A DNA stretch of 64,000 bases from NCBI RefSeq assembly GCF_018614075.1, contig NZ_JAGGOZ010000013.1:62001-126000 (forward strand). The letters run 5' to 3'. Origin of the DNA: Streptomyces sp. ISL-94. Lineage in GTDB: Bacteria; Actinomycetota; Actinomycetes; Streptomycetales; Streptomycetaceae. Position numbers and translations under genes: made by a program. This document shows, one piece after another, positions 1 to 64,000 of the stretch; the stretch's first letter is position 1; every line of letters begins with the position of its first letter. The notes under the pieces were generated by a model, which was given only the letters and a program-made list of their open reading frames with translations, ran no database searches and had not been told where the DNA came from.

Positions 1-2208
1 GTCAGGGGCGCCGGGGCGGGCGTAGTACCAGCCCTGGGCGGTGTCGCAGCCGAGGTCGCGCAGCTGGGCGGCCTGGGCGCCGGTCTCCACGCCCTCGACG
101 GTGACGGCGAGTTCGAGGCTGTGGGCCAGGGCGACGATCCCCTCCACGATCTTGACGTCGACCGGGTTGGCCGGGCTCTGCTGCATCCCCTGGGTGAAGG
201 AGCGGTCCAGCTTCAGGACGCTGACGGGGAGGCGGCGCAGGTTGGCGAGGTTCGAGTAGCCGGTGCCGAAGTCGTCGAGCGCGATGTCCACACCCAGGGC
301 GGCGAGGCGGCGCAGCGGTTCGAGGAGTTCGTCGTCGGCGCCTATCAACGCCGATTCGGTGACCTCCAGGCACAGCGCGCCCGGGGCGAGGCCCGACTTC
401 TCCAGCACGGCGACCGTGTCGGCGACCAGGCCGGGGTGGTGCAGCTGGGTCGGCGAGAGGTTGACGTTGATCCGCAGGGAGGAACCACCGTGCTGGCGCT
501 GCCAATTGCGGGCCTGGCGGACGGCCTCCTCCAGGACCCAGCGGCCGAGCGGCACGATCAGCCCGGTGCGTTCCGCGAGCGGAATAAAGCGGTCCGGTCC
601 GAGGACCCCGTACTGCGGGTGCGACCAGCGCACCAGCGCCTCGGCGCCGTGCACGCTGCCGTCGTGCATGTGGACCAGCGGCTGGTACTCGATGAAGAAC
701 TCGCCGCGCTCCAGTGCCGCCGGCAGGGCGTTGGTCAGCCCGTGCCGGGTGATGGCCCGAGCGTCGGCCTCGGCGTCGGCGAATTCGAAGCGGTTGCCGC
801 CGGCCGCCTTGGCCCGGTACATCGTGATGTCGGCGCTGCGCAGCACCTCGGCCGGGGTGCGTTCGCGGGCCGGACCCTCCACGATGCCGATGCTGCCCCG
901 CACCGTCAGCTCACGTCCCTCCAGCCGGATCGGCGTGGACAGGGCGGACAGGATGCGGACCGCGAGATCGGCCGCCTTCTGCTCGGTGTCGGAGCCGGTG
1001 GTCAGGGCGACGAACTCGTCGCCGCCGAGCCGGGCGACCACCTCGCCGGGGCCGGTCGCGCAGCTTTGCAGCCGGTCGGCGACCTCCACCAGGAGTCGGT
1101 CCCCCGCCGAGTGGCCGAGGCTGTCGTTGACCGTCTTGAACCCGTCGAGATCCAGGTAGCACAGGCCGAAGCGGCTGCCTCCCGCCCCGCTCAGGGCCTT
1201 CTCCAGCCGTTCGAAGAAGAGCGTCCGGTTGGGCAGGCCGGTCAGGGCGTCATGGGTGGCCTCGTAGCGCAGGCGCAGGTTCAGCAGCCGGCGTTCGGTG
1301 GTGTCCTCCATCAGGGCCAGCTGGTACTGCGGCACGCCCTCGGCGTCACGGAGCAGCGACACCGTCAGGTTGGTCCACAGCACGGTCCCGTCGTGGCGGT
1401 AGTACGGCTTCTCCACGCGGTAGCTCTCCCGCTCGCCGCGCACGAGTTCGCCGTACATCCGCCAGACGTGCGGGGTGTCGTCGGGGTGTCCCCACTCGCT
1501 GACCTTGCGGCTCCGGACGTGTCCCTCCAGGCCGCCGAACATCTGCAGCAGCGCGTCGTTGACCTCCAGGATGTTGCCTTCGAGGTCGGCGATGCCGATC
1601 CCGATGGCCGCCCCCTCGAAGACCGCCCGAAAGCGCTCCTCGCTCGCGTGCAGGGCCTGCTGGGCATTGCTGCGGGCGGTGAGGGCGGAGCGGGCGATGG
1701 CCTCCTGCTCCTTGAGGGTGCGCTCGCGCAGGGCGCGGGCGAACCCCGCGGCGATCCCGTGCTGGAGCCGGGCGCAGCGGGCCCGGTACTCCTCGGTGCC
1801 CTGCGCGCCGGAACCGCAGTAGAGCACCAGGTACGACTCGACCACGCCGAGGGTGCCGGCCAGGGCCTCGGGGTCGGTGCAGTGCACGGCGACGAGCTCG
1901 GCGCCGACCCGCTGGCCGGCGACGGCGTCGAAGGGCCGCGCGTGCAGGGCCTCGACGAGGGTCCGGGTGAGCGGCACCAGGTGCCGCTCGAACTCGGTCC
2001 GCGTCAGCGAGGTGGCCGTGACGGGGAAGATTGCCCGCCCCCAGATGGTCGCGAAGCGGGCGATCCGGTCCTCCAGCCCGCCCTGTGGGGCCGCCACCGT
2101 ATCGGGGGCCGATGGCGCGCCCGGGGCCGCCACCGGTTCCGGGTCGGGCGTGGCGCAGGAAGCCGGGGCGGTGTCCGGGGCGCCCGCCGTCTGTGCCGGG
2201 AGTCTCAC
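1..2208 (-). CDS. PAS-GGDEF-EAL cyclic-di-GMP signalling protein, partial
   Basis: The reading frame is open at position 1, so the C-terminus lies outside the window; 736 residues are visible. After an N-terminal region of about 190 residues there is a PAS-like sensor segment (about residues 190-310), then a GGDEF domain with intact RLGGDEF motif, then an EAL domain with intact GAEALVRW motif and the DDFGTGYS signature. Both catalytic motifs look complete, so diguanylate cyclase and phosphodiesterase activity are both possible; which dominates cannot be read from sequence. I chose the GTG at 2206-2208 because it overlaps the upstream methyltransferase stop codon as GTGA, which implies translational coupling. 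Cyclic-di-GMP controls development in Streptomyces (family knowledge). The longer plus-strand frame here is only an antisense shadow. Confidence 0.9.
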   Translation of the reverse strand, partial: MRLPAQTAGAPDTAPASCATPDPEPVAAPGAPSAPDTVAAPQGGLEDRIARFATIWGRAIFPVTATSLTRTEFERHLVPLTRTLVEALHARPFDAVAGQRVGAELVAVHCTDPEALAGTLGVVESYLVLYCGSGAQGTEEYRARCARLQHGIAAGFARALRERTLKEQEAIARSALTARSNAQQALHASEERFRAVFEGAAIGIGIADLEGNILEVNDALLQMFGGLEGHVRSRKVSEWGHPDDTPHVWRMYGELVRGERESYRVEKPYYRHDGTVLWTNLTVSLLRDAEGVPQYQLALMEDTTERRLLNLRLRYEATHDALTGLPNRTLFFERLEKALSGAGGSRFGLCYLDLDGFKTVNDSLGHSAGDRLLVEVADRLQSCATGPGEVVARLGGDEFVALTTGSDTEQKAADLAVRILSALSTPIRLEGRELTVRGSIGIVEGPARERTPAEVLRSADITMYRAKAAGGNRFEFADAEADARAITRHGLTNALPAALERGEFFIEYQPLVHMHDGSVHGAEALVRWSHPQYGVLGPDRFIPLAERTGLIVPLGRWVLEEAVRQARNWQRQHGGSSLRINVNLSPTQLHHPGLVADTVAVLEKSGLAPGALCLEVTESALIGADDELLEPLRRLAALGVDIALDDFGTGYSNLANLRRLPVSVLKLDRSFTQGMQQSPANPVDVKIVEGIVALAHSLELAVTVEGVETGAQAAQLRDLGCDTAQGWYYARPGAPD

Positions 2209-3047
2209 GCCTTGCGTCCCACGCCGCCGAAGCCCGAGAAGGCGTACGGGTCCTCCTGCGCCTCGCCGTCCTCCGCGCCGTCGGCGCTGTCCGGGCGCCA
2301 CTTGGGCATGGACACGAGCCCGGGCTCCAGCATCTCGAACCCGTCGAAGAAGCCGCGGACCTGCACTCCGGTGCGCATGACGAGGGGGCTGCGGATGTCC
2401 CGGTAGACGCCGACGGCACCGCCCGCGACCTCCTCGGAGAGCGGGACCCCCTCGAAGGAGGCGTGCGTGAGGATCAGCAGGCTTCCGGGGGCCAGCGCGT
2501 CGCGCAGCTGGGCCACGGCGGCGTACGGCTCGTCCGTGTCCTCCAGGAAGTGCAGGACGGCGACGAGCAGCAGGGCGACCGGGCGGTCGAGGTCGAGCAG
2601 CCGGGCGACCTCGGGGGCGGACAGGATGTCCTGCGGCTTGCGCAGGTCGGCGGCGACGACGCCGGTGCGCTCGTTGCCCTCCAGGACTGCCTGGCTGTGC
2701 GCGACGGCCACCGGGTCGTGGTCCACGTAGACCACGCGTGCCTCGGGGCTTGCGGCCTGGGCGATCTCGTGGACATTGCCGAAGGTGGGGATGCCGGAGC
2801 CGATGTCGAGGAACTGCGTGATGCCCTCGGCGACGGCGTGCCGGACGGCGCGGCGCATGAATGCCCGGTTGGCCTGCATGATCTTGGGCAGGCCCGGCAT
2901 GAATTCCATGGCGCGGCGGGCCGTCTGGCGGTCGACCTCGAAATTGTGGGAGCCGCCCAGGTAGTAATCGTAGATGCGGGACACGCTCGGCACCGATATG
3001 TCGATGCCTGGCGGGGCCCAGGCGGGGCGCTCCATCGAGGTCTCCAA
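2205..3047 (-). CDS. SAM-dependent methyltransferase, Methyltransf_19 (DUF574) family
   Basis: A 280-residue protein of the actinobacterial S-adenosyl methyltransferase family PF04672. Visible marks are the N-terminal signature PSVSRIYDYYLGGSHNFEVD, the SAM-binding loop FLDIGSGIPTFGNVHE at about residue 81, and the acidic strand VVYVDHDPVAVAHS. The length matches the family. Substrates for this family are mostly unknown. Streptomyces carry many paralogues, often beside signalling genes. Here its stop overlaps the start of the GGDEF/EAL gene, so the two are probably one transcript. ATG at 3045-3047 is used; a second Met four residues later is an alternative start. Confidence 0.88.
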   Translation of the reverse strand: METSMERPAWAPPGIDISVPSVSRIYDYYLGGSHNFEVDRQTARRAMEFMPGLPKIMQANRAFMRRAVRHAVAEGITQFLDIGSGIPTFGNVHEIAQAASPEARVVYVDHDPVAVAHSQAVLEGNERTGVVAADLRKPQDILSAPEVARLLDLDRPVALLLVAVLHFLEDTDEPYAAVAQLRDALAPGSLLILTHASFEGVPLSEEVAGGAVGVYRDIRSPLVMRTGVQVRGFFDGFEMLEPGLVSMPKWRPDSADGAEDGEAQEDPYAFSGFGGVGRKA

Positions 3048-3363
3048 GCCTTGTTCCTACGGTGGTCCGTGCGGAGTCGGACTCCTGTCCGAGCCGAATG
3101 TACTGATCATTGCCCAACGGGGCGAGCAAAAGCGGAAATTGCCGATCCGTTCTTCGTCACACACCAAAGGCGTGAGCCCCGCCCGGCGGGGGGATTGATC
3201 GTTACCGACAAATCCCTTTTGGGAATTGACCGGTGAGTGATCGGAGCCGCCGGGCGATCGACTCACGACTGGCTCAAACCTCTATGGTCGGCACTCCATC
3301 CGTTCAGGCGAACCGGAGCCGACCCCCAGCGTGCCCGGGGGCACCCGGGCCCATGATCCCCGG
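3048..3363. other. Divergent intergenic region
   Basis: About 316 bases between the leftward methyltransferase and the rightward Pro-rich secreted protein. It is less GC-rich than its neighbours around 3060-3240. A TTGACC hexamer sits at 3226-3231, but no convincing partner -10 box is visible. It should hold promoters for both directions. No ORF in it looks real. Confidence 0.5.
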
Positions 3364-4035
3364 GTGAACAAAGCCTGTGCCAGGCGCCTGCTGGTGGTCC
3401 CGGTCCTGCTGTGGGCGGCGCTGTCCGCCACCCCGGCCGTGGCTGATAGCTGCGCCTACGCCACGACCGGCTCCGGCGACGGCGCGGCCGCCGCCGCAGC
3501 GGTCGCGGTGGCCGGCAGCGGGGGCCGCGGAGGCGGTCCGGGTGGCGGACATCACGGCGGCCACCACGGTGGCGGCCCCGGTGGCAGCCACGGAGGAGGG
3601 CCCGGGGGCGGCCATCACGGCGGGCACCACTGCCCGCCCCCGCCTCCCCCGCCGTGTCCACCGAAGCCGACGCCGACGCCACCGCCCAAGCCGACGCCAC
3701 CCCCGCCGCCGAAACCCACCCCGCCGCCCAAGCCCACCCCGCCACCGCCACCGCCACCCAAGCCGGCGCCGAAACCTGTACCCGAACCCGTACCGAAACC
3801 CGTACCGAAGCCGGTCCCGCCCGCTCCGGCCCCGCCGAAGCCGGCGCCCACGCCTCCCCCGGTGGTCCAGGCACCCGCGCCCACCCCCGTGGTGGCGCCG
3901 CCGAAACCGGTGGCCCGTCCCGCGTACCACGCCCCGACCCGCAAGCCGGTCGAGCACCACGTCTCACCGGTGACCTTCACCCTGCTCACCGCGGCTCCGG
4001 CGGTGCTCGCGATCGTCGCGCTGCGCCCCCGCTAG
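3364..4035 (+). CDS. Secreted Gly/His-rich and Pro-rich protein with C-terminal membrane segment
   Basis: Low-complexity surface protein of about 223 residues. A short basic N-terminus (VNKACARRLL) leads into a hydrophobic signal segment ending near TPAVADS. Then come Gly/His repeats (GGHHGGHHGGG type), a long Pro-Lys-Thr tract of KPTPPP/KPVP repeats resembling a wall-spanning stalk, and a hydrophobic C-terminus ending in RPR. No enzymatic domain is visible. The His-rich block could bind metal, which is inference only. GTG at 3364 gives a compact signal peptide; an upstream in-frame GTG at 3331 is possible. It heads a run of exported-protein genes that also holds a sortase. Confidence 0.62.
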   Translation: MNKACARRLLVVPVLLWAALSATPAVADSCAYATTGSGDGAAAAAAVAVAGSGGRGGGPGGGHHGGHHGGGPGGSHGGGPGGGHHGGHHCPPPPPPPCPPKPTPTPPPKPTPPPPPKPTPPPKPTPPPPPPPKPAPKPVPEPVPKPVPKPVPPAPAPPKPAPTPPPVVQAPAPTPVVAPPKPVARPAYHAPTRKPVEHHVSPVTFTLLTAAPAVLAIVALRPR

Positions 4036-4071
4036 CACGTCCGCCCCACCTGTGACCGATTGGGAGTCATC

Positions 4072-4842
4072 TTGTCGGAATGGCTCGTCCTGTCCCTCGC
4101 GATGGCCGCGGCCTGCGCCGTGGTGCTGTCCACCGCCTTCTTCAACCACCGCAGGATCGGCGAGGACGACGATCCGAACGAAACCCCGGACGTCATCGAG
4201 TACATGACGATGATGATCGGCGTGATCTACGCGATCGTGCTGGGCCTCGCGATCGCCGGCGTCTGGGAGGGCCGCGGCGCCGCCCAGGAGTACGTACGCC
4301 AGGAGGCGCAGGCCCTGCACGAGATCAGCACCCGCTCCGAGGTCTACCCGGCCGAGGTGCGCCGGAAGATCCGGGCCGACGTCGACGCGTACGTGACGTA
4401 CGTGGTGGACACGGAGTGGAAGGTGATGGCGGACCGCGGCAGTCTCACGGACCGCGGCGGGGAGCTGCTGGAACGTATCCGCCGCGACGTCACCGACTAC
4501 GAGCCGCACACCGACCACGAAGGGCAGGCCTACCAGCCGCTGGTCGACCAGGTCGCGGTGGTGGACGACGCCCGCAGTGCGCGCGGCCAGAGCGCCGGGG
4601 CCACCATGCCCGGAGTCGTGTGGTTCGGGCTGATCGTCGGCGCCCTGGTGACGGTGGGCCTGATCTTCACCCTCCAGATCCGGCGGTCGTTCCGGGAGTT
4701 GCTGCTGGCGGGGCTGTTCAGTGCGCTGATCGCCTTCCTGCTGTTCCTCATCTGGGATTTCGACGCGCCCTTCGGACGCGGTATCGCGGCCACCGCCGAA
4801 CCCTTCTTCGCGCAGTTCCCGCATCTGGGCCTGGACGACTGA
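4072..4842 (+). CDS. DUF4239 family integral membrane protein
   Basis: About 256 residues with two hydrophobic segments near the N-terminus, a soluble central part with the family-like stretch EYVRQEAQALHEI, and two further membrane segments near the C-terminus. This topology matches DUF4239 (bestrophin-like) proteins, whose biochemical role is not established. The upstream frame opens at TTG 4060, but GGAG at 4063-4066 sits five bases before TTG 4072, so I take 4072 as the start. The gap to the preceding Pro-rich protein is short, so co-transcription is plausible. Confidence 0.82.
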   Translation: MSEWLVLSLAMAAACAVVLSTAFFNHRRIGEDDDPNETPDVIEYMTMMIGVIYAIVLGLAIAGVWEGRGAAQEYVRQEAQALHEISTRSEVYPAEVRRKIRADVDAYVTYVVDTEWKVMADRGSLTDRGGELLERIRRDVTDYEPHTDHEGQAYQPLVDQVAVVDDARSARGQSAGATMPGVVWFGLIVGALVTVGLIFTLQIRRSFRELLLAGLFSALIAFLLFLIWDFDAPFGRGIAATAEPFFAQFPHLGLDD

Positions 4843-5071
4843 CCGGCAGGGCCGTGGAGCCGCGCACCCCGGCGATCCGGCGGCACCGGGCAGCCCGGCC
4901 AAACCCGGGACGGGCCTCCCGCCCCCGGTTCGGCCTACGGCCATGCCCCATTCGGCCGTTCCTGATCGCGGGTCGCCGCACCCGCACCTAGCGTGGCGGA
5001 CATCGAGGCGCACGACCCCCCACGTGCGGAACCGTTCCGCGGCTGCTCCTCGGAGATCCGGAGAACCAACC

Positions 5072-5668
5072 ATGGGTGCGATACGTTCCTCCGCCACAGC
5101 CCTGCTGAGCGTCGGCGTCGCCACCGGCGCCGTCTTCGCGCTCGGCACCCTCGGTACGCCCGCCGCGACCACCGCGACCGCGGCCGAGGCCGAGGCCAAG
5201 CAGGTCACCTCGTTCGGCTTCGCCGTCACCCCGCCCACGGTCGCCCCAGGCGGCCAGACGCTGCTGTCCGTCAGCGGCTGCAACGCCGCCTACGCCACCG
5301 CCTCCTCCGGGGTCTTCGACACCGTGAGCATCTTCCGCGGCCGGACCGTACGCGTCACGGTGGACCGGGACGCCCGGATCGGAGCGGTGTACTCCGTGTC
5401 CTTCACCTGCAACGGGGAGACCGGCTCGGCCGACCTGACGATCGCCGGCGGCTCGTCCCGGCCGACCACGAGCTCGACGCAGGGGGCCATCACACCCCCG
5501 CGAGCCGTCACCACCTCAGCCTCCACCCTCGGTGTCCGCGGCGGCCTCGGCGGCAGTGTGGCGGGCATGAACCCCGTCGAACTCGGCACGGGCGCGGCCC
5601 TCTTCCTCGCCGCCGCGGCCGGCACCGTGTACACGCTGCGACGCCGCGGAAGCAGCCGCGGCCATTGA
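5072..5668 (+). CDS. Small secreted protein with C-terminal anchor
   Basis: About 198 residues. A signal peptide (RSSATALLSVGVATGAVFAL) is followed by a small beta-rich domain with two cysteines (SGCNAAY and SFTCNGE), a Ser/Thr/Pro linker and a C-terminal hydrophobic helix followed by YTLRRRGSSRGH. The layout and the Cys pair resemble the convergent gene at 5809-6312 (SASGC and SVKCNDN), so the two look like paralogues. No sortase LPXTG signal is seen. A good Shine-Dalgarno sequence (GGAGA) precedes ATG 5072. The function is unknown; a cell-surface role is inferred. Confidence 0.78.
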   Translation: MGAIRSSATALLSVGVATGAVFALGTLGTPAATTATAAEAEAKQVTSFGFAVTPPTVAPGGQTLLSVSGCNAAYATASSGVFDTVSIFRGRTVRVTVDRDARIGAVYSVSFTCNGETGSADLTIAGGSSRPTTSSTQGAITPPRAVTTSASTLGVRGGLGGSVAGMNPVELGTGAALFLAAAAGTVYTLRRRGSSRGH

Positions 5669-5729
5669 GCCGCCGCCCTTCCCCCCAGAACCGGGCCGCC
5701 CAGCGCGCCGGCCACCACCTCGCCTTCCC

Positions 5730-5779
5730 AACCGCCGGTCGCCCTGAGTCCTGGCCAGGACTCAGGGCGACCGGCGGTT
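5730..5779. terminator. Perfect 50-base palindrome, bidirectional terminator
   Basis: Arms 5730-5754 and 5755-5779 are exact reverse complements with no unpaired loop base. A T run follows on the plus strand. It lies between two convergent genes (5072-5668 and 5809-6312), as expected for a shared rho-independent terminator. Confidence 0.85.
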
Positions 5780-5808
5780 TTCCGTGCCCGACCGGGGAGG
5801 TCGGCCGG

Positions 5809-6312
5809 TCAGGCGCGGCCGCGGATCGGACGGCGGCGGCGGCGCACCACGTGGGCGCCCGCGCCGAGGGCGGCCGCGCCGACGAGGCCCGCGCCGATGG
5901 CGGTCTCGGCGGTGGACGGGCCGAAGGAGCCGCCGATGCCGCCCTGTGAGGGGTTGCCGGCGAGGATCGTGAAGCGGTGCGTGGCGACCAGGCTGTTGTC
6001 GTTGCACTTGACCGACAGCGTGTGGGGACCGGGCGAGGCGTGGTTGAAGATCCGGACGGTCGCGAAGCCGATCGACCCGGCGGAGAGGTTGGCCGGCGGG
6101 AAGTTGCCGGGCGAGGTGACGGTACCGCCGTGTACGCAGCCCGAAGCGCTCACCTGCATCGTGGAACCCTGGTGCACGGCGTACGGGTTGACCGAGATGT
6201 TGCTGGGGCCGCCGCCACCGCCCATCGGGGTGTTCGCGGAGGCGAAAGGGACACTGAGGCCGATCGCGGCGCAGGCTGCCGCCGTCATGGTGAGAGCGCG
6301 AAAAACACGCAT
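5809..6312 (-). CDS. Small secreted protein with C-terminal anchor, paralogue of the 5072 gene
   Basis: 167 residues. A classical signal peptide ends near FASANTP. A small beta-rich domain follows with two cysteines (SASGC, SVKCNDN), then a Gly-rich linker, a hydrophobic C-terminal helix (AETAIGAGLVGAAALGAG) and an Arg-rich tail. A perfect GGAGG lies seven bases before the ATG at 6310-6312, which fixes the start over the longer upstream frame. It is convergent with its paralogue and divergent from the sortase gene. The function is unknown. Confidence 0.82.
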   Translation of the reverse strand: MRVFRALTMTAAACAAIGLSVPFASANTPMGGGGGPSNISVNPYAVHQGSTMQVSASGCVHGGTVTSPGNFPPANLSAGSIGFATVRIFNHASPGPHTLSVKCNDNSLVATHRFTILAGNPSQGGIGGSFGPSTAETAIGAGLVGAAALGAGAHVVRRRRRPIRGRA

Positions 6313-6675
6313 GGTGGAACCTCCAGCGGAAAGCGCCCCGGAGCGTCGGCCCCGGATGATCGACGAGAACGCCTCCCACGTCGAACCCTCGGGGCGGCTC
6401 GCAAGCTCCGCATTTCCGCCTTTGGGCCGCCCGGTTGAGCGACACGCCGAAGCGCGGGCGGCGCAGCTGACGGATCCGCAGGTCACGACCCGTCAGGCGT
6501 TTATGTGACGATTACCTGGATGGGCGCACCTCTTCCGGCCCCATCCGGGCCCCGCCACCCGTTCGCCGCTCCCCTCTCGCCGTCCTGCCGATGCAGCCTT
6601 AGCGTGCGTGAAGTAGGGCGTACAGGGGTGGGACAGGAACGCGGGTCGGGACCCCCGCGTCGGGAAGGGAGAACG

Positions 6676-7338
6676 ATGGGCGAGGACGAGACCGGGCAGT
6701 CACGCAAACGCTCACCGTGGGGCGTCATCGCCCTGGTCATGCTCACCGGCCTCGCGATGGTGCGCAACGGTGTGGACATCGACGACGGGCCGCCCCAGCC
6801 CACCGCGGCCTCGGCCGTCGCGGTCACGGCCGACCAGCTTCCGGCAAATCCTCCGTCGCCGCCCGCGGACATGGAGGTGCTGGAGCACTCGTCGGTGCAG
6901 CGCATCCGGATTCCCACGATCAACGTGGACGCTCCGGTGATGACGGTCGGACTGGACGCGGAGGGCTGGATCGACGCCCCGCCGCCGCAGGACCGCAATC
7001 TGGCCGGCTGGTACCTCAACGGCATCGCGCCGGGCCAGCGGGGCTCGGCGGTGATCGTGGGCCACGTGGACAACGCGCAGGGCCCGGCGGTCTTCTACGG
7101 CCTGGGCTCGGTGAAGCCGGGCAACCACATCGAGGTGGAGCGGTACGACGGGCGCACGGCGGTGTTCGAGGTGTACGGGGTGGAGGTGTTCTCCAAGGAC
7201 GCCTTCCCCGGAGCCCGGGTGTACGGGGACACCGGGCACCCGGAACTCAGAGTGATCACGTGCGGCGGCGGCTACTCGAAGGGCCGGGGCTACGACGGCA
7301 ACGTGGTCGTCTTCGCGCGGATGGTGGAGGCCCGCTGA
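6676..7338 (+). CDS. Class F-type sortase
   Basis: 220 residues with one N-terminal membrane segment (WGVIALVMLTGLAMV) and an extracellular sortase domain. Catalytic residues visible are His in VIVGHVDN and Cys in VITCGGGYS, with a downstream Arg in the expected position (KGRGYDG). Sortases are transpeptidases that process or anchor surface proteins. The class F assignment rests on the short length and the ITCGG context. ATG 6676 follows AAGGGAGA. The neighbouring small anchored proteins lack LPXTG, so a substrate link is not shown. Confidence 0.87.
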   Translation: MGEDETGQSRKRSPWGVIALVMLTGLAMVRNGVDIDDGPPQPTAASAVAVTADQLPANPPSPPADMEVLEHSSVQRIRIPTINVDAPVMTVGLDAEGWIDAPPPQDRNLAGWYLNGIAPGQRGSAVIVGHVDNAQGPAVFYGLGSVKPGNHIEVERYDGRTAVFEVYGVEVFSKDAFPGARVYGDTGHPELRVITCGGGYSKGRGYDGNVVVFARMVEAR

Positions 7339-7340
7339 GC

Positions 7341-7386
7341 CGGGGCCCCCGGCCCCGCCCCGGCCCCGCCCCGGCCCCGCCCCCGG
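7341..7386. repeat. CCCCGGCCCCG simple tandem repeat
   Basis: A run of near-identical C-rich units (GGCCCCGCCCC) directly after the sortase stop and before the convergent deacetylase. It may act as a structured 3-prime end, or be replication slippage sequence. Nothing else is seen here. Confidence 0.7.
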
Positions 7387-7417
7387 CGTGCCCGCCCCGC
7401 CCCAGCGCCCGCCGCGC

Positions 7418-8305
7418 TCAGCGGGGCGGCAGCGCCGGGAGGGTCATGCGGTAGCCCCGCGCGAGCAGTTGGGGCAGGTAGGAGGAGATCGCCTGGACGC
7501 TCTGCGACCGGTTTCCGCCCGCGTCGTGCGACAGTACGATCACGCCCGACCCGGCGCCCGACAGGACCCGGGAGACGATCGTCGTGGTCCCCGGCTCCTT
7601 CCAGTCCAGGGTGTCCACGGTCCAGGCGAGCGGCTCCATGCCCAGCTCCGCCCCGATCTCGAAGGCGGCCCGGTTCCAGGCCCCGTACGGCGCCCGGAAC
7701 CACACCGGCGCCTCGCCCACGACCTGCTGGACGACCTCGCTCGTGCGGCCGATCTCGGAGGCGAGGCCGGGCCGGCTGAGCGTGGGGATGAGGGGATGGG
7801 TCCAGGTGTGGTTGCCGATGACGTGGCCCTCGGCGGCCATCCGGCGCAGCAGGTCGCGGTTCTCGGTGGCCATCTCCCCGCAGACGAAGAACATGGCGCG
7901 GACCCCGTACCGGGCGAGGGTGTCGAGGATCCCCGGGGTGTAGCGGGGGTCGGGGCCGTCGTCGAAGGTGAGGACCATGGAGCCGGCCGCGGTCGCGTCG
8001 GCCGGGAGTTCCAGGATGGGGCGGGTGCGCACGGCCGGTGTCGCGGCGCGCGGGCGGCCGGGGGCCTCGGCGGTCATCGGCCGCAGCCGGTACGACTTCT
8101 CGGCGGCCAATTCGTGGATCCTGCCGGGCGGTCCCGCCGCGGGGTTCGGGCCGGGGGCGCCGGCGGGGGCACCGGGCGCGCCGGGGCGGCCCGCCACCCC
8201 GCCCTCTTCGCCCGCGTTGATCAGTCCGGCGGCGGCTGCGACTCCGAGGAAGGCGGCGGTACGCAGGAGCACGCGTCGCCCTACTGTCGGCTCGTCATTT
8301 TTCAT
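7418..8305 (-). CDS. Polysaccharide deacetylase, NodB family, Tat-exported
   Basis: 295 residues. The N-terminus has a twin-arginine signal (GRRVLLRTAAFLGV) and a Gly/Pro/Ala-rich linker. The NodB domain covers about residues 100-295, with TFDDGPD (catalytic Asp and metal Asp), GNHTWTHP (metal His pair), RAPYG and LSHD all intact. It probably removes acetyl groups from peptidoglycan or another cell-surface glycan outside the membrane. There is no clear ribosome-binding site before ATG 8303-8305, so the mRNA may be leaderless. An inverted repeat CGACATC/GATGTCG lies just upstream near 8330. Confidence 0.9.
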   Translation of the reverse strand: MKNDEPTVGRRVLLRTAAFLGVAAAAGLINAGEEGGVAGRPGAPGAPAGAPGPNPAAGPPGRIHELAAEKSYRLRPMTAEAPGRPRAATPAVRTRPILELPADATAAGSMVLTFDDGPDPRYTPGILDTLARYGVRAMFFVCGEMATENRDLLRRMAAEGHVIGNHTWTHPLIPTLSRPGLASEIGRTSEVVQQVVGEAPVWFRAPYGAWNRAAFEIGAELGMEPLAWTVDTLDWKEPGTTTIVSRVLSGAGSGVIVLSHDAGGNRSQSVQAISSYLPQLLARGYRMTLPALPPR

Positions 8306-8399
8306 TATTACTACGTATCAACGACATCGCCGGAGATGTCGAGAGGCGCGGACGGACCCCCTCCCCCTCACCCGCTCGGTCCAGCGCCCCCGTGACTGC

Positions 8400-11300
8400 T
8401 CAGCCGCGTCGCACCAGGGGGAACGCGAGCGTCTCGCGGATCGTGAGGCCCGTGAGGAACATGACGAGCCGGTCCACGCCGATGCCGAGGCCGCCGGTGG
8501 GCGGCATCGCGTACTCCAGGGCGTCCAGGAAGTCGTTGTCGATCTCCATCGCCTCGGGGTCGCCGCCCGCCGCGAGCAGGGACTGCGCGGTGAGCCGGCG
8601 CCGCTGCTCGACCGGGTCGGTCAGCTCCGAGTAGGCGGTGCCCAGTTCGGTGCCGAAGGCGACCAGGTCCCAGCGCTCGGCGAGCCTCGGGTCCTTGCGG
8701 TGCTGCCGGGTGAGCGGGGAGACGTCCGTCGGGAAGTCCTTGTAGAAGGTGGGCAGCTTGGTCCGCTCCTCGACCAGGCGCTCGTACATCTCCAGCACCA
8801 CGTCGCCGCGGGTGTCCTCGGCGGCGTGTGGGACGGCCGCCCGGTCGCACAGCCCGCGCAGCACGTGCTCCTCGGTGTCCGCGTCGACCGCCTCGCCGAG
8901 GGCCTCGCTGATCGCCCCGTACACCGTCTTGACCGGCCACGGTCCGGAGATGTCGTGGACGACGAGCTTCCCGTCGGCTCCCGCCTTGTGGGCGATGGGC
9001 GAGCCGAAGGCCGCCTTCGCCGCGCCCTGGATCAGCTCGCGGGTGAGGTCGAGCATCACGTCGTAGTCGGCGAAGGCCTGATAGGCCTCCAGCATCGTGA
9101 ATTCGGGGTTGTGCTTGTAGGAGACGCCCTCGTTGCGGAAGGTGCGGCCCATCTCGAAGACCTTCTCCATGCCGCCGACGCACAGCCGCTTGAGGTACAG
9201 CTCGGGTGCGATGCGCAGGTACAGGTCGAGGTCGTAGGCGTTGATGTGGGTGCGGAACGGCCGGGCGTTGGCGCCGCCGTGGATCTGCTGCAGCATCGGA
9301 GTCTCGACCTCCAGGTACCCGCGGTCGAGCAACCCCTGGCGCAGGGCCTGCACCGCGCTGGAGCGGGCCCGTACGACGTCCCGGGCCTCGGGACTGGCGA
9401 CGAGGTCGAGGTAGCGGCGCCGGACGCGGGCCTCGGGGTCGGCGAGACCCTTGCGCTTGTCGGGCAGGGGACGCAGGCACTTGCCGGTGAGCTGCCAGGA
9501 CCGCACGAGCAGGGACAGCTCGCCGCTCTTGCTGGCGCCGACCTCGCCGCTCGCGACGACGTGGTCGCCGAAGTCGACCTGCGAGGTGAAGGAGTCCAGG
9601 GCGCCGGCGCCGGTCTCGTCGCGCGTGAGCATCAGCTGTATGTCCCCGGACCAGTCGCGCAGGACGGCGAAGAGGACGCCGCCGAGATCGCGTACGAGCA
9701 TGACGCGCCCGGCGAGGGTGGCTTCCTCGCCGGAGCGGGCGCCGGCCGGGTGGGCGGGGTGGGCGGCCTTCAGCTGGGCCACGGTGTGGGTGCGCTGCCG
9801 GATGCCGACGGGGTACGGGTCGGTGCCGCCGGCCCGGATGCGCTCCAGCTTGTCGTGGCGGACGCGTACCTGCTCGGGCAGCCGCTCGGCCCGGGAGGCC
9901 GCCTCGGCCTCCTCCCCTACGGCGTCCAGGTTCAGGGAGTCGATGGAGGGCAGCCCCTGGGTGGTGGCGGGGGCGGTGAGGCCCTTGGGATGGCCGTTGC
10001 CCCACAGGGTGCGCAGGCTGGGCACGGAGACGAAGCCCTCGGCGATGCCGGAGGCGAGGCTGACCCGGGCGAGCGAGCCGGCGTCCTGGTAGCAGAGGAA
10101 CCGCGGGTACCACTCGGGGCCGTATTTGACGTTCGAGCGGTACAGCGCCTCCAGCTGCCACCAGCGGGAGAAGAACAGCAGCAGCTTGCGCCACAGCTTG
10201 AGGACGGGACCGGCGCCGATCCGGCCGCCCTCCTCGAAGGCGGAGCGGAAGACGGCGAAGTTGAGGGAGATCCGGCGTACGCCCAGGGCCGGCGCGGCGG
10301 CGCAGAGCTGGGCGACCATGAACTCCATGACCCCGTTGGGGGCGGTGCTGTCGCGGCGCATCAGGTCGAGGGAGATGCCGTCCTTGCCCCAGGGGACGAA
10401 GGAGAGCAGGGCGATCAGCTCGCCCTGGGCGTCGAAGGCCTCCACCAGCAGGCAGTCCCCGTCGGCCCGGTCGCCGAGCCGGTCCAGGGCCATGGAGAAG
10501 CCGCGCTCGGTCTCGGTGTCGCGCCAGGTGTCGGCCCGGTCCACGATCATCTGCATCTCGTCCTCGGAGAGGGCTGAGTGGCGGCGGATGACGGTGGTGG
10601 CGCCGGTGCGCTTGACCCGGTTGACGGCCTGCCGGGTGACGCGCATGTCGCGGCCGTCGAGGTCGAAGTGGGCCACGTGCAGGATCGCCTCGTCGCCGAG
10701 CTGTAGGGCGCCGAGTCCGGAGCGGGCGTAGGCGGTGGCGCCGTCCTCGGAGGCACCCATGACGGCGGGCTGCCAGCCGTAGCGGCGGGCGACGGCGAGC
10801 CAGGCGTCGATGGCGGGGGTCCAGGCGGCGGGGTCTCCCACCGGGTCGCCGCTGGCGAGGCAGACGCCGGCTTCGACGCGGTAGGTGACGGCGGCCTTGC
10901 CGTTGGGGGCGAAGACGACGGCCTTGTCGCGGCGGGTGGCGAAGTAGCCGAGGGAGTCGCTGCGGCCGTAGGCGCCGAGGAGGGCCCGGATGCGGGCCTC
11001 CTCGTCGCCGTGCAGGGCGGCGGTCAGGCGCTGGGAGCGGAAGAGGGTGGCGGCGGCGTTCAGCAGGGCGACGGCGCCGAAGAGGCCGAGCAGGAAGTCC
11101 AGCGGGCGGGGCGGGCGGCCGTCGAACTCCCGGGCGGAGAAGAGGCCGCCGAAGACCTGCTTGGCGGCCCAGTCCAGCCACTGCCCCCGGGGCAGGGTGC
11201 CGTGGAAGAGGGCGACGAGCCCCCAGCCGACGAGGACGGCGGCGAGGAGGCCGGTGCCGAGCACGATCATGGCCCGCCAGAGGGCGCCGGGCCGGGAGGC

Positions 11301-11705
11301 GGCGTAGAACTCGCTGCGGGCGGCGATCAGCAGGGCCAGGGCGGCGACGGCGACGGCCATGGAGGGGACGCCGATCCAGTAGTCGCCTTCGGCCATGCTC
11401 AGCACGTCGGCGAGGATCAGCAGGGCCAGATAGGTGACGACGATCCACCAGGCGACCTTCTTGCGGGTGCCGAGGGCGGCGGCGAGGAGGAAGAGGAAGA
11501 CCGCGTAGGCGAGGTTGGCGCTGACCGGGACGACGATGAGGTTCAGGAAGCGCACCACGTGCCGCAGCAGCCTGCGCAGCGCCGGGGAGAGCGACAGCAG
11601 AGCGCACAGCAGGCCGAGCGTTCCGAAGAACGCGCCGAATCCGTCGGGAACCCGGTTCAGGAAGCGGTTCCGGGTTCCGCGTCTCTCCTCCACGGTGGCA
11701 CTCAT
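8400..11705 (-). CDS. lysX: Bifunctional lysylphosphatidylglycerol synthetase / lysyl-tRNA synthetase LysX
   Basis: 1101 residues, the usual size. The N-terminal part holds several membrane helices (residues about 40-260). A cytoplasmic GNAT-like DUF2156 lysyltransferase domain follows (about 290-600), then an OB-fold (about 690-780) and a class II lysyl-tRNA synthetase core with motif 2 FRNEGVSYKHNPEFT and motif 3 GGLGIGVDRL. The protein charges tRNA-Lys and transfers lysine to phosphatidylglycerol, lowering membrane negative charge and raising resistance to cationic peptides (family knowledge). The start at MSATVEERRG (11703-11705) matches the family N-terminus; in-frame sequence further upstream is probably not translated. 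Confidence 0.93.
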   Translation of the reverse strand: MSATVEERRGTRNRFLNRVPDGFGAFFGTLGLLCALLSLSPALRRLLRHVVRFLNLIVVPVSANLAYAVFLFLLAAALGTRKKVAWWIVVTYLALLILADVLSMAEGDYWIGVPSMAVAVAALALLIAARSEFYAASRPGALWRAMIVLGTGLLAAVLVGWGLVALFHGTLPRGQWLDWAAKQVFGGLFSAREFDGRPPRPLDFLLGLFGAVALLNAAATLFRSQRLTAALHGDEEARIRALLGAYGRSDSLGYFATRRDKAVVFAPNGKAAVTYRVEAGVCLASGDPVGDPAAWTPAIDAWLAVARRYGWQPAVMGASEDGATAYARSGLGALQLGDEAILHVAHFDLDGRDMRVTRQAVNRVKRTGATTVIRRHSALSEDEMQMIVDRADTWRDTETERGFSMALDRLGDRADGDCLLVEAFDAQGELIALLSFVPWGKDGISLDLMRRDSTAPNGVMEFMVAQLCAAAPALGVRRISLNFAVFRSAFEEGGRIGAGPVLKLWRKLLLFFSRWWQLEALYRSNVKYGPEWYPRFLCYQDAGSLARVSLASGIAEGFVSVPSLRTLWGNGHPKGLTAPATTQGLPSIDSLNLDAVGEEAEAASRAERLPEQVRVRHDKLERIRAGGTDPYPVGIRQRTHTVAQLKAAHPAHPAGARSGEEATLAGRVMLVRDLGGVLFAVLRDWSGDIQLMLTRDETGAGALDSFTSQVDFGDHVVASGEVGASKSGELSLLVRSWQLTGKCLRPLPDKRKGLADPEARVRRRYLDLVASPEARDVVRARSSAVQALRQGLLDRGYLEVETPMLQQIHGGANARPFRTHINAYDLDLYLRIAPELYLKRLCVGGMEKVFEMGRTFRNEGVSYKHNPEFTMLEAYQAFADYDVMLDLTRELIQGAAKAAFGSPIAHKAGADGKLVVHDISGPWPVKTVYGAISEALGEAVDADTEEHVLRGLCDRAAVPHAAEDTRGDVVLEMYERLVEERTKLPTFYKDFPTDVSPLTRQHRKDPRLAERWDLVAFGTELGTAYSELTDPVEQRRRLTAQSLLAAGGDPEAMEIDNDFLDALEYAMPPTGGLGIGVDRLVMFLTGLTIRETLAFPLVRRG

Positions 11706-11778
11706 GGTTCGCACTGTAGGGACGGCGGCCGTCGTCCGCGCGCCGGGGGCGGAGACGCTCGGGAGGGTGACGGAGCAC

Positions 11779-12255
11779 GTGAACACGGGATTCGAGCGCG
11801 GTACCGACGGCCCCGGAGGTGATCCTGGCCGGGGTCGACGGATCGGAGTCCCCGCTCCGGGCCGCGGCCTCGCGGCGGGGCGGGCCCGGCGGCAGAACGC
11901 GCTGCCGGCGCTGGTGTACGTCCAGCCGGTGATGCCGGCCGGGGCCTCGCTGGGCGCCCCGGTGGCCGACACCACCGGCGAGATCGCGGAGGGCCTGGTG
12001 GCGGAGATCCGCGAGTCGGCGGAGCGCCTCAGGGGCATCTACGAGGTCCGCCGGCAGTTCCACACCTTCCGCGGCGGCCCTCCCCCGGCTACCGCTGGGA
12101 GGTGCCCCCCAGCGGGCCTGGTGAGCGCGGCGGAGGAGCTGACGGCGGACGCGGTGGTGGCCGGCGCCTCCGAACAAGCCGGCCACCGCACCGTGGGCTC
12201 GGTGGCGATCCGCCTGGTCAAGGCGGGCCGCCGGCCGGTGACGGCCGTCCCGTAG
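11779..12255 (+). pseudogene. Universal stress protein (UspA family), frameshifted
   Basis: UspA-like segments lie in two reading frames. One frame gives EVILAGVDGSESPLRAAA (ATP-binding strand and DGS motif). The other gives RRQNALPALVYVQP, VSAAEELTADAVVAGASE and GSVAIRLVKAGRRPVTAVP. At least two frame changes, near 11810 and 11870, are needed to read them as one protein. A 33-base palindromic element at 12080-12112 also replaces family-conserved sequence. The gene is very likely inactive. It starts just upstream of lysX on the opposite strand. Confidence 0.72.
12080..12112. repeat. Short palindromic repeat element inside the usp pseudogene
   Basis: C-run, CGGCTACCGCTGGGAGG stem region and GTGCCCCCC form an imperfect hairpin. 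The same layout (tcccccgg...ccgggaggtgccccc) recurs at 17973-18007 inside the SpoIIE-domain gene. It resembles a family of small dispersed repeats seen in Streptomyces genomes. Confidence 0.55.
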
Positions 12256-12282
12256 GCGGGTGCGCGTTGCTCTGCAGTCGGC

Positions 12283-13488
12283 CTACTTCGCCATGGTGAG
12301 GCCGTCCTTGGCGGCGCCGCGGCTGAGGACGGCCTCGCTGATGGTGTCCTGGGCGCTCTCGTAGTCGTCGCGGTCGGGGTTCTTCGCCAGGGTGCCGGGG
12401 AGGTTCACGACCTTGCCGGCGGACAGGTCCATCATCTGGGGGACGAACTCGGCCTTGGTGACCTGCCAGCGCTGGCCGGCCGCGGCCGGCGGGGCGAAGG
12501 TGAAGCGGCCGATCGAGCCGTAGTTGCCGCGCATGTCCCGCGCGCCCGTGTAATTGAACATCTCGCCGGCCACCTGGTCGCCCATGCCGTAGATGATCCA
12601 GGTCCCGTTGACCTTCTCGTAGGGCTGCGGGATGTGCGCGTGGGTGCCCAGGATCAGGTCGATGTCGGGGCGTCCGCCGGTTTGCGAGGCGGTCAGCGCC
12701 CTGCCCAGCGACAGCTGCGTCTCGTCCGGCTCGGTCTGCCACTCCGTGCCCCAGTGGACGCTGACCAGGACCACGTCCGCGCCCGCCTTCCGGGCGGCCC
12801 GCGCATCCGCGATGATCTTGTCCTGTTTCATCAGGTTGACCGCCCACGGCTGCCCCTCGGGCAGCGGGTAGCCGTTGGTGTCGTAGGTGTACGCGAGGTG
12901 CGCGACCTTGGCGGAGCCCGCGGTGTACGTGGTCACCGTGGCCGCCTCGGCCGCCGTGCGGGCCGAACCGGCATGCTTCAGGCCGACCTTGTCGAAGCGG
13001 TCGAGCGTGCGGCGCAGCCCGTCGGCGCCGTCGTCGAGGGTGTGGTTCGAGGCCGTGGAGCAGCCGTCGTACCCGGCGTCCTTGAGCCCGTCGGCCACCT
13101 CTTGGGGGGACTTGAAGGCGGGGTAGCCGGAGAAGGGACCGCCTTCCTCGCCGTAGATGGTCTCCATGTGGCAGAGGGCCAGGTCGGCCGCTGAGACCAG
13201 GGGTTTGACGCCGGAGAACATCGGTCTGAAGTCGTATCCGTCGCCGTCCGCGTCGTCGGCCGCCCGCTGGATGACCGAGGTGTGCGGAAGAACGTCGCCG
13301 CTCGCGACCAGGGTGAATCCCCCGGCGGCCGGGGATCCGGCGGCAGTGGAGGGGGTCGGCTTGCCGGCTTCGGCGAGGCGGGCCGGTGCCGGTCCCGCTC
13401 CCGGGCCCCCGGCGGCCGAGCAGCCGGCGGCGGCCGACAGGAGGAGGGCCGAGAGGACGGCGACGGCCTGTCGGGTGCGCTTGGTCAT
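12283..13488 (-). CDS. CapA family lipoprotein (poly-gamma-glutamate synthesis / metallophosphatase-like)
   Basis: 401 residues. The lipoprotein signal has lipobox SAAAGC. A CapA-type metallophosphatase-fold domain follows, with ASGDVLPHTSV, ALCHMETIYG, ASNHTLDDGADGL, VSVHWGTEW, LGTHAHIPQP and YGMGDQV. These residues fit the dinuclear-metal core described for PGA-cap proteins. CapA homologues take part in poly-gamma-glutamate capsule synthesis, but many actinobacterial members have no known substrate and no capBC genes are nearby. The ATG at 13486-13488 has only a weak ribosome-binding site (GGGGC). Confidence 0.88.
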   Translation of the reverse strand: MTKRTRQAVAVLSALLLSAAAGCSAAGGPGAGPAPARLAEAGKPTPSTAAGSPAAGGFTLVASGDVLPHTSVIQRAADDADGDGYDFRPMFSGVKPLVSAADLALCHMETIYGEEGGPFSGYPAFKSPQEVADGLKDAGYDGCSTASNHTLDDGADGLRRTLDRFDKVGLKHAGSARTAAEAATVTTYTAGSAKVAHLAYTYDTNGYPLPEGQPWAVNLMKQDKIIADARAARKAGADVVLVSVHWGTEWQTEPDETQLSLGRALTASQTGGRPDIDLILGTHAHIPQPYEKVNGTWIIYGMGDQVAGEMFNYTGARDMRGNYGSIGRFTFAPPAAAGQRWQVTKAEFVPQMMDLSAGKVVNLPGTLAKNPDRDDYESAQDTISEAVLSRGAAKDGLTMAK

Positions 13489-13833
13489 CTGCCCCGGCTC
13501 TCATTAGTAGGACTATCTGATTACCTGCAATCCATAGAAAGAGACGCCGCGAGTCAAGGAACAGATCCGGTCGCGGGCCACCGGCTCACCCGGATGGCGG
13601 CTGTCGAAGGCACCATGGGGAGCGCCAGGGGGAGGGCTGCCGGAACCACCGCCGCGGCCGCTGCCGTTCGCCGCGCCGTTCGACCGTTCACCGCCCGGCC
13701 CGGCCGCCCACCGGATGACCCGGGTGCTTGGGCGCACCGCCCGGACCGGACGGTTCCCGGGCGGCTCCGTGCAGGTCAGGGTTGATGTGTCGCCCTCGGC
13801 CACGGACCCCACGCACCCCGGAAGGAGCCCCTC
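13489..13833. other. Divergent intergenic region
   Basis: 345 bases between capA-like and the sigma factor gene. The first 60 bases are AT-richer, which suits the capA promoter. GAAGGAG directly before 13834 is the sigma gene's ribosome-binding site. Frames crossing this region have no family resemblance. Confidence 0.5.
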
Positions 13834-14373
13834 GTGCCGCTCTCCCCCACCCTCACGCGCACCGATCCCGAGGCGCTGGCCGAACTCCAGCGCGACCACG
13901 GGCGGGCGCTGTTCGGTTTCCTGGTCGGGCTCACCGCCGGGGACGCCCAGCGCGCGGAGGACCTCGTACAGGAGACCCTCGTACGGGTCTGGCAGCACCC
14001 GGAGGTCCTGTCGAGCGGGCACGAGTCCCTGCGGCCCTGGCTGTTCACGGTGGCCCGGCGCCTCGCGATCGACGCGCGGCGGGCCCGCCTGTCCCGGCCG
14101 CAGGAGGTGGACGCGGAGGGGTTGGAGCAGGCGCCGGCGCCCGAGGACGCGGTGGCCGGTTCCGTCACGGCGATCGACGTACGGCGGGCCGTGGGCTCCC
14201 TGGGGCCGGAGCACCGCGAGGTGCTGATGCAGGTCTACTTCCAGGACCGCTCGGTGGCCGAGGCCGCCGCCGAGCTCGGCATTCCGGCCGGAACCGTCAA
14301 ATCCCGTACTTACTACGCCCTTCGGGCCCTGAGGAAGGGCCTCCAGGGGTACGGGTACGGCCTCGGCGCCTGA
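13834..14373 (+). CDS. ECF-type RNA polymerase sigma factor
   Basis: 179 residues with sigma-70 region 2 (AEDLVQETLVRVWQH, then RPWLFTVARRLAIDARR) and region 4 (LGPEHREVLMQVYFQDRSVA, AAELGIPAGTVKSRTYYALR). No extra C-terminal domain and no recognisable anti-sigma factor gene is adjacent, so how it is controlled is unclear. GTG 13834 follows GAAGGAG with good spacing. Confidence 0.92.
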   Translation: MPLSPTLTRTDPEALAELQRDHGRALFGFLVGLTAGDAQRAEDLVQETLVRVWQHPEVLSSGHESLRPWLFTVARRLAIDARRARLSRPQEVDAEGLEQAPAPEDAVAGSVTAIDVRRAVGSLGPEHREVLMQVYFQDRSVAEAAAELGIPAGTVKSRTYYALRALRKGLQGYGYGLGA

Positions 14374-14550
14374 GCCCGGCCCACGGGAAGGGATCTGAGA
14401 ACGTCTCGAATGCATGCGGACCGGACATGAAGCGCATGAAATGAGGCATCAGACCGTTCAAGTTGAGTAAACATCCCCCGCTCCGCGAGCCGCTCGGTGA
14501 AGGCTCGGGGCTGACGACGGGACGCTCGACGCGCGGGAGAAGGTGGAACG

Positions 14551-15066
14551 GTGCAGCCCGAGGGTATGAACGGCACCAGTGACGGCGGGCTCGCGGTGCC
14601 CATGGCTTGGCTCTACGCCGAGTACATCGCAGACGAACTGCTGCGCACGGGCCGGCTGATCCCGGTCAGCACCCTGGAGTTCCGGGCCGGACGCGACACG
14701 CTCGCGCTGACCATCTACCTCTCGGACGCGGCCGGCGAACTCTCCGGGATCCGGGTGGTGTCCCAGCTCGACGAGTGGCTCTCGCTGACGGCGTACGGTC
14801 ATCCCTGGCGCGACTGGGTGCACACCCGCTTCCTCGCGCTGGGCGAGGAGGCCCGCGAGCGCGGCCGCGCCGAGGAGCCGGACCTGGAACTGGCCCGGGC
14901 GGCGTGGCGCTGGCTGGACCGCACCGAGCTGTTCGCCACCAACCTCGACCCGGGCCGGCACGGCCACGCCGAGACCCCGCCGGGGCTGGACGAGAACGCC
15001 CGGGTGTGGACCCCGGCCTGGCAACTGGGCCTGCCGCTCGGCCACTTGGCGATGCACCTCTTCTGA
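14551..15066 (+). CDS. Conserved hypothetical protein
   Basis: 171 residues with no signal peptide or membrane segment. Visible features are an amphipathic N-terminus (MAWLYAEYIADELLRTG), a beta-rich middle, a WLSLTAYGHPWRDWV stretch and an acidic Trp-rich C-terminal half. I do not recognise a named domain. Codon use is typical and GTG 14551 has AAGGTGG upstream, so the gene looks real. It follows the sigma factor by 177 bases and could be independently transcribed. Confidence 0.7.
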   Translation: MQPEGMNGTSDGGLAVPMAWLYAEYIADELLRTGRLIPVSTLEFRAGRDTLALTIYLSDAAGELSGIRVVSQLDEWLSLTAYGHPWRDWVHTRFLALGEEARERGRAEEPDLELARAAWRWLDRTELFATNLDPGRHGHAETPPGLDENARVWTPAWQLGLPLGHLAMHLF

Positions 15067-15088
15067 GGCGCTCCTCGGAGGAACCGGC

Positions 15089-15499
15089 TTAGGCGGGGCG
15101 GCGGGGACTCGGGCCCGGCGCCTCGGCCGGGTCCATCACCAGGCCCGTGAAATCGGCCTCGTTGCGCTCGGCCCGGGCGACGTACCACCGGGCGATCAGC
15201 CACATCACCGGATACACCAGCACGCCGAGCGCCACCCACACCAGCGGCCCCGACCCGGTCCGCGGCAGCACCAACACCAGCGGCAGCGTCCCGACCAGCA
15301 GCGCGAGGGCGGCCAGCGCCCCCAGCGCGGCGCGCAGTTGGCTGCGCATGAGGGCCCGTACGTAGGTGGCGCCCAAGGTGGTCTGTTCGGAGATCTCGGA
15401 GTGCGCCGGGGTGTGCGCGGGCGGCCGGCGGCGGGCGCTGCGGGGCACCCCGGTGACGACCTCGCGCCGGGGCGGCGACTGCTGCTGCTCCTCGGCCAT
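15089..15499 (-). CDS. Small membrane protein, DUF485-like
   Basis: 136 residues. The N-terminal third is hydrophilic and basic. Two membrane helices follow (ALGALAALALLVGTLPLVLV and VWVALGVLVYPVMWLIARWY), then YVARAERNEADF, which matches the helix-loop-helix plus tail pattern of DUF485 proteins. DUF485 members often sit with acetate or solute permeases, but none is here. The ATG at 15497-15499 is preferred; the frame extends upstream without other support. Confidence 0.72.
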   Translation of the reverse strand: MAEEQQQSPPRREVVTGVPRSARRRPPAHTPAHSEISEQTTLGATYVRALMRSQLRAALGALAALALLVGTLPLVLVLPRTGSGPLVWVALGVLVYPVMWLIARWYVARAERNEADFTGLVMDPAEAPGPSPRRPA

Positions 15500-15525
15500 G
15501 GTGCGGGAGTCTACGCAGCGCCCGG

Positions 15526-16386
15526 CTATTTGAGGAGGCGCGAGAGCCGCCGGTCGGCGAGCGGCTTGCCGCCGGTCTGGCAGGTGGGGCAGTACTCCAG
15601 GGAGGAGTCGGCGAAGGAGACCGAGCGGACGGTGTCCCCGCACACGGGGCACGGCTCCCCGGTCCGGCCGTGCACCCGCAGGCCGCTCTTCTTCTCTGCC
15701 TTGAGCCGGCCCGCGGCCACTCCGTGCGCCCGCTCGACCGCCTCGCCCAGGGTGTCCCGAACGGCCGCGTGTAGCCGGGTGATCTGCTCCTCGTCGAAGG
15801 AGGCGGCCGGCTTGAAGGGCGAGACCTTGGCCCGGTGCAGGATCTCGTCGCTGTACGCGTTGCCGATCCCGGCGATGACGCTCTGGTCGCGCAGGACGCC
15901 CTTGATCTGGCGCCGCTCCCCCGCGAGCAGGGCGGCGAAGGCGTCCCGGTCGAAGGCCTCGGCGAGCGGGTCGGGGCCGAGGCGGGCGATGCCGGGGACC
16001 TCCTGGGGGTCGTGGACCACGTAGACGGCGAGGCGCTTTTGGGTCCCGGCCTCGGTGAGGTCGAAGCCGGCGCCGCCTTCGAGTACGACGCGCAGGGCGA
16101 GCGGGCCCTTGCCGGGGCGCGGCGGCTGCGTGGGCAGGGTGTCCTGCCAGCGCAGCCAGCCGGCCCGGGCCAGGTGGGTGACGAGGTGGAGCTCGCCGAC
16201 CGCCACCGCCAGGAACTTGCCGTACCGGGCGGTGGCGCCGGCGGGCTGCCCTTCGAGGGCGGTCAGCGGCGGGTCGTACGTCTTGAGCACGCTCACCGCG
16301 AGCGGGAGGACGCGCTCGACCACCCGCCCGGTGAGGTGTTCGTCGAGGTACTCACGCAGGGCCTCGACCTCGGGCAGCTCCGGCAT
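15526..16386 (-). CDS. Fpg/Nei family DNA glycosylase / AP lyase
   Basis: 286 residues. It begins MPELPEVE, so Pro2 and Glu3 form the canonical catalytic N-terminus after Met removal. A conserved Lys (ARYGKFL), the helix-two-turn-helix IKGVLRDQSVIAGIGNAYSD and a C-terminal four-cysteine zinc finger (CPVCG...CPTCQ) are all present. It should excise oxidised bases and nick the abasic site. Sequence alone does not separate Fpg (8-oxoguanine) from Nei (oxidised pyrimidine) specificity. Confidence 0.92.
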   Translation of the reverse strand: MPELPEVEALREYLDEHLTGRVVERVLPLAVSVLKTYDPPLTALEGQPAGATARYGKFLAVAVGELHLVTHLARAGWLRWQDTLPTQPPRPGKGPLALRVVLEGGAGFDLTEAGTQKRLAVYVVHDPQEVPGIARLGPDPLAEAFDRDAFAALLAGERRQIKGVLRDQSVIAGIGNAYSDEILHRAKVSPFKPAASFDEEQITRLHAAVRDTLGEAVERAHGVAAGRLKAEKKSGLRVHGRTGEPCPVCGDTVRSVSFADSSLEYCPTCQTGGKPLADRRLSRLLK

Positions 16387-16406
16387 GGCTCCAGCCTGCC
16401 GCCGTC

Positions 16407-16922
16407 TCAGGCGAAGCGCGAGCCGGGCACCGGTCCCGGGGACGCGACGCGGTCGCGGGGCGCCGAGAGCCAGCCGGTGCCGACCCCCGTGACGAACGCC
16501 CGGAAGGCCTCGTCCGGGTCGGCCGGCGTCCCGCCGTCGCCCTCGTCCGCGGCGGGGTCGGCCTCCGCGATCTCCGCGGCGGCCTCGGCGTGCCGGTGCT
16601 CGTCCTCCGCCAGCTCGGCGAGCAGCGGCCGCGAGTCGGGCAGCAGCCGGAGCGTCGCGCGCAGCGGTGCGACGGCGAGGAAGGCGACGCCGTGCTCGAC
16701 GCAGGCGTAGCCGAGGTCGTAGAGGGCCTGGGGGTCGCCCCGCCTCTTGGCGGCAGCCTCGGCCGCGGCGGCCAGGTCCTCGAACCCGGCGGCGTCGGCC
16801 AGGGCCCGGGTCGCCGTGGCGAGTTCGGCGACGGGCGCCGTGTCGGCACGGGGTCGCAGGGACCGTACTGCTCCGGGCAGCTCCCCGATCTTCAGCAGCC
16901 GGCGGACGTCATCTGGGGTCAT
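16407..16922 (-). CDS. Conserved hypothetical protein, helical
   Basis: 171 residues from ATG 16920-16922 (MTPDDVRRLLKIGELPG). The protein is helical and alanine-rich, with a TPR-like rhythm around ALYDLGYACVEHGVAFLAVAPL and an acidic linker before the C-terminal FRAFVTGVGTGWLSAPR. No named domain is recognised. It sits between the glycosylase and the phosphatase gene on the same strand. The longer frame opening at 16949 has no ribosome-binding site. Confidence 0.7.
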   Translation of the reverse strand: MTPDDVRRLLKIGELPGAVRSLRPRADTAPVAELATATRALADAAGFEDLAAAAEAAAKRRGDPQALYDLGYACVEHGVAFLAVAPLRATLRLLPDSRPLLAELAEDEHRHAEAAAEIAEADPAADEGDGGTPADPDEAFRAFVTGVGTGWLSAPRDRVASPGPVPGSRFA

Positions 16923-17008
16923 CGCCCCCGACCCTCGGTGACCGCGCACCGGCCCGCAACGGACTTTCGGGCGGTGCGTGACGCCCTACGGGTGAGGCGG
17001 AGCGGCCG

Positions 17009-19081
17009 CTACGCCATCACGAACTCGCACCACACGCACTTGCCGCTGCCCCGCGACTCCACGCCCCACACGTCCGCCAGCCGCTCCACCAGCATCAGGC
17101 CGCGCCCCGAAACCCCCGACTCGCCTGCCTCGCGCCGTCGCGGGAGCGCGCTGGAGCGGTCCTCGACCTCCACGCGGAGGCGGCGCTCGGGGCCGGACAG
17201 GATCCGCAGGGTGACGATCGCCGGGCCGTCCGTGTGCATCAGGGCGTTCACGATCAGCTCGTCGGCGACCAGCTCGATCTCGTCGGCCCGCTCCCGCGCG
17301 CCCCAGGCGCGCACCGCCGCCCCGATCATGTGGCGGGCCGCCACCAGGGCCTCCGGGTCGCCCGGCGCCACGTGCTGCTGGAGCCGGCTGCCGCCCTGGG
17401 GCGCGGCCTGCACCTCGCGGCGCAGCAGGAGCAGCGCCATGTCGTCGTCCCCGCCGCGTTCGTCGACGACCCCGCAGAGCCGGTCCGCCAAGAGCTGGAG
17501 GTCGGCGGGTCCGCTGCGGACCAGCGAGGTCAGGTGCCGGATCCCGTCGTCGAGGTCGGCGCCCGGCTGTTCGACGAGGCCGTCCGTGCACAGCAGGATC
17601 ATTTCCCCCGGGTCCAGCTCCACCGTGGTGACCGGGTATTCGAGGCGGCCGAACTCCGCGGAGAGGCCCAGCGGCATCCCGCCCGCCACCGGGATCCTGC
17701 GGCAGTCCCCGTTCCGGGTGCGCAGCAGGGGGTCGATGTGGCCGGCCCGGACCAGCTGGAGCACCCCCGTCGTCAGGTCGGCCTCCACGTACGTGCAGGT
17801 CGCGAAGCGGTCGGTGTCCAGCTCGTGCAGGAAGACGGAGGCGCGGGCCATGACGGTGCCCGGCGAGTGGCCCTCGGCGGCGTAGGCGCGCAGCACGATC
17901 CGCAGCTGGCCCATGACCGCCGCCGCGTGCGTGTCGTGGCCTTGGACGTCGCCGATGACCGCGCCGACCCGGCTTCCCCCGGACTCCGTCCGGGAGGTGC
18001 CCCCGGGCAGTGGGATCACGTCGTACCAGTCGCCGCCGATGTCCTGGCCCATCCGGGCGGAGCGGTACCGCACGGCGATCTCCGCGCCCGGCACGGACGG
18101 GATCCGCCGCGGCAGCATGGCCTGCTGGAGGCCCTCCGCCAGGTCGTGCTCCTGCTCCAGCAGCATGGCCCGCTGGAGGCTCTGCGCGATGCTGCTGCCG
18201 AGGGCGACGAGCAGGTTCCGCTCGTCCTGGGTGAAGCCGGCCTTGTCCTGGTAGAGCAGGCCGATCGCACCGATGGGGCGGGCCTGGGCGATCAGCGGCA
18301 GGTAGGCGGCCGCCGAGATCCGCATGGAGGAGATCTTCGACCAGAGCCCGGGATAGCCCCGGGCGAACTCCTGCGCCGAGTCCAGGAAGCGCGGCTGGAG
18401 CGAGCGGACGACCTCGCTCATCGGGTACTGCTCGTCGACGCGGGTGTAGCGGGTGCCGGGGACGAAACTGCCCACCGGCCCCTCCGCGACGAGGTGGATC
18501 CGGCCGGCCTCCACGAGGCCCATCACCATGCCCATCGAACCGAGGCGCTCCAGCCCGTGGGCGTCGCTGAGGGCGTCGATGACGTCCTGCACGGTCCGCG
18601 CGTGCGCGAGGGCCGCGGTCGTGCTCTCGACCACCGAGGTCTGGCGGCGCCGTTCCTCGTCGAGGCCGAGGCGCTCCGCCGAGTGGCTGAGCTCCTCCGT
18701 CGCGTCGCGGACGATGCCGATGATCCGGTACGGGCGCCCGTCCGGGCCGCGCATGACGCGGCCCTGGGTGTGGGTCCAGCGCAGCTGTCCGTCGTGGCAG
18801 CGGATGCGGAAGTAGGCGCCGTAGCTGTTCTCGCGGCTCTTGAGGGCGCTGGAGACGAGGGCGTCGAGCCGGGTGGCCTCGGCGGGCGGGACGCGCGGGG
18901 CGAGGGATTCCGGCCGCCCGTCGTACGCCTCGGGTGTCGTGTCGAAGACGTCGAGGGCCGCCGCGTCCATGTGCATGAGACCGGTGACCAGGTCCCAGTC
19001 GAAACTGCCCATGCGGTTCAGCGCGAGCGACCGGTCCGGGTGCGCGGGCCAGTCGTCCGGCAGCGATACGGCGGTCGGCAC
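17009..19081 (-). CDS. PAS-GAF-SpoIIE (PP2C) phosphatase with C-terminal HATPase domain
   Basis: About 690 residues: PAS (about 20-130), GAF (about 140-300), SpoIIE-type PP2C phosphatase (about 325-540, with DIGGDWYD, VIGDVQGHD and CTDGLVE metal-site motifs) and an anti-sigma-type histidine kinase-like ATPase (about 570-690, DELIVNALMHTDGP and GRGLMLVERLAD). Such multidomain proteins act in partner-switching control of sigma factors. An 11-residue insertion GTSRTESGGSR sits between IPLPG and VGAVIGDVQGHD and is encoded by a repeat element. GTG 19079-19081 follows GGTGG; an upstream in-frame GTG at 19097-19099 is possible. Confidence 0.9.
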   Translation of the reverse strand: MPTAVSLPDDWPAHPDRSLALNRMGSFDWDLVTGLMHMDAAALDVFDTTPEAYDGRPESLAPRVPPAEATRLDALVSSALKSRENSYGAYFRIRCHDGQLRWTHTQGRVMRGPDGRPYRIIGIVRDATEELSHSAERLGLDEERRRQTSVVESTTAALAHARTVQDVIDALSDAHGLERLGSMGMVMGLVEAGRIHLVAEGPVGSFVPGTRYTRVDEQYPMSEVVRSLQPRFLDSAQEFARGYPGLWSKISSMRISAAAYLPLIAQARPIGAIGLLYQDKAGFTQDERNLLVALGSSIAQSLQRAMLLEQEHDLAEGLQQAMLPRRIPSVPGAEIAVRYRSARMGQDIGGDWYDVIPLPGGTSRTESGGSRVGAVIGDVQGHDTHAAAVMGQLRIVLRAYAAEGHSPGTVMARASVFLHELDTDRFATCTYVEADLTTGVLQLVRAGHIDPLLRTRNGDCRRIPVAGGMPLGLSAEFGRLEYPVTTVELDPGEMILLCTDGLVEQPGADLDDGIRHLTSLVRSGPADLQLLADRLCGVVDERGGDDDMALLLLRREVQAAPQGGSRLQQHVAPGDPEALVAARHMIGAAVRAWGARERADEIELVADELIVNALMHTDGPAIVTLRILSGPERRLRVEVEDRSSALPRRREAGESGVSGRGLMLVERLADVWGVESRGSGKCVWCEFVMA
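17973..18007. repeat. Short palindromic repeat element inserted in frame in a phosphatase gene
   Basis: TTCCCCCGGAC-TCC-GTCCGGGAGG followed by TGCCCCCGGG has the same layout as 12080-12112. Here it keeps the reading frame and adds about 11 residues between the SpoIIE-domain strands IPLPG and VGAVIGDVQ. Confidence 0.55.
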
Positions 19082-19106
19082 CGATCCACCATGACACACG
19101 GGCCGG

Positions 19107-20450
19107 TCAGGCGCTCTCCAGTGGGTAGCCCGGCACCGAAGGGTCGGTCAGCTGGTCCGGGACGGCGTACGGGCTGTTGGGATCGGTCGGGCTGTTCGGG
19201 TTGTTCGAGTTGTTCGGGTCATTCGGATTTTGGGGATCGTTCGGGTCGGAGGGGCCGTACGGGTCCTCGGGCGCGAGGGGGATCCCGGGGTCGCTCGGGT
19301 ACGGCGCCGGCAGGTCGGAAGGGATGTCCGGGGGAAGGTCGGACTGGAGGTCCGAGGGGACGTCGGACGACGGCGGCTGCTGCTGGGGCGGGGTGGCCGG
19401 ATTCGGGGGCAGGCCCGGGCTCTGCGGCGTGCCGGGGGAAACCGGCGGGGGCGGCGGGGGCTGCTCACCCTGCGGGCAGTCGGTCGCCCCGGGGGCCGGG
19501 ACGCTCTGGAAGGCATCCGCGCCGGTGCCCGAGGGCTCGGGCACCGGCGGATCGGTGCGGGCCAGGCTGTTGCTGTCGGGGGGCGGGCACGGGTCCCCGG
19601 GCGTGGCACCGGGCGGGGTGGCGGGGCCGGTCGGGATGCCGTCGGCCGGGTCGTACGGGGGCAGCACCTGCGGGGTCCGGTCCTGGGCGCCGTCGTCGCC
19701 CCGCTTGCGCTCGATCCAGGTGTTGTCGGCGATGTTGACGATCAGCAGGTTGTTGATCACCTGGGTGGTGGGTTCGATGACGACGACCTGGTTGGGCTGG
19801 TAGCCGCTCCACGGGTCGCCCTTCTGCACCGGGGAGCCCTTGGGCGCGCGCGGCGAGAGCAGCGGGTTGCCGCAGGCGCAGCGGACCCGGGGCATCCCGT
19901 GTTCGTCGACGAGGACGGCGGTTCCGGCCTGGAGGACGGCCTGGAAGCCGTCCGCCGCGCCGCCGCGGAAGCCGTGGTTGGTGACGCGGGTGTCGGCGCG
20001 CAGCACCACGGGCGTCAGGCCGCGCAGGAACTCGGGGATCTTCGCCTGTTCGATGTCGGAGGCCTCGGCGAAGGCGCGGGCCTTGGCTTCGTCGGCCGTG
20101 AGGTAGCGGAGCTGCTGTTCGACGTCGCAGCTCCCGAGCCGCTGGGTGCCGCCGTAGAGGCCGGGGGTGGCCGCGTTGACGGTACGGATGCCGTCGCCGG
20201 TCGGGTTGGGCAGCGGCGGCTGCACGGGGGCGGACTCGGCGGTGGCCGAGGAGGCGGTGAAGGGGGCGGGGCCGGCGGAGGCCACGGGCTGGAGGTAGAC
20301 CTCCTGGCTCTCCGCACCGGCGCTGCCCCGGTTCTCCTCGGTACCGCCGCAGGCCGCGGCGAACAGCCCGAGGACGGTGAAGAGGGCGGCGCCGGCCGGT
20401 AGGTGACGGCGCGGCGCCTGACGAGGTGTCGGAGGTGTCGGTCCGTGCAC
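19107..20450 (-). CDS. Probable lipoprotein with DUF6777-like domain and Pro/Asn-rich tail
   Basis: 447 residues. The N-terminus has a signal with lipobox-like LFAAACGG. A folded domain follows (about 60-260) opening YLQPVASAGPAPFTASSATA, with a Cys pair (SCDVEQQL and RVRCACGNPL), which resembles Streptomyces DUF6777 proteins. The rest is disordered: Pro/Gly-rich, then Asp-Pro-Asn repeats (DPNDPQNPNDPNNSNNPNSP) to the C-terminus. The function is unknown; location outside the membrane is inferred. GTG 20448-20450 has GGGAGA at good spacing. Confidence 0.75.
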   Translation of the reverse strand: MHGPTPPTPRQAPRRHLPAGAALFTVLGLFAAACGGTEENRGSAGAESQEVYLQPVASAGPAPFTASSATAESAPVQPPLPNPTGDGIRTVNAATPGLYGGTQRLGSCDVEQQLRYLTADEAKARAFAEASDIEQAKIPEFLRGLTPVVLRADTRVTNHGFRGGAADGFQAVLQAGTAVLVDEHGMPRVRCACGNPLLSPRAPKGSPVQKGDPWSGYQPNQVVVIEPTTQVINNLLIVNIADNTWIERKRGDDGAQDRTPQVLPPYDPADGIPTGPATPPGATPGDPCPPPDSNSLARTDPPVPEPSGTGADAFQSVPAPGATDCPQGEQPPPPPPVSPGTPQSPGLPPNPATPPQQQPPSSDVPSDLQSDLPPDIPSDLPAPYPSDPGIPLAPEDPYGPSDPNDPQNPNDPNNSNNPNSPTDPNSPYAVPDQLTDPSVPGYPLESA

Positions 20451-20524
20451 GTGGATCTCCCTTTTCGCCCCGGTTGCTCCCTCTTGTCTGCCCCATCCGC
20501 GCGCATGCCGCAACCGGAAGGGTT

Positions 20525-20580
20525 CTTGAACATGTTCAAGGAAGGCCTTAGAGTCGCGATCGTGAGTTGAACGCGTTCAA
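20525..20580. promoter_or_regulatory. Two TTGAAC-NN-GTTCAA palindromes, probable repressor operators
   Basis: CTTGAACATGTTCAAG (20525-20540, perfect) and TTGAACGCGTTCAA (20567-20580, perfect) share the half site TTGAAC. Their centres are 41 bases apart, near four helical turns. They lie 34 bases upstream of the yndJ start. A TetR- or GntR-like dimeric regulator is the natural reader, but no such gene is adjacent in this window. Confidence 0.7.
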
Positions 20581-20613
20581 AGCGTTCGGCCGCGACCGGG
20601 AGGGGAGTCCGCC

Positions 20614-21501
20614 GTGACAGTACTGGTGAACGTGATCGTCACCCTGGGCATGCTCTGGGTCGTCCCGGCCGGCCTGCGCCTGATCGATCCCGCCGGACTC
20701 CGCCGGGCCGCCCGCCTCTGGCCGCTGCCGGCCGCCCTCGGGGCGGTCTGCCTGTGGCTGCCGCGCGGCGCACTCGCCACCTCGCTCGCCGCACTCTACG
20801 CGGCGGCCTGCCTGGCCCTCGCGGCGTCGCGGGCTCCGGCCGCACTGCTGCGGGGCCGCCCGCCCGGCCCCGCCGCCATCGCGGTCGCCACCGCGCTGGT
20901 CTCGCCGTCGATCGCCGGGACGGCCCTGGTCGCCGAGCGCGCCGGGTACCGGCTCTTCGGCTTCGACCTCGACATCCTGGCGCTCACCGTGCCCCACTTC
21001 CACTTCGCCGGTTTCACCGCCGCCCTGGTCGCCGGGCTGGTGTGCCGGGCCGCGGCGCCCGGACCCGGAGCGCGCTGGGCCGCGTACAGCGTCCCCTCGG
21101 GCACCCTGCTCGTACTCCTCGGCTACTTCGTCGGCGACTGGGCCGAGCTGGTGGGCGCGGTGGTCCTGACCGGCGGGATGTGGGCGGTGGCCCTGACGAC
21201 CTGGCGCGAGATCCGGCCCGCCGGACGCGACCGCACCACGCGGGCGCTGCTCGCCACCTCGGCGGCGGTGCTGGTGGCCACGATGCTGCTCGCCCTGTGG
21301 TGGGCGGCCGGCGAGGCCACCGGGATCGTCCACCCGACCCTGACCTGGATGGCCGCGACCCACGGCCTCGGCAACGCCCTCGGATTCGCCCTGTGCTCGG
21401 TGCTGGCCTGGCTCCGGCTGACCGCCGACACGACCGCCGACACCGCTGCCCGTACCGCTGCCGACACCACCACCGCCGCCCGACAGGAGATCACGCCATG
21501 A
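20614..21501 (+). CDS. yndJ: YndJ family membrane protein
   Basis: About 295 residues with eight or more hydrophobic helices. The family-like core LTVPHFHFAGFTAALVAG and the GYFVGDWAEL and THGLGNALGF stretches support YndJ. The biochemical role is not known. It opens a three-gene unit: its stop overlaps the next start as ATGA, and a lipase maturation factor-like gene follows 20 bases after that. The C-terminus is a Thr/Ala-rich tail with ADTTADTAARTAADTTTAA repeats. Confidence 0.8.
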   Translation: MTVLVNVIVTLGMLWVVPAGLRLIDPAGLRRAARLWPLPAALGAVCLWLPRGALATSLAALYAAACLALAASRAPAALLRGRPPGPAAIAVATALVSPSIAGTALVAERAGYRLFGFDLDILALTVPHFHFAGFTAALVAGLVCRAAAPGPGARWAAYSVPSGTLLVLLGYFVGDWAELVGAVVLTGGMWAVALTTWREIRPAGRDRTTRALLATSAAVLVATMLLALWWAAGEATGIVHPTLTWMAATHGLGNALGFALCSVLAWLRLTADTTADTAARTAADTTTAARQEITP

Positions 21502-22031
21502 CCCGCCTCATCAGCCCCGGCCGGGACGCCCTCAGCTACCCGGACCAGGGCGCGACGGCCCGGCAGCCGCTGCCCGCCGGCTACCACCACCTGCGCCACC
21601 GCGCCCGGATCGGCCAGGGCCGGGCGGTCTTCGAGGCGGCCGGGGTCGCGGTGACCACCTTCCACGCCCACCGGTCCTCGGGGATGCGCGTCAGGGCCGA
21701 TTCCGGGGCCGTCCGCGCCGGCGACCGCGTCGAGGTGGGGATCGGCTTCGGCCCGCTGCGGATCACCGCTCCGTGCCGGGTGATCTGGACGGCGTACGAG
21801 CCCACCCGCATCGGGTTCGCGTACGGCACCCTGACCGGCCACCCCGAATCCGGGGAGGAGTCCTTCATCGTGGACCTGGACCCCGACGGCACGGTGTGGT
21901 TCACGGTCACCGCCTTCAGCCGCCCTGCGAGCTGGTACACCCGGCTCGCGGGCCCGGTGGTCCCCTTTCTCCAGCTGGGCTACGCGCGCCGGCTGGGCCG
22001 CCACGTGCGCCGGCTGGCCACCGCGGCCTGA
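21498..22031 (+). CDS. DUF1990 family protein
   Basis: 177 residues, soluble, with the family signatures GYHHLRHRARIGQGR, VGIGFGPLRITAPCRV and FAYGTLTGHPESGEESF. DUF1990 proteins commonly accompany yndJ in bacteria. Their function is unknown, and a lipid-associated role is only a guess from context. ATG 21498 overlaps the yndJ stop by four bases. Confidence 0.85.
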   Translation: MTRLISPGRDALSYPDQGATARQPLPAGYHHLRHRARIGQGRAVFEAAGVAVTTFHAHRSSGMRVRADSGAVRAGDRVEVGIGFGPLRITAPCRVIWTAYEPTRIGFAYGTLTGHPESGEESFIVDLDPDGTVWFTVTAFSRPASWYTRLAGPVVPFLQLGYARRLGRHVRRLATAA

Positions 22032-22051
22032 CCGGTCCGATACTGGAGGGG

Positions 22052-23491
22052 ATGGACTGGTTCACGGCGCCCGGGTACTGGCTCGGCCGACTGGTCTTCC
22101 AGCGGGCCCTCGCCGGTGTCTACCTCTTCGCCTTCCTCGGGGCCGCCCTGCAGTTCCGGGCCCTGATCGGGGCGAAGGGCATGCTGCCCGTGCCGCGCTA
22201 CGTGCGGTACGTGCCGTTCCGGCGCGCCCCGAGCCTGTTCCAACTGCGCTATTCCGACGGCCTCTTCGCCGGGTGCGCCTGGGCCGGCGCGGCCCTCGCC
22301 GCGGCGCTGGCCGCCGGGGCCGGGGACGAGGTGCCGCTCGGCGCGGCGATGGGCATGTGGGCGGTGCTGTGGCTGCTCTACCTCTCCATCGTCAACGTGG
22401 GGCAGACCTGGTACTCCTTCGGCTGGGAGTCGCTGCTGCTGGAGGTCGGCTTCCTGGCCGTCTTCCTCGGCAACGCACGGGCCGGGCCGCCGGTGCTGGT
22501 GCTCTGGCTGCTGCGCTGGGTGCTCTTCCGGGTGGAGTTCGGGGCCGGGCTGATCAAGATCCGCGGGGACGCCTGCTGGCGCCGGCTGACCTGCCTGGAC
22601 TACCACCACGAGACGCAGCCGATGCCGGGGCCGCTGAGCTGGTTCTTCCACCACCTGCCGAAGCCGCTGCACCGGGTGGAGTGCGCGGCCAACCACGTGA
22701 CGCAACTGGGTGTGCCCGTCCTGCTGTTCACCCCCCAGCCGGTGGCCTCGTACGCCGCGGGGATCATCGTGGCGACGCAGCTGTGGCTGGTGCTGTCGGG
22801 GAACTTCGCCTGGCTGAACTGGGTGACGATCACGGTGGCCCTGTCGGCGGTGGACTTCACCGGCCTCGCGGGCGCTCCCCCGGCCGCCGCCTCGCGGCCG
22901 GCGCCGGTGTGGTTCGTCGTCCTGGTCTGCGCGCTGACCGTGCTGGTGCTGGTGCTGAGCCGGCATCCGGTGCAGAACATGATCTCGCGGCGCCAGGTGA
23001 TGAACCGCTCCTTCGACTCCCTCCACCTGGTGAACACCTACGGAGCGTTCGGCACGGTGGGCCGGATCCGCGACGAGGTGGTGGTGGAGGGGACCGCCGA
23101 CCGGCTGCCGCACGCGGACGGCGACTGGCGGGAGTACGGATTCAAGGGCAAGCCGGGTGAACTGCGCAGGATCCCGCGCCAGTTCGCCCCGTACCATCTG
23201 CGGCTGGACTGGCTGATGTGGTTCGCCGCGCTCTCCCCCGCCTACGCCCGGGACTGGTTCGGCCCGTTCGTGGAGCGGCTGCTGGCGGGCGACCGGGACA
23301 CCCTGCGGCTGATCCGCCACAATCCCTTCCCCGACGCGCCGCCCCGTTACGTCCGCGCCCGGCTGTACCGCTACCGGTTCACCACCTGGCGGGAGCTCCG
23401 CGAGACGGGCGCCTGGTGGCACCGCAGGCTGGTGGGCGAGTACCTCCCGCCGACCCGTCTCGCGGAGGCGGCCTGGTCAGAGCCCGAGTAG
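22052..23491 (+). CDS. Lipase maturation factor family (LMF1/HTTM-like) membrane protein
   Basis: About 479 residues with many membrane helices. Motifs typical of the family are YSFGWESLLLEVGFLAVFLG, FGAGLIKIRGDACWRRLTCL, DYHHETQPMPGPLSWFFHH and the C-terminal YEFKGKP-like EYGFKGKPGELRR and APYHLRLDWLMWFAAL. Eukaryotic LMF1 helps lipases fold; bacterial members have no assigned role. GGAGGG precedes ATG 22052. The last 15 bases overlap the convergent epimerase-like gene. Confidence 0.85.
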   Translation: MDWFTAPGYWLGRLVFQRALAGVYLFAFLGAALQFRALIGAKGMLPVPRYVRYVPFRRAPSLFQLRYSDGLFAGCAWAGAALAAALAAGAGDEVPLGAAMGMWAVLWLLYLSIVNVGQTWYSFGWESLLLEVGFLAVFLGNARAGPPVLVLWLLRWVLFRVEFGAGLIKIRGDACWRRLTCLDYHHETQPMPGPLSWFFHHLPKPLHRVECAANHVTQLGVPVLLFTPQPVASYAAGIIVATQLWLVLSGNFAWLNWVTITVALSAVDFTGLAGAPPAAASRPAPVWFVVLVCALTVLVLVLSRHPVQNMISRRQVMNRSFDSLHLVNTYGAFGTVGRIRDEVVVEGTADRLPHADGDWREYGFKGKPGELRRIPRQFAPYHLRLDWLMWFAALSPAYARDWFGPFVERLLAGDRDTLRLIRHNPFPDAPPRYVRARLYRYRFTTWRELRETGAWWHRRLVGEYLPPTRLAEAAWSEPE

Positions 23492-24460
23492 GGCGGCCTC
23501 CCGCTCCGGGTCGACGCCCGGGGCCGGGCGGTCCGAGCGCTGCGGGGCCACCCCGCCGAGCGAGCGGAGCCAGGCCCAGGTGTCGGCCACGGTCTCCTCG
23601 ACCGGGCGGCACTTCAGACCCGCGGCGAGAGCCTTGGACACGTCGCCGCCGTGCATGTAGTCGTGCGCCTCGCCCGCCGGGATCCAGACCGGGAGCTCGG
23701 TCCAGGGCTGCACGCCGGCCTCCTCGATCAGGGCCGGGTCGGTCCAGCGCAGTTCGGCGCCGCCGCCTGTGGTCGCGGCGCAGGCGTCGAGGAGGCTGCC
23801 CATCGTGGCGTGCCCGGGCGGGGAGACCAGGTTGTACGCGCCCGCGTGCCCGGCCTGGGCGGCGTCCAGGGTCCAGCGCGCGAGGTCGCGGACGTCGATG
23901 TACTGGATCGGGAGGTCATGCGGCCCGGGGGCGAGGACGGGGCCGCCCCGGGCGGTGCGGTTCAGCCACCAGGGCAGCCGGCCGACGTTCTCGTACGGGC
24001 CGAGGATCAGTCCGGCGCGCACGAGCAGCGCGCGGTCGCCGAAGGCGTCGAGGGCGGCGAGTTCGGCGCCCCGCTTGTCCTCGGCGTAGGCGACGGACTC
24101 CGCGTCGGCCGAACCCTCCACCAGCGGGCCGTCCTCGTCGAGGCCGGCCGGGGCGGGGTAGGCGTAGACGGAGCGGCTGGAGATGTACGCGTACCGCCCG
24201 GCCCGGCCGGCCAGCAGGCGGGCGCTGTCACGCACGGCGGTGGGGGCGCCGCCCCAGGTGTCGACGACGAGGTCCCACTCCCCCTCGGCGAGGGCGTCCA
24301 GGCCCCCGGGGGCGGTGCGGTCCCCGTGCAGGGCGGAGGTGCCCGGCGGGGGCGCGTGGTGGCCGCGGTGGAAGACGGTCACCTCCCAGCCCCGGTCGAG
24401 GGCCTCCTCGGTGATCGCTCGTCCCACGAATTCGGTCCCACCCAGCATCAGCAGTTTCAT
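23477..24460 (-). CDS. NAD(P)-dependent epimerase/dehydratase-like (SDR extended) protein
   Basis: 327 residues with a Rossmann NAD-binding start (MKLLMLGGTEFVGRAI), the HRGHH loop, a YISSRSVYAY segment and the active-site-like YAEDKRGAE (Tyr-x3-Lys form). The C-terminal part holds a substrate domain with IQYIDVRDLARW. It resembles reductases annotated as nucleoside-sugar epimerases whose true substrate is unknown. It converges with and slightly overlaps the lipase maturation factor gene. Confidence 0.85.
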   Translation of the reverse strand: MKLLMLGGTEFVGRAITEEALDRGWEVTVFHRGHHAPPPGTSALHGDRTAPGGLDALAEGEWDLVVDTWGGAPTAVRDSARLLAGRAGRYAYISSRSVYAYPAPAGLDEDGPLVEGSADAESVAYAEDKRGAELAALDAFGDRALLVRAGLILGPYENVGRLPWWLNRTARGGPVLAPGPHDLPIQYIDVRDLARWTLDAAQAGHAGAYNLVSPPGHATMGSLLDACAATTGGGAELRWTDPALIEEAGVQPWTELPVWIPAGEAHDYMHGGDVSKALAAGLKCRPVEETVADTWAWLRSLGGVAPQRSDRPAPGVDPEREAALLGL

Positions 24461-24658
24461 GAGGGTGAGCCTGCCCGGGCGGACGCGGCGCCGGAAGGCT
24501 TGATCGCCGACAGCGATGACGCTCAGGGCGTACTCGCTACGGGAACCCCGCCTGCGGGAGCCCCGCGTGCGGGAGCCGTGCGGAGCGGGGCCGCCGGACA
24601 GCGCCGCGCCCCCTGTGCGGTCGGCACGAAGGGGGCGCTTTGCACCGCTTGTTGCTGA

Positions 24659-24832
24659 CTAGTCGATTCCGCGCAGGATGTGGGGCTCCGCCAGGTCGTC
24701 CTCGTACCCGGCCAGCCGGATCGGGGCGGATCGGGCCCAGACTTCGAGACTGCCGAGCTCGTCGGTCCGCGGTTTGGACCGCGATCCCGGTCGCTCCAGC
24801 AACGTCGGTTCAGGCTGCGTCATTTCAGTCAC
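24659..24832 (-). CDS. 57-residue peptide of unknown function
   Basis: A near-perfect AAGGAG six bases before GTG 24830-24832 makes this a convincing small gene. The product has a basic, Pro-rich front (LLERPGSRSKPRTDELGSLE) and a C-terminal half reading WARSAPIRLAGYEDD then LAEPHILRGID. There is no signal peptide, membrane helix or cysteine. Leader-plus-tail organisation and size would suit a ribosomally made peptide precursor, but no obvious modifying enzyme is next to it, so that is speculation. It could equally be a small regulatory protein. Confidence 0.6.
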   Translation of the reverse strand: MTEMTQPEPTLLERPGSRSKPRTDELGSLEVWARSAPIRLAGYEDDLAEPHILRGID

Positions 24833-25384
24833 CGCGCACTCCTTCGTGTCGCGTAACCCGGCAGGCGGACCGCGCGCCGGGCAGGGATGAAAGGGTTTCC
24901 GGACGCGGTGGCGCCTTGGTGGAGCGAGGCCCGGATGGGGCCGTCTGATGCCCCACAGTACACATATGAGCGGGCCTCCGCTCGATAGAAAGGCAAAAAC
25001 CGCGTCGCCCTCTTCTTTTCGCCGCGAGTTCAGGAAGTCGTCGGCCCGCGGCTGCGACAAGCATGGTCCGCTCGACGCCGAATGCGCGCGGCGACGACGG
25101 AGGGAGCGGCGGTGGCGAGGTCCGGGATTCCGGGGTCCGAAGTGCCGTACAACTCAAGCGTCTCGGAGCTGACCGATCTCCTCCGCACCTGCCGCGGAGG
25201 CCGCGGACTCCAGGCAGCGGCGTTGTTGCGGCGCTCTCGGCCCTTCGGCAAAGAGCTCCACATCGCCGCTCTGGTGCAGGATCTCGGCGAGCTGCTCCGT
25301 CCGGGTGATGCGGTGGAGGGGCGCGCCCACTGCCGGGTACGGCTGCACGCGCGGGCCGCGGCGCCGTCCGCGCCGGAACGGGAA
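24833..25384. other. Intergenic region with at most one small ORF
   Basis: About 550 bases between the 57-residue peptide gene and the SDR terminator. The region 24940-25060 is AT-richer and probably holds the peptide's promoter. Several overlapping frames cross 25030-25300 but none has a recognisable domain. One minus-strand ORF (25154-25348) is listed separately at low confidence. Confidence 0.45.
25154..25348 (-). CDS. Possible small ORF, unknown
   Basis: 64 residues from GTG 25346-25348. It contains the helical-looking stretch RITRTEQLAEILHQSGDVEL, then FAEGPRAPQQRRCLESAASA. Composition looks protein-like, but no ribosome-binding site is visible. The SDR terminator hairpin at 25385-25412 separates it from the upstream gene. 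It may be non-coding. Confidence 0.25.
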   Translation of the reverse strand: MQPYPAVGAPLHRITRTEQLAEILHQSGDVELFAEGPRAPQQRRCLESAASAAGAEEIGQLRDA

Positions 25385-25412
25385 CGACCCCCTCGGTTCG
25401 CCGAGGGGGTCG
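25385..25412 (-). terminator. Hairpin terminator after the SDR gene
   Basis: A 12-base perfect stem (25385-25396 with 25401-25412) closes a four-base loop (TTCG on the plus strand). It lies 68 bases beyond the stop of the leftward SDR gene. Confidence 0.78.
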
Positions 25413-25479
25413 ATCGCGGGGGCCTCGTAGGGCCCGGGGTACTGCGTGGGGCTCCGGTGATCGCCGAGGGCCCTGCGTC

Positions 25480-26955
25480 CTACCAGTTCGCGGGAGCGTA
25501 GTCCTTGAGGAAGACGCCGAACAGGTCCTCGCCGGCCTCGCCGCGCACGATCGGGTCGTAGACGCGGGCCGCGCCGTCGACCAGGTCGAGCGGGGCGTGG
25601 AAGCCCTCCTCGGCCAGCCGGATCTTGTCCGGGTGCGGGCGCTCGTCGGTGATCCAGCCGGTGTCGACGGCCGTCATCAGGATCTGGTCCTTCTGGAACA
25701 TCTCCTGGGCGCTGGTGCGCGTCAGCATGTTCAGCGCGGCCTTGGCCATGTTGGTGTGCGGGTGGCCGGCGCCCTTGTAGCCGCGGCTGAAGACACCCTC
25801 CATCGCGGAGACGTTGACGACGTACCTGCGGCCGGCCTCGGCCGCGGCCATCGCCGGGCGGAGCTTGCTGATCAGGATGAACGGCGCGGTGGAATTGCAC
25901 AGCTGCACTTCGAGCAGCTCGATCGGGTCCACATCGGACACCGTCTGGATCCAGCTGTTGGTGTCGTGCAGGTCCGGGACCAGGCCGCCGGCGTCGATGG
26001 CGGTGCCGGCCGCGATCCGCTCCAGGGAGGCGGAGCCGGAGACGAGCGCCAGCTCCGTGATGTCCTGGGCGCTGAGCTTCTCGCCCTTGCCGGTGGGCAG
26101 GGCGGCGACGCGGTCGACGGTGCCGCTGCCGAAGGTGCCGATGACCTCGGCGGACGGCAGCTCGCCGGCCGGCAGCGGGGCGCTCTCGGCGGCGACCAGC
26201 TCGCTGTAGGCGCCCGGGGAGCGGCGCACGGTCTGGGCGGCGTTGTTGATCAGGATGTCGAGCGGGCCCTCGGCGGCCACCGAGTCGGCGAGCGCGACGA
26301 CCTGGGCCGGGTCGCGCAGGTCGATGCCGACGATCTTCAGGCGGTGCAGCCACTCGGAGCTGTCGGGCATGGCCTTGAAGCGGCGGATCGCGTCGCTCGG
26401 GAAGCGGGTGGTGATGGTGGTGTGCGCGCCGTCGCGCAGCAGCCGCAGCGCGATGTACATGCCGATCTTGGCGCGGCCGCCCGTGAGCAGGGCGCGGCGG
26501 CCGGTCAGGTCGGTGCGGGCGTCGCGGCGCGCACGGTTGAAGGCGGCGCAGTCCTGGCAGAGCTGGTGGTAGAACGCGTCGACCTCGACGTAGCGGGTCT
26601 TGCAGACGTAGCAGGACCGCGGGCGCTGGAGTATCCCGGCGATCGGGCCCCTGGTGGCGGCGGTCAAGGCGTTGCCCTGGGTCTCGTCGTCGATGCGCTC
26701 GGCGGAGCCGGTGGCGGTGGCCTCGGTGACGGCCTTGTCGTTGGCGGTCTTGGCCGCGCGGCGCTCCTGGCGGCGGCGCTGCTTGACCGTGCGGTAGAGG
26801 CCGGCGGTGGCACGGCGTACGGTGACCGCGTCAGGGTGGTCGACGTCGAGCTTGTCCAGCTCGTCGAGCACGCTGAGGCAGAGGGCCAGCCGCTCGGGGT
26901 CGATGCCCGGCCCGCGGGCGTGCCCGTATTCCTGGCTGTCTTCGGTCACCGTCAT
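25480..26955 (-). CDS. SDR-type oxidoreductase with N-terminal extension
   Basis: 491 residues. An N-terminal helical part (about 1-100) with KQRRRQERRAAKTAND is followed by a short Cys-rich segment (CYVCKTRYVEVDAFYHQLCQDC, a possible zinc-binding knuckle). A short-chain dehydrogenase fold follows: RALLTGGRAKIGMYIALRLL, DILINNAAQT and late VVNVSAMEG. The usual YxxxK is not clear; GAGHPHTNMAKAALNML occupies that place, so a key catalytic Tyr may be absent. It is longer than standard SDRs (about 250). ATG 26953-26955 is chosen. The substrate is unknown. Confidence 0.8.
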   Translation of the reverse strand: MTVTEDSQEYGHARGPGIDPERLALCLSVLDELDKLDVDHPDAVTVRRATAGLYRTVKQRRRQERRAAKTANDKAVTEATATGSAERIDDETQGNALTAATRGPIAGILQRPRSCYVCKTRYVEVDAFYHQLCQDCAAFNRARRDARTDLTGRRALLTGGRAKIGMYIALRLLRDGAHTTITTRFPSDAIRRFKAMPDSSEWLHRLKIVGIDLRDPAQVVALADSVAAEGPLDILINNAAQTVRRSPGAYSELVAAESAPLPAGELPSAEVIGTFGSGTVDRVAALPTGKGEKLSAQDITELALVSGSASLERIAAGTAIDAGGLVPDLHDTNSWIQTVSDVDPIELLEVQLCNSTAPFILISKLRPAMAAAEAGRRYVVNVSAMEGVFSRGYKGAGHPHTNMAKAALNMLTRTSAQEMFQKDQILMTAVDTGWITDERPHPDKIRLAEEGFHAPLDLVDGAARVYDPIVRGEAGEDLFGVFLKDYAPANW

Positions 26956-27141
26956 GGCCGCTGCCGTTCCTTGCTCACTCGTCCGCATCCGCCTGCTGCG
27001 GAAGTCCCCAAAAGGGAAACTGTACGGATCCCACGGGCCGGGAACCAAACCGCTGCCGCGCCCCTCACAGCCCGAGAGCGTCCGGTCACGGCGCGCACCT
27101 GACCGGTCCTGTACTGCCGTACTACGCCCGGAGTATGAGCC

Positions 27142-27170
27142 GTGACCGCCTGTGGACGGAGGAATAGGGT
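27142..27170 (+). promoter_or_regulatory. Probable promoter of the DMT transporter gene
   Basis: GTGACC (27142-27147), a 17-base spacer and TAGGGT (27165-27170) fit a Streptomyces housekeeping-type promoter. The start codon lies 26 bases downstream of the -10 box. Confidence 0.5.
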
Positions 27171-27195
27171 AGATCGCTCGCGCATTGTGGACCTT

Positions 27196-29364
<2,169 letters not shown>

Positions 29365-29514
29365 CTAATCGTCTCGACCGGGACACGACAAGGGGCGCAA
29401 CAGGCCGTTCTCCGGCGGAATTTGACGCTCTTTCGACGAGGGGGAGGTCGGCGGGTCCGGTGATCGATGTAGCGTCGGTGTTCCCCGCACACCGAAGCAC
29501 GCAGGAGCGCACGC

Positions 29515-30960
29515 ATGAGCACCAGCACAGCCCAGATCGGCGTCACCGGGCTCGCGGTGATGGGCAGCAACCTCGCCCGGAACTTCGCCCGCAACGGTTT
29601 CACCGTGGCCGTCCACAACCGCACCGCCGCGAAGACCGAGGCGCTCGTGGCGGATTTCGGGCACGAGGGTTCTTTCGTGGCGGCCGGGTCCGCGAAGGAG
29701 TTCGTCGATGCGCTGGAGCGCCCCCGGCGCCTCATCATCATGGTGAAGGCCGGGGAGCCGACCGACGCCGTGATCCGAGAGTTCGCCCCGCTGCTGGAAG
29801 AGGGCGACGTCATCATCGACGGCGGCAACGCCCACTTCGAGGACACCCGGCGCCGTGAGAGGGAACTGCGCGCGCAGGGCATCCACTTCGTGGGCGTGGG
29901 CATCTCGGGCGGCGAGGAGGGCGCGCTGCTCGGCCCCAGCATCATGCCCGGCGGCTCCAAGGAGTCGTACGACTCCCTCGGCCCGCTGCTGGAGAAGATC
30001 TCCGCGAAGGCCGCCGACGGCACCCCGTGCACCTCCCACGTGGGCCCCGACGGCGCCGGGCACTTCGTGAAGATGGTGCACAACGGCATCGAGTACGCCG
30101 ACATGCAGCTCATCGCCGAGGCCTACCACCTGCTGCGGGAGGTCGCCGGCTACTCCCCGGCGAAGATCGCGGAGACGTTCCGGGCCTGGAACCGGGGCCG
30201 CCTGGACTCGTACCTGATCGAGATCACGGCGGAGGTGCTCGCGCACACGGACGCCGCGACCGGGCGCCCGTACGTCGACATCGTGACCGACGCCGCCGAG
30301 CAGAAGGGCACCGGGCGCTGGACCGTGCAGATCGCCCTGGACCTGGGTGTGCCGGTCTCGGGCATCGCGGAGGCGGTCTTCGCCCGTGCGGTGTCGGGCC
30401 ACGGCGACCTGCGGGCGGCCTCGCGCGGGCTCGCGGGCCCCGCGGCCGCGCCGCTCTCACCACAGGAGGCGGACGCGTTCGCCGCGCAGGTGGAGCAGGC
30501 GCTGTACGCCTCGAAGATCGTCTCGTACACGCAGGGCTTCCACCAGATCCGGGCCGGCAGCGAGGAGTACGGCTGGGGCGTGGACCTGGGCGCGGTGGCC
30601 TCGCTGTGGCGCGGCGGCTGCATCATCCGGGCCGCGTTCCTGGACCGGATCCGGGCCGCCTACGACGCGCAGCCCGGGCTGCCGAGCCTGCTGGCGGACG
30701 CCCACTTCGCGGAGGAGATCGGGGCCGCCCAGGAGGGCTGGCGGTCGGTCCTGGTGGCGGCGGTGCGCCAGGGCATCCCGGTGCCGGCCTTCGCGGCCTC
30801 GCTGGCGTACTACGACGCCCTGCGCACGGAGCGGCTGCCCGCGGCCCTCACGCAGGGGCAGCGGGACTTCTTCGGGGCGCACACCTACCGGCGCACCGAC
30901 CGCGAGGGTTCGTTCCACACCCTCTGGAGCGGCGACCGCTCCGAGGTCCGCACGGACTGA
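29515..30960 (+). CDS. gnd: 6-phosphogluconate dehydrogenase, decarboxylating (NADP+)
   Basis: 481 residues, the standard long-chain form. The N-terminal NADP-binding Rossmann motif is GVTGLAVMGSNLARN, with VHNRTAAKTE following beta-2. The substrate motif GISGGEEGALLGPS and catalytic region GAGHFVKMVHNGIEY (Lys and His/Asn) are intact, and the C-terminal GTGRWTVQ and FHTLWSGDRSE are present. It converts 6-phosphogluconate to ribulose 5-phosphate in the oxidative pentose phosphate pathway. It is divergent from the Rpf/M23 gene across 186 bases. Confidence 0.96.
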   Translation: MSTSTAQIGVTGLAVMGSNLARNFARNGFTVAVHNRTAAKTEALVADFGHEGSFVAAGSAKEFVDALERPRRLIIMVKAGEPTDAVIREFAPLLEEGDVIIDGGNAHFEDTRRRERELRAQGIHFVGVGISGGEEGALLGPSIMPGGSKESYDSLGPLLEKISAKAADGTPCTSHVGPDGAGHFVKMVHNGIEYADMQLIAEAYHLLREVAGYSPAKIAETFRAWNRGRLDSYLIEITAEVLAHTDAATGRPYVDIVTDAAEQKGTGRWTVQIALDLGVPVSGIAEAVFARAVSGHGDLRAASRGLAGPAAAPLSPQEADAFAAQVEQALYASKIVSYTQGFHQIRAGSEEYGWGVDLGAVASLWRGGCIIRAAFLDRIRAAYDAQPGLPSLLADAHFAEEIGAAQEGWRSVLVAAVRQGIPVPAFAASLAYYDALRTERLPAALTQGQRDFFGAHTYRRTDREGSFHTLWSGDRSEVRTD

Positions 30961-30981
30961 GGCCGCTCGGCTCGGAACCGG

Positions 30982-31182
30982 TCAGCTCCAGGGCCCGGGC
31001 TGCGGGATGGGCGCGGGCCCTGGCGGCGGCGGCACCGGGTCCGGCTCCGGGACGGGGCCGGGCACGGGCGGCACGGGGCGCGGGACCGGCCCGGGGCCCG
31101 GGAAGGGGCTGGGGTCCGGGGTCGGCTCGGGCTCAGGCACCGGCGGCTGTGTCTCTTCGGCTTTTCGCACCATGCAGTCCAT
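30982..31182 (-). CDS. Small proline-rich protein
   Basis: 66 residues starting MDCMVRKAEETQPPVPEPEP and then almost wholly Pro/Gly/Val with PGPGPVPRPVPP-like repeats. There is no signal peptide. It lies convergent with gnd and upstream of the racemase gene. Low complexity makes coding status uncertain, but such short Pro-rich proteins are common in Streptomyces. A GGGAAA run precedes the ATG at 31180-31182. Confidence 0.45.
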   Translation of the reverse strand: MDCMVRKAEETQPPVPEPEPTPDPSPFPGPGPVPRPVPPVPGPVPEPDPVPPPPGPAPIPQPGPWS

Positions 31183-31209
31183 TTTCCCGCGATTGCGGCG
31201 GAAATGCCC

Positions 31210-31869
31210 TTAGGAGTCTCCCGACCCCGCCCGCAGGACCGCGGCCAGGCCCAGGGCGGGACTGGCCAGCACCGGGATCCGGGTCGTGACGAGATCCGCG
31301 GCGCCTGCCATGGAGGCCTGGGCCAGCACGATGACGTCGGCGTCCGCTTCGGGGACGGCGTCGGCGGCCGCGGCCACCAGGGCGAGGTTCCCGGCGATGT
31401 CCCCCGCTTCGAAGCGCTCCCAGGCCCCGGCGACCAAGTGGCTGCGGATCGACACCGGCCGCTCACCGGCTTCCTCGGCCAGCAGCTCGCAGGTGGGGGC
31501 GAACGTCGACTCGACGGTGGCCAGTACGGCGATCCGCGCGCCGGTGGCCGCCGCGGCGGCCGCCATCGGCCGGTCCACGCGCAGCACCGGGACGCCGAGC
31601 TCCGGAGCCAGGGACTCCGCGGTCGCCCCGATCGTCGAGCAGGTGACCAGCACGGGCGCCTGCCCGCCGGACACGGCCTCGGCGAGCACTTCCAGCAGGG
31701 CCGGAGCCACCGCCCCCGGCCCTTCGACGCGCGCCCGGGCCAGCAGCTCCGGAACCACCAGGTGCCGCAGCACGGCTCCGGGGTGGTTCCGGTCCCGCAG
31801 GGCGTCGAAGACCGGAACGTGCGCGGGCGAGGTGTGCAGCAGGACCGGGCCGGGGCGGGCGGTCACCAC
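31210..31869 (-). CDS. Aspartate/glutamate racemase superfamily protein
   Basis: 219 residues with the first catalytic cysteine in VTCSTIGATAE. At the second active-site position the sequence is VLAQASMAGA, so the second cysteine is missing, as in decarboxylase- or isomerase-like members and some hydantoin-racemase relatives. True two-base racemase activity is therefore doubtful. Its start overlaps the end of the GNAT gene, so GNAT and racemase are one transcript. The substrate is unknown. Confidence 0.8.
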   Translation of the reverse strand: MVTARPGPVLLHTSPAHVPVFDALRDRNHPGAVLRHLVVPELLARARVEGPGAVAPALLEVLAEAVSGGQAPVLVTCSTIGATAESLAPELGVPVLRVDRPMAAAAAATGARIAVLATVESTFAPTCELLAEEAGERPVSIRSHLVAGAWERFEAGDIAGNLALVAAAADAVPEADADVIVLAQASMAGAADLVTTRIPVLASPALGLAAVLRAGSGDS

Positions 31870-32204
31870 AGGTCCGAGTCGCCGGCGAGCTGCGCCTTCG
31901 CCGCGGCCACGACCCCGGCCGGCGCCTCCGGTGCCTGGTCGGGGTGATGGGCGGCCCAGCTCGCGGCATACGGGCAGAGCGGCACCACGGGCACGCCCTC
32001 GTCGGCGGCGATCCCGTGGAAGGTCTTCACCAGCGACCCGGCGATACCGCGCCCCTCGTGGCCCGGCTCGACGATGGTGTGCACCGCCACCAGGGCATGG
32101 GGCTCCGCGGCGAGCACGAAGTACGCGATGAACCCGACCACCGCCCCGTCCTCGACGGCCAGCAGCCTTCCGGCCCCGCGCTCGTCCTCGAACCCGACCG
32201 CCAC
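31863..32204 (-). CDS. GNAT-like N-acetyltransferase (NATD1/YidJ type)
   Basis: 113 residues with VAVHTIVEPGHEGRGIAGSL (acetyl-CoA loop of GxGxA type) and VPVVPLCPYAASWAAHHPDQ, the paired signature of the small GCN5-related family PF14542. It ends within the start of the racemase gene and begins 16 bases after the panD stop on the same strand, so panD-GNAT-racemase probably form one operon. The acceptor is unknown. Confidence 0.85.
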   Translation of the reverse strand: MAVGFEDERGAGRLLAVEDGAVVGFIAYFVLAAEPHALVAVHTIVEPGHEGRGIAGSLVKTFHGIAADEGVPVVPLCPYAASWAAHHPDQAPEAPAGVVAAAKAQLAGDSDLW

Positions 32205-32219
32205 GGTCCCCGACTCCCC

Positions 32220-32639
32220 TCAGACAGCCACGGCGTGCGGGCTGCGCTCCTGATCCGTACCCGGCACCGGGGCGGAGGGGTCCGCGCCCAGCTCGACGAT
32301 CCGGTTGTCCGCGTCGACGTGCACGACGCGGGGCTTCAGCGCCCGCGCCTCGGCGTCCTCGACCTGCGCGTAGCTGATCAGGATGACCAGGTCTCCGGGG
32401 TGCACGAGGTGCGCGGCGGCCCCGTTGATCCCGATCACGCCGGACCCCCGCTCGCCCTCGATGACGTAGGTCTCCAGCCGCGCCCCGTTGGTGATGTCCA
32501 CGATGTGGACCAGCTCCCCGGGCAGCAGATCGGCGGCGTCCAGCAGATCGGCGTCGATGGTCACGGACCCGACGTAGTGCAGGTCGGCCTGGGTGACGGT
32601 CGCTCTGTGGATCTTGGACTTGAACATGGTACGAAACAT
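32220..32639 (-). CDS. panD: Aspartate 1-decarboxylase proenzyme
   Basis: 139 residues. It makes beta-alanine from aspartate for pantothenate synthesis. The N-terminus [19 protein letters not shown] and the self-cleavage site Gly24-Ser25 (HYVGSVTID) are intact. Starting at ATG 32637-32639 puts the pyruvoyl serine exactly at position 25, as in characterised PanD, and GGGAG lies seven bases upstream, so the longer upstream frame is rejected. Tyr in [12 protein letters not shown]-type C-terminal half is family-like. The C-terminus carries a short extension. Confidence 0.95.
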
Positions 32640-32786
32640 GAAGAAGCTCCCGAAATGTCTGCTCCCTGCCTGCTTTTCCAGGTCAAGGGCGGTCTCCGGA
32701 GCGTACAACTATTCGCATGTTCGGTCAGCTGTCTCCAGGTGTTACAGGACTCACGCTGACCCATTGCTGATTTTCATGACGAATAA

Positions 32787-33000
32787 TCAGGTTAATGCGG
32801 ACTGCGATCTGCGGGCCGGAAGAACCCAGGGTACGTAGGCGCATGCCATCAGTGCGCTGACCGCGAGCGAGTCACGGGCAGGGGCCGCGGCCGAGCGGTA
32901 GGGCGACCACACGAAGCCGGTCGCCGACACGGGAGAGCGCGGCGGCCACAAGGGCGTGCGGGAAACGCATGTCGCGGGTGGCGGAGGAGGCCACCGAGGC
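32787..33000 (-). pseudogene. MFS transporter N-terminal remnant
   Basis: MRFPHALVAAALSRVGDRL and VVALPL look like the first helix region of an MFS efflux protein. The match then continues in another frame as SLAVSALMACAYVPWVL before stopping. At most 70 residues remain, with a frameshift and a missing 3-prime part. Confidence 0.5.
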
Positions 33001-33079
33001 GACTCCGGAGTACGGGCAGGGCCGCCACAGGGAAGGCCCGGTGCCCGCGGGCGCCGGGGAAGGGAGCGCGGCATGGCAC

Positions 33080-33310
33080 TCAATGATCCGTAAGGCGGCC
33101 GCCCGCGCCACCGCCGAGTGCGAGGACGGCGTCCCGCTGTTCCGGGAATGCCAGAAGGACAACCTGCTTGTTCGGGTAGTGGTGCAGCGGACCGGCCCGC
33201 GTAAGCCCGGCCTCCTCCGCAATGTCATTGAGGCTCCCGGCTCGGAATCCCCGGGCGGAGAACACCTCCAGCTGCTTTGGGATGTACTCACACCCGGTAC
33301 TGGAACCGCC
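33080..33310 (-). pseudogene. TetR-family regulator remnant
   Basis: LEVFSARGFRAGSLNDIAEE then AGLTRAGPLHHYPNKQ and EQRDAV match the TetR DNA-binding domain (helix-turn-helix and LHHYPNK). No proper start precedes it and the ligand-binding domain is absent. With the MFS fragment it looks like a decayed tetR-efflux pair left at the edge of the defence island. Confidence 0.55.
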
Positions 33311-33495
33311 GCTGGTGGCTGTTGCTGACCAGGTCGCCACCGGGTGGCGCTGATCAGAAGGTCTCAGGCCAGTCGTGGTGACGGTGTCCCCCTTCTTCCG
33401 CAAGTCCGCGGTGCCCGCACGGCCATATGCGCTGCCGTGCCCGTCGGCGCGCGCTGAAGTACGGGATCGGCCATGGGTGCGGCCATCTGCAGGCG

Positions 33496-34269
33496 TTAGG
33501 TGTACGGATGTGGGAAAGGCTTGAGTATGCCGAGGCGCTGCAGTTCGACGATGTGCTCTGCCGTGCGACGCGGTGCTTCACCGCCGGTCACCAGCACACC
33601 CGCCTCGATGTTGCGCCGAGCAGCGGACTCGGTCAGGTTGGCGCTGCCGAGCAGAAGAGTGCGACGGTCGGCGACCGCCAGCTTGGCGTGCTGACGTGAG
33701 CGGCCCTTTTCGGCCGGGCCCCGTTCCCAGATCCACATCCGCAGGCCGGGCACGGACGCGAACGCTTCGGCTGGTTCCCTCCCCGAGAGCAGGCCGCCTG
33801 CGCCGGCCAGGGTTTCGACCACGACGTGCGTCTGCACGCCCCTGCCCGCAGCCTCTGTCAGGGCCTTTGTCAAGGCGGGATACGGGCGAGCCGCGTACGT
33901 CATCGCCAGCAGTTCGTGCTGTGCCTCGTTGATGACCTCGACCAGCACTTGGGCGGTGGCGCGGACCGGCACTCCCGGTGTCGAGGGACCGCTCCACACG
34001 GTGCGGACCCGGACTGTGTCCCGGGCCTGCCGCCAGGCAGCGACATAGCCGCGCACGTAGGCAGCCGCCTCGGAGGCAGGCACCGACTCCGACTCCATGG
34101 CGTCGTAGAGCGCCGCGACAGCCACGCTGACTCCCGGTGTCGCCAGCTCGGTCAGTATCCGTTCCCTGGTGCGTCCCTGGGCGAGCAGGCCGGCGAGGTC
34201 CTTGCTGCGAGAGAGGCCGAGGGCCGCGACGGCGGCCTCGGCAGCGCCCTCGAACGCAGGTCGGCTCAC
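33496..34269 (-). CDS. drmC: DISARM component DrmC, phospholipase D-like protein
   Basis: 257 residues with a single PLD/HKD motif (QHAKLAVADRRTLLLGSANL: His-x-Lys-x4-Asp then GSxN). The N-terminal half is helical. In DISARM, DrmC is a PLD-domain protein that is not strictly needed in some tested systems (literature knowledge). GTG 34267-34269 overlaps the drmB stop as GTGA, giving a tight drmA-drmB-drmC operon in the canonical order. One HKD copy suggests it acts as a dimer. Confidence 0.87.
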   Translation of the reverse strand: MSRPAFEGAAEAAVAALGLSRSKDLAGLLAQGRTRERILTELATPGVSVAVAALYDAMESESVPASEAAAYVRGYVAAWRQARDTVRVRTVWSGPSTPGVPVRATAQVLVEVINEAQHELLAMTYAARPYPALTKALTEAAGRGVQTHVVVETLAGAGGLLSGREPAEAFASVPGLRMWIWERGPAEKGRSRQHAKLAVADRRTLLLGSANLTESAARRNIEAGVLVTGGEAPRRTAEHIVELQRLGILKPFPHPYT

Positions 34270-36161
34270 GGCAGCAGACCGACCGGCGTCAGCACCGGGT
34301 CCCGGTCCCCGGTCAGCGGGACGAGGAACCGGCGGTCCAGGAACCGGTTGCCGCGTTCGCACGTGGTTTCCGAGACGAACAGGCAGACATGGCACGCGGC
34401 TCCGTGGAGGAAGTCAGCCGGGTCCTGTGGCAGGCGCTCGGCGCAGAGCGGGTCGGCCGAGCAGTGGCGGGCGTCGGTCAGGGCCCGGCGCACGATCCGG
34501 TCGAACTCCCGCTCTTCGGCCAGGGACACCAGACCGCCCAGGGTGCCCTCGGAGTCCGGGACGGCGGTGTAGATGAGGATGCCGGTCCTCGGATTGTGTT
34601 CGTCGCCCGCGTAGATCCGTTCGGCGAGCGAGGCGGAGTTGTAGCCGCACTCCAGGGCGATGGTGCGGATCAGCAGGTGGGAGAGGGTGTGCAGGGCGAT
34701 GTACCGCGCTCCGGGCCAACCGGAGTACGGGTCGAAGTCACTGGTCTTGCGGTCTGACTTCCGGTTGGCACGAAACCGTGCGTACGCCTTTCTGTGCGCC
34801 TCCATCTGCGGCGACTTCTCCATCCGAGCGACCCACTCGGCCATCAGACCGTCCCGCACGCGCAGGAAGACGCCCTCGCCGCGCACCTCACTCGCCGGTA
34901 CCCAGTTCCGGATCCCGCGGGACAGTTCGACGCGCGTGGCGATCTCCGGTGATTCGGGGTCGGGCGCGTCGAGTCGGGTGAACCCGATCAGCGCCCGTGC
35001 CTCACGCAGCCGCTCTACCTGCCTGATATCGGCGAAGAACTCGCTCAGACGGGCCGGCACGGGCATCTGCCGGAGTGCGAAGTCGTCGCTGGGGGTGGGA
35101 ACGGGACCGGAGAGCGCGTCCCATTCGGGTCCGAAGAGGTCGGCCTGGACGTCGGGGGCGGAGGGGGCAGACCCGGTGGCCCCCTGCTTGCGGGCCGTGA
35201 TCGCCGCGACCACCGCGTCGGCGTCGAACTCCTTCAGGAAGGTGAACTTGGGCATGCGCGACATGAAGTCGAACTGCCCCCGGTCTTCGATCAGTTCGAG
35301 GTCGGGCCAGTGGTCGTCCAGCAGCTTGCCGATGTCTCCGCCCTGCGCCTTGGGCAGTGCCAGGGCGCTGAGGGTGAGCGGGAACCACTGGTTGGACGCG
35401 CCCGCCACCATCAGGACCGGCTCCCGGCCGCAGCCGTTCGTCTCGTAGGTGCCGAGGTGCGGATGCCGTCCACGGCACCGGGGCAGATTCCGCCGGCCTC
35501 GTTCACCCATGGCTTCCCGGATGTTGCGCTTCACGCCGCAGGCGACGCACTCGATGGTGACGTTGGCGGCCTGGTTTCCGCCGTGGTCCTTCATGCGCAG
35601 CTTCGGGCGCGGTGTCTTGCCGCAGGCCTGCCCACGGTGCACATACGGGGTGTACGGGAACTCGTCGAGATGGCCGGCGGTACACACGAGGGTGAAACGG
35701 GCCGCCACGGCGAGCGGCTTCCCCCGCTTGCAGTCGTGGACGAACTTCGCCTCGTGCGGCGTCCGTGGGTTGGCGTTGACGAAGGCGAACTCGCCCGAGT
35801 CGATCGCGGCCAGCACATTGCACGCGGTGCAGCGCAGCCACTGCGGGAACGGCGTGACGGGCACTCCGACCCCCTGTGCCGCCCAGCCCTTCGGGTCCGC
35901 GTCGGCGCCCTCCAGCCAGGGGGCGGCCCGCAACTGCTCGACCTGGCCGCGTCCATAGCGCTGGAGCGACCGGTTGACGGCGGCGCGCAGCCGGGGCTCG
36001 TCGATGTCGTAGTCGGTGACACCGGAGTGACTCCAGGAGTCGATTCCCCGGATCAGGACCGAGAAGTTGGGCAGGTCTACGAGGGCGCCGACTCCGGCGG
36101 TGAACATGAGGTGGCTGGGCCGTACGGTGCCGACCCTGCGGTTGCTGCCCTGGCTGCTCAT
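34266..36161 (-). CDS. drmB: DISARM component DrmB, DUF1998 protein
   Basis: 631 residues. Zinc-finger-like Cys clusters include LRCTACNV (about 111) and IECVACG (about 204), plus CTAGHLDEFPY. The C-terminal DUF1998 domain is marked by ALHTLSHLLIR, ECGYNSASLAERIY, GILIYTAVPDSEGTLGGLV and CHVCLFVSETTCERGNRFLDR. DrmB partners the DrmA helicase in DISARM, where the pair binds DNA. ATG 36159-36161 overlaps the drmA stop by four bases. The in-frame sequence upstream of 36161 is drmA's own C-terminus in another frame. Confidence 0.9.
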   Translation of the reverse strand: MSSQGSNRRVGTVRPSHLMFTAGVGALVDLPNFSVLIRGIDSWSHSGVTDYDIDEPRLRAAVNRSLQRYGRGQVEQLRAAPWLEGADADPKGWAAQGVGVPVTPFPQWLRCTACNVLAAIDSGEFAFVNANPRTPHEAKFVHDCKRGKPLAVAARFTLVCTAGHLDEFPYTPYVHRGQACGKTPRPKLRMKDHGGNQAANVTIECVACGVKRNIREAMGERGRRNLPRCRGRHPHLGTYETNGCGREPVLMVAGASNQWFPLTLSALALPKAQGGDIGKLLDDHWPDLELIEDRGQFDFMSRMPKFTFLKEFDADAVVAAITARKQGATGSAPSAPDVQADLFGPEWDALSGPVPTPSDDFALRQMPVPARLSEFFADIRQVERLREARALIGFTRLDAPDPESPEIATRVELSRGIRNWVPASEVRGEGVFLRVRDGLMAEWVARMEKSPQMEAHRKAYARFRANRKSDRKTSDFDPYSGWPGARYIALHTLSHLLIRTIALECGYNSASLAERIYAGDEHNPRTGILIYTAVPDSEGTLGGLVSLAEEREFDRIVRRALTDARHCSADPLCAERLPQDPADFLHGAACHVCLFVSETTCERGNRFLDRRFLVPLTGDRDPVLTPVGLLP

Positions 36162-39100
36162 CGCTGTGCCTTCCTGACCGTGCCGGCCGTGACGGGCCCG
36201 TACTCGTCGCTGTCCACGGTGCTCGCCGTGTCCGGGTCGGTGTCGGAGTCGGTCCCGGGGGCGCCGAACGTCCAGTCGGGACCGTCGCCCGAGGGTTCTT
36301 CCAGGAAGGCGCCACCGCCGGGGAGGAGCAGGTTGATCTCGTTCTCCGTCTCGCGCATCGACATGCCGACGGTCAGTTCGGTCCACCGGGAGCCGTCCGC
36401 CCGACGCAGCAGGCCGTTCACGACGGTCGTCTTGTGCTTCTCCTTGCGGTAGGCGAGGGCCGAACTGCTCTCGTCGCGTTTGCGGCGCCATTCGTCCTTG
36501 AGCCGGTCCAGTCGTTCGCTCAGGTACTGGCGGGGCCGGTCGCCTCCCACCCGTTCAGCCCGTTCGAGGAGCCGGCGTTCGACGTCTTGGGCGAGCGGTC
36601 CGTCGAGGTCGACGTGGTGGGCGTCGAGGTTGCGGGAGGAGTCGTAGGCCGCGTGGCGCAGCGCGGCGACATAGGTGGCGGCGACACCGCGGTCGAGCGC
36701 GCGGCGGGTGTACGGGGTCACCGACAGTGCTTCCACCCGGCGGTAGAACGTCGCGTGATAGTGCTCGAAGTCCTCGTAGTGGGCGAGGTCGCGGGGGCGC
36801 GACCAGTTGTAGAGGGTCACCACCAGGCCCGGACGGGCGGCGTCACGGCCGACCCGCGAGGACGCCTGGATGTACTCGGCGGTGTTCTTCGGCTGGCCCA
36901 CGACGAGCATCAGGCCGAAGCGGGAGACGTCGACACCGACCTGCAGCATGGAGGTGGCGAGGACGACGTCGACGGCCTGTCGCACGGTCGGTGTCATGGA
37001 CGCGCGGGGTTCGCGCTTGTCCTTCATGGCGGCGGCGTACTCGCGCAGGAAGGCCCGCCTGCGCACCGAGGTGTCCCGCTCGGGGTCGAACTCGATCTCC
37101 AGCCGCTTCAGGGCCGCCCCGATGTCCGAGGAGGAGATGCGGGAGGTCAGTTCCTGGATGCTGAGCATCCCGGCTCTGCTCACGATGCGGTCCGACAGCG
37201 TGTCCTGGCCCTTGCGGCTGCCGTTGGACCGCACGCGGGTGGTGATGTCGTCGTCCATGTACCGCCGCATGCCGGCGAGTTCACGGGTCGCGTTGAAGTA
37301 GCCGACGAGGGTCATGTACGGGTCCGCCGGCCTGCCGTACTCGTCGAAGAGCTGCTGCGCCGCGAGCAGCAGGATCTCCGCGACGCGGATCTCGGCGGCC
37401 TTGAGACGGGTGCCGTGCGCGCATACGCCGAGGTAGCGGCGGCCGGGGTTCTCCCCGCTCAGCTCCACCTGCCGGGAGAAGAAGGTGTCGCCGACGTCCA
37501 GCACCTGGGGCGGGAAGACGGCGACCTTGCGGGCGAAGACACCGCGCACCTGGTCGGCGGCCCGCTTGGTGGTCGCGGTGGAGGCGACGATTTTCGGGCC
37601 GACGTCATGACGTTCTCCGTGAACGTCGGTGAAGCTCCACGTGCACAACTGATCGACGGCTGCCTCGAAGAGACCCACGGTGGTGCCGAGGGCTCCGGAG
37701 ATCAGGTGCAGCTCGTCCTGGATGATCAGGTCCGGAGGCCGCAGGCGGGTGACGGGCTGGGCAGTGACGCCGGGCAGGTCGCCCCTGGCGTTGTGGCGGC
37801 CACCGCAGCCGGTCTTGGCGTCCAGGTCGTCGTGGCGGTAACCGTGGCGAGGACACAGCTCGGTGACCCTGCCGAACAGCAGGCCGGAGTAGCCGTTCCA
37901 CGGGAGCTGGGCGAACTTGTCGACCGTGGCGATCAGCAGCGAGGGCGCCAGCCGGTAGATCTCCTCGTCGACGGTGAGCACGGGGATGCCCTCGCCGAGC
38001 GCTTCACGTCGGGAGAAGGGGCAGCGGTCCTCCCCCTCGCCGCGAGGGCAGTACAGCAGGACTCTGCGGCGGCCTTCGTCGTACTCCATGTTCGCGCGGG
38101 CGGTCAGCCCGCTGCCGCACCAGGGGCAGGTGAGGACCTGCAGGACCCGCGCGTGCTTGTCGCTGGCGTTCTCCTTGGCTTCGGCGATCTGCTCCTTGGC
38201 CTCGTCGAACCAGTTCGGTGAGACGGAGGTGCCCACCCAGAGCCCGATCCGGAACGGGGTGGTTCCCCAACGCCGGTCCCGCGCGAACTCCTCGCGGCGC
38301 AGGACTTCGCAGGCGCTCACCAGGGCGGCGGCGCGCTGGAACTGCTGGGCGGTCAGCAGCCGCAGGGTGTAGCGCATGAGCACGCCCACGCCCGCCTCAC
38401 CGCTGCGGGCGTCCGCTCCCGAGCCGATGGTCCCCTGGAGGCGCCGCAGTGCGAAGGTGTAGGCGGCGAGTCCGAGATACGCCTCGGTCTTGCCGCCGCC
38501 GGTCGGGAAGAACAGCAGATCGACGAGGGCTTCACGGCCGGTGCCGCGGTGCGGGTGTCCGGGCTGGGTGAGGGAGTCGATGTTCAGCAGGACGAAGGCC
38601 AGCTGGAAGGGCCGCCAGCTGGCTGCCGCCTTGCCCTTGCCGTGGACCTCGTCGTAGGCCTCCCGGTAGGACCGGGAGTCGTTCTCGCAGCCGGTGCGGA
38701 CGGCCGCGATGGCCGTGTTGCGGCGCTGCAGGGCCATGGCCCGGTTGGCGAACCGGAAGGCCAGCAGGGCCGTCTCGTCGGCCACCAGCCGGTCGATGCC
38801 GAGGGTGATGCGGTCGCAGACCTCGAGTGCCTGCTCGATCGCGGTCTCGGCCGCTTCTCGGAGGTCTTCGGGGAGCGAGGCGGCACTGCGACGCTGCTGC
38901 TCCAGCCACGTGCCGTATCCGTCGGCCAACGGGGCAAGAGCGGCGCTGAGTTCGGCTCGGCGGCCCGGCACGGCGAGTGCCGCCAGCTCGTCCATGCCCA
39001 GTTCCAGCCCCTTGAGGAGGTCCTGCTCCTCGAGGGTCGGCGCGGTGGTCGCCCGGACGTCGTACTCGGGAAGCCAGACGGTGGTCAGGCGGTGTGCGTT

Positions 39101-39988
39101 GCGCTCTCCGTCACGGACGTGCGCGTGAACGGCGACGTTGCGGCCCTTGGCGTGGCTGAGGCTGTCCCGGTAGAGCAGGCGCAGCCGCCGTTCCTCGGCG
39201 TCCTCCGGCGCGTGGTCGTGGCTCGCCGGGTCGAGGGGGTCGTCGACCGGCAGGAAGACGGCTGCCTGGTCGTCGGGAAAGGCGGTGACGTCGATCTCGG
39301 TCTGGAAGAGCCAGTGCGCGTCACGCGCGTCCGCGCTGTCCGGCTGCCGGTTCACCAGGGCCAGCTCGACTATGCGCAGGTCCTCGGCGCCCGTGCGGCC
39401 GCTGTGCCGGCGTACCTGCACGTCGAGGACGACGGTGTCGCCGTCGAGTTGAACGGTGCGATCGGCCCCGTCGGTCACGTCGATGTCCACCAGGCGCTCG
39501 ACCGGCTCACGTGACCAGACCCTGCGCGTCGTCCCCCGCTCGGTGGCCTCGTCCGACTGGGTGTAGCGACCCCAGCGGACGGTGGCACTGAGCGTGCCGA
39601 CGGAGGCCGGAGCGGTGAAGGACAGTCCCATGGACGATGCCCAGATGTGTCCGGCGGCCTGGGGACTCAACCGGTCCTGCAGACCGCTGTCGTCACCTTC
39701 CTGCTCGTCACCCGACTCCCCTTCCGCGGCCTGGGCGGCCGCGCGGGCGATCCGGTCGGCAGTGACGGCCTGCGGGCGCGGACCGAGCATGCCGACCAGG
39801 TACCGGTCACGGGGGCCGGAGGAGGCGCTCGGCAGCGTTTCCGTCTCACCGTCCCAGGGCCCCAACAGGTCCCGGCGGATGTAGTGCACGAGTGCGTCGC
39901 GCACCGCGTAGGAGTCCCCGGCACGGAACGTCTGGGGAACTTCGTCGAGCGGATGCGGAACAGCGGCCTGGGCAGGCTGGGCCGGCAT
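36158..39988 (-). CDS. drmA: DISARM component DrmA, SF2-type helicase
   Basis: 1276 residues. Walker A is FFPTGGGKTEAYLG (about 493-506), a four-cysteine knuckle follows (CPWCGSGL about 621, and CPRGEGEDRC), the DExH box is IIQDELHLI (about 756), SATTKR is motif III-like, and the motif VI-like SRVGRD is at about 1044. The N-terminal 450 residues are a DISARM-specific region. DrmA with DrmB forms the conserved DISARM core against phage DNA. AAGGA before ATG 39986-39988 sets the start. The leftward promoter probably lies at 40050-40090. Confidence 0.9.
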   Translation of the reverse strand: MPAQPAQAAVPHPLDEVPQTFRAGDSYAVRDALVHYIRRDLLGPWDGETETLPSASSGPRDRYLVGMLGPRPQAVTADRIARAAAQAAEGESGDEQEGDDSGLQDRLSPQAAGHIWASSMGLSFTAPASVGTLSATVRWGRYTQSDEATERGTTRRVWSREPVERLVDIDVTDGADRTVQLDGDTVVLDVQVRRHSGRTGAEDLRIVELALVNRQPDSADARDAHWLFQTEIDVTAFPDDQAAVFLPVDDPLDPASHDHAPEDAEERRLRLLYRDSLSHAKGRNVAVHAHVRDGERNAHRLTTVWLPEYDVRATTAPTLEEQDLLKGLELGMDELAALAVPGRRAELSAALAPLADGYGTWLEQQRRSAASLPEDLREAAETAIEQALEVCDRITLGIDRLVADETALLAFRFANRAMALQRRNTAIAAVRTGCENDSRSYREAYDEVHGKGKAAASWRPFQLAFVLLNIDSLTQPGHPHRGTGREALVDLLFFPTGGGKTEAYLGLAAYTFALRRLQGTIGSGADARSGEAGVGVLMRYTLRLLTAQQFQRAAALVSACEVLRREEFARDRRWGTTPFRIGLWVGTSVSPNWFDEAKEQIAEAKENASDKHARVLQVLTCPWCGSGLTARANMEYDEGRRRVLLYCPRGEGEDRCPFSRREALGEGIPVLTVDEEIYRLAPSLLIATVDKFAQLPWNGYSGLLFGRVTELCPRHGYRHDDLDAKTGCGGRHNARGDLPGVTAQPVTRLRPPDLIIQDELHLISGALGTTVGLFEAAVDQLCTWSFTDVHGERHDVGPKIVASTATTKRAADQVRGVFARKVAVFPPQVLDVGDTFFSRQVELSGENPGRRYLGVCAHGTRLKAAEIRVAEILLLAAQQLFDEYGRPADPYMTLVGYFNATRELAGMRRYMDDDITTRVRSNGSRKGQDTLSDRIVSRAGMLSIQELTSRISSSDIGAALKRLEIEFDPERDTSVRRRAFLREYAAAMKDKREPRASMTPTVRQAVDVVLATSMLQVGVDVSRFGLMLVVGQPKNTAEYIQASSRVGRDAARPGLVVTLYNWSRPRDLAHYEDFEHYHATFYRRVEALSVTPYTRRALDRGVAATYVAALRHAAYDSSRNLDAHHVDLDGPLAQDVERRLLERAERVGGDRPRQYLSERLDRLKDEWRRKRDESSSALAYRKEKHKTTVVNGLLRRADGSRWTELTVGMSMRETENEINLLLPGGGAFLEEPSGDGPDWTFGAPGTDSDTDPDTASTVDSDEYGPVTAGTVRKAQR

Positions 39989-40050
39989 GCGATGGGTCCT
40001 TTCGGACAGGGCCGTTGGAGCAGGGACGTGCACCGGTGGTGTGGCAGCAC

Positions 40051-40081
40051 GAGAAATATAGACCCGTTGACTCAGTTCACA
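40051..40081. promoter_or_regulatory. Divergent promoter region with shared TTGACTCAGTTCACA element, copy 1
   Basis: GTTGACTCAGTTCACA (40066-40081) reads toward the RelE-UvrD gene and includes a -35-like TTGACT. On the minus strand TATATT (about 40055-40060) could be the -10 for drmA, with the element overlapping its -35 zone. The same element occurs upstream of the sORF-EcsC pair and, as CTCAGTTCACA, of the large helicase gene. Confidence 0.6.
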
Positions 40082-40169
40082 CAACGAATACGGGGGGTCC
40101 GTCGCTCGACATCCTGTCGGTCTCTAGGCTGGTGCCCGCCTGCCGCCCGCCCGCGACCCGAGGACTCCT

Positions 40170-42341
40170 ATGCCCCGCCTCGCCCTCTCCGACGACTTCG
40201 TCGCGGATCTGATCTCCCTGCAGAGACCTGTCCAGAAGGAAGTCAACGGCACGATCCAGATGTTCCGAAGCCTGACCGTGCCTCAGCTTCATGCCAGCAA
40301 GGGAATGCATCTGGAGAAGCTCGAGGGGGCGCGCGACCCGCGGATCCGCACGATCCGGGTCACCCGGTTCTACCGGGGGGTCCTCCTCGCCCCGGACGAC
40401 GGCAGCGAGCTGTTCACCCTGCTCAGAGTGGCACCGCACGACGAGGCGATCAACTGGGCCTGCAGGCGTGCCTATTCGGTCAACGGCGCCACCGGAGGCT
40501 TGGAGGTGCGCAATGTCGAGGCACTCGAACAGATGGAGACCTACTTCGAGACGAAGGCGGTCGAGACGCCGACCCGGCTCTTCGCGCACCACTCCGACAC
40601 CGTGCTGCGTGACCTCGGCATCGACGAGCAGGTCCTGCGACTGGCGCGCGTGTGCGTCACGGCAGACGACCTGGCGGTCATGGCGCCTCCCATGATGCCG
40701 GCCGACCAGTACGAGGTACTGGAGTACCTGGCGACCGACTGCTCGCCCGAGGACGTCTGGGAGCAACTGATCGCCCCGCGCGGGCAGACGGTGCGCACGG
40801 CGGAGGACCGGCCGGCCGTCACGCTCGGCGAGGCGATCCTCAACACGCCCAACGGCATCGTGGAGGTCACCGGCCCCGGTGAGCTGGAGCGGATCCTCAC
40901 CGAGGACTTCGTTCGCTGGCGCGTCTTCCTGCATCCGGCCCAGCGCCGGTACGCCTACCACCCGGGCTTCAACGGACCGGCTCAGGTGACGGGCGGCCCT
41001 GGCACCGGCAAGACGGTCGTCGCCCTGCACCGGGTACGGCACCTGCTGCGCACCGGACGCGAGGGCGACCGGATCCTCCTCACCACCTTCACCAACGCCA
41101 TGGCGGCCGCCCTGCGGGACAGCCTGGCCCTCCTGCTCGGCGATGCCGACGCGCATCTGCTCGACCGCGTCGACGTCACGACGGTGGACTCGCTGGCCGC
41201 CCGGGTCATCCGGGAAGCCAGGGGCGGCTCGCCGAAACCGCTGTCGGCAGCAGCGGAGAAGAGCGCGTGGACCCGCGCCGCCGCGCGCGAGGACCTGCCC
41301 TGGTCGGAGCGCTTCCTGTCCCAGGAGTTCCGCAACGTCGTCCTGGCTCAGGGGCTGCGGACGCCTGAGGAGTACCTGAGATGTGTGCGCAGGGGACGCG
41401 GCACACAGGTGGGGCGAGTGCAACGGGCCCGGCTGTGGCGGGTCATGGAACGGTTCACGGGGGATCTGGCCTCGCGCGACTCCGCGACGTACACCATGGT
41501 GTGCGACCAGGCCGCCCGGATTCTGGCCGAACGGGGGCCGCGCTACCGCCACGTCGTGGTGGACGAGGCCCAGGACCTGCACCCGGCCCAGTGGCGGGTG
41601 CTGCGGGCCTGCGTGGCCGAGCAGGCCGACGACCTGTTCCTCGTCGGTGATCCCCATCAGCGCATCTACGACTCCCGGGTCTCGCTGCGGTCCCTGGGAG
41701 TCAACGTGCGCGGACGGACGTCCCGACTGCGCCTCAACTACCGCAGCACGGAGGAGATCTTGAGGTGGTCCACGTCCCTCCTGGACGGTCAGCCGGTCGG
41801 CCGACTCGGAGAGGACGACGAGGACGACGGCGGCCAGGACTCGCTGCGGGGCTACCGCTCCGAGCTGCACGGCCGCGTTCCCGTGGCTCGCGGTCATGGC
41901 AACCAGGACGACGAACTGCGCGCGCTGGTGGACCAGATCCGCACGTGGGTCGACCAGGACGGGGTGAAGCCGTCCGAAGTGGCGGTGTGCGCCCGGTTCA
42001 ACACCCTGGTCGACGCGGTCATCGCCCGCCTGCGCCGTGAGGGCGTCCCCGCCGTCGCGGTCAAGGACGACCCGGGGCCGACGGTGCCGGGTGTGCGCGT
42101 GGCGACGATGCACGCCATGAAGGGGCTGGAGTTCCGCTGCGTGGCCGTCGTCGGCGTGACATCCGGCGTGCTGCCGTTCGCTCCGCAGGTGACGCCGGCC
42201 GACGAGGACGCCGTGCAGCACCGTTCGGATCTTCTGGCCGAGCACTGTCTGCTGTTCGTGGCCTGTACGCGGGCACGCGACGCGCTGGCGATCTCCTGGA
42301 ACGGTGAGCGGAGCCGCATACTGGACCCCGTCGCCGGCTGA
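40170..42341 (+). CDS. UvrD-like SF1 helicase with RelE/ParE-like N-terminal domain
   Basis: 723 residues. Residues about 1-105 resemble a RelE/YafQ-type fold (QLHASKGMHLEKLEG, IRTIRVTRFYRGVLL). Helicase motifs are complete: GGPGTGKT (275-282), VVVDEAQD (462-469), LVGDPHQRIY, RLNYRS (521-526), VATMHAMKGLEF and LFVACTRARD. Helicase and ATPase activity is expected; whether the RelE part is toxic or a binding module is unknown. GAGGA lies five bases before ATG 40170. It is divergent from drmA and convergent with the large helicase-nuclease gene, and shares an upstream element with it. Confidence 0.88.
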   Translation: MPRLALSDDFVADLISLQRPVQKEVNGTIQMFRSLTVPQLHASKGMHLEKLEGARDPRIRTIRVTRFYRGVLLAPDDGSELFTLLRVAPHDEAINWACRRAYSVNGATGGLEVRNVEALEQMETYFETKAVETPTRLFAHHSDTVLRDLGIDEQVLRLARVCVTADDLAVMAPPMMPADQYEVLEYLATDCSPEDVWEQLIAPRGQTVRTAEDRPAVTLGEAILNTPNGIVEVTGPGELERILTEDFVRWRVFLHPAQRRYAYHPGFNGPAQVTGGPGTGKTVVALHRVRHLLRTGREGDRILLTTFTNAMAAALRDSLALLLGDADAHLLDRVDVTTVDSLAARVIREARGGSPKPLSAAAEKSAWTRAAAREDLPWSERFLSQEFRNVVLAQGLRTPEEYLRCVRRGRGTQVGRVQRARLWRVMERFTGDLASRDSATYTMVCDQAARILAERGPRYRHVVVDEAQDLHPAQWRVLRACVAEQADDLFLVGDPHQRIYDSRVSLRSLGVNVRGRTSRLRLNYRSTEEILRWSTSLLDGQPVGRLGEDDEDDGGQDSLRGYRSELHGRVPVARGHGNQDDELRALVDQIRTWVDQDGVKPSEVAVCARFNTLVDAVIARLRREGVPAVAVKDDPGPTVPGVRVATMHAMKGLEFRCVAVVGVTSGVLPFAPQVTPADEDAVQHRSDLLAEHCLLFVACTRARDALAISWNGERSRILDPVAG

Positions 42342-42350
42342 GCCGCACCG

Positions 42351-42394
42351 GGCCCTGTCCCGCGGACCGAAAGGTGGGTCCGCGGGACAGGGCC
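42351..42394. terminator. Bidirectional hairpin terminator
   Basis: An 18-base perfect stem (42351-42368 with 42377-42394) and an eight-base loop lie between the convergent UvrD-like and large helicase genes. Confidence 0.85.
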
Positions 42395-42420
42395 GTCTTC
42401 TCACAGTGCCGTCACCGCGA

Positions 42421-45400
42421 TCAGACGCGGATCTCGCGCACGACGACCGTGCGGGTCTTGCCCTGGGCCGCGTCGTACGAGATCTCGCGTCCTGTCGGCT
42501 GCCAGGTCAGCGCGTGGCCGAGCGGCGAGGACGGAGAGACGATGTCCGCCTCCTCGGTGGGCAGTTCGGCGATCGTGTACAGGGTGTCCTCGTCCACCTG
42601 GCCGTCGAACTCCAGCCGGAGCAGCGCGCCCGGGATCACGACGTCGGGGACAGCCCCTTCCCGTCCGACGCCGACGGCGTCGAGGAAGGTCCGCAGGAAG
42701 GCGAGGCGCCTGGTGCGCCGGTCGCGCTGCTCGGCCTGGGTCTTCCTGAGGAAGACCAGCTGGGCCGCGTCCGCTCCTTCGGGGGTCTCGGGGGAACCCT
42801 CGACCGCCGCCTGCAACTGCTGCACCTCGCGCACCAGCCGCTGGAAGGCCGGGGCGGGGATCTCCCGAACCGGCGCAAGGCTCGGCGCGGTCGGGGCGGC
42901 CATCGCCGAGCCCGCGGACGGTACGACGTGCCCCGCCGACCGGGCCGAGTCCGCCTGCCGTACGGCAGGGGCCGCCCCGGACACCGTCTCCCCAGCCGTC
43001 CGTGCGGGTACGGCCCCGTTGTCGGCGGTCAAGGCACGTGGCCGCGTCGGAGCGGGCGTCGCCCGTCGGGCCTGACCACGAAGGGGCTCGCGCGGGTCCG
43101 TGGCCCTGGGTGCGGGCACCGCTCCGAGGGGGGCTGCCGTTCCGGTCGGCGCTTGCGCTCGCGCCGTGTCCCCGTTCCCCGCCTCCTGGCTCGATCCGCC
43201 CCGCGGCTCGAACGGCACGCCGTCACCGGGCACGTGACCCACGCCGGTGACGCGACCGGCCTCGGCCGCGTGCTCCGCCACGGCCGCGTCACCGCCGGTC
43301 GCCGCGCCGCTGCCGGCGGCTGCCTCACCGCCGGTCGCCGCCCCAGCCGTCGGTTCCACCCCGCTGGGCCCGGCGTCATCGGCGGCACCGGAGCCTTCCG
43401 GATCCCGCCCGGCCGGTTCGATGCCCAGCCGTTCCAGCTCGGCCCACAGCGGGGCCAGCGCCTGCTCGCGGTCGAGGTGGAAGCGACTGCCCCTGATCCG
43501 GACGAACGTCCAGTCGACGCGTTCCAGGTCGCGCTGTCTGGCGGCCGCGGTGGAGGCGTCCTCCCCCTCGGCGAACGCGTCGCCGTCGCAGGCGACCGCC
43601 AGCCGGCGCGTCCCGCCTTCCACCACCAGGTCGATCGTGTGGCGGCCCACCTTGTATCCCGGACGGACCCGGTGGCCCCGTGCCGTCAGTTCCAGGTACA
43701 CCTTCTGCTGGAACAGGCTGTCGAACGCTTCGTGCCGGACATCGGACAGAACCTCGCCCTCGACCGCGACGACGTCCTCCTCCCCGGGACGGGAGAGGTG
43801 ATCGAGCCAACCCCGGCGCAGGTCGTTCTCGTGGAACTGTTCGGCCCTCGCGCTGTGGAACACCCACACCTGGTCCTGGGCACGCGAGGCCGCCACGTTG
43901 ATGCGCTGCTCGTAGGTCTTGCCGTTGAAGCCGCCCGGGACCGCTCCGGCGGCCGTGGTCGCCGAGTTGACGAAGGAGATGAACATGATGTGCCGCTCGT
44001 CGCCCTGGAAGTCCTCGGCGTCACCGACCCGGATGCGCCGCTCCTCGCGCTGCTCGTAGTCGAGGCGCTCGGCAAGCAGGTTCTCCAGCACCGTCAGGTG
44101 TCCCTTGCTGGCGCGCAGGCTGATGACGCCCATGGTCTTCCCGTCGTAAGCGGGGTCGGCACAGCAGCGCACGATCGCGTCGACGAGGGCCTCGGCCTCG
44201 GCGACGTTGGTCAGCCGGGTGTTGACGCCGATGGCTTCGCCGGTCTCGACGTACACCGTGCGGACCGGGGGCAGCCGGTCGGCGCCGTACTGGCGCAGCG
44301 GCAGTAGATCACGGTTGTAGCAGAGGTCATTGGAGAAGGAGATGATCTCCGGCATGCACCGGAAGTGCTCCTTGAGCATGAGTGTGCCGCGGCCCGCCGA
44401 GAGCGCTTCCGTGAGGTCGAAGAAGCTGGACTCGGGGCCGAACAGGCTGCGGACGTCCGGCTCCAGCGCGGTGAGCAGACGATCCCTGAGGTGGAAGTAC
44501 TCGTCCTGCTTGAGGCCTACGTTGGACGGACTGACCTGCTTGCTGTCGCCGACGACGACCATCCGGTCGGCGAGCCAGCTCAGCAGCATGGCCTCCAGGC
44601 CGGACTGGCTGGCCTCGTCGACGATGACGACGTCGAACAGACCCGGCCGGTCCATGGGTACGGTCTCGGCGACCTGGTGCAGGGGCATGATCCAGGCAGG
44701 CACCGCCGTCTGCGCCTTGCGCAGGGCGGCCTGCGCGTCGCGCCGGTAGCGGTGCTGGTACTTGCCCTTGATGCGCCGTGCGGCCTGCTGGTAGGCGCTG
44801 AGTGCCCGGGACTGGTCACCGGTGAGCAGGCCGAGGCAGCGGTGCCAGGCGCGGGCGGCGGCGAGCCGCGCGAGCATGATGCGGGCCTCGTCGTCGGCCT
44901 CCGTCAGCCGTCGGCGCAGGGTTCGCTCGGCTTCGGGGTCGGTCAGCCGCTCCATGCGGTCGCGCCACGCGGACCAGGCCCAGGCCTCGGCGAGCGAGGG
45001 CAGTCGGGCGTCCCAGGCGCTGTCCTCGTGTGTGGCGGTGATCCGCTCGGCCAGGGCCGGGAACGCCTCGCGGACACGGGCGAGGGCCACGTCCTGCTCG
45101 GCCCGCAGCCGGGCGGCCTCGCGCACCTCGGCCATCTCGTCGCTGAACGTGCGGTAGCCGTCGGGGTCACGGTCGCGGACGGTGCCGAGTGCGCGCACCA
45201 CGGCGGGCGACACATCGGGCCGGTCGCCCCAGGCCCGCAGCAGTTCCTCGGTGTCCGCGATGACCTTGCGCGACTGTTCGGCCGCGCGCAGAGTGGTCGA
45301 CGCGCGCAGCAGGGTGCGTACGGCGTTCTCGACGGACGGGTCGTGCCAGGTGACGACCGCGAGGGCCGGGGAGGTGGCCGCGGCGGCCAGGACGTCGGTG

Positions 45401-48400
45401 CGGGCGGCGGCGACGGCGAGCAGTGCGTCCAGCACCTCCGCGTCCTGTCGCAGCCGCGCGAGGCGCGGTCCGTGTCCCAGCCAGGCGGCGACGGGCGTGC
45501 CCCACTCGGACTCCACCTGGGCCAGGCGCAGTTCCAGCTGGACGCGGGCGAGGACGACGGCCGAGGTCGGCACGTCCTCCGGCGCCCGGCCGTCGACCCG
45601 CACGGTCTCTACGAACGCGCCGGCCGCCTTCGCCAGCCTGGAACGCATACCGAGGGGTCCGCGCAGCTTCTGTCCCTGACCGAGGCCGTCGTGCAATGCG
45701 GTGACCTGGGCGAGTGCCGTGGCCGGGTCGTACTGCTCCAGGCCGCTGACCATGGCCGTGCCCAGGGTGGCGAGCGAGTTGTCGACGGCCGCCAGGGTTT
45801 CGGTGACGGCGGCCCGCCGGCTGCGTGCCTGCCAGTCCTGCCCCTCCGTCACCTGCCTCAGGAGCGTCGCGGCCCAGTCACCGGCAGCGGCGGCGAGAGC
45901 CGCGGCGCGGGCGCGGGTGGTGGAAAAGACGTCGAGCGCCGAGGACAGCCGCTGCTGTTCCCCCTCGCCGAGACCCCTCACGGCCGTGTCGTACTCCGCG
46001 CACAGCGGGTCCTGGCGCGCGGCCGTGTGTGCTTCCTCGGCCGACCGTACGATGCGCACAGCCTCCTCGAAGTCGCCGGGGCCCGGCAGTTCGGAGGGGC
46101 CGGGCACCTCGGCCGCGAGGGCCTGGTGGTGCGGGGTGTACGCACGGGTGGTGTGCAGCAGCCGCAGGGCGTCGTCGGCGCTCAGGGCGGGCTGTTCCTG
46201 CGTGACCGGGCCCAGCCAGTCGTACCGTTCCGCCTCCGCGGTGAGGCGTCCGGCGATCTCCTGCAGGCTGCCGGTGTAGTCGCCGATCTCCGCCTCGAAG
46301 CGGTGGGTCTCCTGTTCGCGCAGTACGGCGAGGTCGCGCAGCATGGCCTGCTGGGCGGCACGGGCCTGGGCGAGGCGCGATTGGAGTGTCCGGATCCCCT
46401 TGCTGGATGCCTTCGCGTCATAGCCGGCGTACTCGCCGAGGATCCGCTGCACGGACGCCTCCAGCTCCCGCTGGGCGGCCGCGCCGTCCTCGGTGCGGCT
46501 CACGCACAGGTCACGGACGGACTCCGGCAGCTTGTCCCGCAGCACGCGCAGGGCGCGCGGGGTGTGGCTGGTGATGAGGACCCGCTTGCCCTGCGCGAGC
46601 AGGTCGGTGACCAGGTTGGCGATGGTGTGCGTCTTGCCGGTGCCGGGCGGCCCCTGGACGACGACGAGCCGGTTGGCGCGCAGGCGTTCGGCGATCGTGC
46701 GCTGCTCCTCGTTGGCAGGCAGTGCGAAGTACATCTCGTCGCCGCCCTGCGGCGTTCCGTCGTCCTCCACCGCCGCGAGGTCCGCCGCGGTCAGCGCGCC
46801 GTCCCGGCCCGCGATGTAGCCGAGCAGTGCGGTGGGCGGCGTGCCCGCGTCGATCTGCCGGGCGATGGCCTTGAGAGCGTCCATGGTGGAGCGGCGGCTG
46901 CGCTCGCGCAGGACGAGTGCCGGGGTGAGTCCCACCTGCGGGATGTCGAGGCTGCGCGGCTTGGCGCGCTCGACGGTCGGCGCGTAACTTCCGGCGCTGT
47001 GTGCGGCGTTGACCCAGCTGCGCAGGGCGGTGTGTACGGCGTCGAGGTGTTCGGGGTCGGTCACGTCCAAGGCGCCTTCCAGCACCTCGACGATCGTCTC
47101 GCGCACGGCGCCCGGCACGTGCTGGGCCCCTTCGAGCATGCCTTCTTCGAGTTCCAGGCCCGCGCCGGTGGGGTCGGGGGCGGCGGTGAGCGTGCCGGTG
47201 GAGGGGTCGAGCCGGATGGTGGCACGGTGGGTGATGAGGTGCCGTTCCACCCGCTGTCCGGTGGTCGTCTGCCAGGTGAGCCGGCCCAGCCCGAGCACGA
47301 GTTCGTACGCCTCACCGAGGCCCGCGGCGTCCTCGTGCATCTTGTGCAGCCGGTCGTACAGCCTGACCAGGGGGTCGATCGCGCGGCGCCGTTCCGCCCA
47401 GGCGAGCCATTCCTGTTCCCAGGCGGCGTACAGCTTCTCGATCTTCTCCCGCTGGGGGTGTTCGTCCAGCTCGTGGTAGGTCTTGTCGAGCGGGATGCCC
47501 CGGGACCAGTCGGGGAACTCGGGTTCGATACGCCGGCGCAGGTGCGGGGCGCGAGGCTCCTTGAAGTCACGGATCCGGGTCTCGTCCACCCAGGGCGCGA
47601 GCAGAGCCTTGGGGTGTGGCGCGTCCTCGCGTTCGGGGCGGGCGACGGTCAGCCAGGCCGGGTCGTCTCCGGCGAGAGCGCCGTCGATCATCACCTCGAC
47701 GCCGTCGTCGTCCGGCAACTCGTCGAACCACACGGCGCCGGCCGCCCCGTCGAGCGTGCGCACGGGGCGCGTCTTCGACTCCTCGGCCTCGGCGAGGAAC
47801 CGGAAGATCTGACGGACGCGAGCGGCGTCCAGATCGTCGGCGGAGACCTCCGGGACCACTGATCGGGCGCTGTGCCGTCCGGGGCCGGTCGACTGCGCCG
47901 GGACGACGTCGAGCGCGGCCGGTGCGGTCGCTCGCTGCTTTCCTGCGGCGGCCGAGGCCGCCTGCCCGGCCCTGTTCACGGGCTCCGGGGCGTCGTCCGG
48001 CTCCGCGAACAACGACTGCTGCCGCTCACCGAACAGTACGGACTGGTCGTAGGCCATCGGTACGGGGCGCTCGCCGACCACCGTAGCGGCGGCCGACGCT
48101 GTGCTGAACGTGACGCTCCTCCGGTCGCGCCCCGGGAAGCGGACCTCGATGTCCAGGTCACCGGCGGTGCCGGCCGGAATGCTGTAGGCCCACGTGGCGG
48201 AGACCCTGCGCCCCGTACGCAGCGTGCCCTCAAGCTCGTGGTCGAGCACGTCACTGCGGTAGTCCTGCACCTGACGGCCCGTCTTGCCGTACGGCCCTCC
48301 CCGCACCAGCAGGGTGATGCCATCGAGGTCGAGCGGCTGCCCGGTGCCGTTGCTCACGGACAGGGTGCACCGCACCAGGTCGTCACCCTGCCGGTACCCG

Positions 48401-48531
48401 TGACTGTCCTCGGCGTCCGCCAGTGCGTATGGCACGACGTCGTCCACCCGCACATACAGGCCGTCGTCAAACTGGTAGACGGAACCGACCGGCCGCAGAC
48501 CGTCACTCAGCCCGCGCTCATCCTGACTCAC
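42421..48531 (-). CDS. Giant SF1 helicase with Vsr/DUF559-like nuclease and GreA/GreB-like C-terminal domain
   Basis: 2036 residues. The N-terminus (about 40-150) is a beta-sandwich-like domain (LSVSNGTGQPLDLDGITLLV). The SF1 core has VVQGPPGTGKTHTIANL (about 624-640), a long helical insertion (about 690-1280), VVIVDEASQS (about 1302), VVVGDSKQV, EHFRCMPEI and NVAASRAQDQ (about 1545). A Vsr/DUF559-type nuclease follows (about 1600-1700: KVGRHTIDLVVEGG, LAVACDGDAF). After a low-complexity Ala/Pro/Gly linker, residues about 1910-2036 look like the GreA/GreB C-terminal domain (VSPSSPLGHAL). The helicase-Vsr part resembles Hhe-type defence proteins; the Gre-like tail is unusual. GTG 48529-48531 is the start. 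Confidence 0.87.
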   Translation of the reverse strand: MSQDERGLSDGLRPVGSVYQFDDGLYVRVDDVVPYALADAEDSHGYRQGDDLVRCTLSVSNGTGQPLDLDGITLLVRGGPYGKTGRQVQDYRSDVLDHELEGTLRTGRRVSATWAYSIPAGTAGDLDIEVRFPGRDRRSVTFSTASAAATVVGERPVPMAYDQSVLFGERQQSLFAEPDDAPEPVNRAGQAASAAAGKQRATAPAALDVVPAQSTGPGRHSARSVVPEVSADDLDAARVRQIFRFLAEAEESKTRPVRTLDGAAGAVWFDELPDDDGVEVMIDGALAGDDPAWLTVARPEREDAPHPKALLAPWVDETRIRDFKEPRAPHLRRRIEPEFPDWSRGIPLDKTYHELDEHPQREKIEKLYAAWEQEWLAWAERRRAIDPLVRLYDRLHKMHEDAAGLGEAYELVLGLGRLTWQTTTGQRVERHLITHRATIRLDPSTGTLTAAPDPTGAGLELEEGMLEGAQHVPGAVRETIVEVLEGALDVTDPEHLDAVHTALRSWVNAAHSAGSYAPTVERAKPRSLDIPQVGLTPALVLRERSRRSTMDALKAIARQIDAGTPPTALLGYIAGRDGALTAADLAAVEDDGTPQGGDEMYFALPANEEQRTIAERLRANRLVVVQGPPGTGKTHTIANLVTDLLAQGKRVLITSHTPRALRVLRDKLPESVRDLCVSRTEDGAAAQRELEASVQRILGEYAGYDAKASSKGIRTLQSRLAQARAAQQAMLRDLAVLREQETHRFEAEIGDYTGSLQEIAGRLTAEAERYDWLGPVTQEQPALSADDALRLLHTTRAYTPHHQALAAEVPGPSELPGPGDFEEAVRIVRSAEEAHTAARQDPLCAEYDTAVRGLGEGEQQRLSSALDVFSTTRARAAALAAAAGDWAATLLRQVTEGQDWQARSRRAAVTETLAAVDNSLATLGTAMVSGLEQYDPATALAQVTALHDGLGQGQKLRGPLGMRSRLAKAAGAFVETVRVDGRAPEDVPTSAVVLARVQLELRLAQVESEWGTPVAAWLGHGPRLARLRQDAEVLDALLAVAAARTDVLAAAATSPALAVVTWHDPSVENAVRTLLRASTTLRAAEQSRKVIADTEELLRAWGDRPDVSPAVVRALGTVRDRDPDGYRTFSDEMAEVREAARLRAEQDVALARVREAFPALAERITATHEDSAWDARLPSLAEAWAWSAWRDRMERLTDPEAERTLRRRLTEADDEARIMLARLAAARAWHRCLGLLTGDQSRALSAYQQAARRIKGKYQHRYRRDAQAALRKAQTAVPAWIMPLHQVAETVPMDRPGLFDVVIVDEASQSGLEAMLLSWLADRMVVVGDSKQVSPSNVGLKQDEYFHLRDRLLTALEPDVRSLFGPESSFFDLTEALSAGRGTLMLKEHFRCMPEIISFSNDLCYNRDLLPLRQYGADRLPPVRTVYVETGEAIGVNTRLTNVAEAEALVDAIVRCCADPAYDGKTMGVISLRASKGHLTVLENLLAERLDYEQREERRIRVGDAEDFQGDERHIMFISFVNSATTAAGAVPGGFNGKTYEQRINVAASRAQDQVWVFHSARAEQFHENDLRRGWLDHLSRPGEEDVVAVEGEVLSDVRHEAFDSLFQQKVYLELTARGHRVRPGYKVGRHTIDLVVEGGTRRLAVACDGDAFAEGEDASTAAARQRDLERVDWTFVRIRGSRFHLDREQALAPLWAELERLGIEPAGRDPEGSGAADDAGPSGVEPTAGAATGGEAAAGSGAATGGDAAVAEHAAEAGRVTGVGHVPGDGVPFEPRGGSSQEAGNGDTARAQAPTGTAAPLGAVPAPRATDPREPLRGQARRATPAPTRPRALTADNGAVPARTAGETVSGAAPAVRQADSARSAGHVVPSAGSAMAAPTAPSLAPVREIPAPAFQRLVREVQQLQAAVEGSPETPEGADAAQLVFLRKTQAEQRDRRTRRLAFLRTFLDAVGVGREGAVPDVVIPGALLRLEFDGQVDEDTLYTIAELPTEEADIVSPSSPLGHALTWQPTGREISYDAAQGKTRTVVVREIRV

Positions 48532-48641
48532 ACGCCCACCCCACCACTGCTCCTGAGGGCCATCCGGTGGCCCGTCCGGTCATCCCGCCCCGACCACCAC
48601 GAGCCCGATCACAAGACGCCCCCACCGGCGCATGGACTCGG

Positions 48642-48652
48642 TGTGAACTGAG
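48642..48652 (-). promoter_or_regulatory. Shared CTCAGTTCACA element, copy 3
   Basis: On the minus strand the sequence reads GTGTGCTCAGTTCACACCGAG toward the large helicase gene, ending about 110 bases before its start. The 11-base core is identical to copies 1 and 2, but the -35-like TTGACT is not kept (TGTGCT). Confidence 0.55.
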
Positions 48653-48797
48653 CACACATCGCGAGCGTATCAGCAGACCCCGACCACAATTCCACCGTTC
48701 CGACGTCCCGCACGAACCGCCGCCGGCGAGTGATCACCGACGGCGTCGGCCGACCCCATCGACACCTTCGAGCCTGACACCCGCCCCCCGTATCGAC

Positions 48798-48813
48798 GTT
48801 GACTCAGTTCACA
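48798..48813 (+). promoter_or_regulatory. Shared GTTGACTCAGTTCACA element, copy 2
   Basis: All 16 bases are identical to copy 1 (40066-40081). It faces the sORF-EcsC genes, 50 bases before GTG 48864. TTGACT could be a -35 box and the remainder an operator. Confidence 0.6.
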
Positions 48814-48863
48814 AAGCACGGCAGGCTGTCCCTCGACACTTGCCAGAGAGGGGCAGTAGTGCC

Positions 48864-48992
48864 GTGCACACGCAAGTAATCGACACATCCCCCCAGTTGG
48901 CGGCAGAGTGGCTTCAGACTTGGCCGTATGGCGACGCCCTGGAGGCGCTCGCAATCCGAGAGGACCACAACCCCAATGAGCAAGGCCGATGA
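48864..48992 (+). CDS. Possible 42-residue small protein upstream of the EcsC gene
   Basis: Starts at GTG 48864 after a GAGAGGGG run and reads VHTQVIDTSPQLAAEWLQTW, then PYGDALEALAIREDH, and ends PNEQGR. Its stop lies inside the EcsC gene, overlapping that start by 17 bases, as in coupled genes. Composition is protein-like, with a Trp/Leu amphipathic stretch. No family is recognised; it may instead be a leader ORF for the EcsC gene, which has no ribosome-binding site of its own. Confidence 0.4.
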   Translation: MHTQVIDTSPQLAAEWLQTWPYGDALEALAIREDHNPNEQGR

Positions 48993-49680
48993 CGCCAAGA
49001 GCCTGGTCCAGCAGGGTCTCGACAAGGCGTTGGGCGCCCAGCAGCCGCTGGCGAGGAAGAATGTCGAGCGCCTGCGGCGAGTCCACCCCAACGACACTCC
49101 ACAGGAGCTGATCCGTCGGCTGGATCGTTACTACCTTGCCAGCGTCACCGCATCCGGAGGAGCATCCGGCGCGGCAGGGATCGTGCCCGGTGCCGGGATC
49201 CCGACGGCTCTGGCTGATGTCATGCTCTTCACCGAAGCGTCAGTGCTCTACACGCTGTCGCTGGCCGAGGTTCATGGCATGCATCCCGAGGACATCGAGC
49301 GACGTAGGCTCCTGGTCCTGACCGTCCTCCTCGGCGACGGAGCGGTGAAGGCTCTGGACAAAGTCGTCGGGCGCACCGGCCCTTATTGGGCACGGCGCAT
49401 CGTCGGTGCGATCCCAATGAGCGCGATCAACCGGGCCAACAGCGTTCTGGGCCCGCGGTTCATTACCAAATATGGGACCAAGCAAGGGGTCCTGGTGCTG
49501 AGCAAACAGGTGCCGCTTGGCATCGGTGCCGCGCTCGGCGCCGGCGGCAACCATGTCTTCGGGCGACTGACGATCAAGTCCGCACGTACCATCTTCGGAG
49601 AGCCCCCGTCGAGCTGGGACAGCGATGATCGTGGGGACGAGGTGCCCTTCGGTCCTGGCTCGGGGGATTCGACTCCGTAA
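48976..49680 (+). CDS. EcsC family protein
   Basis: 234 residues. It has family-like stretches ELIRRLDRYYLASVTASGGA, GIVPGAGIPTALADVMLFTE and LVLTVLLGDGAVKALDK, with a hydrophobic glycine-rich core and a second Gly/Ala segment (PLGIGAALGAGGNHVFGR). EcsC proteins are probably membrane-associated, but their activity is not known. Start ATG 48976 (MSKADDAKSL) lacks a ribosome-binding site, consistent with coupling to the small ORF; ATG 48928 in frame is the alternative. The position between helicase-nuclease and GmrSD genes suggests a defence role. Confidence 0.8.
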   Translation: MSKADDAKSLVQQGLDKALGAQQPLARKNVERLRRVHPNDTPQELIRRLDRYYLASVTASGGASGAAGIVPGAGIPTALADVMLFTEASVLYTLSLAEVHGMHPEDIERRRLLVLTVLLGDGAVKALDKVVGRTGPYWARRIVGAIPMSAINRANSVLGPRFITKYGTKQGVLVLSKQVPLGIGAALGAGGNHVFGRLTIKSARTIFGEPPSSWDSDDRGDEVPFGPGSGDSTP

Positions 49681-49953
49681 CGTCGGTTTTCGGATGGATG
49701 GCTCAGGACGACTCCCAGCGCGCCGCGATGAACGAACTCACGCCTGGGTCGAGGGCCGCACCATCGAGCTGCTGCGCCGCTCCCCCGACGAGACGATGCC
49801 GCGCATCTCCAGCCGTTCGTCCCTGACATCGGCGAACGGCGGCGCCTGAAAAGGCATAGATTCAGCGGACAACTGCCCCTGGCCCGAACGGTGTCGGACG
49901 GAACGGGGCTTGGCCTGGGCACCCGTCAGGAGTGTCATGGGGAAAGGAGGCGC

Positions 49954-52500
49954 ATGCGCGCCCAGGAGATCACCTTCCTGAAGCTCGTCCAAGGGGACAA
50001 GCAGTTCCAGGTGCCGCTTTACCAGCGCACGTACAGCTGGGGCAGGGAGCAGCTTCAGCGGCTGTGGGAGGACATCGGGGAACTCGTCGACCAGCACCTG
50101 GCCGGCGAGCCGGCCACGCCGCACTTTCTCGGCTCCGTGGTTCTCGCACCCGGTCAGATCCAGGCGGGCGGGGTGCAGAGGTGGCTGGTGGTGGACGGAC
50201 AACAGCGGTTGACCACGCTGATGCTGGCCTTCACCGCGCTGCGCGACCACCTGAAGGAGACGGGTGACGCCCGCGGGGTGGACCGGGTGCACCGCCAGAT
50301 ACTGGTCAACGAGTTCCACGAGGGCGCGGACCACTATCGGTTGCTGCCCACGCAGGCGGACCGGGACGCGTACACCGCCTGTGTCCAGTCCCGGGCGGAC
50401 GCCGGCGGGGGCGACAACATCGGGGCTGCCTACCGGTTCTTCCGCGGTGCGCTCACCCAGGGCCACGAGGCGGGCGACGACCACTGGACCGCCACGGTCG
50501 AGACCGTACTCAAGGACCTGCTCTCCATCGTGGAGATCACCGCGGAGCCGGGCGACAACGTGTACCGGATCTTCGAGTCGATCAACAACACGGGTGTCGG
50601 GCTCAGTCAGAGCGACCTGCTGCGCAACTACGTGTTCATGCTGCTGCCCAAGCGGGGCGAGCGGATCTACCAGGAACTGTGGCTGCCCATGCAGCAGAGC
50701 CTCGGCCCGAAGAACCTCGACCTCCTGGTCTGGCTCGATCTGGTGGTACGCGGCCACTACAAGACCAAGCAGAGTGAGATCTACCGCGAGCAGCAGAAGC
50801 GGCTCCAGCCGCTGGCCGGCGACGAGGACGCCCTGCAGCGCGACATCGAGCAACTTGCCGAGCGGGCCGAGCGATTCCTGCGGATCACCGACCCTGCGCG
50901 TGAGCGGTCCCCCGCCCTTCGGGCGGTCCTGGAACGTCTGGCCTCCTGGGGCGGCCAGACGCACTACCCTCTCGCGCTGCACCTGCTGGATCTCCTCGCG
51001 GTCGGCGGGACGACGCCCGACGACGCGGCGCAGGCGCTGGGCTACGTCGAGTCCTATCTGGTGCGACGCCTGATCTGTCAGACGCCGACGAGCGGCCTCA
51101 ACCGAATCTTCATGGAAGCGCCGAAGGAGCTCGAGACCGACCGGCCGGCCGCCGAGGCGGTGCGGCGGTTCCTGTCCGGCCGGCGGCGGCGTTGGCCGAG
51201 CGACGAGGAACTGCGCGAGGCGGTCCGCGCCAAACCGTTCTACTGGTCCGGGCGCCCTCTACAGCGCAGCTTCATCCTGCGCCGCCTGGAGGAGAGCTAC
51301 CGCGCCTCCGAGCCCGTGGACTTCGTCAAGGCATCCCTCAGTGTGGAGCACGTCCTGCCGCAACGCCCCGCTCCCGCGTGGTTCGACCTGCTCGCAGAGG
51401 AGACGGAGCCGAATCAAACTCCGCAGGAGCTGCACGACCTGCTGGTGCATACGCTCGGCAACCTGACGCTGACCGGTGACAACTCTAAGCTTTCCAATCA
51501 CCCCTTCGAGCGAAAGCAGCAGATCCTCGACTCCAGTGCCCTGCGCATGAACCTCGAGATCGCCTCGGCTCAGCGCTGGGGCAAGGCGCAGATCCTGGAA
51601 CGTGCCGACCGTCTGGCCGACCGCGCCGTGGAACTGTGGCCCGGTCCGATCGGCGGAGTCAAGCCGAGCGGTGAGGAATCGCCGGGCTGGATCGAGCTGC
51701 GGGCCGCCCTGGTGGCGATGCCGAGCGGCACCTGGACGACGTACGGCGATGTCGCGGAGCTGATCGGCAGCCACCCGGTGCCCGTCGGGGCCTACCTGGG
51801 CGCCAATACGAGCGTGATCGGCGCCTACCGGGTGCTCACCGTGGAGGGCAGGATCTCCCCGTCGTTCCGCTGGGCGGACGGCAGTGACCGGCCGCCGCCG
51901 CAGGAGCTGCTGGCGAGCGAGGGAGTGCGCTTCGACTCCCTGGGGCGGGCCCACCCTTCCCAGCGTCTGTCCGCCGCCGAGCTGGCCACCCTGCTGGGCA
52001 GGGACGTGGCGCAGCCCGTAGCGCAGGACCCACTCCCGGAGGGGGAGGACACGGAGGCGGCCGAGCGGTTCCGCGCGCAGTTGCGGGAGAGCTGGCCCGA
52101 CGCGTACGCCGGAGTCATGGCAATCCTCGACTTCTGGCGCCGCCAGGGCGGCCACGTGACCTACGGCCGGCACGAGGAGACGAGCTGCTTCCCGATGCTG
52201 GACCTCGGGACCAGCCGTCGGCCGCACCTGATGTGGCCGGTCGGGATCTACCCCGTCAGCGGAACGGTCGAGGTGGTCTTCCAGTACCTGAAGACCCGCA
52301 GCCCGTTCGACGACACGGAGCAGCGCCGGGGGCTCCTGAACCGCCTGAACAAGATCGACGGCATCGACCTGCCCGAGGCGAAGCTGGAGCTGCGCCCGTC
52401 CTTCCCGGTCAGGGTCTTCGCGGAGCACGGTGACGAGATCTGCGAAGTGCTGGACTGGTTCGTGGGGGTGGCGGCGCTGGATCTGGCGCGGAGGGACTGA
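49954..52500 (+). CDS. GmrSD-type DUF262/DUF1524 nuclease with MGMT/ATL-like domain
   Basis: 848 residues. The DUF262 domain carries QVPLYQRTYSW (about 19-29), VVDGQQRLTTL (about 79-89) and IFESINNTGVGLSQSDLLRNY. The DUF1524 HNH-like part has SVEHVLPQ (about 463) and HTLGNLTLTGDNSKLSN (about 499). Residues about 580-655 resemble an alkyltransferase-like DNA-binding domain (MPSGTWTTYGDVAELIG, GAYRVL) where the reactive-cysteine PCHR motif is replaced. A further C-terminal domain of about 170 residues is unrecognised. GmrSD enzymes cut modified phage DNA; the ATL-like module may read modified bases. AGGAGG lies three bases before ATG 49954. Confidence 0.87.
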   Translation: MRAQEITFLKLVQGDKQFQVPLYQRTYSWGREQLQRLWEDIGELVDQHLAGEPATPHFLGSVVLAPGQIQAGGVQRWLVVDGQQRLTTLMLAFTALRDHLKETGDARGVDRVHRQILVNEFHEGADHYRLLPTQADRDAYTACVQSRADAGGGDNIGAAYRFFRGALTQGHEAGDDHWTATVETVLKDLLSIVEITAEPGDNVYRIFESINNTGVGLSQSDLLRNYVFMLLPKRGERIYQELWLPMQQSLGPKNLDLLVWLDLVVRGHYKTKQSEIYREQQKRLQPLAGDEDALQRDIEQLAERAERFLRITDPARERSPALRAVLERLASWGGQTHYPLALHLLDLLAVGGTTPDDAAQALGYVESYLVRRLICQTPTSGLNRIFMEAPKELETDRPAAEAVRRFLSGRRRRWPSDEELREAVRAKPFYWSGRPLQRSFILRRLEESYRASEPVDFVKASLSVEHVLPQRPAPAWFDLLAEETEPNQTPQELHDLLVHTLGNLTLTGDNSKLSNHPFERKQQILDSSALRMNLEIASAQRWGKAQILERADRLADRAVELWPGPIGGVKPSGEESPGWIELRAALVAMPSGTWTTYGDVAELIGSHPVPVGAYLGANTSVIGAYRVLTVEGRISPSFRWADGSDRPPPQELLASEGVRFDSLGRAHPSQRLSAAELATLLGRDVAQPVAQDPLPEGEDTEAAERFRAQLRESWPDAYAGVMAILDFWRRQGGHVTYGRHEETSCFPMLDLGTSRRPHLMWPVGIYPVSGTVEVVFQYLKTRSPFDDTEQRRGLLNRLNKIDGIDLPEAKLELRPSFPVRVFAEHGDEICEVLDWFVGVAALDLARRD

Positions 52501-52658
52501 ATGCGCGAATGTCACGGGGCTGCACCCTCTCAGAGAGCCGACCGCGCGGTCACCGGCGGCGAGACACCGCATCCTGCGCGGAGGGACCGCCGTGCCCTTA
52601 CTTTCCTCTCGGGCCGGTAGAAAATGGGCGGCCATGGGACGAATCCGAGTGGCCGGGG

Positions 52659-52689
52659 TTGACCCTCGACCTTGTCGAGGGCTCAGGGT
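52659..52689 (+). promoter_or_regulatory. MerR-type promoter with 19-base spacer and operator dyad
   Basis: TTGACC (52659-52664), a 19-base spacer and CAGGGT (52684-52689). The spacer holds the dyad CCCTCGAC-CTT-GTCGAGGG (52663-52681). Over-long spacers with a central dyad are typical of MerR-activated promoters, and the MerR gene starts 20 bases further on, so autoregulation is likely. Confidence 0.75.
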
Positions 52690-52708
52690 TCCGGGTGTGG
52701 AGAACGAG

Positions 52709-53374
52709 ATGCGCAGCATCGGGGAGATGGCCCGGGACGGCGGACTGAGCGTGAGTGCGCTGCGGTTCTACGACCGGGCCGGTGTGCTGGTCCCCGCCTG
52801 GGTGGACCCGGTCAGCGGCTACCGCTGGTACGAGCCCGAGCAGCTGGAGGAGGCCCGGTTGCTGGCCCGGCTGCGTCGGGCGGGCATGCCCCTGGCCGAC
52901 ATCCGGCTCGCGCTGGCCGGCTGGGCCGGCGCGGACACGGACCTGGTGCGCGGTCTCCTTCAAGCGCACCTGCGCCGTCTCGAGCTGGGGCTGTCCGATG
53001 CCCGCAGCGAGTTCTCCACGCTCCGAACGCTACTCGACCGCAGGGAGACAGACCCCATGACCTCGCTCCACACCGCCACCGCCATCGCCCGGTTGTCCGT
53101 CCTCGCGCCGGAGTTGGCCGCCGCGCTGGACGCGGTGCGCTTCGCCGCCGGTACCGACGCGGAGTTGCCGATGCTCGGCGGGATCCTGTTCGACGTCGAG
53201 GGAAAGGAACTCCACCTCGTGGCCACCGACCGCTACCGGATGGCTGTCGCGCGAGTACGCACCACCGGGCACGGCGGGCCCCGGACGCAGGTCGTCGTGC
53301 CGCTTCCGCTCGCCGACGCGATGCGGGCGCTGCTGACCGGCGAGGAGCCCGCCCTCCTCGCCGGTGGAGGGTGA
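52709..53374 (+). CDS. MerR-family regulator fused to DNA-clamp-like domain, N-terminal part (frameshifted)
   Basis: 221 residues. The MerR winged helix covers about residues 1-70 (SIGEMARDGGLSVSALRFYD, YRWYEPEQLEEARLLARLRR). A coiled linker ends near residue 115. A segment resembling DNA polymerase III beta-clamp strands follows (AAGTDAELPMLGGILFDVEG, LHLVATDRYRMAVARV). It stops abruptly at LLAGGG. The following frame (53364-53801) continues the clamp-like domain, so one extra G near 53356-53365 has split a single gene. GGAGA precedes ATG 52709. Confidence 0.75.
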   Translation: MRSIGEMARDGGLSVSALRFYDRAGVLVPAWVDPVSGYRWYEPEQLEEARLLARLRRAGMPLADIRLALAGWAGADTDLVRGLLQAHLRRLELGLSDARSEFSTLRTLLDRRETDPMTSLHTATAIARLSVLAPELAAALDAVRFAAGTDAELPMLGGILFDVEGKELHLVATDRYRMAVARVRTTGHGGPRTQVVVPLPLADAMRALLTGEEPALLAGGG

Positions 53375-53801
53375 CCGTGTCACCCTGAAGACCGGCGACC
53401 GGCAGACATCCGGCCAGAGCCTCGGCCACGAGTTCCCCGACTACCGTCGCCTCGTCCACCTCCCGGCCGGTCGCCGGGCCCACGTCGATACGGCGGCCTT
53501 CCGCCGGGCCTTGGAGACCGGCCCGGTCCGCACGGGCGAGACGCGTGAGCAGGACGGTGAGCCTCACGACCTCAGTGTGCTCCGGGTGGCGGAGAACGGG
53601 TCCGTGATCGTGTGTGACGACGGGGACGACGACCAGAACAACGTGGCCGTCAACCGCGCGTTCCTGCTGCACGCGCTCGCGGCCGGAGCCCGGGACGAGT
53701 TGCTCCTGGAACTGGGCGCGCCCACGGCGCCGCTCGCGATCCGCCGGCCCGACGACGAGGGCGCCTTCTCGCTCCTGATGCCGGTCCGGCTGGAACAATG
53801 A
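53364..53801 (+). CDS. DNA-clamp-like C-terminal part of the split MerR gene
   Basis: 145 residues beginning VEGDRVTLKTGDRQTSGQ, then HEFPDYRRLVHLPAGRR, DTAAFRRAL, VAVNRAFLLHALAAGA and FSLLMPVRLEQ. The EFPDYRRL and late strand pattern match the third domain of beta clamps. It overlaps the MerR part by 11 bases in the +1-shifted frame. GTG 53364 could start a separate protein, but there is no good ribosome-binding site, so I read it as the rest of one broken gene, or a product of frameshifting. Confidence 0.65.
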   Translation: MEGDRVTLKTGDRQTSGQSLGHEFPDYRRLVHLPAGRRAHVDTAAFRRALETGPVRTGETREQDGEPHDLSVLRVAENGSVIVCDDGDDDQNNVAVNRAFLLHALAAGARDELLLELGAPTAPLAIRRPDDEGAFSLLMPVRLEQ

Positions 53802-54150
53802 CCAGGTCATGCCGACGACTTCCTGGCGCTGATCGCATGCGCTGAGCGTGAGCCGCGAAGGAGGCACCCAGTCGAAGGCAGGGCGAGGCCCTCCACCAGG
53901 CCGCGCACCTGAGCGAGCCCCCTCGACGTCAACAACCACCAGCGCCTTCCTTGTGCGCGGAGCTCACAAGATGTGAGTGTTCTCGGCTCCTTCCGGGGCA
54001 ACCAACTCCGTTCGACTGTGCTGTGGGGCGCACCGCACCTCGTCTGAACTCCTGCACGCCCCTGCCCATTTGGGATGTAGCTGTCCCATACTTCGCAGGA
54101 GGGGCTGGTCCCGTATCTCGTCCGGGGCCGGAGGGATGGGGGGACGATCC
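53802..54150. other. Intergenic region before the restriction-methylation gene
   Basis: 349 bases. It contains a small perfect dyad CTCACA-AGA-TGTGAG (53963-53977) and an AT-richer stretch near 54070-54100 (GTCCCATACTTCGC) that may hold the promoter. No frame crossing it shows a recognisable domain. Confidence 0.5.
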
Positions 54151-57100
54151 ATGGCTGACGCACGTCTTCAGTGGCTCCAGGAGGCCGTTTCCGTCTTCGG
54201 CGCCGAATGCAAACGGAACCTGTCGGGCCCCGGTGACCGCGAGGCAGCCATCCGCAGCCCTCTGGAGCAGCTGTTCCGCACGATCGCCGCGCACCATGCC
54301 CGCCCCGACATCGGCTGGTACCCGGAGACCCGCATCCCGCACCTGGGGGTACGACCCGACTACGCCGTGCGCGTCAACAAGGACGTGACCGGCTACATCG
54401 AGGTGAAGCGGCCCGGAAAGAGCATCGACCCCGACTCCTTCACCGGTCACGACAAGAGGCAGTGGGAACGCCTGCGCGACCTCCCCAACCTGCTCTACAC
54501 CAACGGGACCCACTGGCGTGTGTTCCAATACGGCGCGCCGGTCGGTGCGGAGGTCGTGCTGTCGGGCAGCTTGAAGAGTGCCGGGGAGAAACTGAACCCC
54601 TGCGACCTCGCCGCCTTCGACGCATTGGCACAGGCCGTGCTTTGCTGGGAACCGCCGGAGATCCGACGCGTTTCGGTACTCGTCCAGCACATCGCTCCGC
54701 TGTGCCGCCTGCTGCGCGAGGCCGTACGGGAACAGCTACGGGCCGAAGCCGGGCTGAACGCGGCCGACGCCGCCGCCGACCGTCCTTTCACCGGCCTCAG
54801 AAGCGACTGGCGCCGGCTGCTCTTCCCCACCGCGGACGACGCGACCTTCGCCGACGGCTATGCCCAGACGGTCACCTTCGCGCTGCTTCTCGCCCGCACC
54901 GAGCACATCCCGGTAACCGACACGAGCTTCCACGAGATCGGCCGCCGCCTCAATGCGGGCCACGCCCTGATGGGCAAAGCCCTTCAGCTGCTCACCGACA
55001 ATGTCAACGAGCGGTTCGAAGTGACCTTGAACCTCCTCGCCCGTACCGTCGCGGCCGTCGACTGGGAGACCATCCGGCAGGGCAACCGGGACGCCTACCT
55101 CCACCTCTACGAGTCGTTCCTCTCCGCCTATGATGACAACCTCCGCCAGCGCAGCGGCTCGTACTACACCCCGCACCAGGTCGTCGAGGAGATGGTGCGG
55201 ATCGCCGAAGAGGTACTGCGCACCCGCCTCGGCAAGACGCGCGGCTACGGCGACGAGAGCGTGTACATCGTCGACCCCGCGATGGGAACCGGCACCTACC
55301 TGCACACCGTCATCGAGCGGGTGGCGCGACAGGCTGCCGAGCGGCACGGCGAGGCCATGGCACCCGACGCGATCGGCCGGCTGGCTCAGCGACTGTACGG
55401 CTTCGAGCTCCAGATGGGCCCGTTCGCCGTCGCCGAACTCCGGGCCGCCGACCTGCTCAAGAAGCACGGCGCCCCACTCCCGCCGGGCGGACTCAACCTC
55501 CACGTCACGGACACGCTCGACGACCCCTACGTCCAAGAGGAGCAACTCGCCTCTACGTACGCCGCCCTCTCCGTGTCACGCGCTCGCGCCAACCACGTCA
55601 AGGCCAACGTCCCCGTCACCGTGGTCATCTCCAATCCGCCGTACGACGACAAGGCGGAGAACCGCGGCGGGTGGATCGAGAAACGGGTGAAAGGTCAGGG
55701 CCGTCCTCCCCTGGACGACTTCCGGTATCCGGGCAACGGCCGCTACGAGCACGCACTGAAGAACCTGTACGTCTACTTCTGGCGCTGGGCCACCTGGAAG
55801 GTCTTCGACGCCCATGCGGACGACCGGCACGGCGTCGTCTGCTTCATCACCCCGTCGGCGTTCGCCACCGGTCCCGCCGGGCGGGGCATGCGCGACTATC
55901 TGCGCAGGACGTGCGACGAGGGGTGGGTCATCAACCTGTCGCCGGAGGGGCAGCGATCGGACGTGGCCACCCGCGTGTTCCCCCATGTCGCCCAGCCGTT
56001 GTCGATCTGCGTGTTCGTACGGCGCTCCGATCACGACTCCGACCGTCCCGCGCGCATCCACTACCGGGCCCTGCAGGGCAAGCGGCCGGAGAAGTTCACC
56101 CAGCTCCGGGAGGTGAGTCTGGACGACGGGGGCTGGCGGGACGCGCATGCGCGAGGGGTGCGGCCGTTCACTCCGGCCACCTTGTCCGGGTGGGACGACT
56201 ATCCGGCGCTGGACGAGGTGTTTCCGTGGGCAAGCCTTGGCATCACGTCTAACAGGTCCTGGGTGACCTCTCCTTCAACGGCGGTTCTTGAACGTCGATG
56301 GGCTCGTCTCAGCGGTGAGACGGACCCGGAGGCCAAGGCCCTCCTGTTCAAGGAGACTGATAGCCGCAGTCTCGATTCGCGGCCGGCAAGCCTGTCAGGG
56401 TTTACGCATCCCGACCGGCGCATGTTCGATGAGCTTCAGACCAGCCCACGGCTCTTACGGATCGGACTACGGAGTTTCGACCGCCAGTGGCTCATCGCGG
56501 ACAACCGAGTCATCGACCGGCCTCGGACGGAACTGTGGGAGTCGTTACAGCCGGGGCAGGTATTCCTCAATCAACAGAGCAGCCATGAGATACACAGCGG
56601 TCCCGCGCTGATGGCAACCGCGCTGTTACCGGACACCCACCACTTCAACGGCCGAGGCGGAAGGGTGCACCCCGTCCTCCATCCCGACGGCGGTGCCAAT
56701 GTGCCTACCGGACTGCTCCGGTACCTGGCCGGTGCCCTCGGCGCGGACGAGGTGACCGTGCACGACCTCGCCGCCTACGCCGTGGCCGTCGCCGGGCACA
56801 GCGCCTTCACGGAGCATTTCGCCGAGGAACTGCTCACCCCAGGTGTCCGGTTACCCCTCACCCGAGACCCGGTGCTGTGGAGCGAAGCGGTCCGCGTCGG
56901 CCGCGAGTTCCTGTGGGCGGCGACATACGGCGACGTCAGCACCCCTCCAGCCGGGCAGGAGCCGGGCCAGGAGAGCGTCGCCTTCCCGGCGGGAGACCCG
57001 CGGCAGGTGCGGTACGAGACGGGGATCGGCACCACCGTGCCCGACGCCCTCGGCTACGACACGGAGACCGGCACCCTGCGCGTGGGGCCGGGCACCTTCA

Positions 57101-57453
57101 CGGGTGTCCCGCCCGAGGTCTGGAACTACGAAGTCGGCGGGATGAACGTCGTCAAGAAGTGGTTCGGTTACCGCAAAGCCTCCCCCACCAGCCGGAAGAC
57201 CAGCCCGCTCGACGACATCCACATCACGTCCTGGCCGAGCGAGTGGACCGGGGAACTGATCGACCTGCTGTCCGTCCTGCGGCGGCTGGTCGACCTCGCA
57301 CCCGCGCAGCAGGCGCTCACCACGAAGATCGTGGGTTCGCCGGTCATCACCGTCACCGACCTCACATCGGCGGGCGTGCTCCCGCCGCAGCCCGGGGCGA
57401 CTCGCGCCCGTCGCCGCGTCGTCCTTGACTTCGGCCGGGCGGACGAGTCATGA
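54151..57453 (+). CDS. Single-chain restriction-modification enzyme: PD-(D/E)xK nuclease plus N6-adenine methylase
   Basis: 1100 residues. The N-terminal nuclease domain (about 1-130) has Asp70 (GVRPDYAV) and Glu84-Val-Lys86 (GYIEVKRPG), a PD-(D/E)xK core. A helical linker leads to a gamma-type methylase: SYYTPHQVVEEM, motif I VDPAMGTGTYL (about 374-384) and motif IV VISNPPYDD (about 492-500). The C-terminal third is likely the target recognition domain and is locally less GC-rich (about 56230-56640). No helicase domain is present, so this is type IIG-like, not type ISP. GGGGGA precedes ATG 54151. Confidence 0.88.
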   Translation: MADARLQWLQEAVSVFGAECKRNLSGPGDREAAIRSPLEQLFRTIAAHHARPDIGWYPETRIPHLGVRPDYAVRVNKDVTGYIEVKRPGKSIDPDSFTGHDKRQWERLRDLPNLLYTNGTHWRVFQYGAPVGAEVVLSGSLKSAGEKLNPCDLAAFDALAQAVLCWEPPEIRRVSVLVQHIAPLCRLLREAVREQLRAEAGLNAADAAADRPFTGLRSDWRRLLFPTADDATFADGYAQTVTFALLLARTEHIPVTDTSFHEIGRRLNAGHALMGKALQLLTDNVNERFEVTLNLLARTVAAVDWETIRQGNRDAYLHLYESFLSAYDDNLRQRSGSYYTPHQVVEEMVRIAEEVLRTRLGKTRGYGDESVYIVDPAMGTGTYLHTVIERVARQAAERHGEAMAPDAIGRLAQRLYGFELQMGPFAVAELRAADLLKKHGAPLPPGGLNLHVTDTLDDPYVQEEQLASTYAALSVSRARANHVKANVPVTVVISNPPYDDKAENRGGWIEKRVKGQGRPPLDDFRYPGNGRYEHALKNLYVYFWRWATWKVFDAHADDRHGVVCFITPSAFATGPAGRGMRDYLRRTCDEGWVINLSPEGQRSDVATRVFPHVAQPLSICVFVRRSDHDSDRPARIHYRALQGKRPEKFTQLREVSLDDGGWRDAHARGVRPFTPATLSGWDDYPALDEVFPWASLGITSNRSWVTSPSTAVLERRWARLSGETDPEAKALLFKETDSRSLDSRPASLSGFTHPDRRMFDELQTSPRLLRIGLRSFDRQWLIADNRVIDRPRTELWESLQPGQVFLNQQSSHEIHSGPALMATALLPDTHHFNGRGGRVHPVLHPDGGANVPTGLLRYLAGALGADEVTVHDLAAYAVAVAGHSAFTEHFAEELLTPGVRLPLTRDPVLWSEAVRVGREFLWAATYGDVSTPPAGQEPGQESVAFPAGDPRQVRYETGIGTTVPDALGYDTETGTLRVGPGTFTGVPPEVWNYEVGGMNVVKKWFGYRKASPTSRKTSPLDDIHITSWPSEWTGELIDLLSVLRRLVDLAPAQQALTTKIVGSPVITVTDLTSAGVLPPQPGATRARRRVVLDFGRADES

Positions 57454-57867
57454 GCGGTCGGCGCCCGTCTCACCGGTGCGGACGTAGGACTTCGCCTGCT
57501 CCAAGTTCCATGTCCCCTCCGCGAGTCGTCTCAGGGCGAGCCCGGCGGGGCGGGGCGCCGCGCCCGTGGACACGGTGTCGGCGAAGGATGCCACCGCGCT
57601 CAGGCGAGCCGTCAGCTCGTCGCACTCCGCCGCGCGCAGGGCCGCCGCTCCGAGCGGGGTGAGCGCGAGGCTGCCCAGGTCGCCACCCCGCCGCTCCACC
57701 AGTCCGGCCCACACCAGGGTCGGCAAGGCGTCCCGGATCTCGTCCGTGTCGAGGTCGCGGGCCAGATAGGACTCCGGTTCCCTTTCGGGAGCCGGGAGGT
57801 CACACAGATCCAGTTCCTGCAACAGGTGTTGTTGGAGCGGCGAGAGCTGACCGCTGGAAGCGAGCAT
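57448..57867 (-). CDS. Hypothetical protein, winged-helix-like
   Basis: 139 residues from ATG 57865-57867. The middle part (TDEIRDALPTLVWAGLVERR, SLALTPLGAAAL) has the helix-strand pattern of a winged helix: paired helices, then a beta hairpin. C-terminal helices end SYVRTGETGADRS. The gene overlaps the end of the restriction-methylation gene by six bases on the opposite strand and is divergent from the OGG-fold gene. A regulatory role is possible but unproven. Confidence 0.65.
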   Translation of the reverse strand: MLASSGQLSPLQQHLLQELDLCDLPAPEREPESYLARDLDTDEIRDALPTLVWAGLVERRGGDLGSLALTPLGAAALRAAECDELTARLSAVASFADTVSTGAAPRPAGLALRRLAEGTWNLEQAKSYVRTGETGADRS

Positions 57868-57946
57868 GCTCCCAGTATGGCCCGCGTCGTGTGCGACACC
57901 GTCCCGATATCGAGGTGTTGATGATGCGATACGCGACACTCAGACC

Positions 57947-58636
57947 ATGAGCGCGACCGAGGTGGCCATCATGCCGGACGGCACTGCGGTCCCCGGCCGC
58001 GACGAGGTGCTCAGCCAGAAGATCCCGTTCGACCGGGCGCGTTGGCTGCCCTGCCTGCCCGGCCCGGACTGGTGGCCCGCGGAACTCGACGACTGCCCAA
58101 CGGTGGCCGGCCGGACCAGGGTCGACCGCAGCACGGTCTTCGGCATCGCCCGGCGCTCGGACACCGCCGAAGGCCGACGCCACCTTCTGACCGCAGCCCT
58201 CGTCTGGGGCACCGGGACCAGAGCCCAGTCGGTCGCGCGGCGCGCACGCGTCTTCGCGGAGTCCCCGCCCCGAGACATCGATACGCACCTGGGAGCCGCC
58301 TTGGGCATCCTCCAGGAGGAGGGGGCCGTCGCGGCGTACTACGCCTTCAACAACGACCACCGGATCAGGTTCCTGGGCCCGGCGTTCTTCACCAAGGTGC
58401 TGTACTTCGCCGGGCACGAGCAGTGTGCTGGGGCGTGGCGTCCGCTGATCCTGGACCGTTTCGTCGCCCTGGCTCTGCGGGCAGTCGACTCCGGCGAGAA
58501 GTGGCGCGGAGGAGGCTGGACCACGCCGCGCTACAGCCGCTACCTGGCTCTCGCCCATGACCACGCACAACGGGAGGGAGTCCTGCCGGACCAGATAGAG
58601 GCCGCGTGGTTCGCCCAGGGCAGGCGGCTGGTCTGA
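57947..58636 (+). CDS. OGG-fold DNA glycosylase-like protein
   Basis: 229 residues. The stretch AYYAFNNDHRIRFLGPAFFT followed by KVLYFAG matches the helix-hairpin-helix region of the small 8-oxoguanine glycosylase (OGG) fold family, with a Lys in the place of the catalytic lysine. The N-terminal segment FDRARWLPCLPGPDWWPAEL is typical of the bacterial members. Activity on a particular base is not established. Its place among restriction genes raises the possibility of action on modified phage bases. ATG 57947 is 79 bases from the divergent start. Confidence 0.78.
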   Translation: MSATEVAIMPDGTAVPGRDEVLSQKIPFDRARWLPCLPGPDWWPAELDDCPTVAGRTRVDRSTVFGIARRSDTAEGRRHLLTAALVWGTGTRAQSVARRARVFAESPPRDIDTHLGAALGILQEEGAVAAYYAFNNDHRIRFLGPAFFTKVLYFAGHEQCAGAWRPLILDRFVALALRAVDSGEKWRGGGWTTPRYSRYLALAHDHAQREGVLPDQIEAAWFAQGRRLV

Positions 58637-58702
58637 CCCGGGCGACGGCGTCGAGCCCCGCCGTGGAGGCTCTGCCAGGCAGGTGGGCCGGAGGCTGGAC
58701 TG

Positions 58703-59194
58703 TTACGTGCCGTGCGTCTGATGGTCGGTGTTCGGTGGGGCGTGTCCGTGGGTGAGGATCTCCGCCCAGACGGTCTTCGTGTACGCGTCGCGGACCGTGT
58801 ATCCGCAATGGTCGGCGTATGCCTGGACGAGCAGCAGTCCGCGGCCCGAGGTCTCGTCGCCGGGCGGTGTCATCACGAGTGGTGGGAGGCGCTCGGGGCG
58901 CGTGTCCGTCACCTCGACGCGGAAGCGGTCGGGCAGGAGGAGCAGCGTCAACCGGAAGTCCCGGCCGGGGAGGCGGCCGTGGCGGATGGCGTTCGACGCC
59001 AGTTCGGCGGTGACGAGGGCGACGGCACGGGCCGGGTCGGAGTCGTACGGGAGGCCCGTCCACTCGGTGAACGGCTGGACGGCGAGCCGGCGGGCGAGGC
59101 GGGCACCGCGCCTCGTGCTGCTGAAGCGCAGGGTCAGTTGGCGGACTGGCGTGAGAGGCGGCTTCGCCGCGGCGGTGAGCTGATGGTCGGTCAC
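58703..59194 (-). CDS. Anti-sigma-type ATP-binding regulator (HATPase_c_2)
   Basis: 163 residues. ATP-binding boxes are VTAELASNAIRHG (N box) and SGRGLLLVQAYADHCGY (G2-type box). This family includes serine kinases of partner-switching systems and the small ATPases found beside XRE-DUF397 pairs in Streptomyces. It is divergent from the XRE gene across 227 bases. GTG 59192-59194 (VTDHQLTAAA) is chosen; a longer frame has no ribosome-binding site. Confidence 0.85.
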   Translation of the reverse strand: MTDHQLTAAAKPPLTPVRQLTLRFSSTRRGARLARRLAVQPFTEWTGLPYDSDPARAVALVTAELASNAIRHGRLPGRDFRLTLLLLPDRFRVEVTDTRPERLPPLVMTPPGDETSGRGLLLVQAYADHCGYTVRDAYTKTVWAEILTHGHAPPNTDHQTHGT

Positions 59195-59421
59195 GGTGTC
59201 AGCGTGACGGGGTGCCTGCACCGCTGACCAGGTACGACGGCCGTACGTCCCCTTCGTCGTACGGCGGGGGTGGCCGGCGGTGGGCTTGGTTGTACGGGGC
59301 TTGTACGGGCGTTGTACGGGTCCGGCGCGTGTCCCGGTTCCCGCGCGTCGCGTTGGACATGAACCGGTGGCGAGCGCGGCCGTGGGCGGGGCGCGGAGCG
59401 GGATGGGAAGGGCGTGGGACT

Positions 59422-60288
59422 GTGAGGACGGTACGGGACGTAAAGGACACGCGGACGGGGCGGGGCGCGAAGACCAAGGACGAGGGGCCCGATGTGCCGG
59501 GGGTTTGGTCGGCGTACGGGGTGCTGTTGCAGTACCTGCGGAAGCGGACCGGGTTGAACCAGCAACAGCTCGGGGATGCGATCGGCTACTCGCTGGAGCA
59601 GGTCGCCTCGGTGGAGCAGGGGCGGCGGCCGGCGAAGGCCGCGTTCACGGCGGCGGCGGAGCAGGCGCTGGAGGCGGGCGGGGTTCTGGAGGCGCTCCAG
59701 GAGGAGGTGGATAGGGCGAAGTTGCCTCGGTTCTTCCGTAACTTCGCGTTGATCGAGGCGGAGGTGGTGAGCCGGTTCTCGTACGATCCGCTGCTGGTGC
59801 CGGGGCTGTTGCAGACGGAGGAGTATGCGCGGGCAGTTTTCGCCGGGCACTGTCCTCCGCTCAGCGAGGAGATCATCGACCAGCACACGGAGGCGCGGCT
59901 GAGTCGGCAGAAACTACTCACGCGGATGCCGCTCGCTGAGTTGTCCTTCGTCATCAGTGAGGAGGCGTTGCGCGATCCGGTGGGCAGCCCGGAGGTGATG
60001 CGCGCACAGTGGCAACGACTGCTGGAGGTGGGCGCGTTGCGGAATGTAGATGTCCAGGTCATGCCCGCCCAGCGGGGCTTCCACCCAGGCAAGAACGGTC
60101 CGTTCGTAGTGGCGGAGACGCACGAGCACAAGCACCTCGGTTACTTCGAGTCCCAAGGCGTGGGGTGCGTCGTCTCAGAGCCCACCGAGGTCAGTGCCTT
60201 CGCCATGCGATATGGCAAGCTGCGATCGCAGGCCTTGAACGTCGAGGAGTCCGCGCGACTCATCGAACGGATGGTGGGAGAAACATGA
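59422..60288 (+). CDS. XRE-family regulator with DUF5753 (Scr1-like)
   Basis: About 288 residues. The helix-turn-helix (TGLNQQQLGDAIGYSLEQVA, SVEQGRRP) covers about residues 35-85. The DUF5753 domain follows (LVPGLLQTEEYARAVFAGH, GKNGPFVVAE). Such proteins pair with DUF397 partners and have been compared to toxin-antitoxin systems (Scr1/Scr2) and to developmental regulators. The start is uncertain: GTG 59422 is used; ATG 59359 in frame lacks a ribosome-binding site. Its stop overlaps the DUF397 start as ATGA. Confidence 0.88.
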   Translation: MRTVRDVKDTRTGRGAKTKDEGPDVPGVWSAYGVLLQYLRKRTGLNQQQLGDAIGYSLEQVASVEQGRRPAKAAFTAAAEQALEAGGVLEALQEEVDRAKLPRFFRNFALIEAEVVSRFSYDPLLVPGLLQTEEYARAVFAGHCPPLSEEIIDQHTEARLSRQKLLTRMPLAELSFVISEEALRDPVGSPEVMRAQWQRLLEVGALRNVDVQVMPAQRGFHPGKNGPFVVAETHEHKHLGYFESQGVGCVVSEPTEVSAFAMRYGKLRSQALNVEESARLIERMVGET

Positions 60289-60491
60289 GCGTGGAGCAGA
60301 TGGCCGAGCACGTGTACGGGCTGCACTGGTTCAAGAGCAGCTACAGCGGATCGGACGGCGGCGACTGCGTGGAGGTGGCCGCCGGCCTGGACGCTGTGTA
60401 CGTACGTGACTCGAAGGCCGTGGGTGACGGGCCGGTGCTGCGGGTGGGCCGGGGCGAGTGGGCGGCGTTCGTGGCACTCGCGGTGGGGTAG
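60285..60491 (+). CDS. DUF397 small protein
   Basis: 68 residues with the family signatures WFKSSYSGSDGGDCVEVA, YVRDSK and FVALAVG. It is the usual partner of the XRE-DUF5753 regulator upstream and is translationally coupled to it. DUF397 proteins are thought to bind or be controlled by the regulator; one such pair is reported as a toxin-antitoxin-like system. Confidence 0.92.
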   Translation: MSVEQMAEHVYGLHWFKSSYSGSDGGDCVEVAAGLDAVYVRDSKAVGDGPVLRVGRGEWAAFVALAVG

Positions 60492-60515
60492 GGCCGACTA
60501 CAGCTTCTGAGCGGA

Positions 60516-60563
60516 ACAACGGGCTCGCTCACGTCACTGGGGTGACGTGAGCGAGCCCGTTGT
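60516..60563. terminator. 22-base-stem bidirectional terminator
   Basis: Arms 60516-60537 and 60542-60563 are perfectly complementary with a four-base loop. It separates the convergent DUF397 and methylase genes. Confidence 0.88.
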
Positions 60564-60575
60564 CATGCCGACGGC

Positions 60576-63500
60576 TCAGAACAGGGCGCCCTCAGCGCCC
60601 TCACCGAAATCCGACCCACCTCGCGCGGCAAGCTGCTCCTTGCGCTTCCGGATGGCTTCGGGTGAGGGTGGGGGCAGGTCAGGGTGCTTCTCCCTCGCCT
60701 TCTTCTCCGTCACGCCCTTGTGCAGGCCGAGATGAACCTCGTCGGCGTATGCCTGGTGGTTCAGCTGGCGCAGGCGGTCGATGATTTCGGTCCGGGCGGG
60801 TAGGCCAACGGTGTAGCGGACGCCCTGGTCAGTCTCGTGAAAGCCGTGGTCAAGCGAGAAGGTTTTATAAGTAAGATCAACCGGCACCGTCTCTCCGGAC
60901 TCATCCAGGAGGTCGTGCCAGCCATACGCTTCAACAGCACCCTTGTCGATCTCTTTGTGTATACGGCGGAGTTCGACGATTTCCTCGTCCTGACACTCGG
61001 GATTGTGAAACAGCTTGTAGGTGTCGGTAAGACCCAGGTTACGAGCGGCCATCAAATCACGGCGATGCGAGTTCAGTTGAGCACCTACGCGATACAGATG
61101 TTCCGGCAGTCGAGGGCGAACGAGGGTCTCAAAGACATCACTCGAGGTGTAACGCAGATCACCCTTCATGGTGGAGGCACGATCAATTGACCACCAGTAG
61201 TGCGGCGCACTGGAGAGAAAGGCCAGGAGAGCAAGATCGTCGGAAGCGAACACGATCAGCTGTTCACTGAACACCTGTCCTGTTGCGACAAGCATCGGCA
61301 TGATCACCTTGCTCACTCGAGCAACAACTAGACACTGCTCCAACGACGCAATCGCGCTGTACATACCTGGTGCCCGCTCAGCGAACTGCCACCAGCGATC
61401 ACGCCGTGCGGCACGATTGTTGAGTTCCCGCTCAGGCCTGACTTCACGGAGAACCTTCGCGTACGCCCTGGGATACCTCTTCGCAACGCTTTCCTCCCAG
61501 CCACGGAAGAAGATGATCCACCGCACCGGATCCCTCATGGTCCGCTGATTGAGATCTTGCCCATTCAAGTATGGGAAAAGGACGTCATTGTACGACTTAT
61601 CCTCGGCAATCCATGCCCTCGCATCCTGCTCGGGCAGGGTGAACCCCAGACTGTCAGCTTTGCTGCCATTGAAAGAGAAGTTCGCATTCCCCTTCAAACG
61701 TTCGCCCCAAGAGCTCATCCTCGTGTCTGCGTTGAGTGATGACGAAATCCCGTTCGGGATGGCAAGATCATCCAACACAGAGAGGGAATCAGGGCCCGGA
61801 GTAACCGAACTGGACCATACTGCACAGTACTCAAGCGCAGCCGACCTCGACGGCCAAGGACGGCTCTTGATGGCTCTGCGAATCTGAACACCTCGCGAAA
61901 TAAGCTGATCCAGGCCAACTTCACGGGTGTCTCCCTGAGCTAGGGTATTCGTGGCAATCAGGGCTCCTTGCCCCGCCGCGTTCATCAGATCGTGCACCCT
62001 CAGACAGAAGTACCCGACGAGGTCAGCATTTCCTCGTCTACCTCGCGCGACATTCTCCACCGAGTACTCGCGGTAAGCGTCCCCGAACGCTCCTGTGATT
62101 TTACTGCCCCCAAGAAAGGGAGGATTCCCTACAATGGCGTCGAAGCCTCCCCGTCGGGTGAACACCTCCGGAAACACCAACGGCCAATGCACCGGCCGCC
62201 GTTCCAACGCCCCCTCCGGCAGCTCCGCCCCCAGCCACTCCTCCGCCGTAGCCCGAGCTGCCCGCACCACCTCGGAGTCGTCCTCGACCCCGTCCTCCAT
62301 GATCCGCTGCACGATCCACGCAGCCCGAGGGAACAGGTCCCTGACCCGCTCCCCGCCGTCCTCCTCGTACCAAGGCACCCGCCCCGAAGCGCAAGTAGCC
62401 AGCGCCGCACCCGTAATGAGGTCGCCCACCAACCGCAGTCGCCGCGAATGCCGGTTGACCTCCTCCAGCCGCTCCCGCTTCTCCTGGAGCGCAGGCAGGT
62501 CAACCCCCTTGATGGCCGTGATGGCCAACCGCTCCTGCGTCAGCTGGTCCACCATCTGCCGCGCTTGCTCAGCCAGGATGTCGGTCTGCTGCCCCGGCTT
62601 CATGTGCACCGACTGGATCTGGTCCATGGTGTGCACGCCCAGCAGCGAGTCGCCCGCCACCAACCGGTCGTCCAGGAACGTGAACGGTCGCCCTGGGTCC
62701 ATCGACACCAGCCACAGCGACAGCTTGGCCATTTCAACCGCCATCGGGTTGATGTCGACCCCGTACAGGCAGTGCTCGATGATCTGGCGCCGCGCCTCCA
62801 CGACCACCGGGTCCTGTTCGGCGTCCGCCGCCGTCACGGCGTCCACCGCGCGGCCGGCCCGGTACGCCATCGCCTTCAGGTCGCCGTCGTTCTCCTTGGC
62901 CTCGATGAGCCGGTCCGCCAGGTAACGGCACGCCGCCACCAGGAACGCCGCCGAGCCCATCGCGATGTCCGCGACCTTGAGGTCGAGGATCTGGTCCGCC
63001 GACTTCAGGCGCCACTCCCCCGTGTCCGCCGTCTGGAGCGGGCCCGGCTCGTACACCAGCGGCTCCAGCGCGTGCAGCACGACCTCCTCCGCGAGGAAGC
63101 GGGGCGTGTAGTGCGTGCCCGTGTTCTTGCGGAGGGAGGACTCCGTGACGTACAGCGCGCCGTTCGGGATGACCGTCGGCAGGCCCCGCAGGTCGTCCCG
63201 GAGGATGCCGACGAAGGGGAGCAACCGCTCCGTGAGCGCCGGGTCCTTCGTCACCGCGTTCAGGCGGCGACGGGCCTCCGCCGACGCCTCCGCCCCGAGC
63301 GGCGCCAGCTTCTTCTCCAGCTGGCCCGCCGTCGCCGGGGGCTTGGGGTCCTTCCACTTCTCGTGGACGGACTTGGCGAGCGTCCCCACGGAACCGCCGG
63401 CCTTCGCCGCCAGCGCCTCCAACTCCCGCAGCGTGACCTCGTGTTCCAGACCATCCGGGCCGATCAACCCGACCATGTGCTCGGTGGCCCTGCGCCCGTC

Positions 63501-64000
63501 GTACGACAGCAGGCCCTCGTACACATAGCCGATCTGCTCGACGTGCAGCGCGCGGAAGCTGAGCGTACGGACTTCCCGGTCCTTGCCCTTTCCGACGCGG
63601 ACTTCCTGTACGGCCTGGAGGATGTGGAGCACCGCGCGGTCGTCGATCGGGAGGAGCGGGGTGGTGCGCTCCAGCCACGGGTATTTGTCCGGGTCGAAGA
63701 TCGAACCGTCGTACGCCGGCAGGTGGAAGCCGGAGCCGGGGTGGTCCACTCCCCCGTGCACGGCGTGGAAGAGGGCGATCAGGCGGTGCCACGCGGACGT
63801 CGTGTGCTCCAGCGACGTCTCGCCCTCCTCGTCCGCCCGCGCCTTCAGCTCGTCGCGCAGGAAGCGGGCGGAGTAGGAGCGGGCGTACACCTCGTTGTCC
63901 GCCGGGAGCAGGCCCCGCTCCTCCGCGAACAGCAGGAAGACGATGCGCATCATGACGGCCACCGCGCCGCGGTAGACCTCGCCCGCGCCGACCCCGGACG
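60576..64000 (-). CDS. drmMI: Adenine DNA methylase, Eco57I/PglX-like, probable DISARM DrmMI, 5-prime partial
   Basis: At least 1141 residues are visible; the frame is open at the right edge (GEVYRGAVAVMMRIVFLLFA precedes any certain start). Motif I-like DIAMGSAAFLVA is near 62960, YGVDINPMAVEMAKLSLWL follows, and motif IV VGNPPFLGG is near 62115-62135. The C-terminal part is a target-recognition region. Bases 60850-62100 are clearly AT-richer than both flanks, which suggests exchange of the recognition domain. No nuclease motif is seen in the visible part. It lies on the same strand as drmABC, and class 1 DISARM order is drmD-drmMI-drmA-drmB-drmC. A stand-alone type IIG or BREX-like methylase is the alternative. 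Confidence 0.75.
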   Translation of the reverse strand, partial: SGVGAGEVYRGAVAVMMRIVFLLFAEERGLLPADNEVYARSYSARFLRDELKARADEEGETSLEHTTSAWHRLIALFHAVHGGVDHPGSGFHLPAYDGSIFDPDKYPWLERTTPLLPIDDRAVLHILQAVQEVRVGKGKDREVRTLSFRALHVEQIGYVYEGLLSYDGRRATEHMVGLIGPDGLEHEVTLRELEALAAKAGGSVGTLAKSVHEKWKDPKPPATAGQLEKKLAPLGAEASAEARRRLNAVTKDPALTERLLPFVGILRDDLRGLPTVIPNGALYVTESSLRKNTGTHYTPRFLAEEVVLHALEPLVYEPGPLQTADTGEWRLKSADQILDLKVADIAMGSAAFLVAACRYLADRLIEAKENDGDLKAMAYRAGRAVDAVTAADAEQDPVVVEARRQIIEHCLYGVDINPMAVEMAKLSLWLVSMDPGRPFTFLDDRLVAGDSLLGVHTMDQIQSVHMKPGQQTDILAEQARQMVDQLTQERLAITAIKGVDLPALQEKRERLEEVNRHSRRLRLVGDLITGAALATCASGRVPWYEEDGGERVRDLFPRAAWIVQRIMEDGVEDDSEVVRAARATAEEWLGAELPEGALERRPVHWPLVFPEVFTRRGGFDAIVGNPPFLGGSKITGAFGDAYREYSVENVARGRRGNADLVGYFCLRVHDLMNAAGQGALIATNTLAQGDTREVGLDQLISRGVQIRRAIKSRPWPSRSAALEYCAVWSSSVTPGPDSLSVLDDLAIPNGISSSLNADTRMSSWGERLKGNANFSFNGSKADSLGFTLPEQDARAWIAEDKSYNDVLFPYLNGQDLNQRTMRDPVRWIIFFRGWEESVAKRYPRAYAKVLREVRPERELNNRAARRDRWWQFAERAPGMYSAIASLEQCLVVARVSKVIMPMLVATGQVFSEQLIVFASDDLALLAFLSSAPHYWWSIDRASTMKGDLRYTSSDVFETLVRPRLPEHLYRVGAQLNSHRRDLMAARNLGLTDTYKLFHNPECQDEEIVELRRIHKEIDKGAVEAYGWHDLLDESGETVPVDLTYKTFSLDHGFHETDQGVRYTVGLPARTEIIDRLRQLNHQAYADEVHLGLHKGVTEKKAREKHPDLPPPSPEAIRKRKEQLAARGGSDFGEGAEGALF

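Follow-up and report, generated by a model that had tools for sequence, protein, structure and literature searches.

The class 1 DISARM gene set comprises DrmD, DrmMI, DrmA, DrmB, and DrmC. GreA/B-C domains occur in the TPR-GreA/B-C-PIN conflict systems, the subject of a 2021 eLife study reportedly by Burroughs and Aravind. In the part of that article available to us, the GreA/B-C domain is placed in predicted counter-invader proteins and is proposed to engage RNA polymerase (eLife 2021, PMC8195603). ArmD of ARMADA type II, according to the available part of its published description, combines a RelE-like fold with a GajB/UvrD-like helicase and has K266 and D454 (PMC12458937). Hhe, ProA, and PDC-S37 have an SF1 helicase followed by an MTES_1575-type nuclease, the same order as in the protein described here.

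The window (the whole 64-kb stretch of DNA analyzed) contains on its minus strand an open reading frame of 2036 codons plus a stop, with a coding-like GC3 of 0.90. The product, designated HVG, is a single chain in which an SF1 helicase is followed by a Vsr/MTES_1575-like domain and a GreA-like module; the preliminary description had proposed this combination, and Pfam, NCBIfam, AF2, Foldseek, and a tail profile supported it. The gene and its parts were as follows.

42421..48531, minus strand: HVG (helicase, Vsr-like domain, and Gre-like tail), 2036 aa (ORF, Pfam/PADLOC/NCBIfam)
47842..48531, minus strand: variable N-terminal region, residues 1–230 (Pfam, dN/dS)
46369..46713, minus strand: SF1 helicase motif I region, residues 607–721 (Pfam AAA_11, E 1.7e-16)
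43858..44664, minus strand: later SF1 helicase motifs, residues 1290–1558 (Pfam AAA_12, E 4e-14 at 1381–1558)
43435..43713, minus strand: Vsr/MTES_1575-like nuclease fold, residues 1607–1699 (Pfam, alignments)
42877..43404, minus strand: Ala/Pro/Gly-rich, fast-evolving linker, residues 1710–1885 (sequence, alignment, dN/dS)
42652..42855, minus strand: Gre-like coiled coil, residues 1893–1960 (AF2 model, fold comparison, alignment)
42424..42651, minus strand: Gre C-terminal FKBP-like domain with SPSSPLG, residues 1961–2036 (Pfam, NCBIfam, AF2, Foldseek, PDB profile search)

The Gre tail was in frame in 24 of 29 fetched HVG loci. L010 and L029 carried broken copies and L065 a remnant. The alignment of HVG relatives left out three loci: L010, whose tail is out of frame; L019, which runs into a contig end; and L029, which is rearranged. 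Residues 1–230 gave no Pfam match at E ≤ 1 and had dN/dS values of 0.28–0.62 (eight pairs). The linker evolved rapidly (dN/dS 0.25–0.84), and across residues 1701–1900 the identity of aligned relatives to the window residue was 0.15–0.30 per 50-residue block. Because the Gre-like tail is conserved downstream of this linker, it is not a chance resemblance, although some tail dN/dS values were as high as 0.53–0.55, with the coil reaching 0.55.

The homology of the tail to GreA covers both the coiled coil and the FKBP-like domain, as in GreA, GreB, and Gfh1. The preliminary description had recognized a Gre-like C-terminal segment from a VSPSSPLGHAL motif; the segment is real but larger, spanning about residues 1890–2036, and the FKBP-like fold for which a structure-prediction check had been suggested was present (AF2, Foldseek, VIA). 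The AF2 model of the tail had a pLDDT of 91.1, with coiled-coil helices at residues 1893–1911 and 1922–1952. All 14 PDB chains found by Foldseek at E ≤ 0.001 were Gre/Gfh1 or an RNA-polymerase-interacting protein; after these came a match with an E-value of 0.44. Whole-model TM-scores to Gre proteins were low (0.35–0.46). The FKBP-like half matched the GreA C-domain with a VIA Z of 9.5 and also resembled SlyD, trigger factor, and FKBPs (Z ≤ 6.8). The top matches of the coiled coil, over model residues 3–72, were Gfh1 (Z 8.6) and E. coli GreA (Z 7.8), a small margin over unrelated helical hairpins scoring 7.0 and 6.9 against the coil's 8.6. By sequence, the NCBIfam GreA model matched at E 4.5e-9 (36.3 bits, under its full-length cut-off of 161). 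The Pfam GreA_GreB match was weak (18.0 bits, E 0.0029, gathering score 26.9) and was not accepted by itself as proof of the tail; profile, fold, and survey evidence were used instead. A profile of 25 tails retrieved the separate GreA of the host at E 1.2e-14 (per-genome E-value) over profile positions 4–150 of 152, spanning the coil. SP(S/T)SPLG, which closely resembles SPQSPLG in the host GreA, was present in 22 of the 25 tails; of the three lacking it, L024 was the furthest (SPGTDLA).

The SF1 motifs were intact. The Walker A GPPGTGKT (residues 627–634) and DEAS (residue 1305) make up 12 columns that were uniform in 27 aligned proteins apart from one T-to-S and one A-to-S cell. The Vsr-like region belongs to the MTES_1575 family fold (Pfam E 1.6e-21, 76.6 bits, cut-off 38.2). 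By alignment, the E/D/E/D/H positions of relatives, to which a catalytic role is presumably attached, correspond to Q1608, D1634, A1647, D1649, and A1654; the 27 proteins included 20 with Q-D-A-D-A and four with E-D-E-D-H. Since E/D/E/D/H reads Q/D/A/D/A, the nuclease domain of HVG is probably dead as judged from its sequence, and an active nuclease is not supported for the window's clade. The domain was nevertheless strongly conserved despite the replaced catalytic-type residues, its dN/dS of 0.03–0.13 (eight pairs) denoting strong purifying selection.

The best whole-protein family matches of HVG in NCBIfam and PADLOC were ProA, PDC-S37, MkoC, and Hhe. ProA scored 180.4 bits (NCBIfam cut-off 1500), and PDC-S37, a PADLOC candidate for which no curated cut-off is shown, scored 153.5 bits over 288–1342 of 1550. 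The Hhe label given earlier does not apply, with 103.9 bits against an NCBIfam cut-off of 2000 and no DUF4011 among Pfam matches at E ≤ 1. HVG differs from Hhe, ProA, and PDC-S37 in lacking DUF4011, in its replaced nuclease residues, and in the added Gre tail.

A second, divergent lineage combined DUF4011 and an intact nuclease pattern with the same Gre tail, so that at least two deeply divergent defense helicase lineages carry it. In this lineage the later helicase-nuclease part was 25–28% identical, E-D-E-D-H was kept in 7/7 aligned proteins, two scanned members scored 1032–1040 bits on ProA, and one gene lay directly after DrmABC. These members, together with the family matches above, would fit HVG breaking down phage DNA as a helicase-nuclease like Hhe, ProA, and PDC-S37, with the Gre tail as a minor decoration. 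We regard this as very improbable for HVG, since E, E, and H are replaced in the window's clade, HVG scores far under the NCBIfam cut-offs, and its tail is conserved.

In a tail-profile survey, tail matches in open frames of at least 1295 aa were found in at least 18 of 200 family genomes, which overlap with the 29 fetched loci; for two of these 18 long frames (G107 and G190) the judgment used length and tail score alone. At least two of 396 phylum genomes had such frames among the matches listed. In the phylum survey, one genome (G499) had a tail match in an open frame of 1062 aa.

The HVG gene is embedded in a DISARM island with the following further members.

33496..34395, minus strand: DISARM DrmC, PLD-like (NCBIfam 236.6 bits, cut-off 133)
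34266..36491, minus strand: DISARM DrmB, family match from residue 119 of the listed ORF (NCBIfam 708.3 bits, cut-off 240; Pfam MZB)
36158..40084, minus strand: DISARM DrmA (NCBIfam DrmAS 1450.8 bits, cut-off 950)
40170..42341, plus strand: RelE-UvrD protein, 723 aa, with a RelE-fold N-terminus (about residues 1–100) and a UvrD/GajB-like helicase (Pfam, AF2, Foldseek)
49891..52500, plus strand: GmrSD-type nuclease with an MGMT-like DNA-binding domain (profile matches)
60576..63962, minus strand: DISARM DrmMI methyltransferase, N-terminus running past the window (profile matches)

With DrmD located beyond the window after DrmMI (G000:C45:126892-130143), the class 1 set of DrmD, DrmMI, DrmA, DrmB, and DrmC is complete, and DISARM genes flank HVG on both sides, a stronger defense context than was first stated. 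The GmrSD-type gene was upstream of HVG in 19/24 close relatives. The RelE-UvrD gene, convergent with HVG, adjoined it in 22/24, once cut by a contig end. Compared with class 1 DISARM, HVG and RelE-UvrD are extra genes. In three relatives (L010, L020, and L026) HVG and UvrD were neighbors while more than 7 kb of further flank gave no DrmA match, so HVG is not a DISARM core subunit, which would always accompany DrmA.

The helicase part of the partner had a Pfam UvrD match. As HelD, too, contacts RNA polymerase, HelD/HelR was considered as the identity of this neighbor and rejected: four HelR/HelD models scored 39–53 bits against NCBIfam cut-offs of 419–1100 and were outscored by UvrD, PcrA, and first Rep models (77–91 bits). 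Its N-terminus matched RelE with a VIA Z of 11.3, in agreement with Foldseek, where one of 13 rows at E ≤ 0.001 was an insecticidal protein of RelE-like fold. The RelE reading derives from one AF2 model with a pLDDT of 84; two of five models exceeded 70 and the others were at about 43. By sequence, RelE gave no sound Pfam match, and a PDB sequence search returned nothing sound, just ATP synthase b chains at E 0.065 or worse. The partner resembles ArmD, as far as the available part of the ARMADA description goes, in its RelE-like fold and UvrD-like helicase, whose K281 (Walker A) and D465 (Walker B) are set against K266 and D454 of ArmD, a likeness of fold and described features (PMC12458937). 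It differs from ARMADA type II in adjoining HVG and a DISARM-type DrmA and no ARMADA YprA helicase; the YprA-type helicase of the island is DISARM DrmA by its score and hence not of the ARMADA type.

The adjacency of HVG and RelE-UvrD even where no DrmA match was found, and the resemblance of the FKBP-like half to SlyD, trigger factor, and FKBPs, would also suit a Gre-like module serving as a generic docking or dimerization domain for an island protein such as RelE-UvrD or DrmA instead of RNA polymerase. We consider this unlikely, given that polymerase-binding factors are the nearest structures and that the second lineage keeps the tail although the 5–20 kb stretches covered showed no match to the UvrD query next to the gene; the one match, in L058, lay about 6.5 kb off and had 34% identity.

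The DLxEN-type acidic tip motif of GreA and GreB is needed for cleavage. It was present in both GreAs aligned, including that of the host, and in 0/25 tails, so the preliminary label of a transcript-cleavage-factor-like domain is not supported in the catalytic sense. This absence makes docking likelier than transcript cleavage; by the same loss, docking could be lost as well. An FKBP-like fold can bind other partners too. Retention of the coiled coil without the GreA tip motif might further point to a Gfh1-like inhibitor, with triggered HVG shutting down transcription (dormancy or a phage transcription block) and the helicase as sensor instead of the machine that is recruited. Among PDB sequences the 25-tail profile gave its lowest E-values with the anti-cleavage factors Gfh1 (1.2e-5 to 2.1e-5), followed by GreB and a GreA/Gfh1 chimera, each at 1.4e-3. 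However, the host GreA was a far better match to the profile, the coil is variable by its dN/dS, and the Gfh1 similarity may merely mirror the missing GreA motif; the inhibitor reading is therefore doubtful.

An HVG gene or remnant was downstream of rpoC in four genomes, all from one other genus of the family. The distance was 262 bases for the divergent copies in L060 and L061. It was about 6 kb both for the copy in L024 (whose contig is also that of G049) and for the remnant in L065. Direct contact was thus seen in just two genomes, which are close relatives, and the remaining HVG loci gave no rpoC match. As a control, 32 genomes of that genus were compared, 28 without an HVG gene. An rpsL motif followed rpoC by about 7.7–18.3 kb in 20 of these 28 and was not reached in eight, with variable gene content, nor was it reached in the four genomes with an HVG gene. 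The rpoC operon link is suggestive and no stronger, because the rpoC-rpsL stretch also varies in the 28 HVG-less genomes.

We favor, with about even confidence, a reading in which HVG serves a Streptomyces-family DISARM island as an accessory effector or sensor. Its Gre-like module would dock on the β′ coiled coil at the secondary channel of RNA polymerase, in the manner published for GreA/B-C domains, but would not stimulate transcript cleavage. Owing to the long flexible linker, the SF1 helicase could load on nucleic acid beside the transcribing polymerase, be it foreign DNA, an R-loop, or nascent RNA. The Vsr-like domain of the DISARM-linked clade would no longer cut and would be retained probably for DNA binding, and damage would be done by the helicase itself or by its putative partners, the convergent RelE-UvrD, DrmC, or GmrSD. 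Polymerase binding and the recruitment of HVG are predictions, and its anti-phage function is likewise presumed. A bolder and rather improbable extension is a transcription-coupled DISARM branch, in which a nuclease-dead helicase anchored to RNA polymerase and RelE-UvrD acting on ribosome-bound mRNA would recognize an invader by its expression, through transcription-translation complexes, and not by sequence or methylation alone.

The tail, called unusual in the preliminary description, is so, but the idea has a published precedent. In the accessible part of that study, GreA/B-C domains in conflict systems were already proposed (PMC8195603), and the helicase-Vsr-Gre order is a new variation on that idea. 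HVG shares the GreA/B-C domain with the TPR-GreA/B-C-PIN systems described there and has instead a helicase and a Vsr-like domain, as well as the Gre coiled coil (PMC8195603); neither TPR nor PIN was among its 25 Pfam families at E ≤ 1. From GreA, GreB, and Gfh1 themselves, HVG differs in the fusion of its tail to a helicase, in the absence of the GreA tip motif, and in a score under the Pfam gathering score. The open literature searched showed neither a protein with the helicase-Vsr-Gre combination nor a DISARM system with a Gre fusion, and the whole word GreA is absent from PMC12839542 and PMC7159879.

In the Streptomyces family, the genes for HVG and RelE-UvrD recur as accessories of class 1 DISARM. 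The nuclease domain of HVG has had its expected catalytic residues replaced and is nevertheless kept under strong purifying selection. Should the tail prove to bind RNA polymerase, a defense helicase would be steered to transcription, which may give restriction-like systems a route to find expressed foreign DNA.

The protein encoded at 42421-48531 of the window (HVG) combines a helicase, a Vsr-like nuclease domain and a Gre-like tail (residues ~1890-2036), and has close relatives in the genera Streptomyces and Actinacidiphila.

42421-48531, minus strand: HVG open reading frame, 2036 residues
HVG residues 607-1558: SF1 helicase (Pfam AAA_11 from 607, AAA_12 to 1558)
HVG residues 1607-1699: Pfam MTES_1575, E 1.6e-21
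HVG residues 1963-2034: Pfam GreA_GreB, weak (18.0 bits against a cut-off of 26.9)

The preliminary description had placed a helicase, a Vsr-type fold and a Gre-like segment in one 2036-residue chain, and Pfam, NCBIfam and AF2 bore this out. The NCBIfam GreA model matched residues 1933-2031 (E 4.5e-9) and a GreA-relative model 1897-2031 (E 4.6e-6), each below its full-length cut-off. The proposed check, comparison of a structure prediction for the C-terminal residues with the Gre fold, returned that fold: an AF2 model built from an alignment of 25 tails (mean pLDDT 91.1) comprised helices at 1893-1911 and 1922-1952, followed by a C-terminal domain that is mainly beta. Foldseek matched it to 14 PDB chains at E ≤ 0.001, namely GreA, GreB, Gfh1, a GreA/Gfh1 chimera, Nitrosomonas GreA/GreB and an RNA-polymerase-interacting protein, with the next match at E 0.44. 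TM-scores across the whole model were low (0.35-0.46), perhaps because its two halves are placed differently; aligned separately, they gave Z 9.5 against a GreA C-domain and Z 8.6 against the Gfh1 coiled coil. Since unrelated hairpins score up to Z 7.0 against the tail coil, the coil match taken alone is modest. The tail profile recovered the separate greA of its own genome (E 1.2e-14) and, in the PDB, Gfh1 (E 1.2e-5). As modelled, the HVG tail is a Gre fold.

The coil tip of the host GreA and of a second GreA of the Streptomyces family reads EEGDLRENG or EEGDLKENG. DLxEN occurred at this position in none of the 25 tails, nor in any of 18 tails drawn from both the HVG lineage and a divergent second lineage. 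Because the motif is missing from every tail aligned, the HVG tail is predicted not to be a cleavage factor, and the earlier term "transcript-cleavage-factor-like" is not supported in the catalytic sense. The C-domain loop, SPSSPLG in HVG, resembles SPQSPLG in host GreA, and SP(S/T)SPLG was present in 22 of 25 tails (exceptions L024, L025 and L028). In Gre factors this type of loop contacts beta'.

The best solved relative of the nuclease profile was 3hrl, an endonuclease-like protein (E 4.1e-6). At five positions, deduced to be catalytic from the family pattern, 27 aligned proteins showed E-D-E-D-H in L024, L025, L027 and L028, Q-D-A-D-A in the window protein and 19 others, Q-D-A-D-T in L026, Q-D-E-D-A in L018 and E-D-E-D-P in L031. 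A second alignment gave E-D-E-D-H in L060 and all seven second-lineage members, and Q-D-E-D-A in L064. L018 and L064 retain the second E without the first E and the H, as though these residues had been lost stepwise. With Q-D-A-D-A, the window nuclease looks dead.

Selection along HVG was profiled in 27 aligned proteins (three relatives dropped) as the share with the window residue per 50-residue block. Residues 601-700 gave shares of 0.96 and 0.89, residues 1301-1600 gave 0.75-0.92 and the nuclease domain 0.87-0.89; the linker (1701-1900) dropped to 0.15-0.30, and the tail recovered to 0.62-0.67. Eight chosen pairs gave dN/dS values of 0.25-0.84 for the linker, 0.12-0.55 for the coil, 0.15-0.53 for the Gre C-domain and 0.03-0.13 for the nuclease. 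The enzyme domains are thus more constrained than the tail. In L010, L029, L065 and L063 the gene is broken or split, a sign of turnover.

DrmA, DrmB and DrmC lie downstream of HVG, and its other neighbours include the following.

40170-42341, plus strand: convergent partner, 723 aa, UvrD-type helicase from residue 256
49891-52500, plus strand: GmrSD-type restriction protein ending in an MGMT-like DNA-binding domain
53977-57453, plus strand: type ISP/IIG restriction-modification enzyme
60576-63962: DrmMI, extending past the window edge
G000:C45:126892-130143 (the window's own contig, outside the window): DrmD, after DrmMI

With DrmMI and DrmD on one side and DrmABC on the other, the island is therefore a class 1 DISARM with an extra block between DrmMI and DrmA. 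L013 carries a more compact version (DrmMI, HTH, GmrSD, HVG, UvrD, DrmABC). Among 24 close relatives (L003-L023, L026, L029 and L030), the GmrSD-type gene is upstream of HVG in 19 and the convergent UvrD gene adjoins it in 22 (cut by a contig end in L016); the two without it, L018 and L019, stop at contig ends. DrmA was found in 18 (truncated in L014) and not in L010, L020 and L026, which have more than 7 kb of further flank, or in L016, L018 and L019, which end early. Because HVG and UvrD occur without DrmA in some relatives, the pair is separable from DISARM. In L064, which is more distant, the gene has a UvrD relative ~2.7 kb away on its opposite side, and the sequence examined stops inside that relative.

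Several other genes were also recorded. A small gene beside the HVG start (48928-49680, plus strand) matched the PADLOC candidate PDC-S29 (E 1e-14). A MerR regulator fused to DNA polymerase III beta-clamp domains is spread across two overlapping ORFs at 52430-53801 (plus strand); by eye, the junction in relatives is closer to one continuous gene, and a frameshift or an assembly error may therefore affect the window copy. The island also holds a putative 8-oxoguanine DNA glycosylase-like gene (57866-58636, plus strand), and to the right of the window a gene adjoining DrmD (L052:5304-6659, on G000:C45) matched PADLOC PD-T4-6 and kinase models.

The first 120 residues of the partner were predicted to form a RelE-type fold (pLDDT 84; Z 11.3 against Thermus RelE), for which sequence searches returned no RelE match. 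It thereby resembles ArmD of ARMADA type II, a RelE-like domain joined to a GajB-like helicase in a system reported to protect against phages and to require all four components (preprint, PMC12458937); the passages of that preprint consulted hold no description of ArmD within DISARM.

In L060 and L061, the single rpoC of the genome is followed, after 262 bases, by a divergent Gre-tailed copy (~49% identical).

L060:1658-11189: Gre-tailed helicase-nuclease locus, directly after rpoC

rpoC is ~6 kb ahead of the copy in L024, and a remnant in L065 is similarly placed. The remaining loci gave no rpoC match, and in 28 other genomes of the genus concerned the sequence following rpoC is variable, so the rpoC link is only suggestive.

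In the family survey, at least 18 of 200 genomes had the tail in ORFs of at least 1295 aa. The second lineage, 25-28% identical to the window protein across the later helicase-nuclease part, is carried by eight of them (G191, G194, G038, G032, G006, G127, G014 with a contig-end copy, and G057). The three members scanned (L054, L055 and L058) showed DUF4011, helicase and MTES_1575, and two members scanned for ProA scored 1032 and 1040 bits, below the cut-off of 1500. All terminate in the same Gre-like module, although Pfam GreA_GreB matched at E ≤ 0.01 in L054 and L055 alone. The L055 gene directly follows DrmA-DrmB-DrmC, and in L056-L058 a type ISP/IIG enzyme, ~65% identical to that of the window, lies within ~1 kb. 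Across 396 genomes of the phylum, the matches listed included the tail in ORFs above 1100 aa only in the window's genome and in G064, of the same genus; nearly all others listed resemble separate GreA genes. HVG matched 409 plasmid records, none covering 80% of the protein, and the 30 matches listed end at 1704-1708, short of the tail. The Nocardiopsis protein L027:9731-14539 has E-D-E-D-H and nearby DrmA and DrmMI relatives, and no Gre tail; it is likely a tail-less outgroup, and the tail was therefore probably gained within streptomycetes.

A 2021 proposal (PMC8195603) already placed a GreA/B-C domain in a conflict protein, with the prediction that it engages the RNA polymerase beta' coiled coil. 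In that protein the domain is flanked by TPR and PIN domains, whereas HVG bears a full Gre-like module on an SF1 helicase; the statements on helicases in that source include no such fusion. What is new in HVG is the full Gre-like module with a DISARM-linked SF1 helicase and a decayed nuclease, a protein of predicted function and putative polymerase binding.
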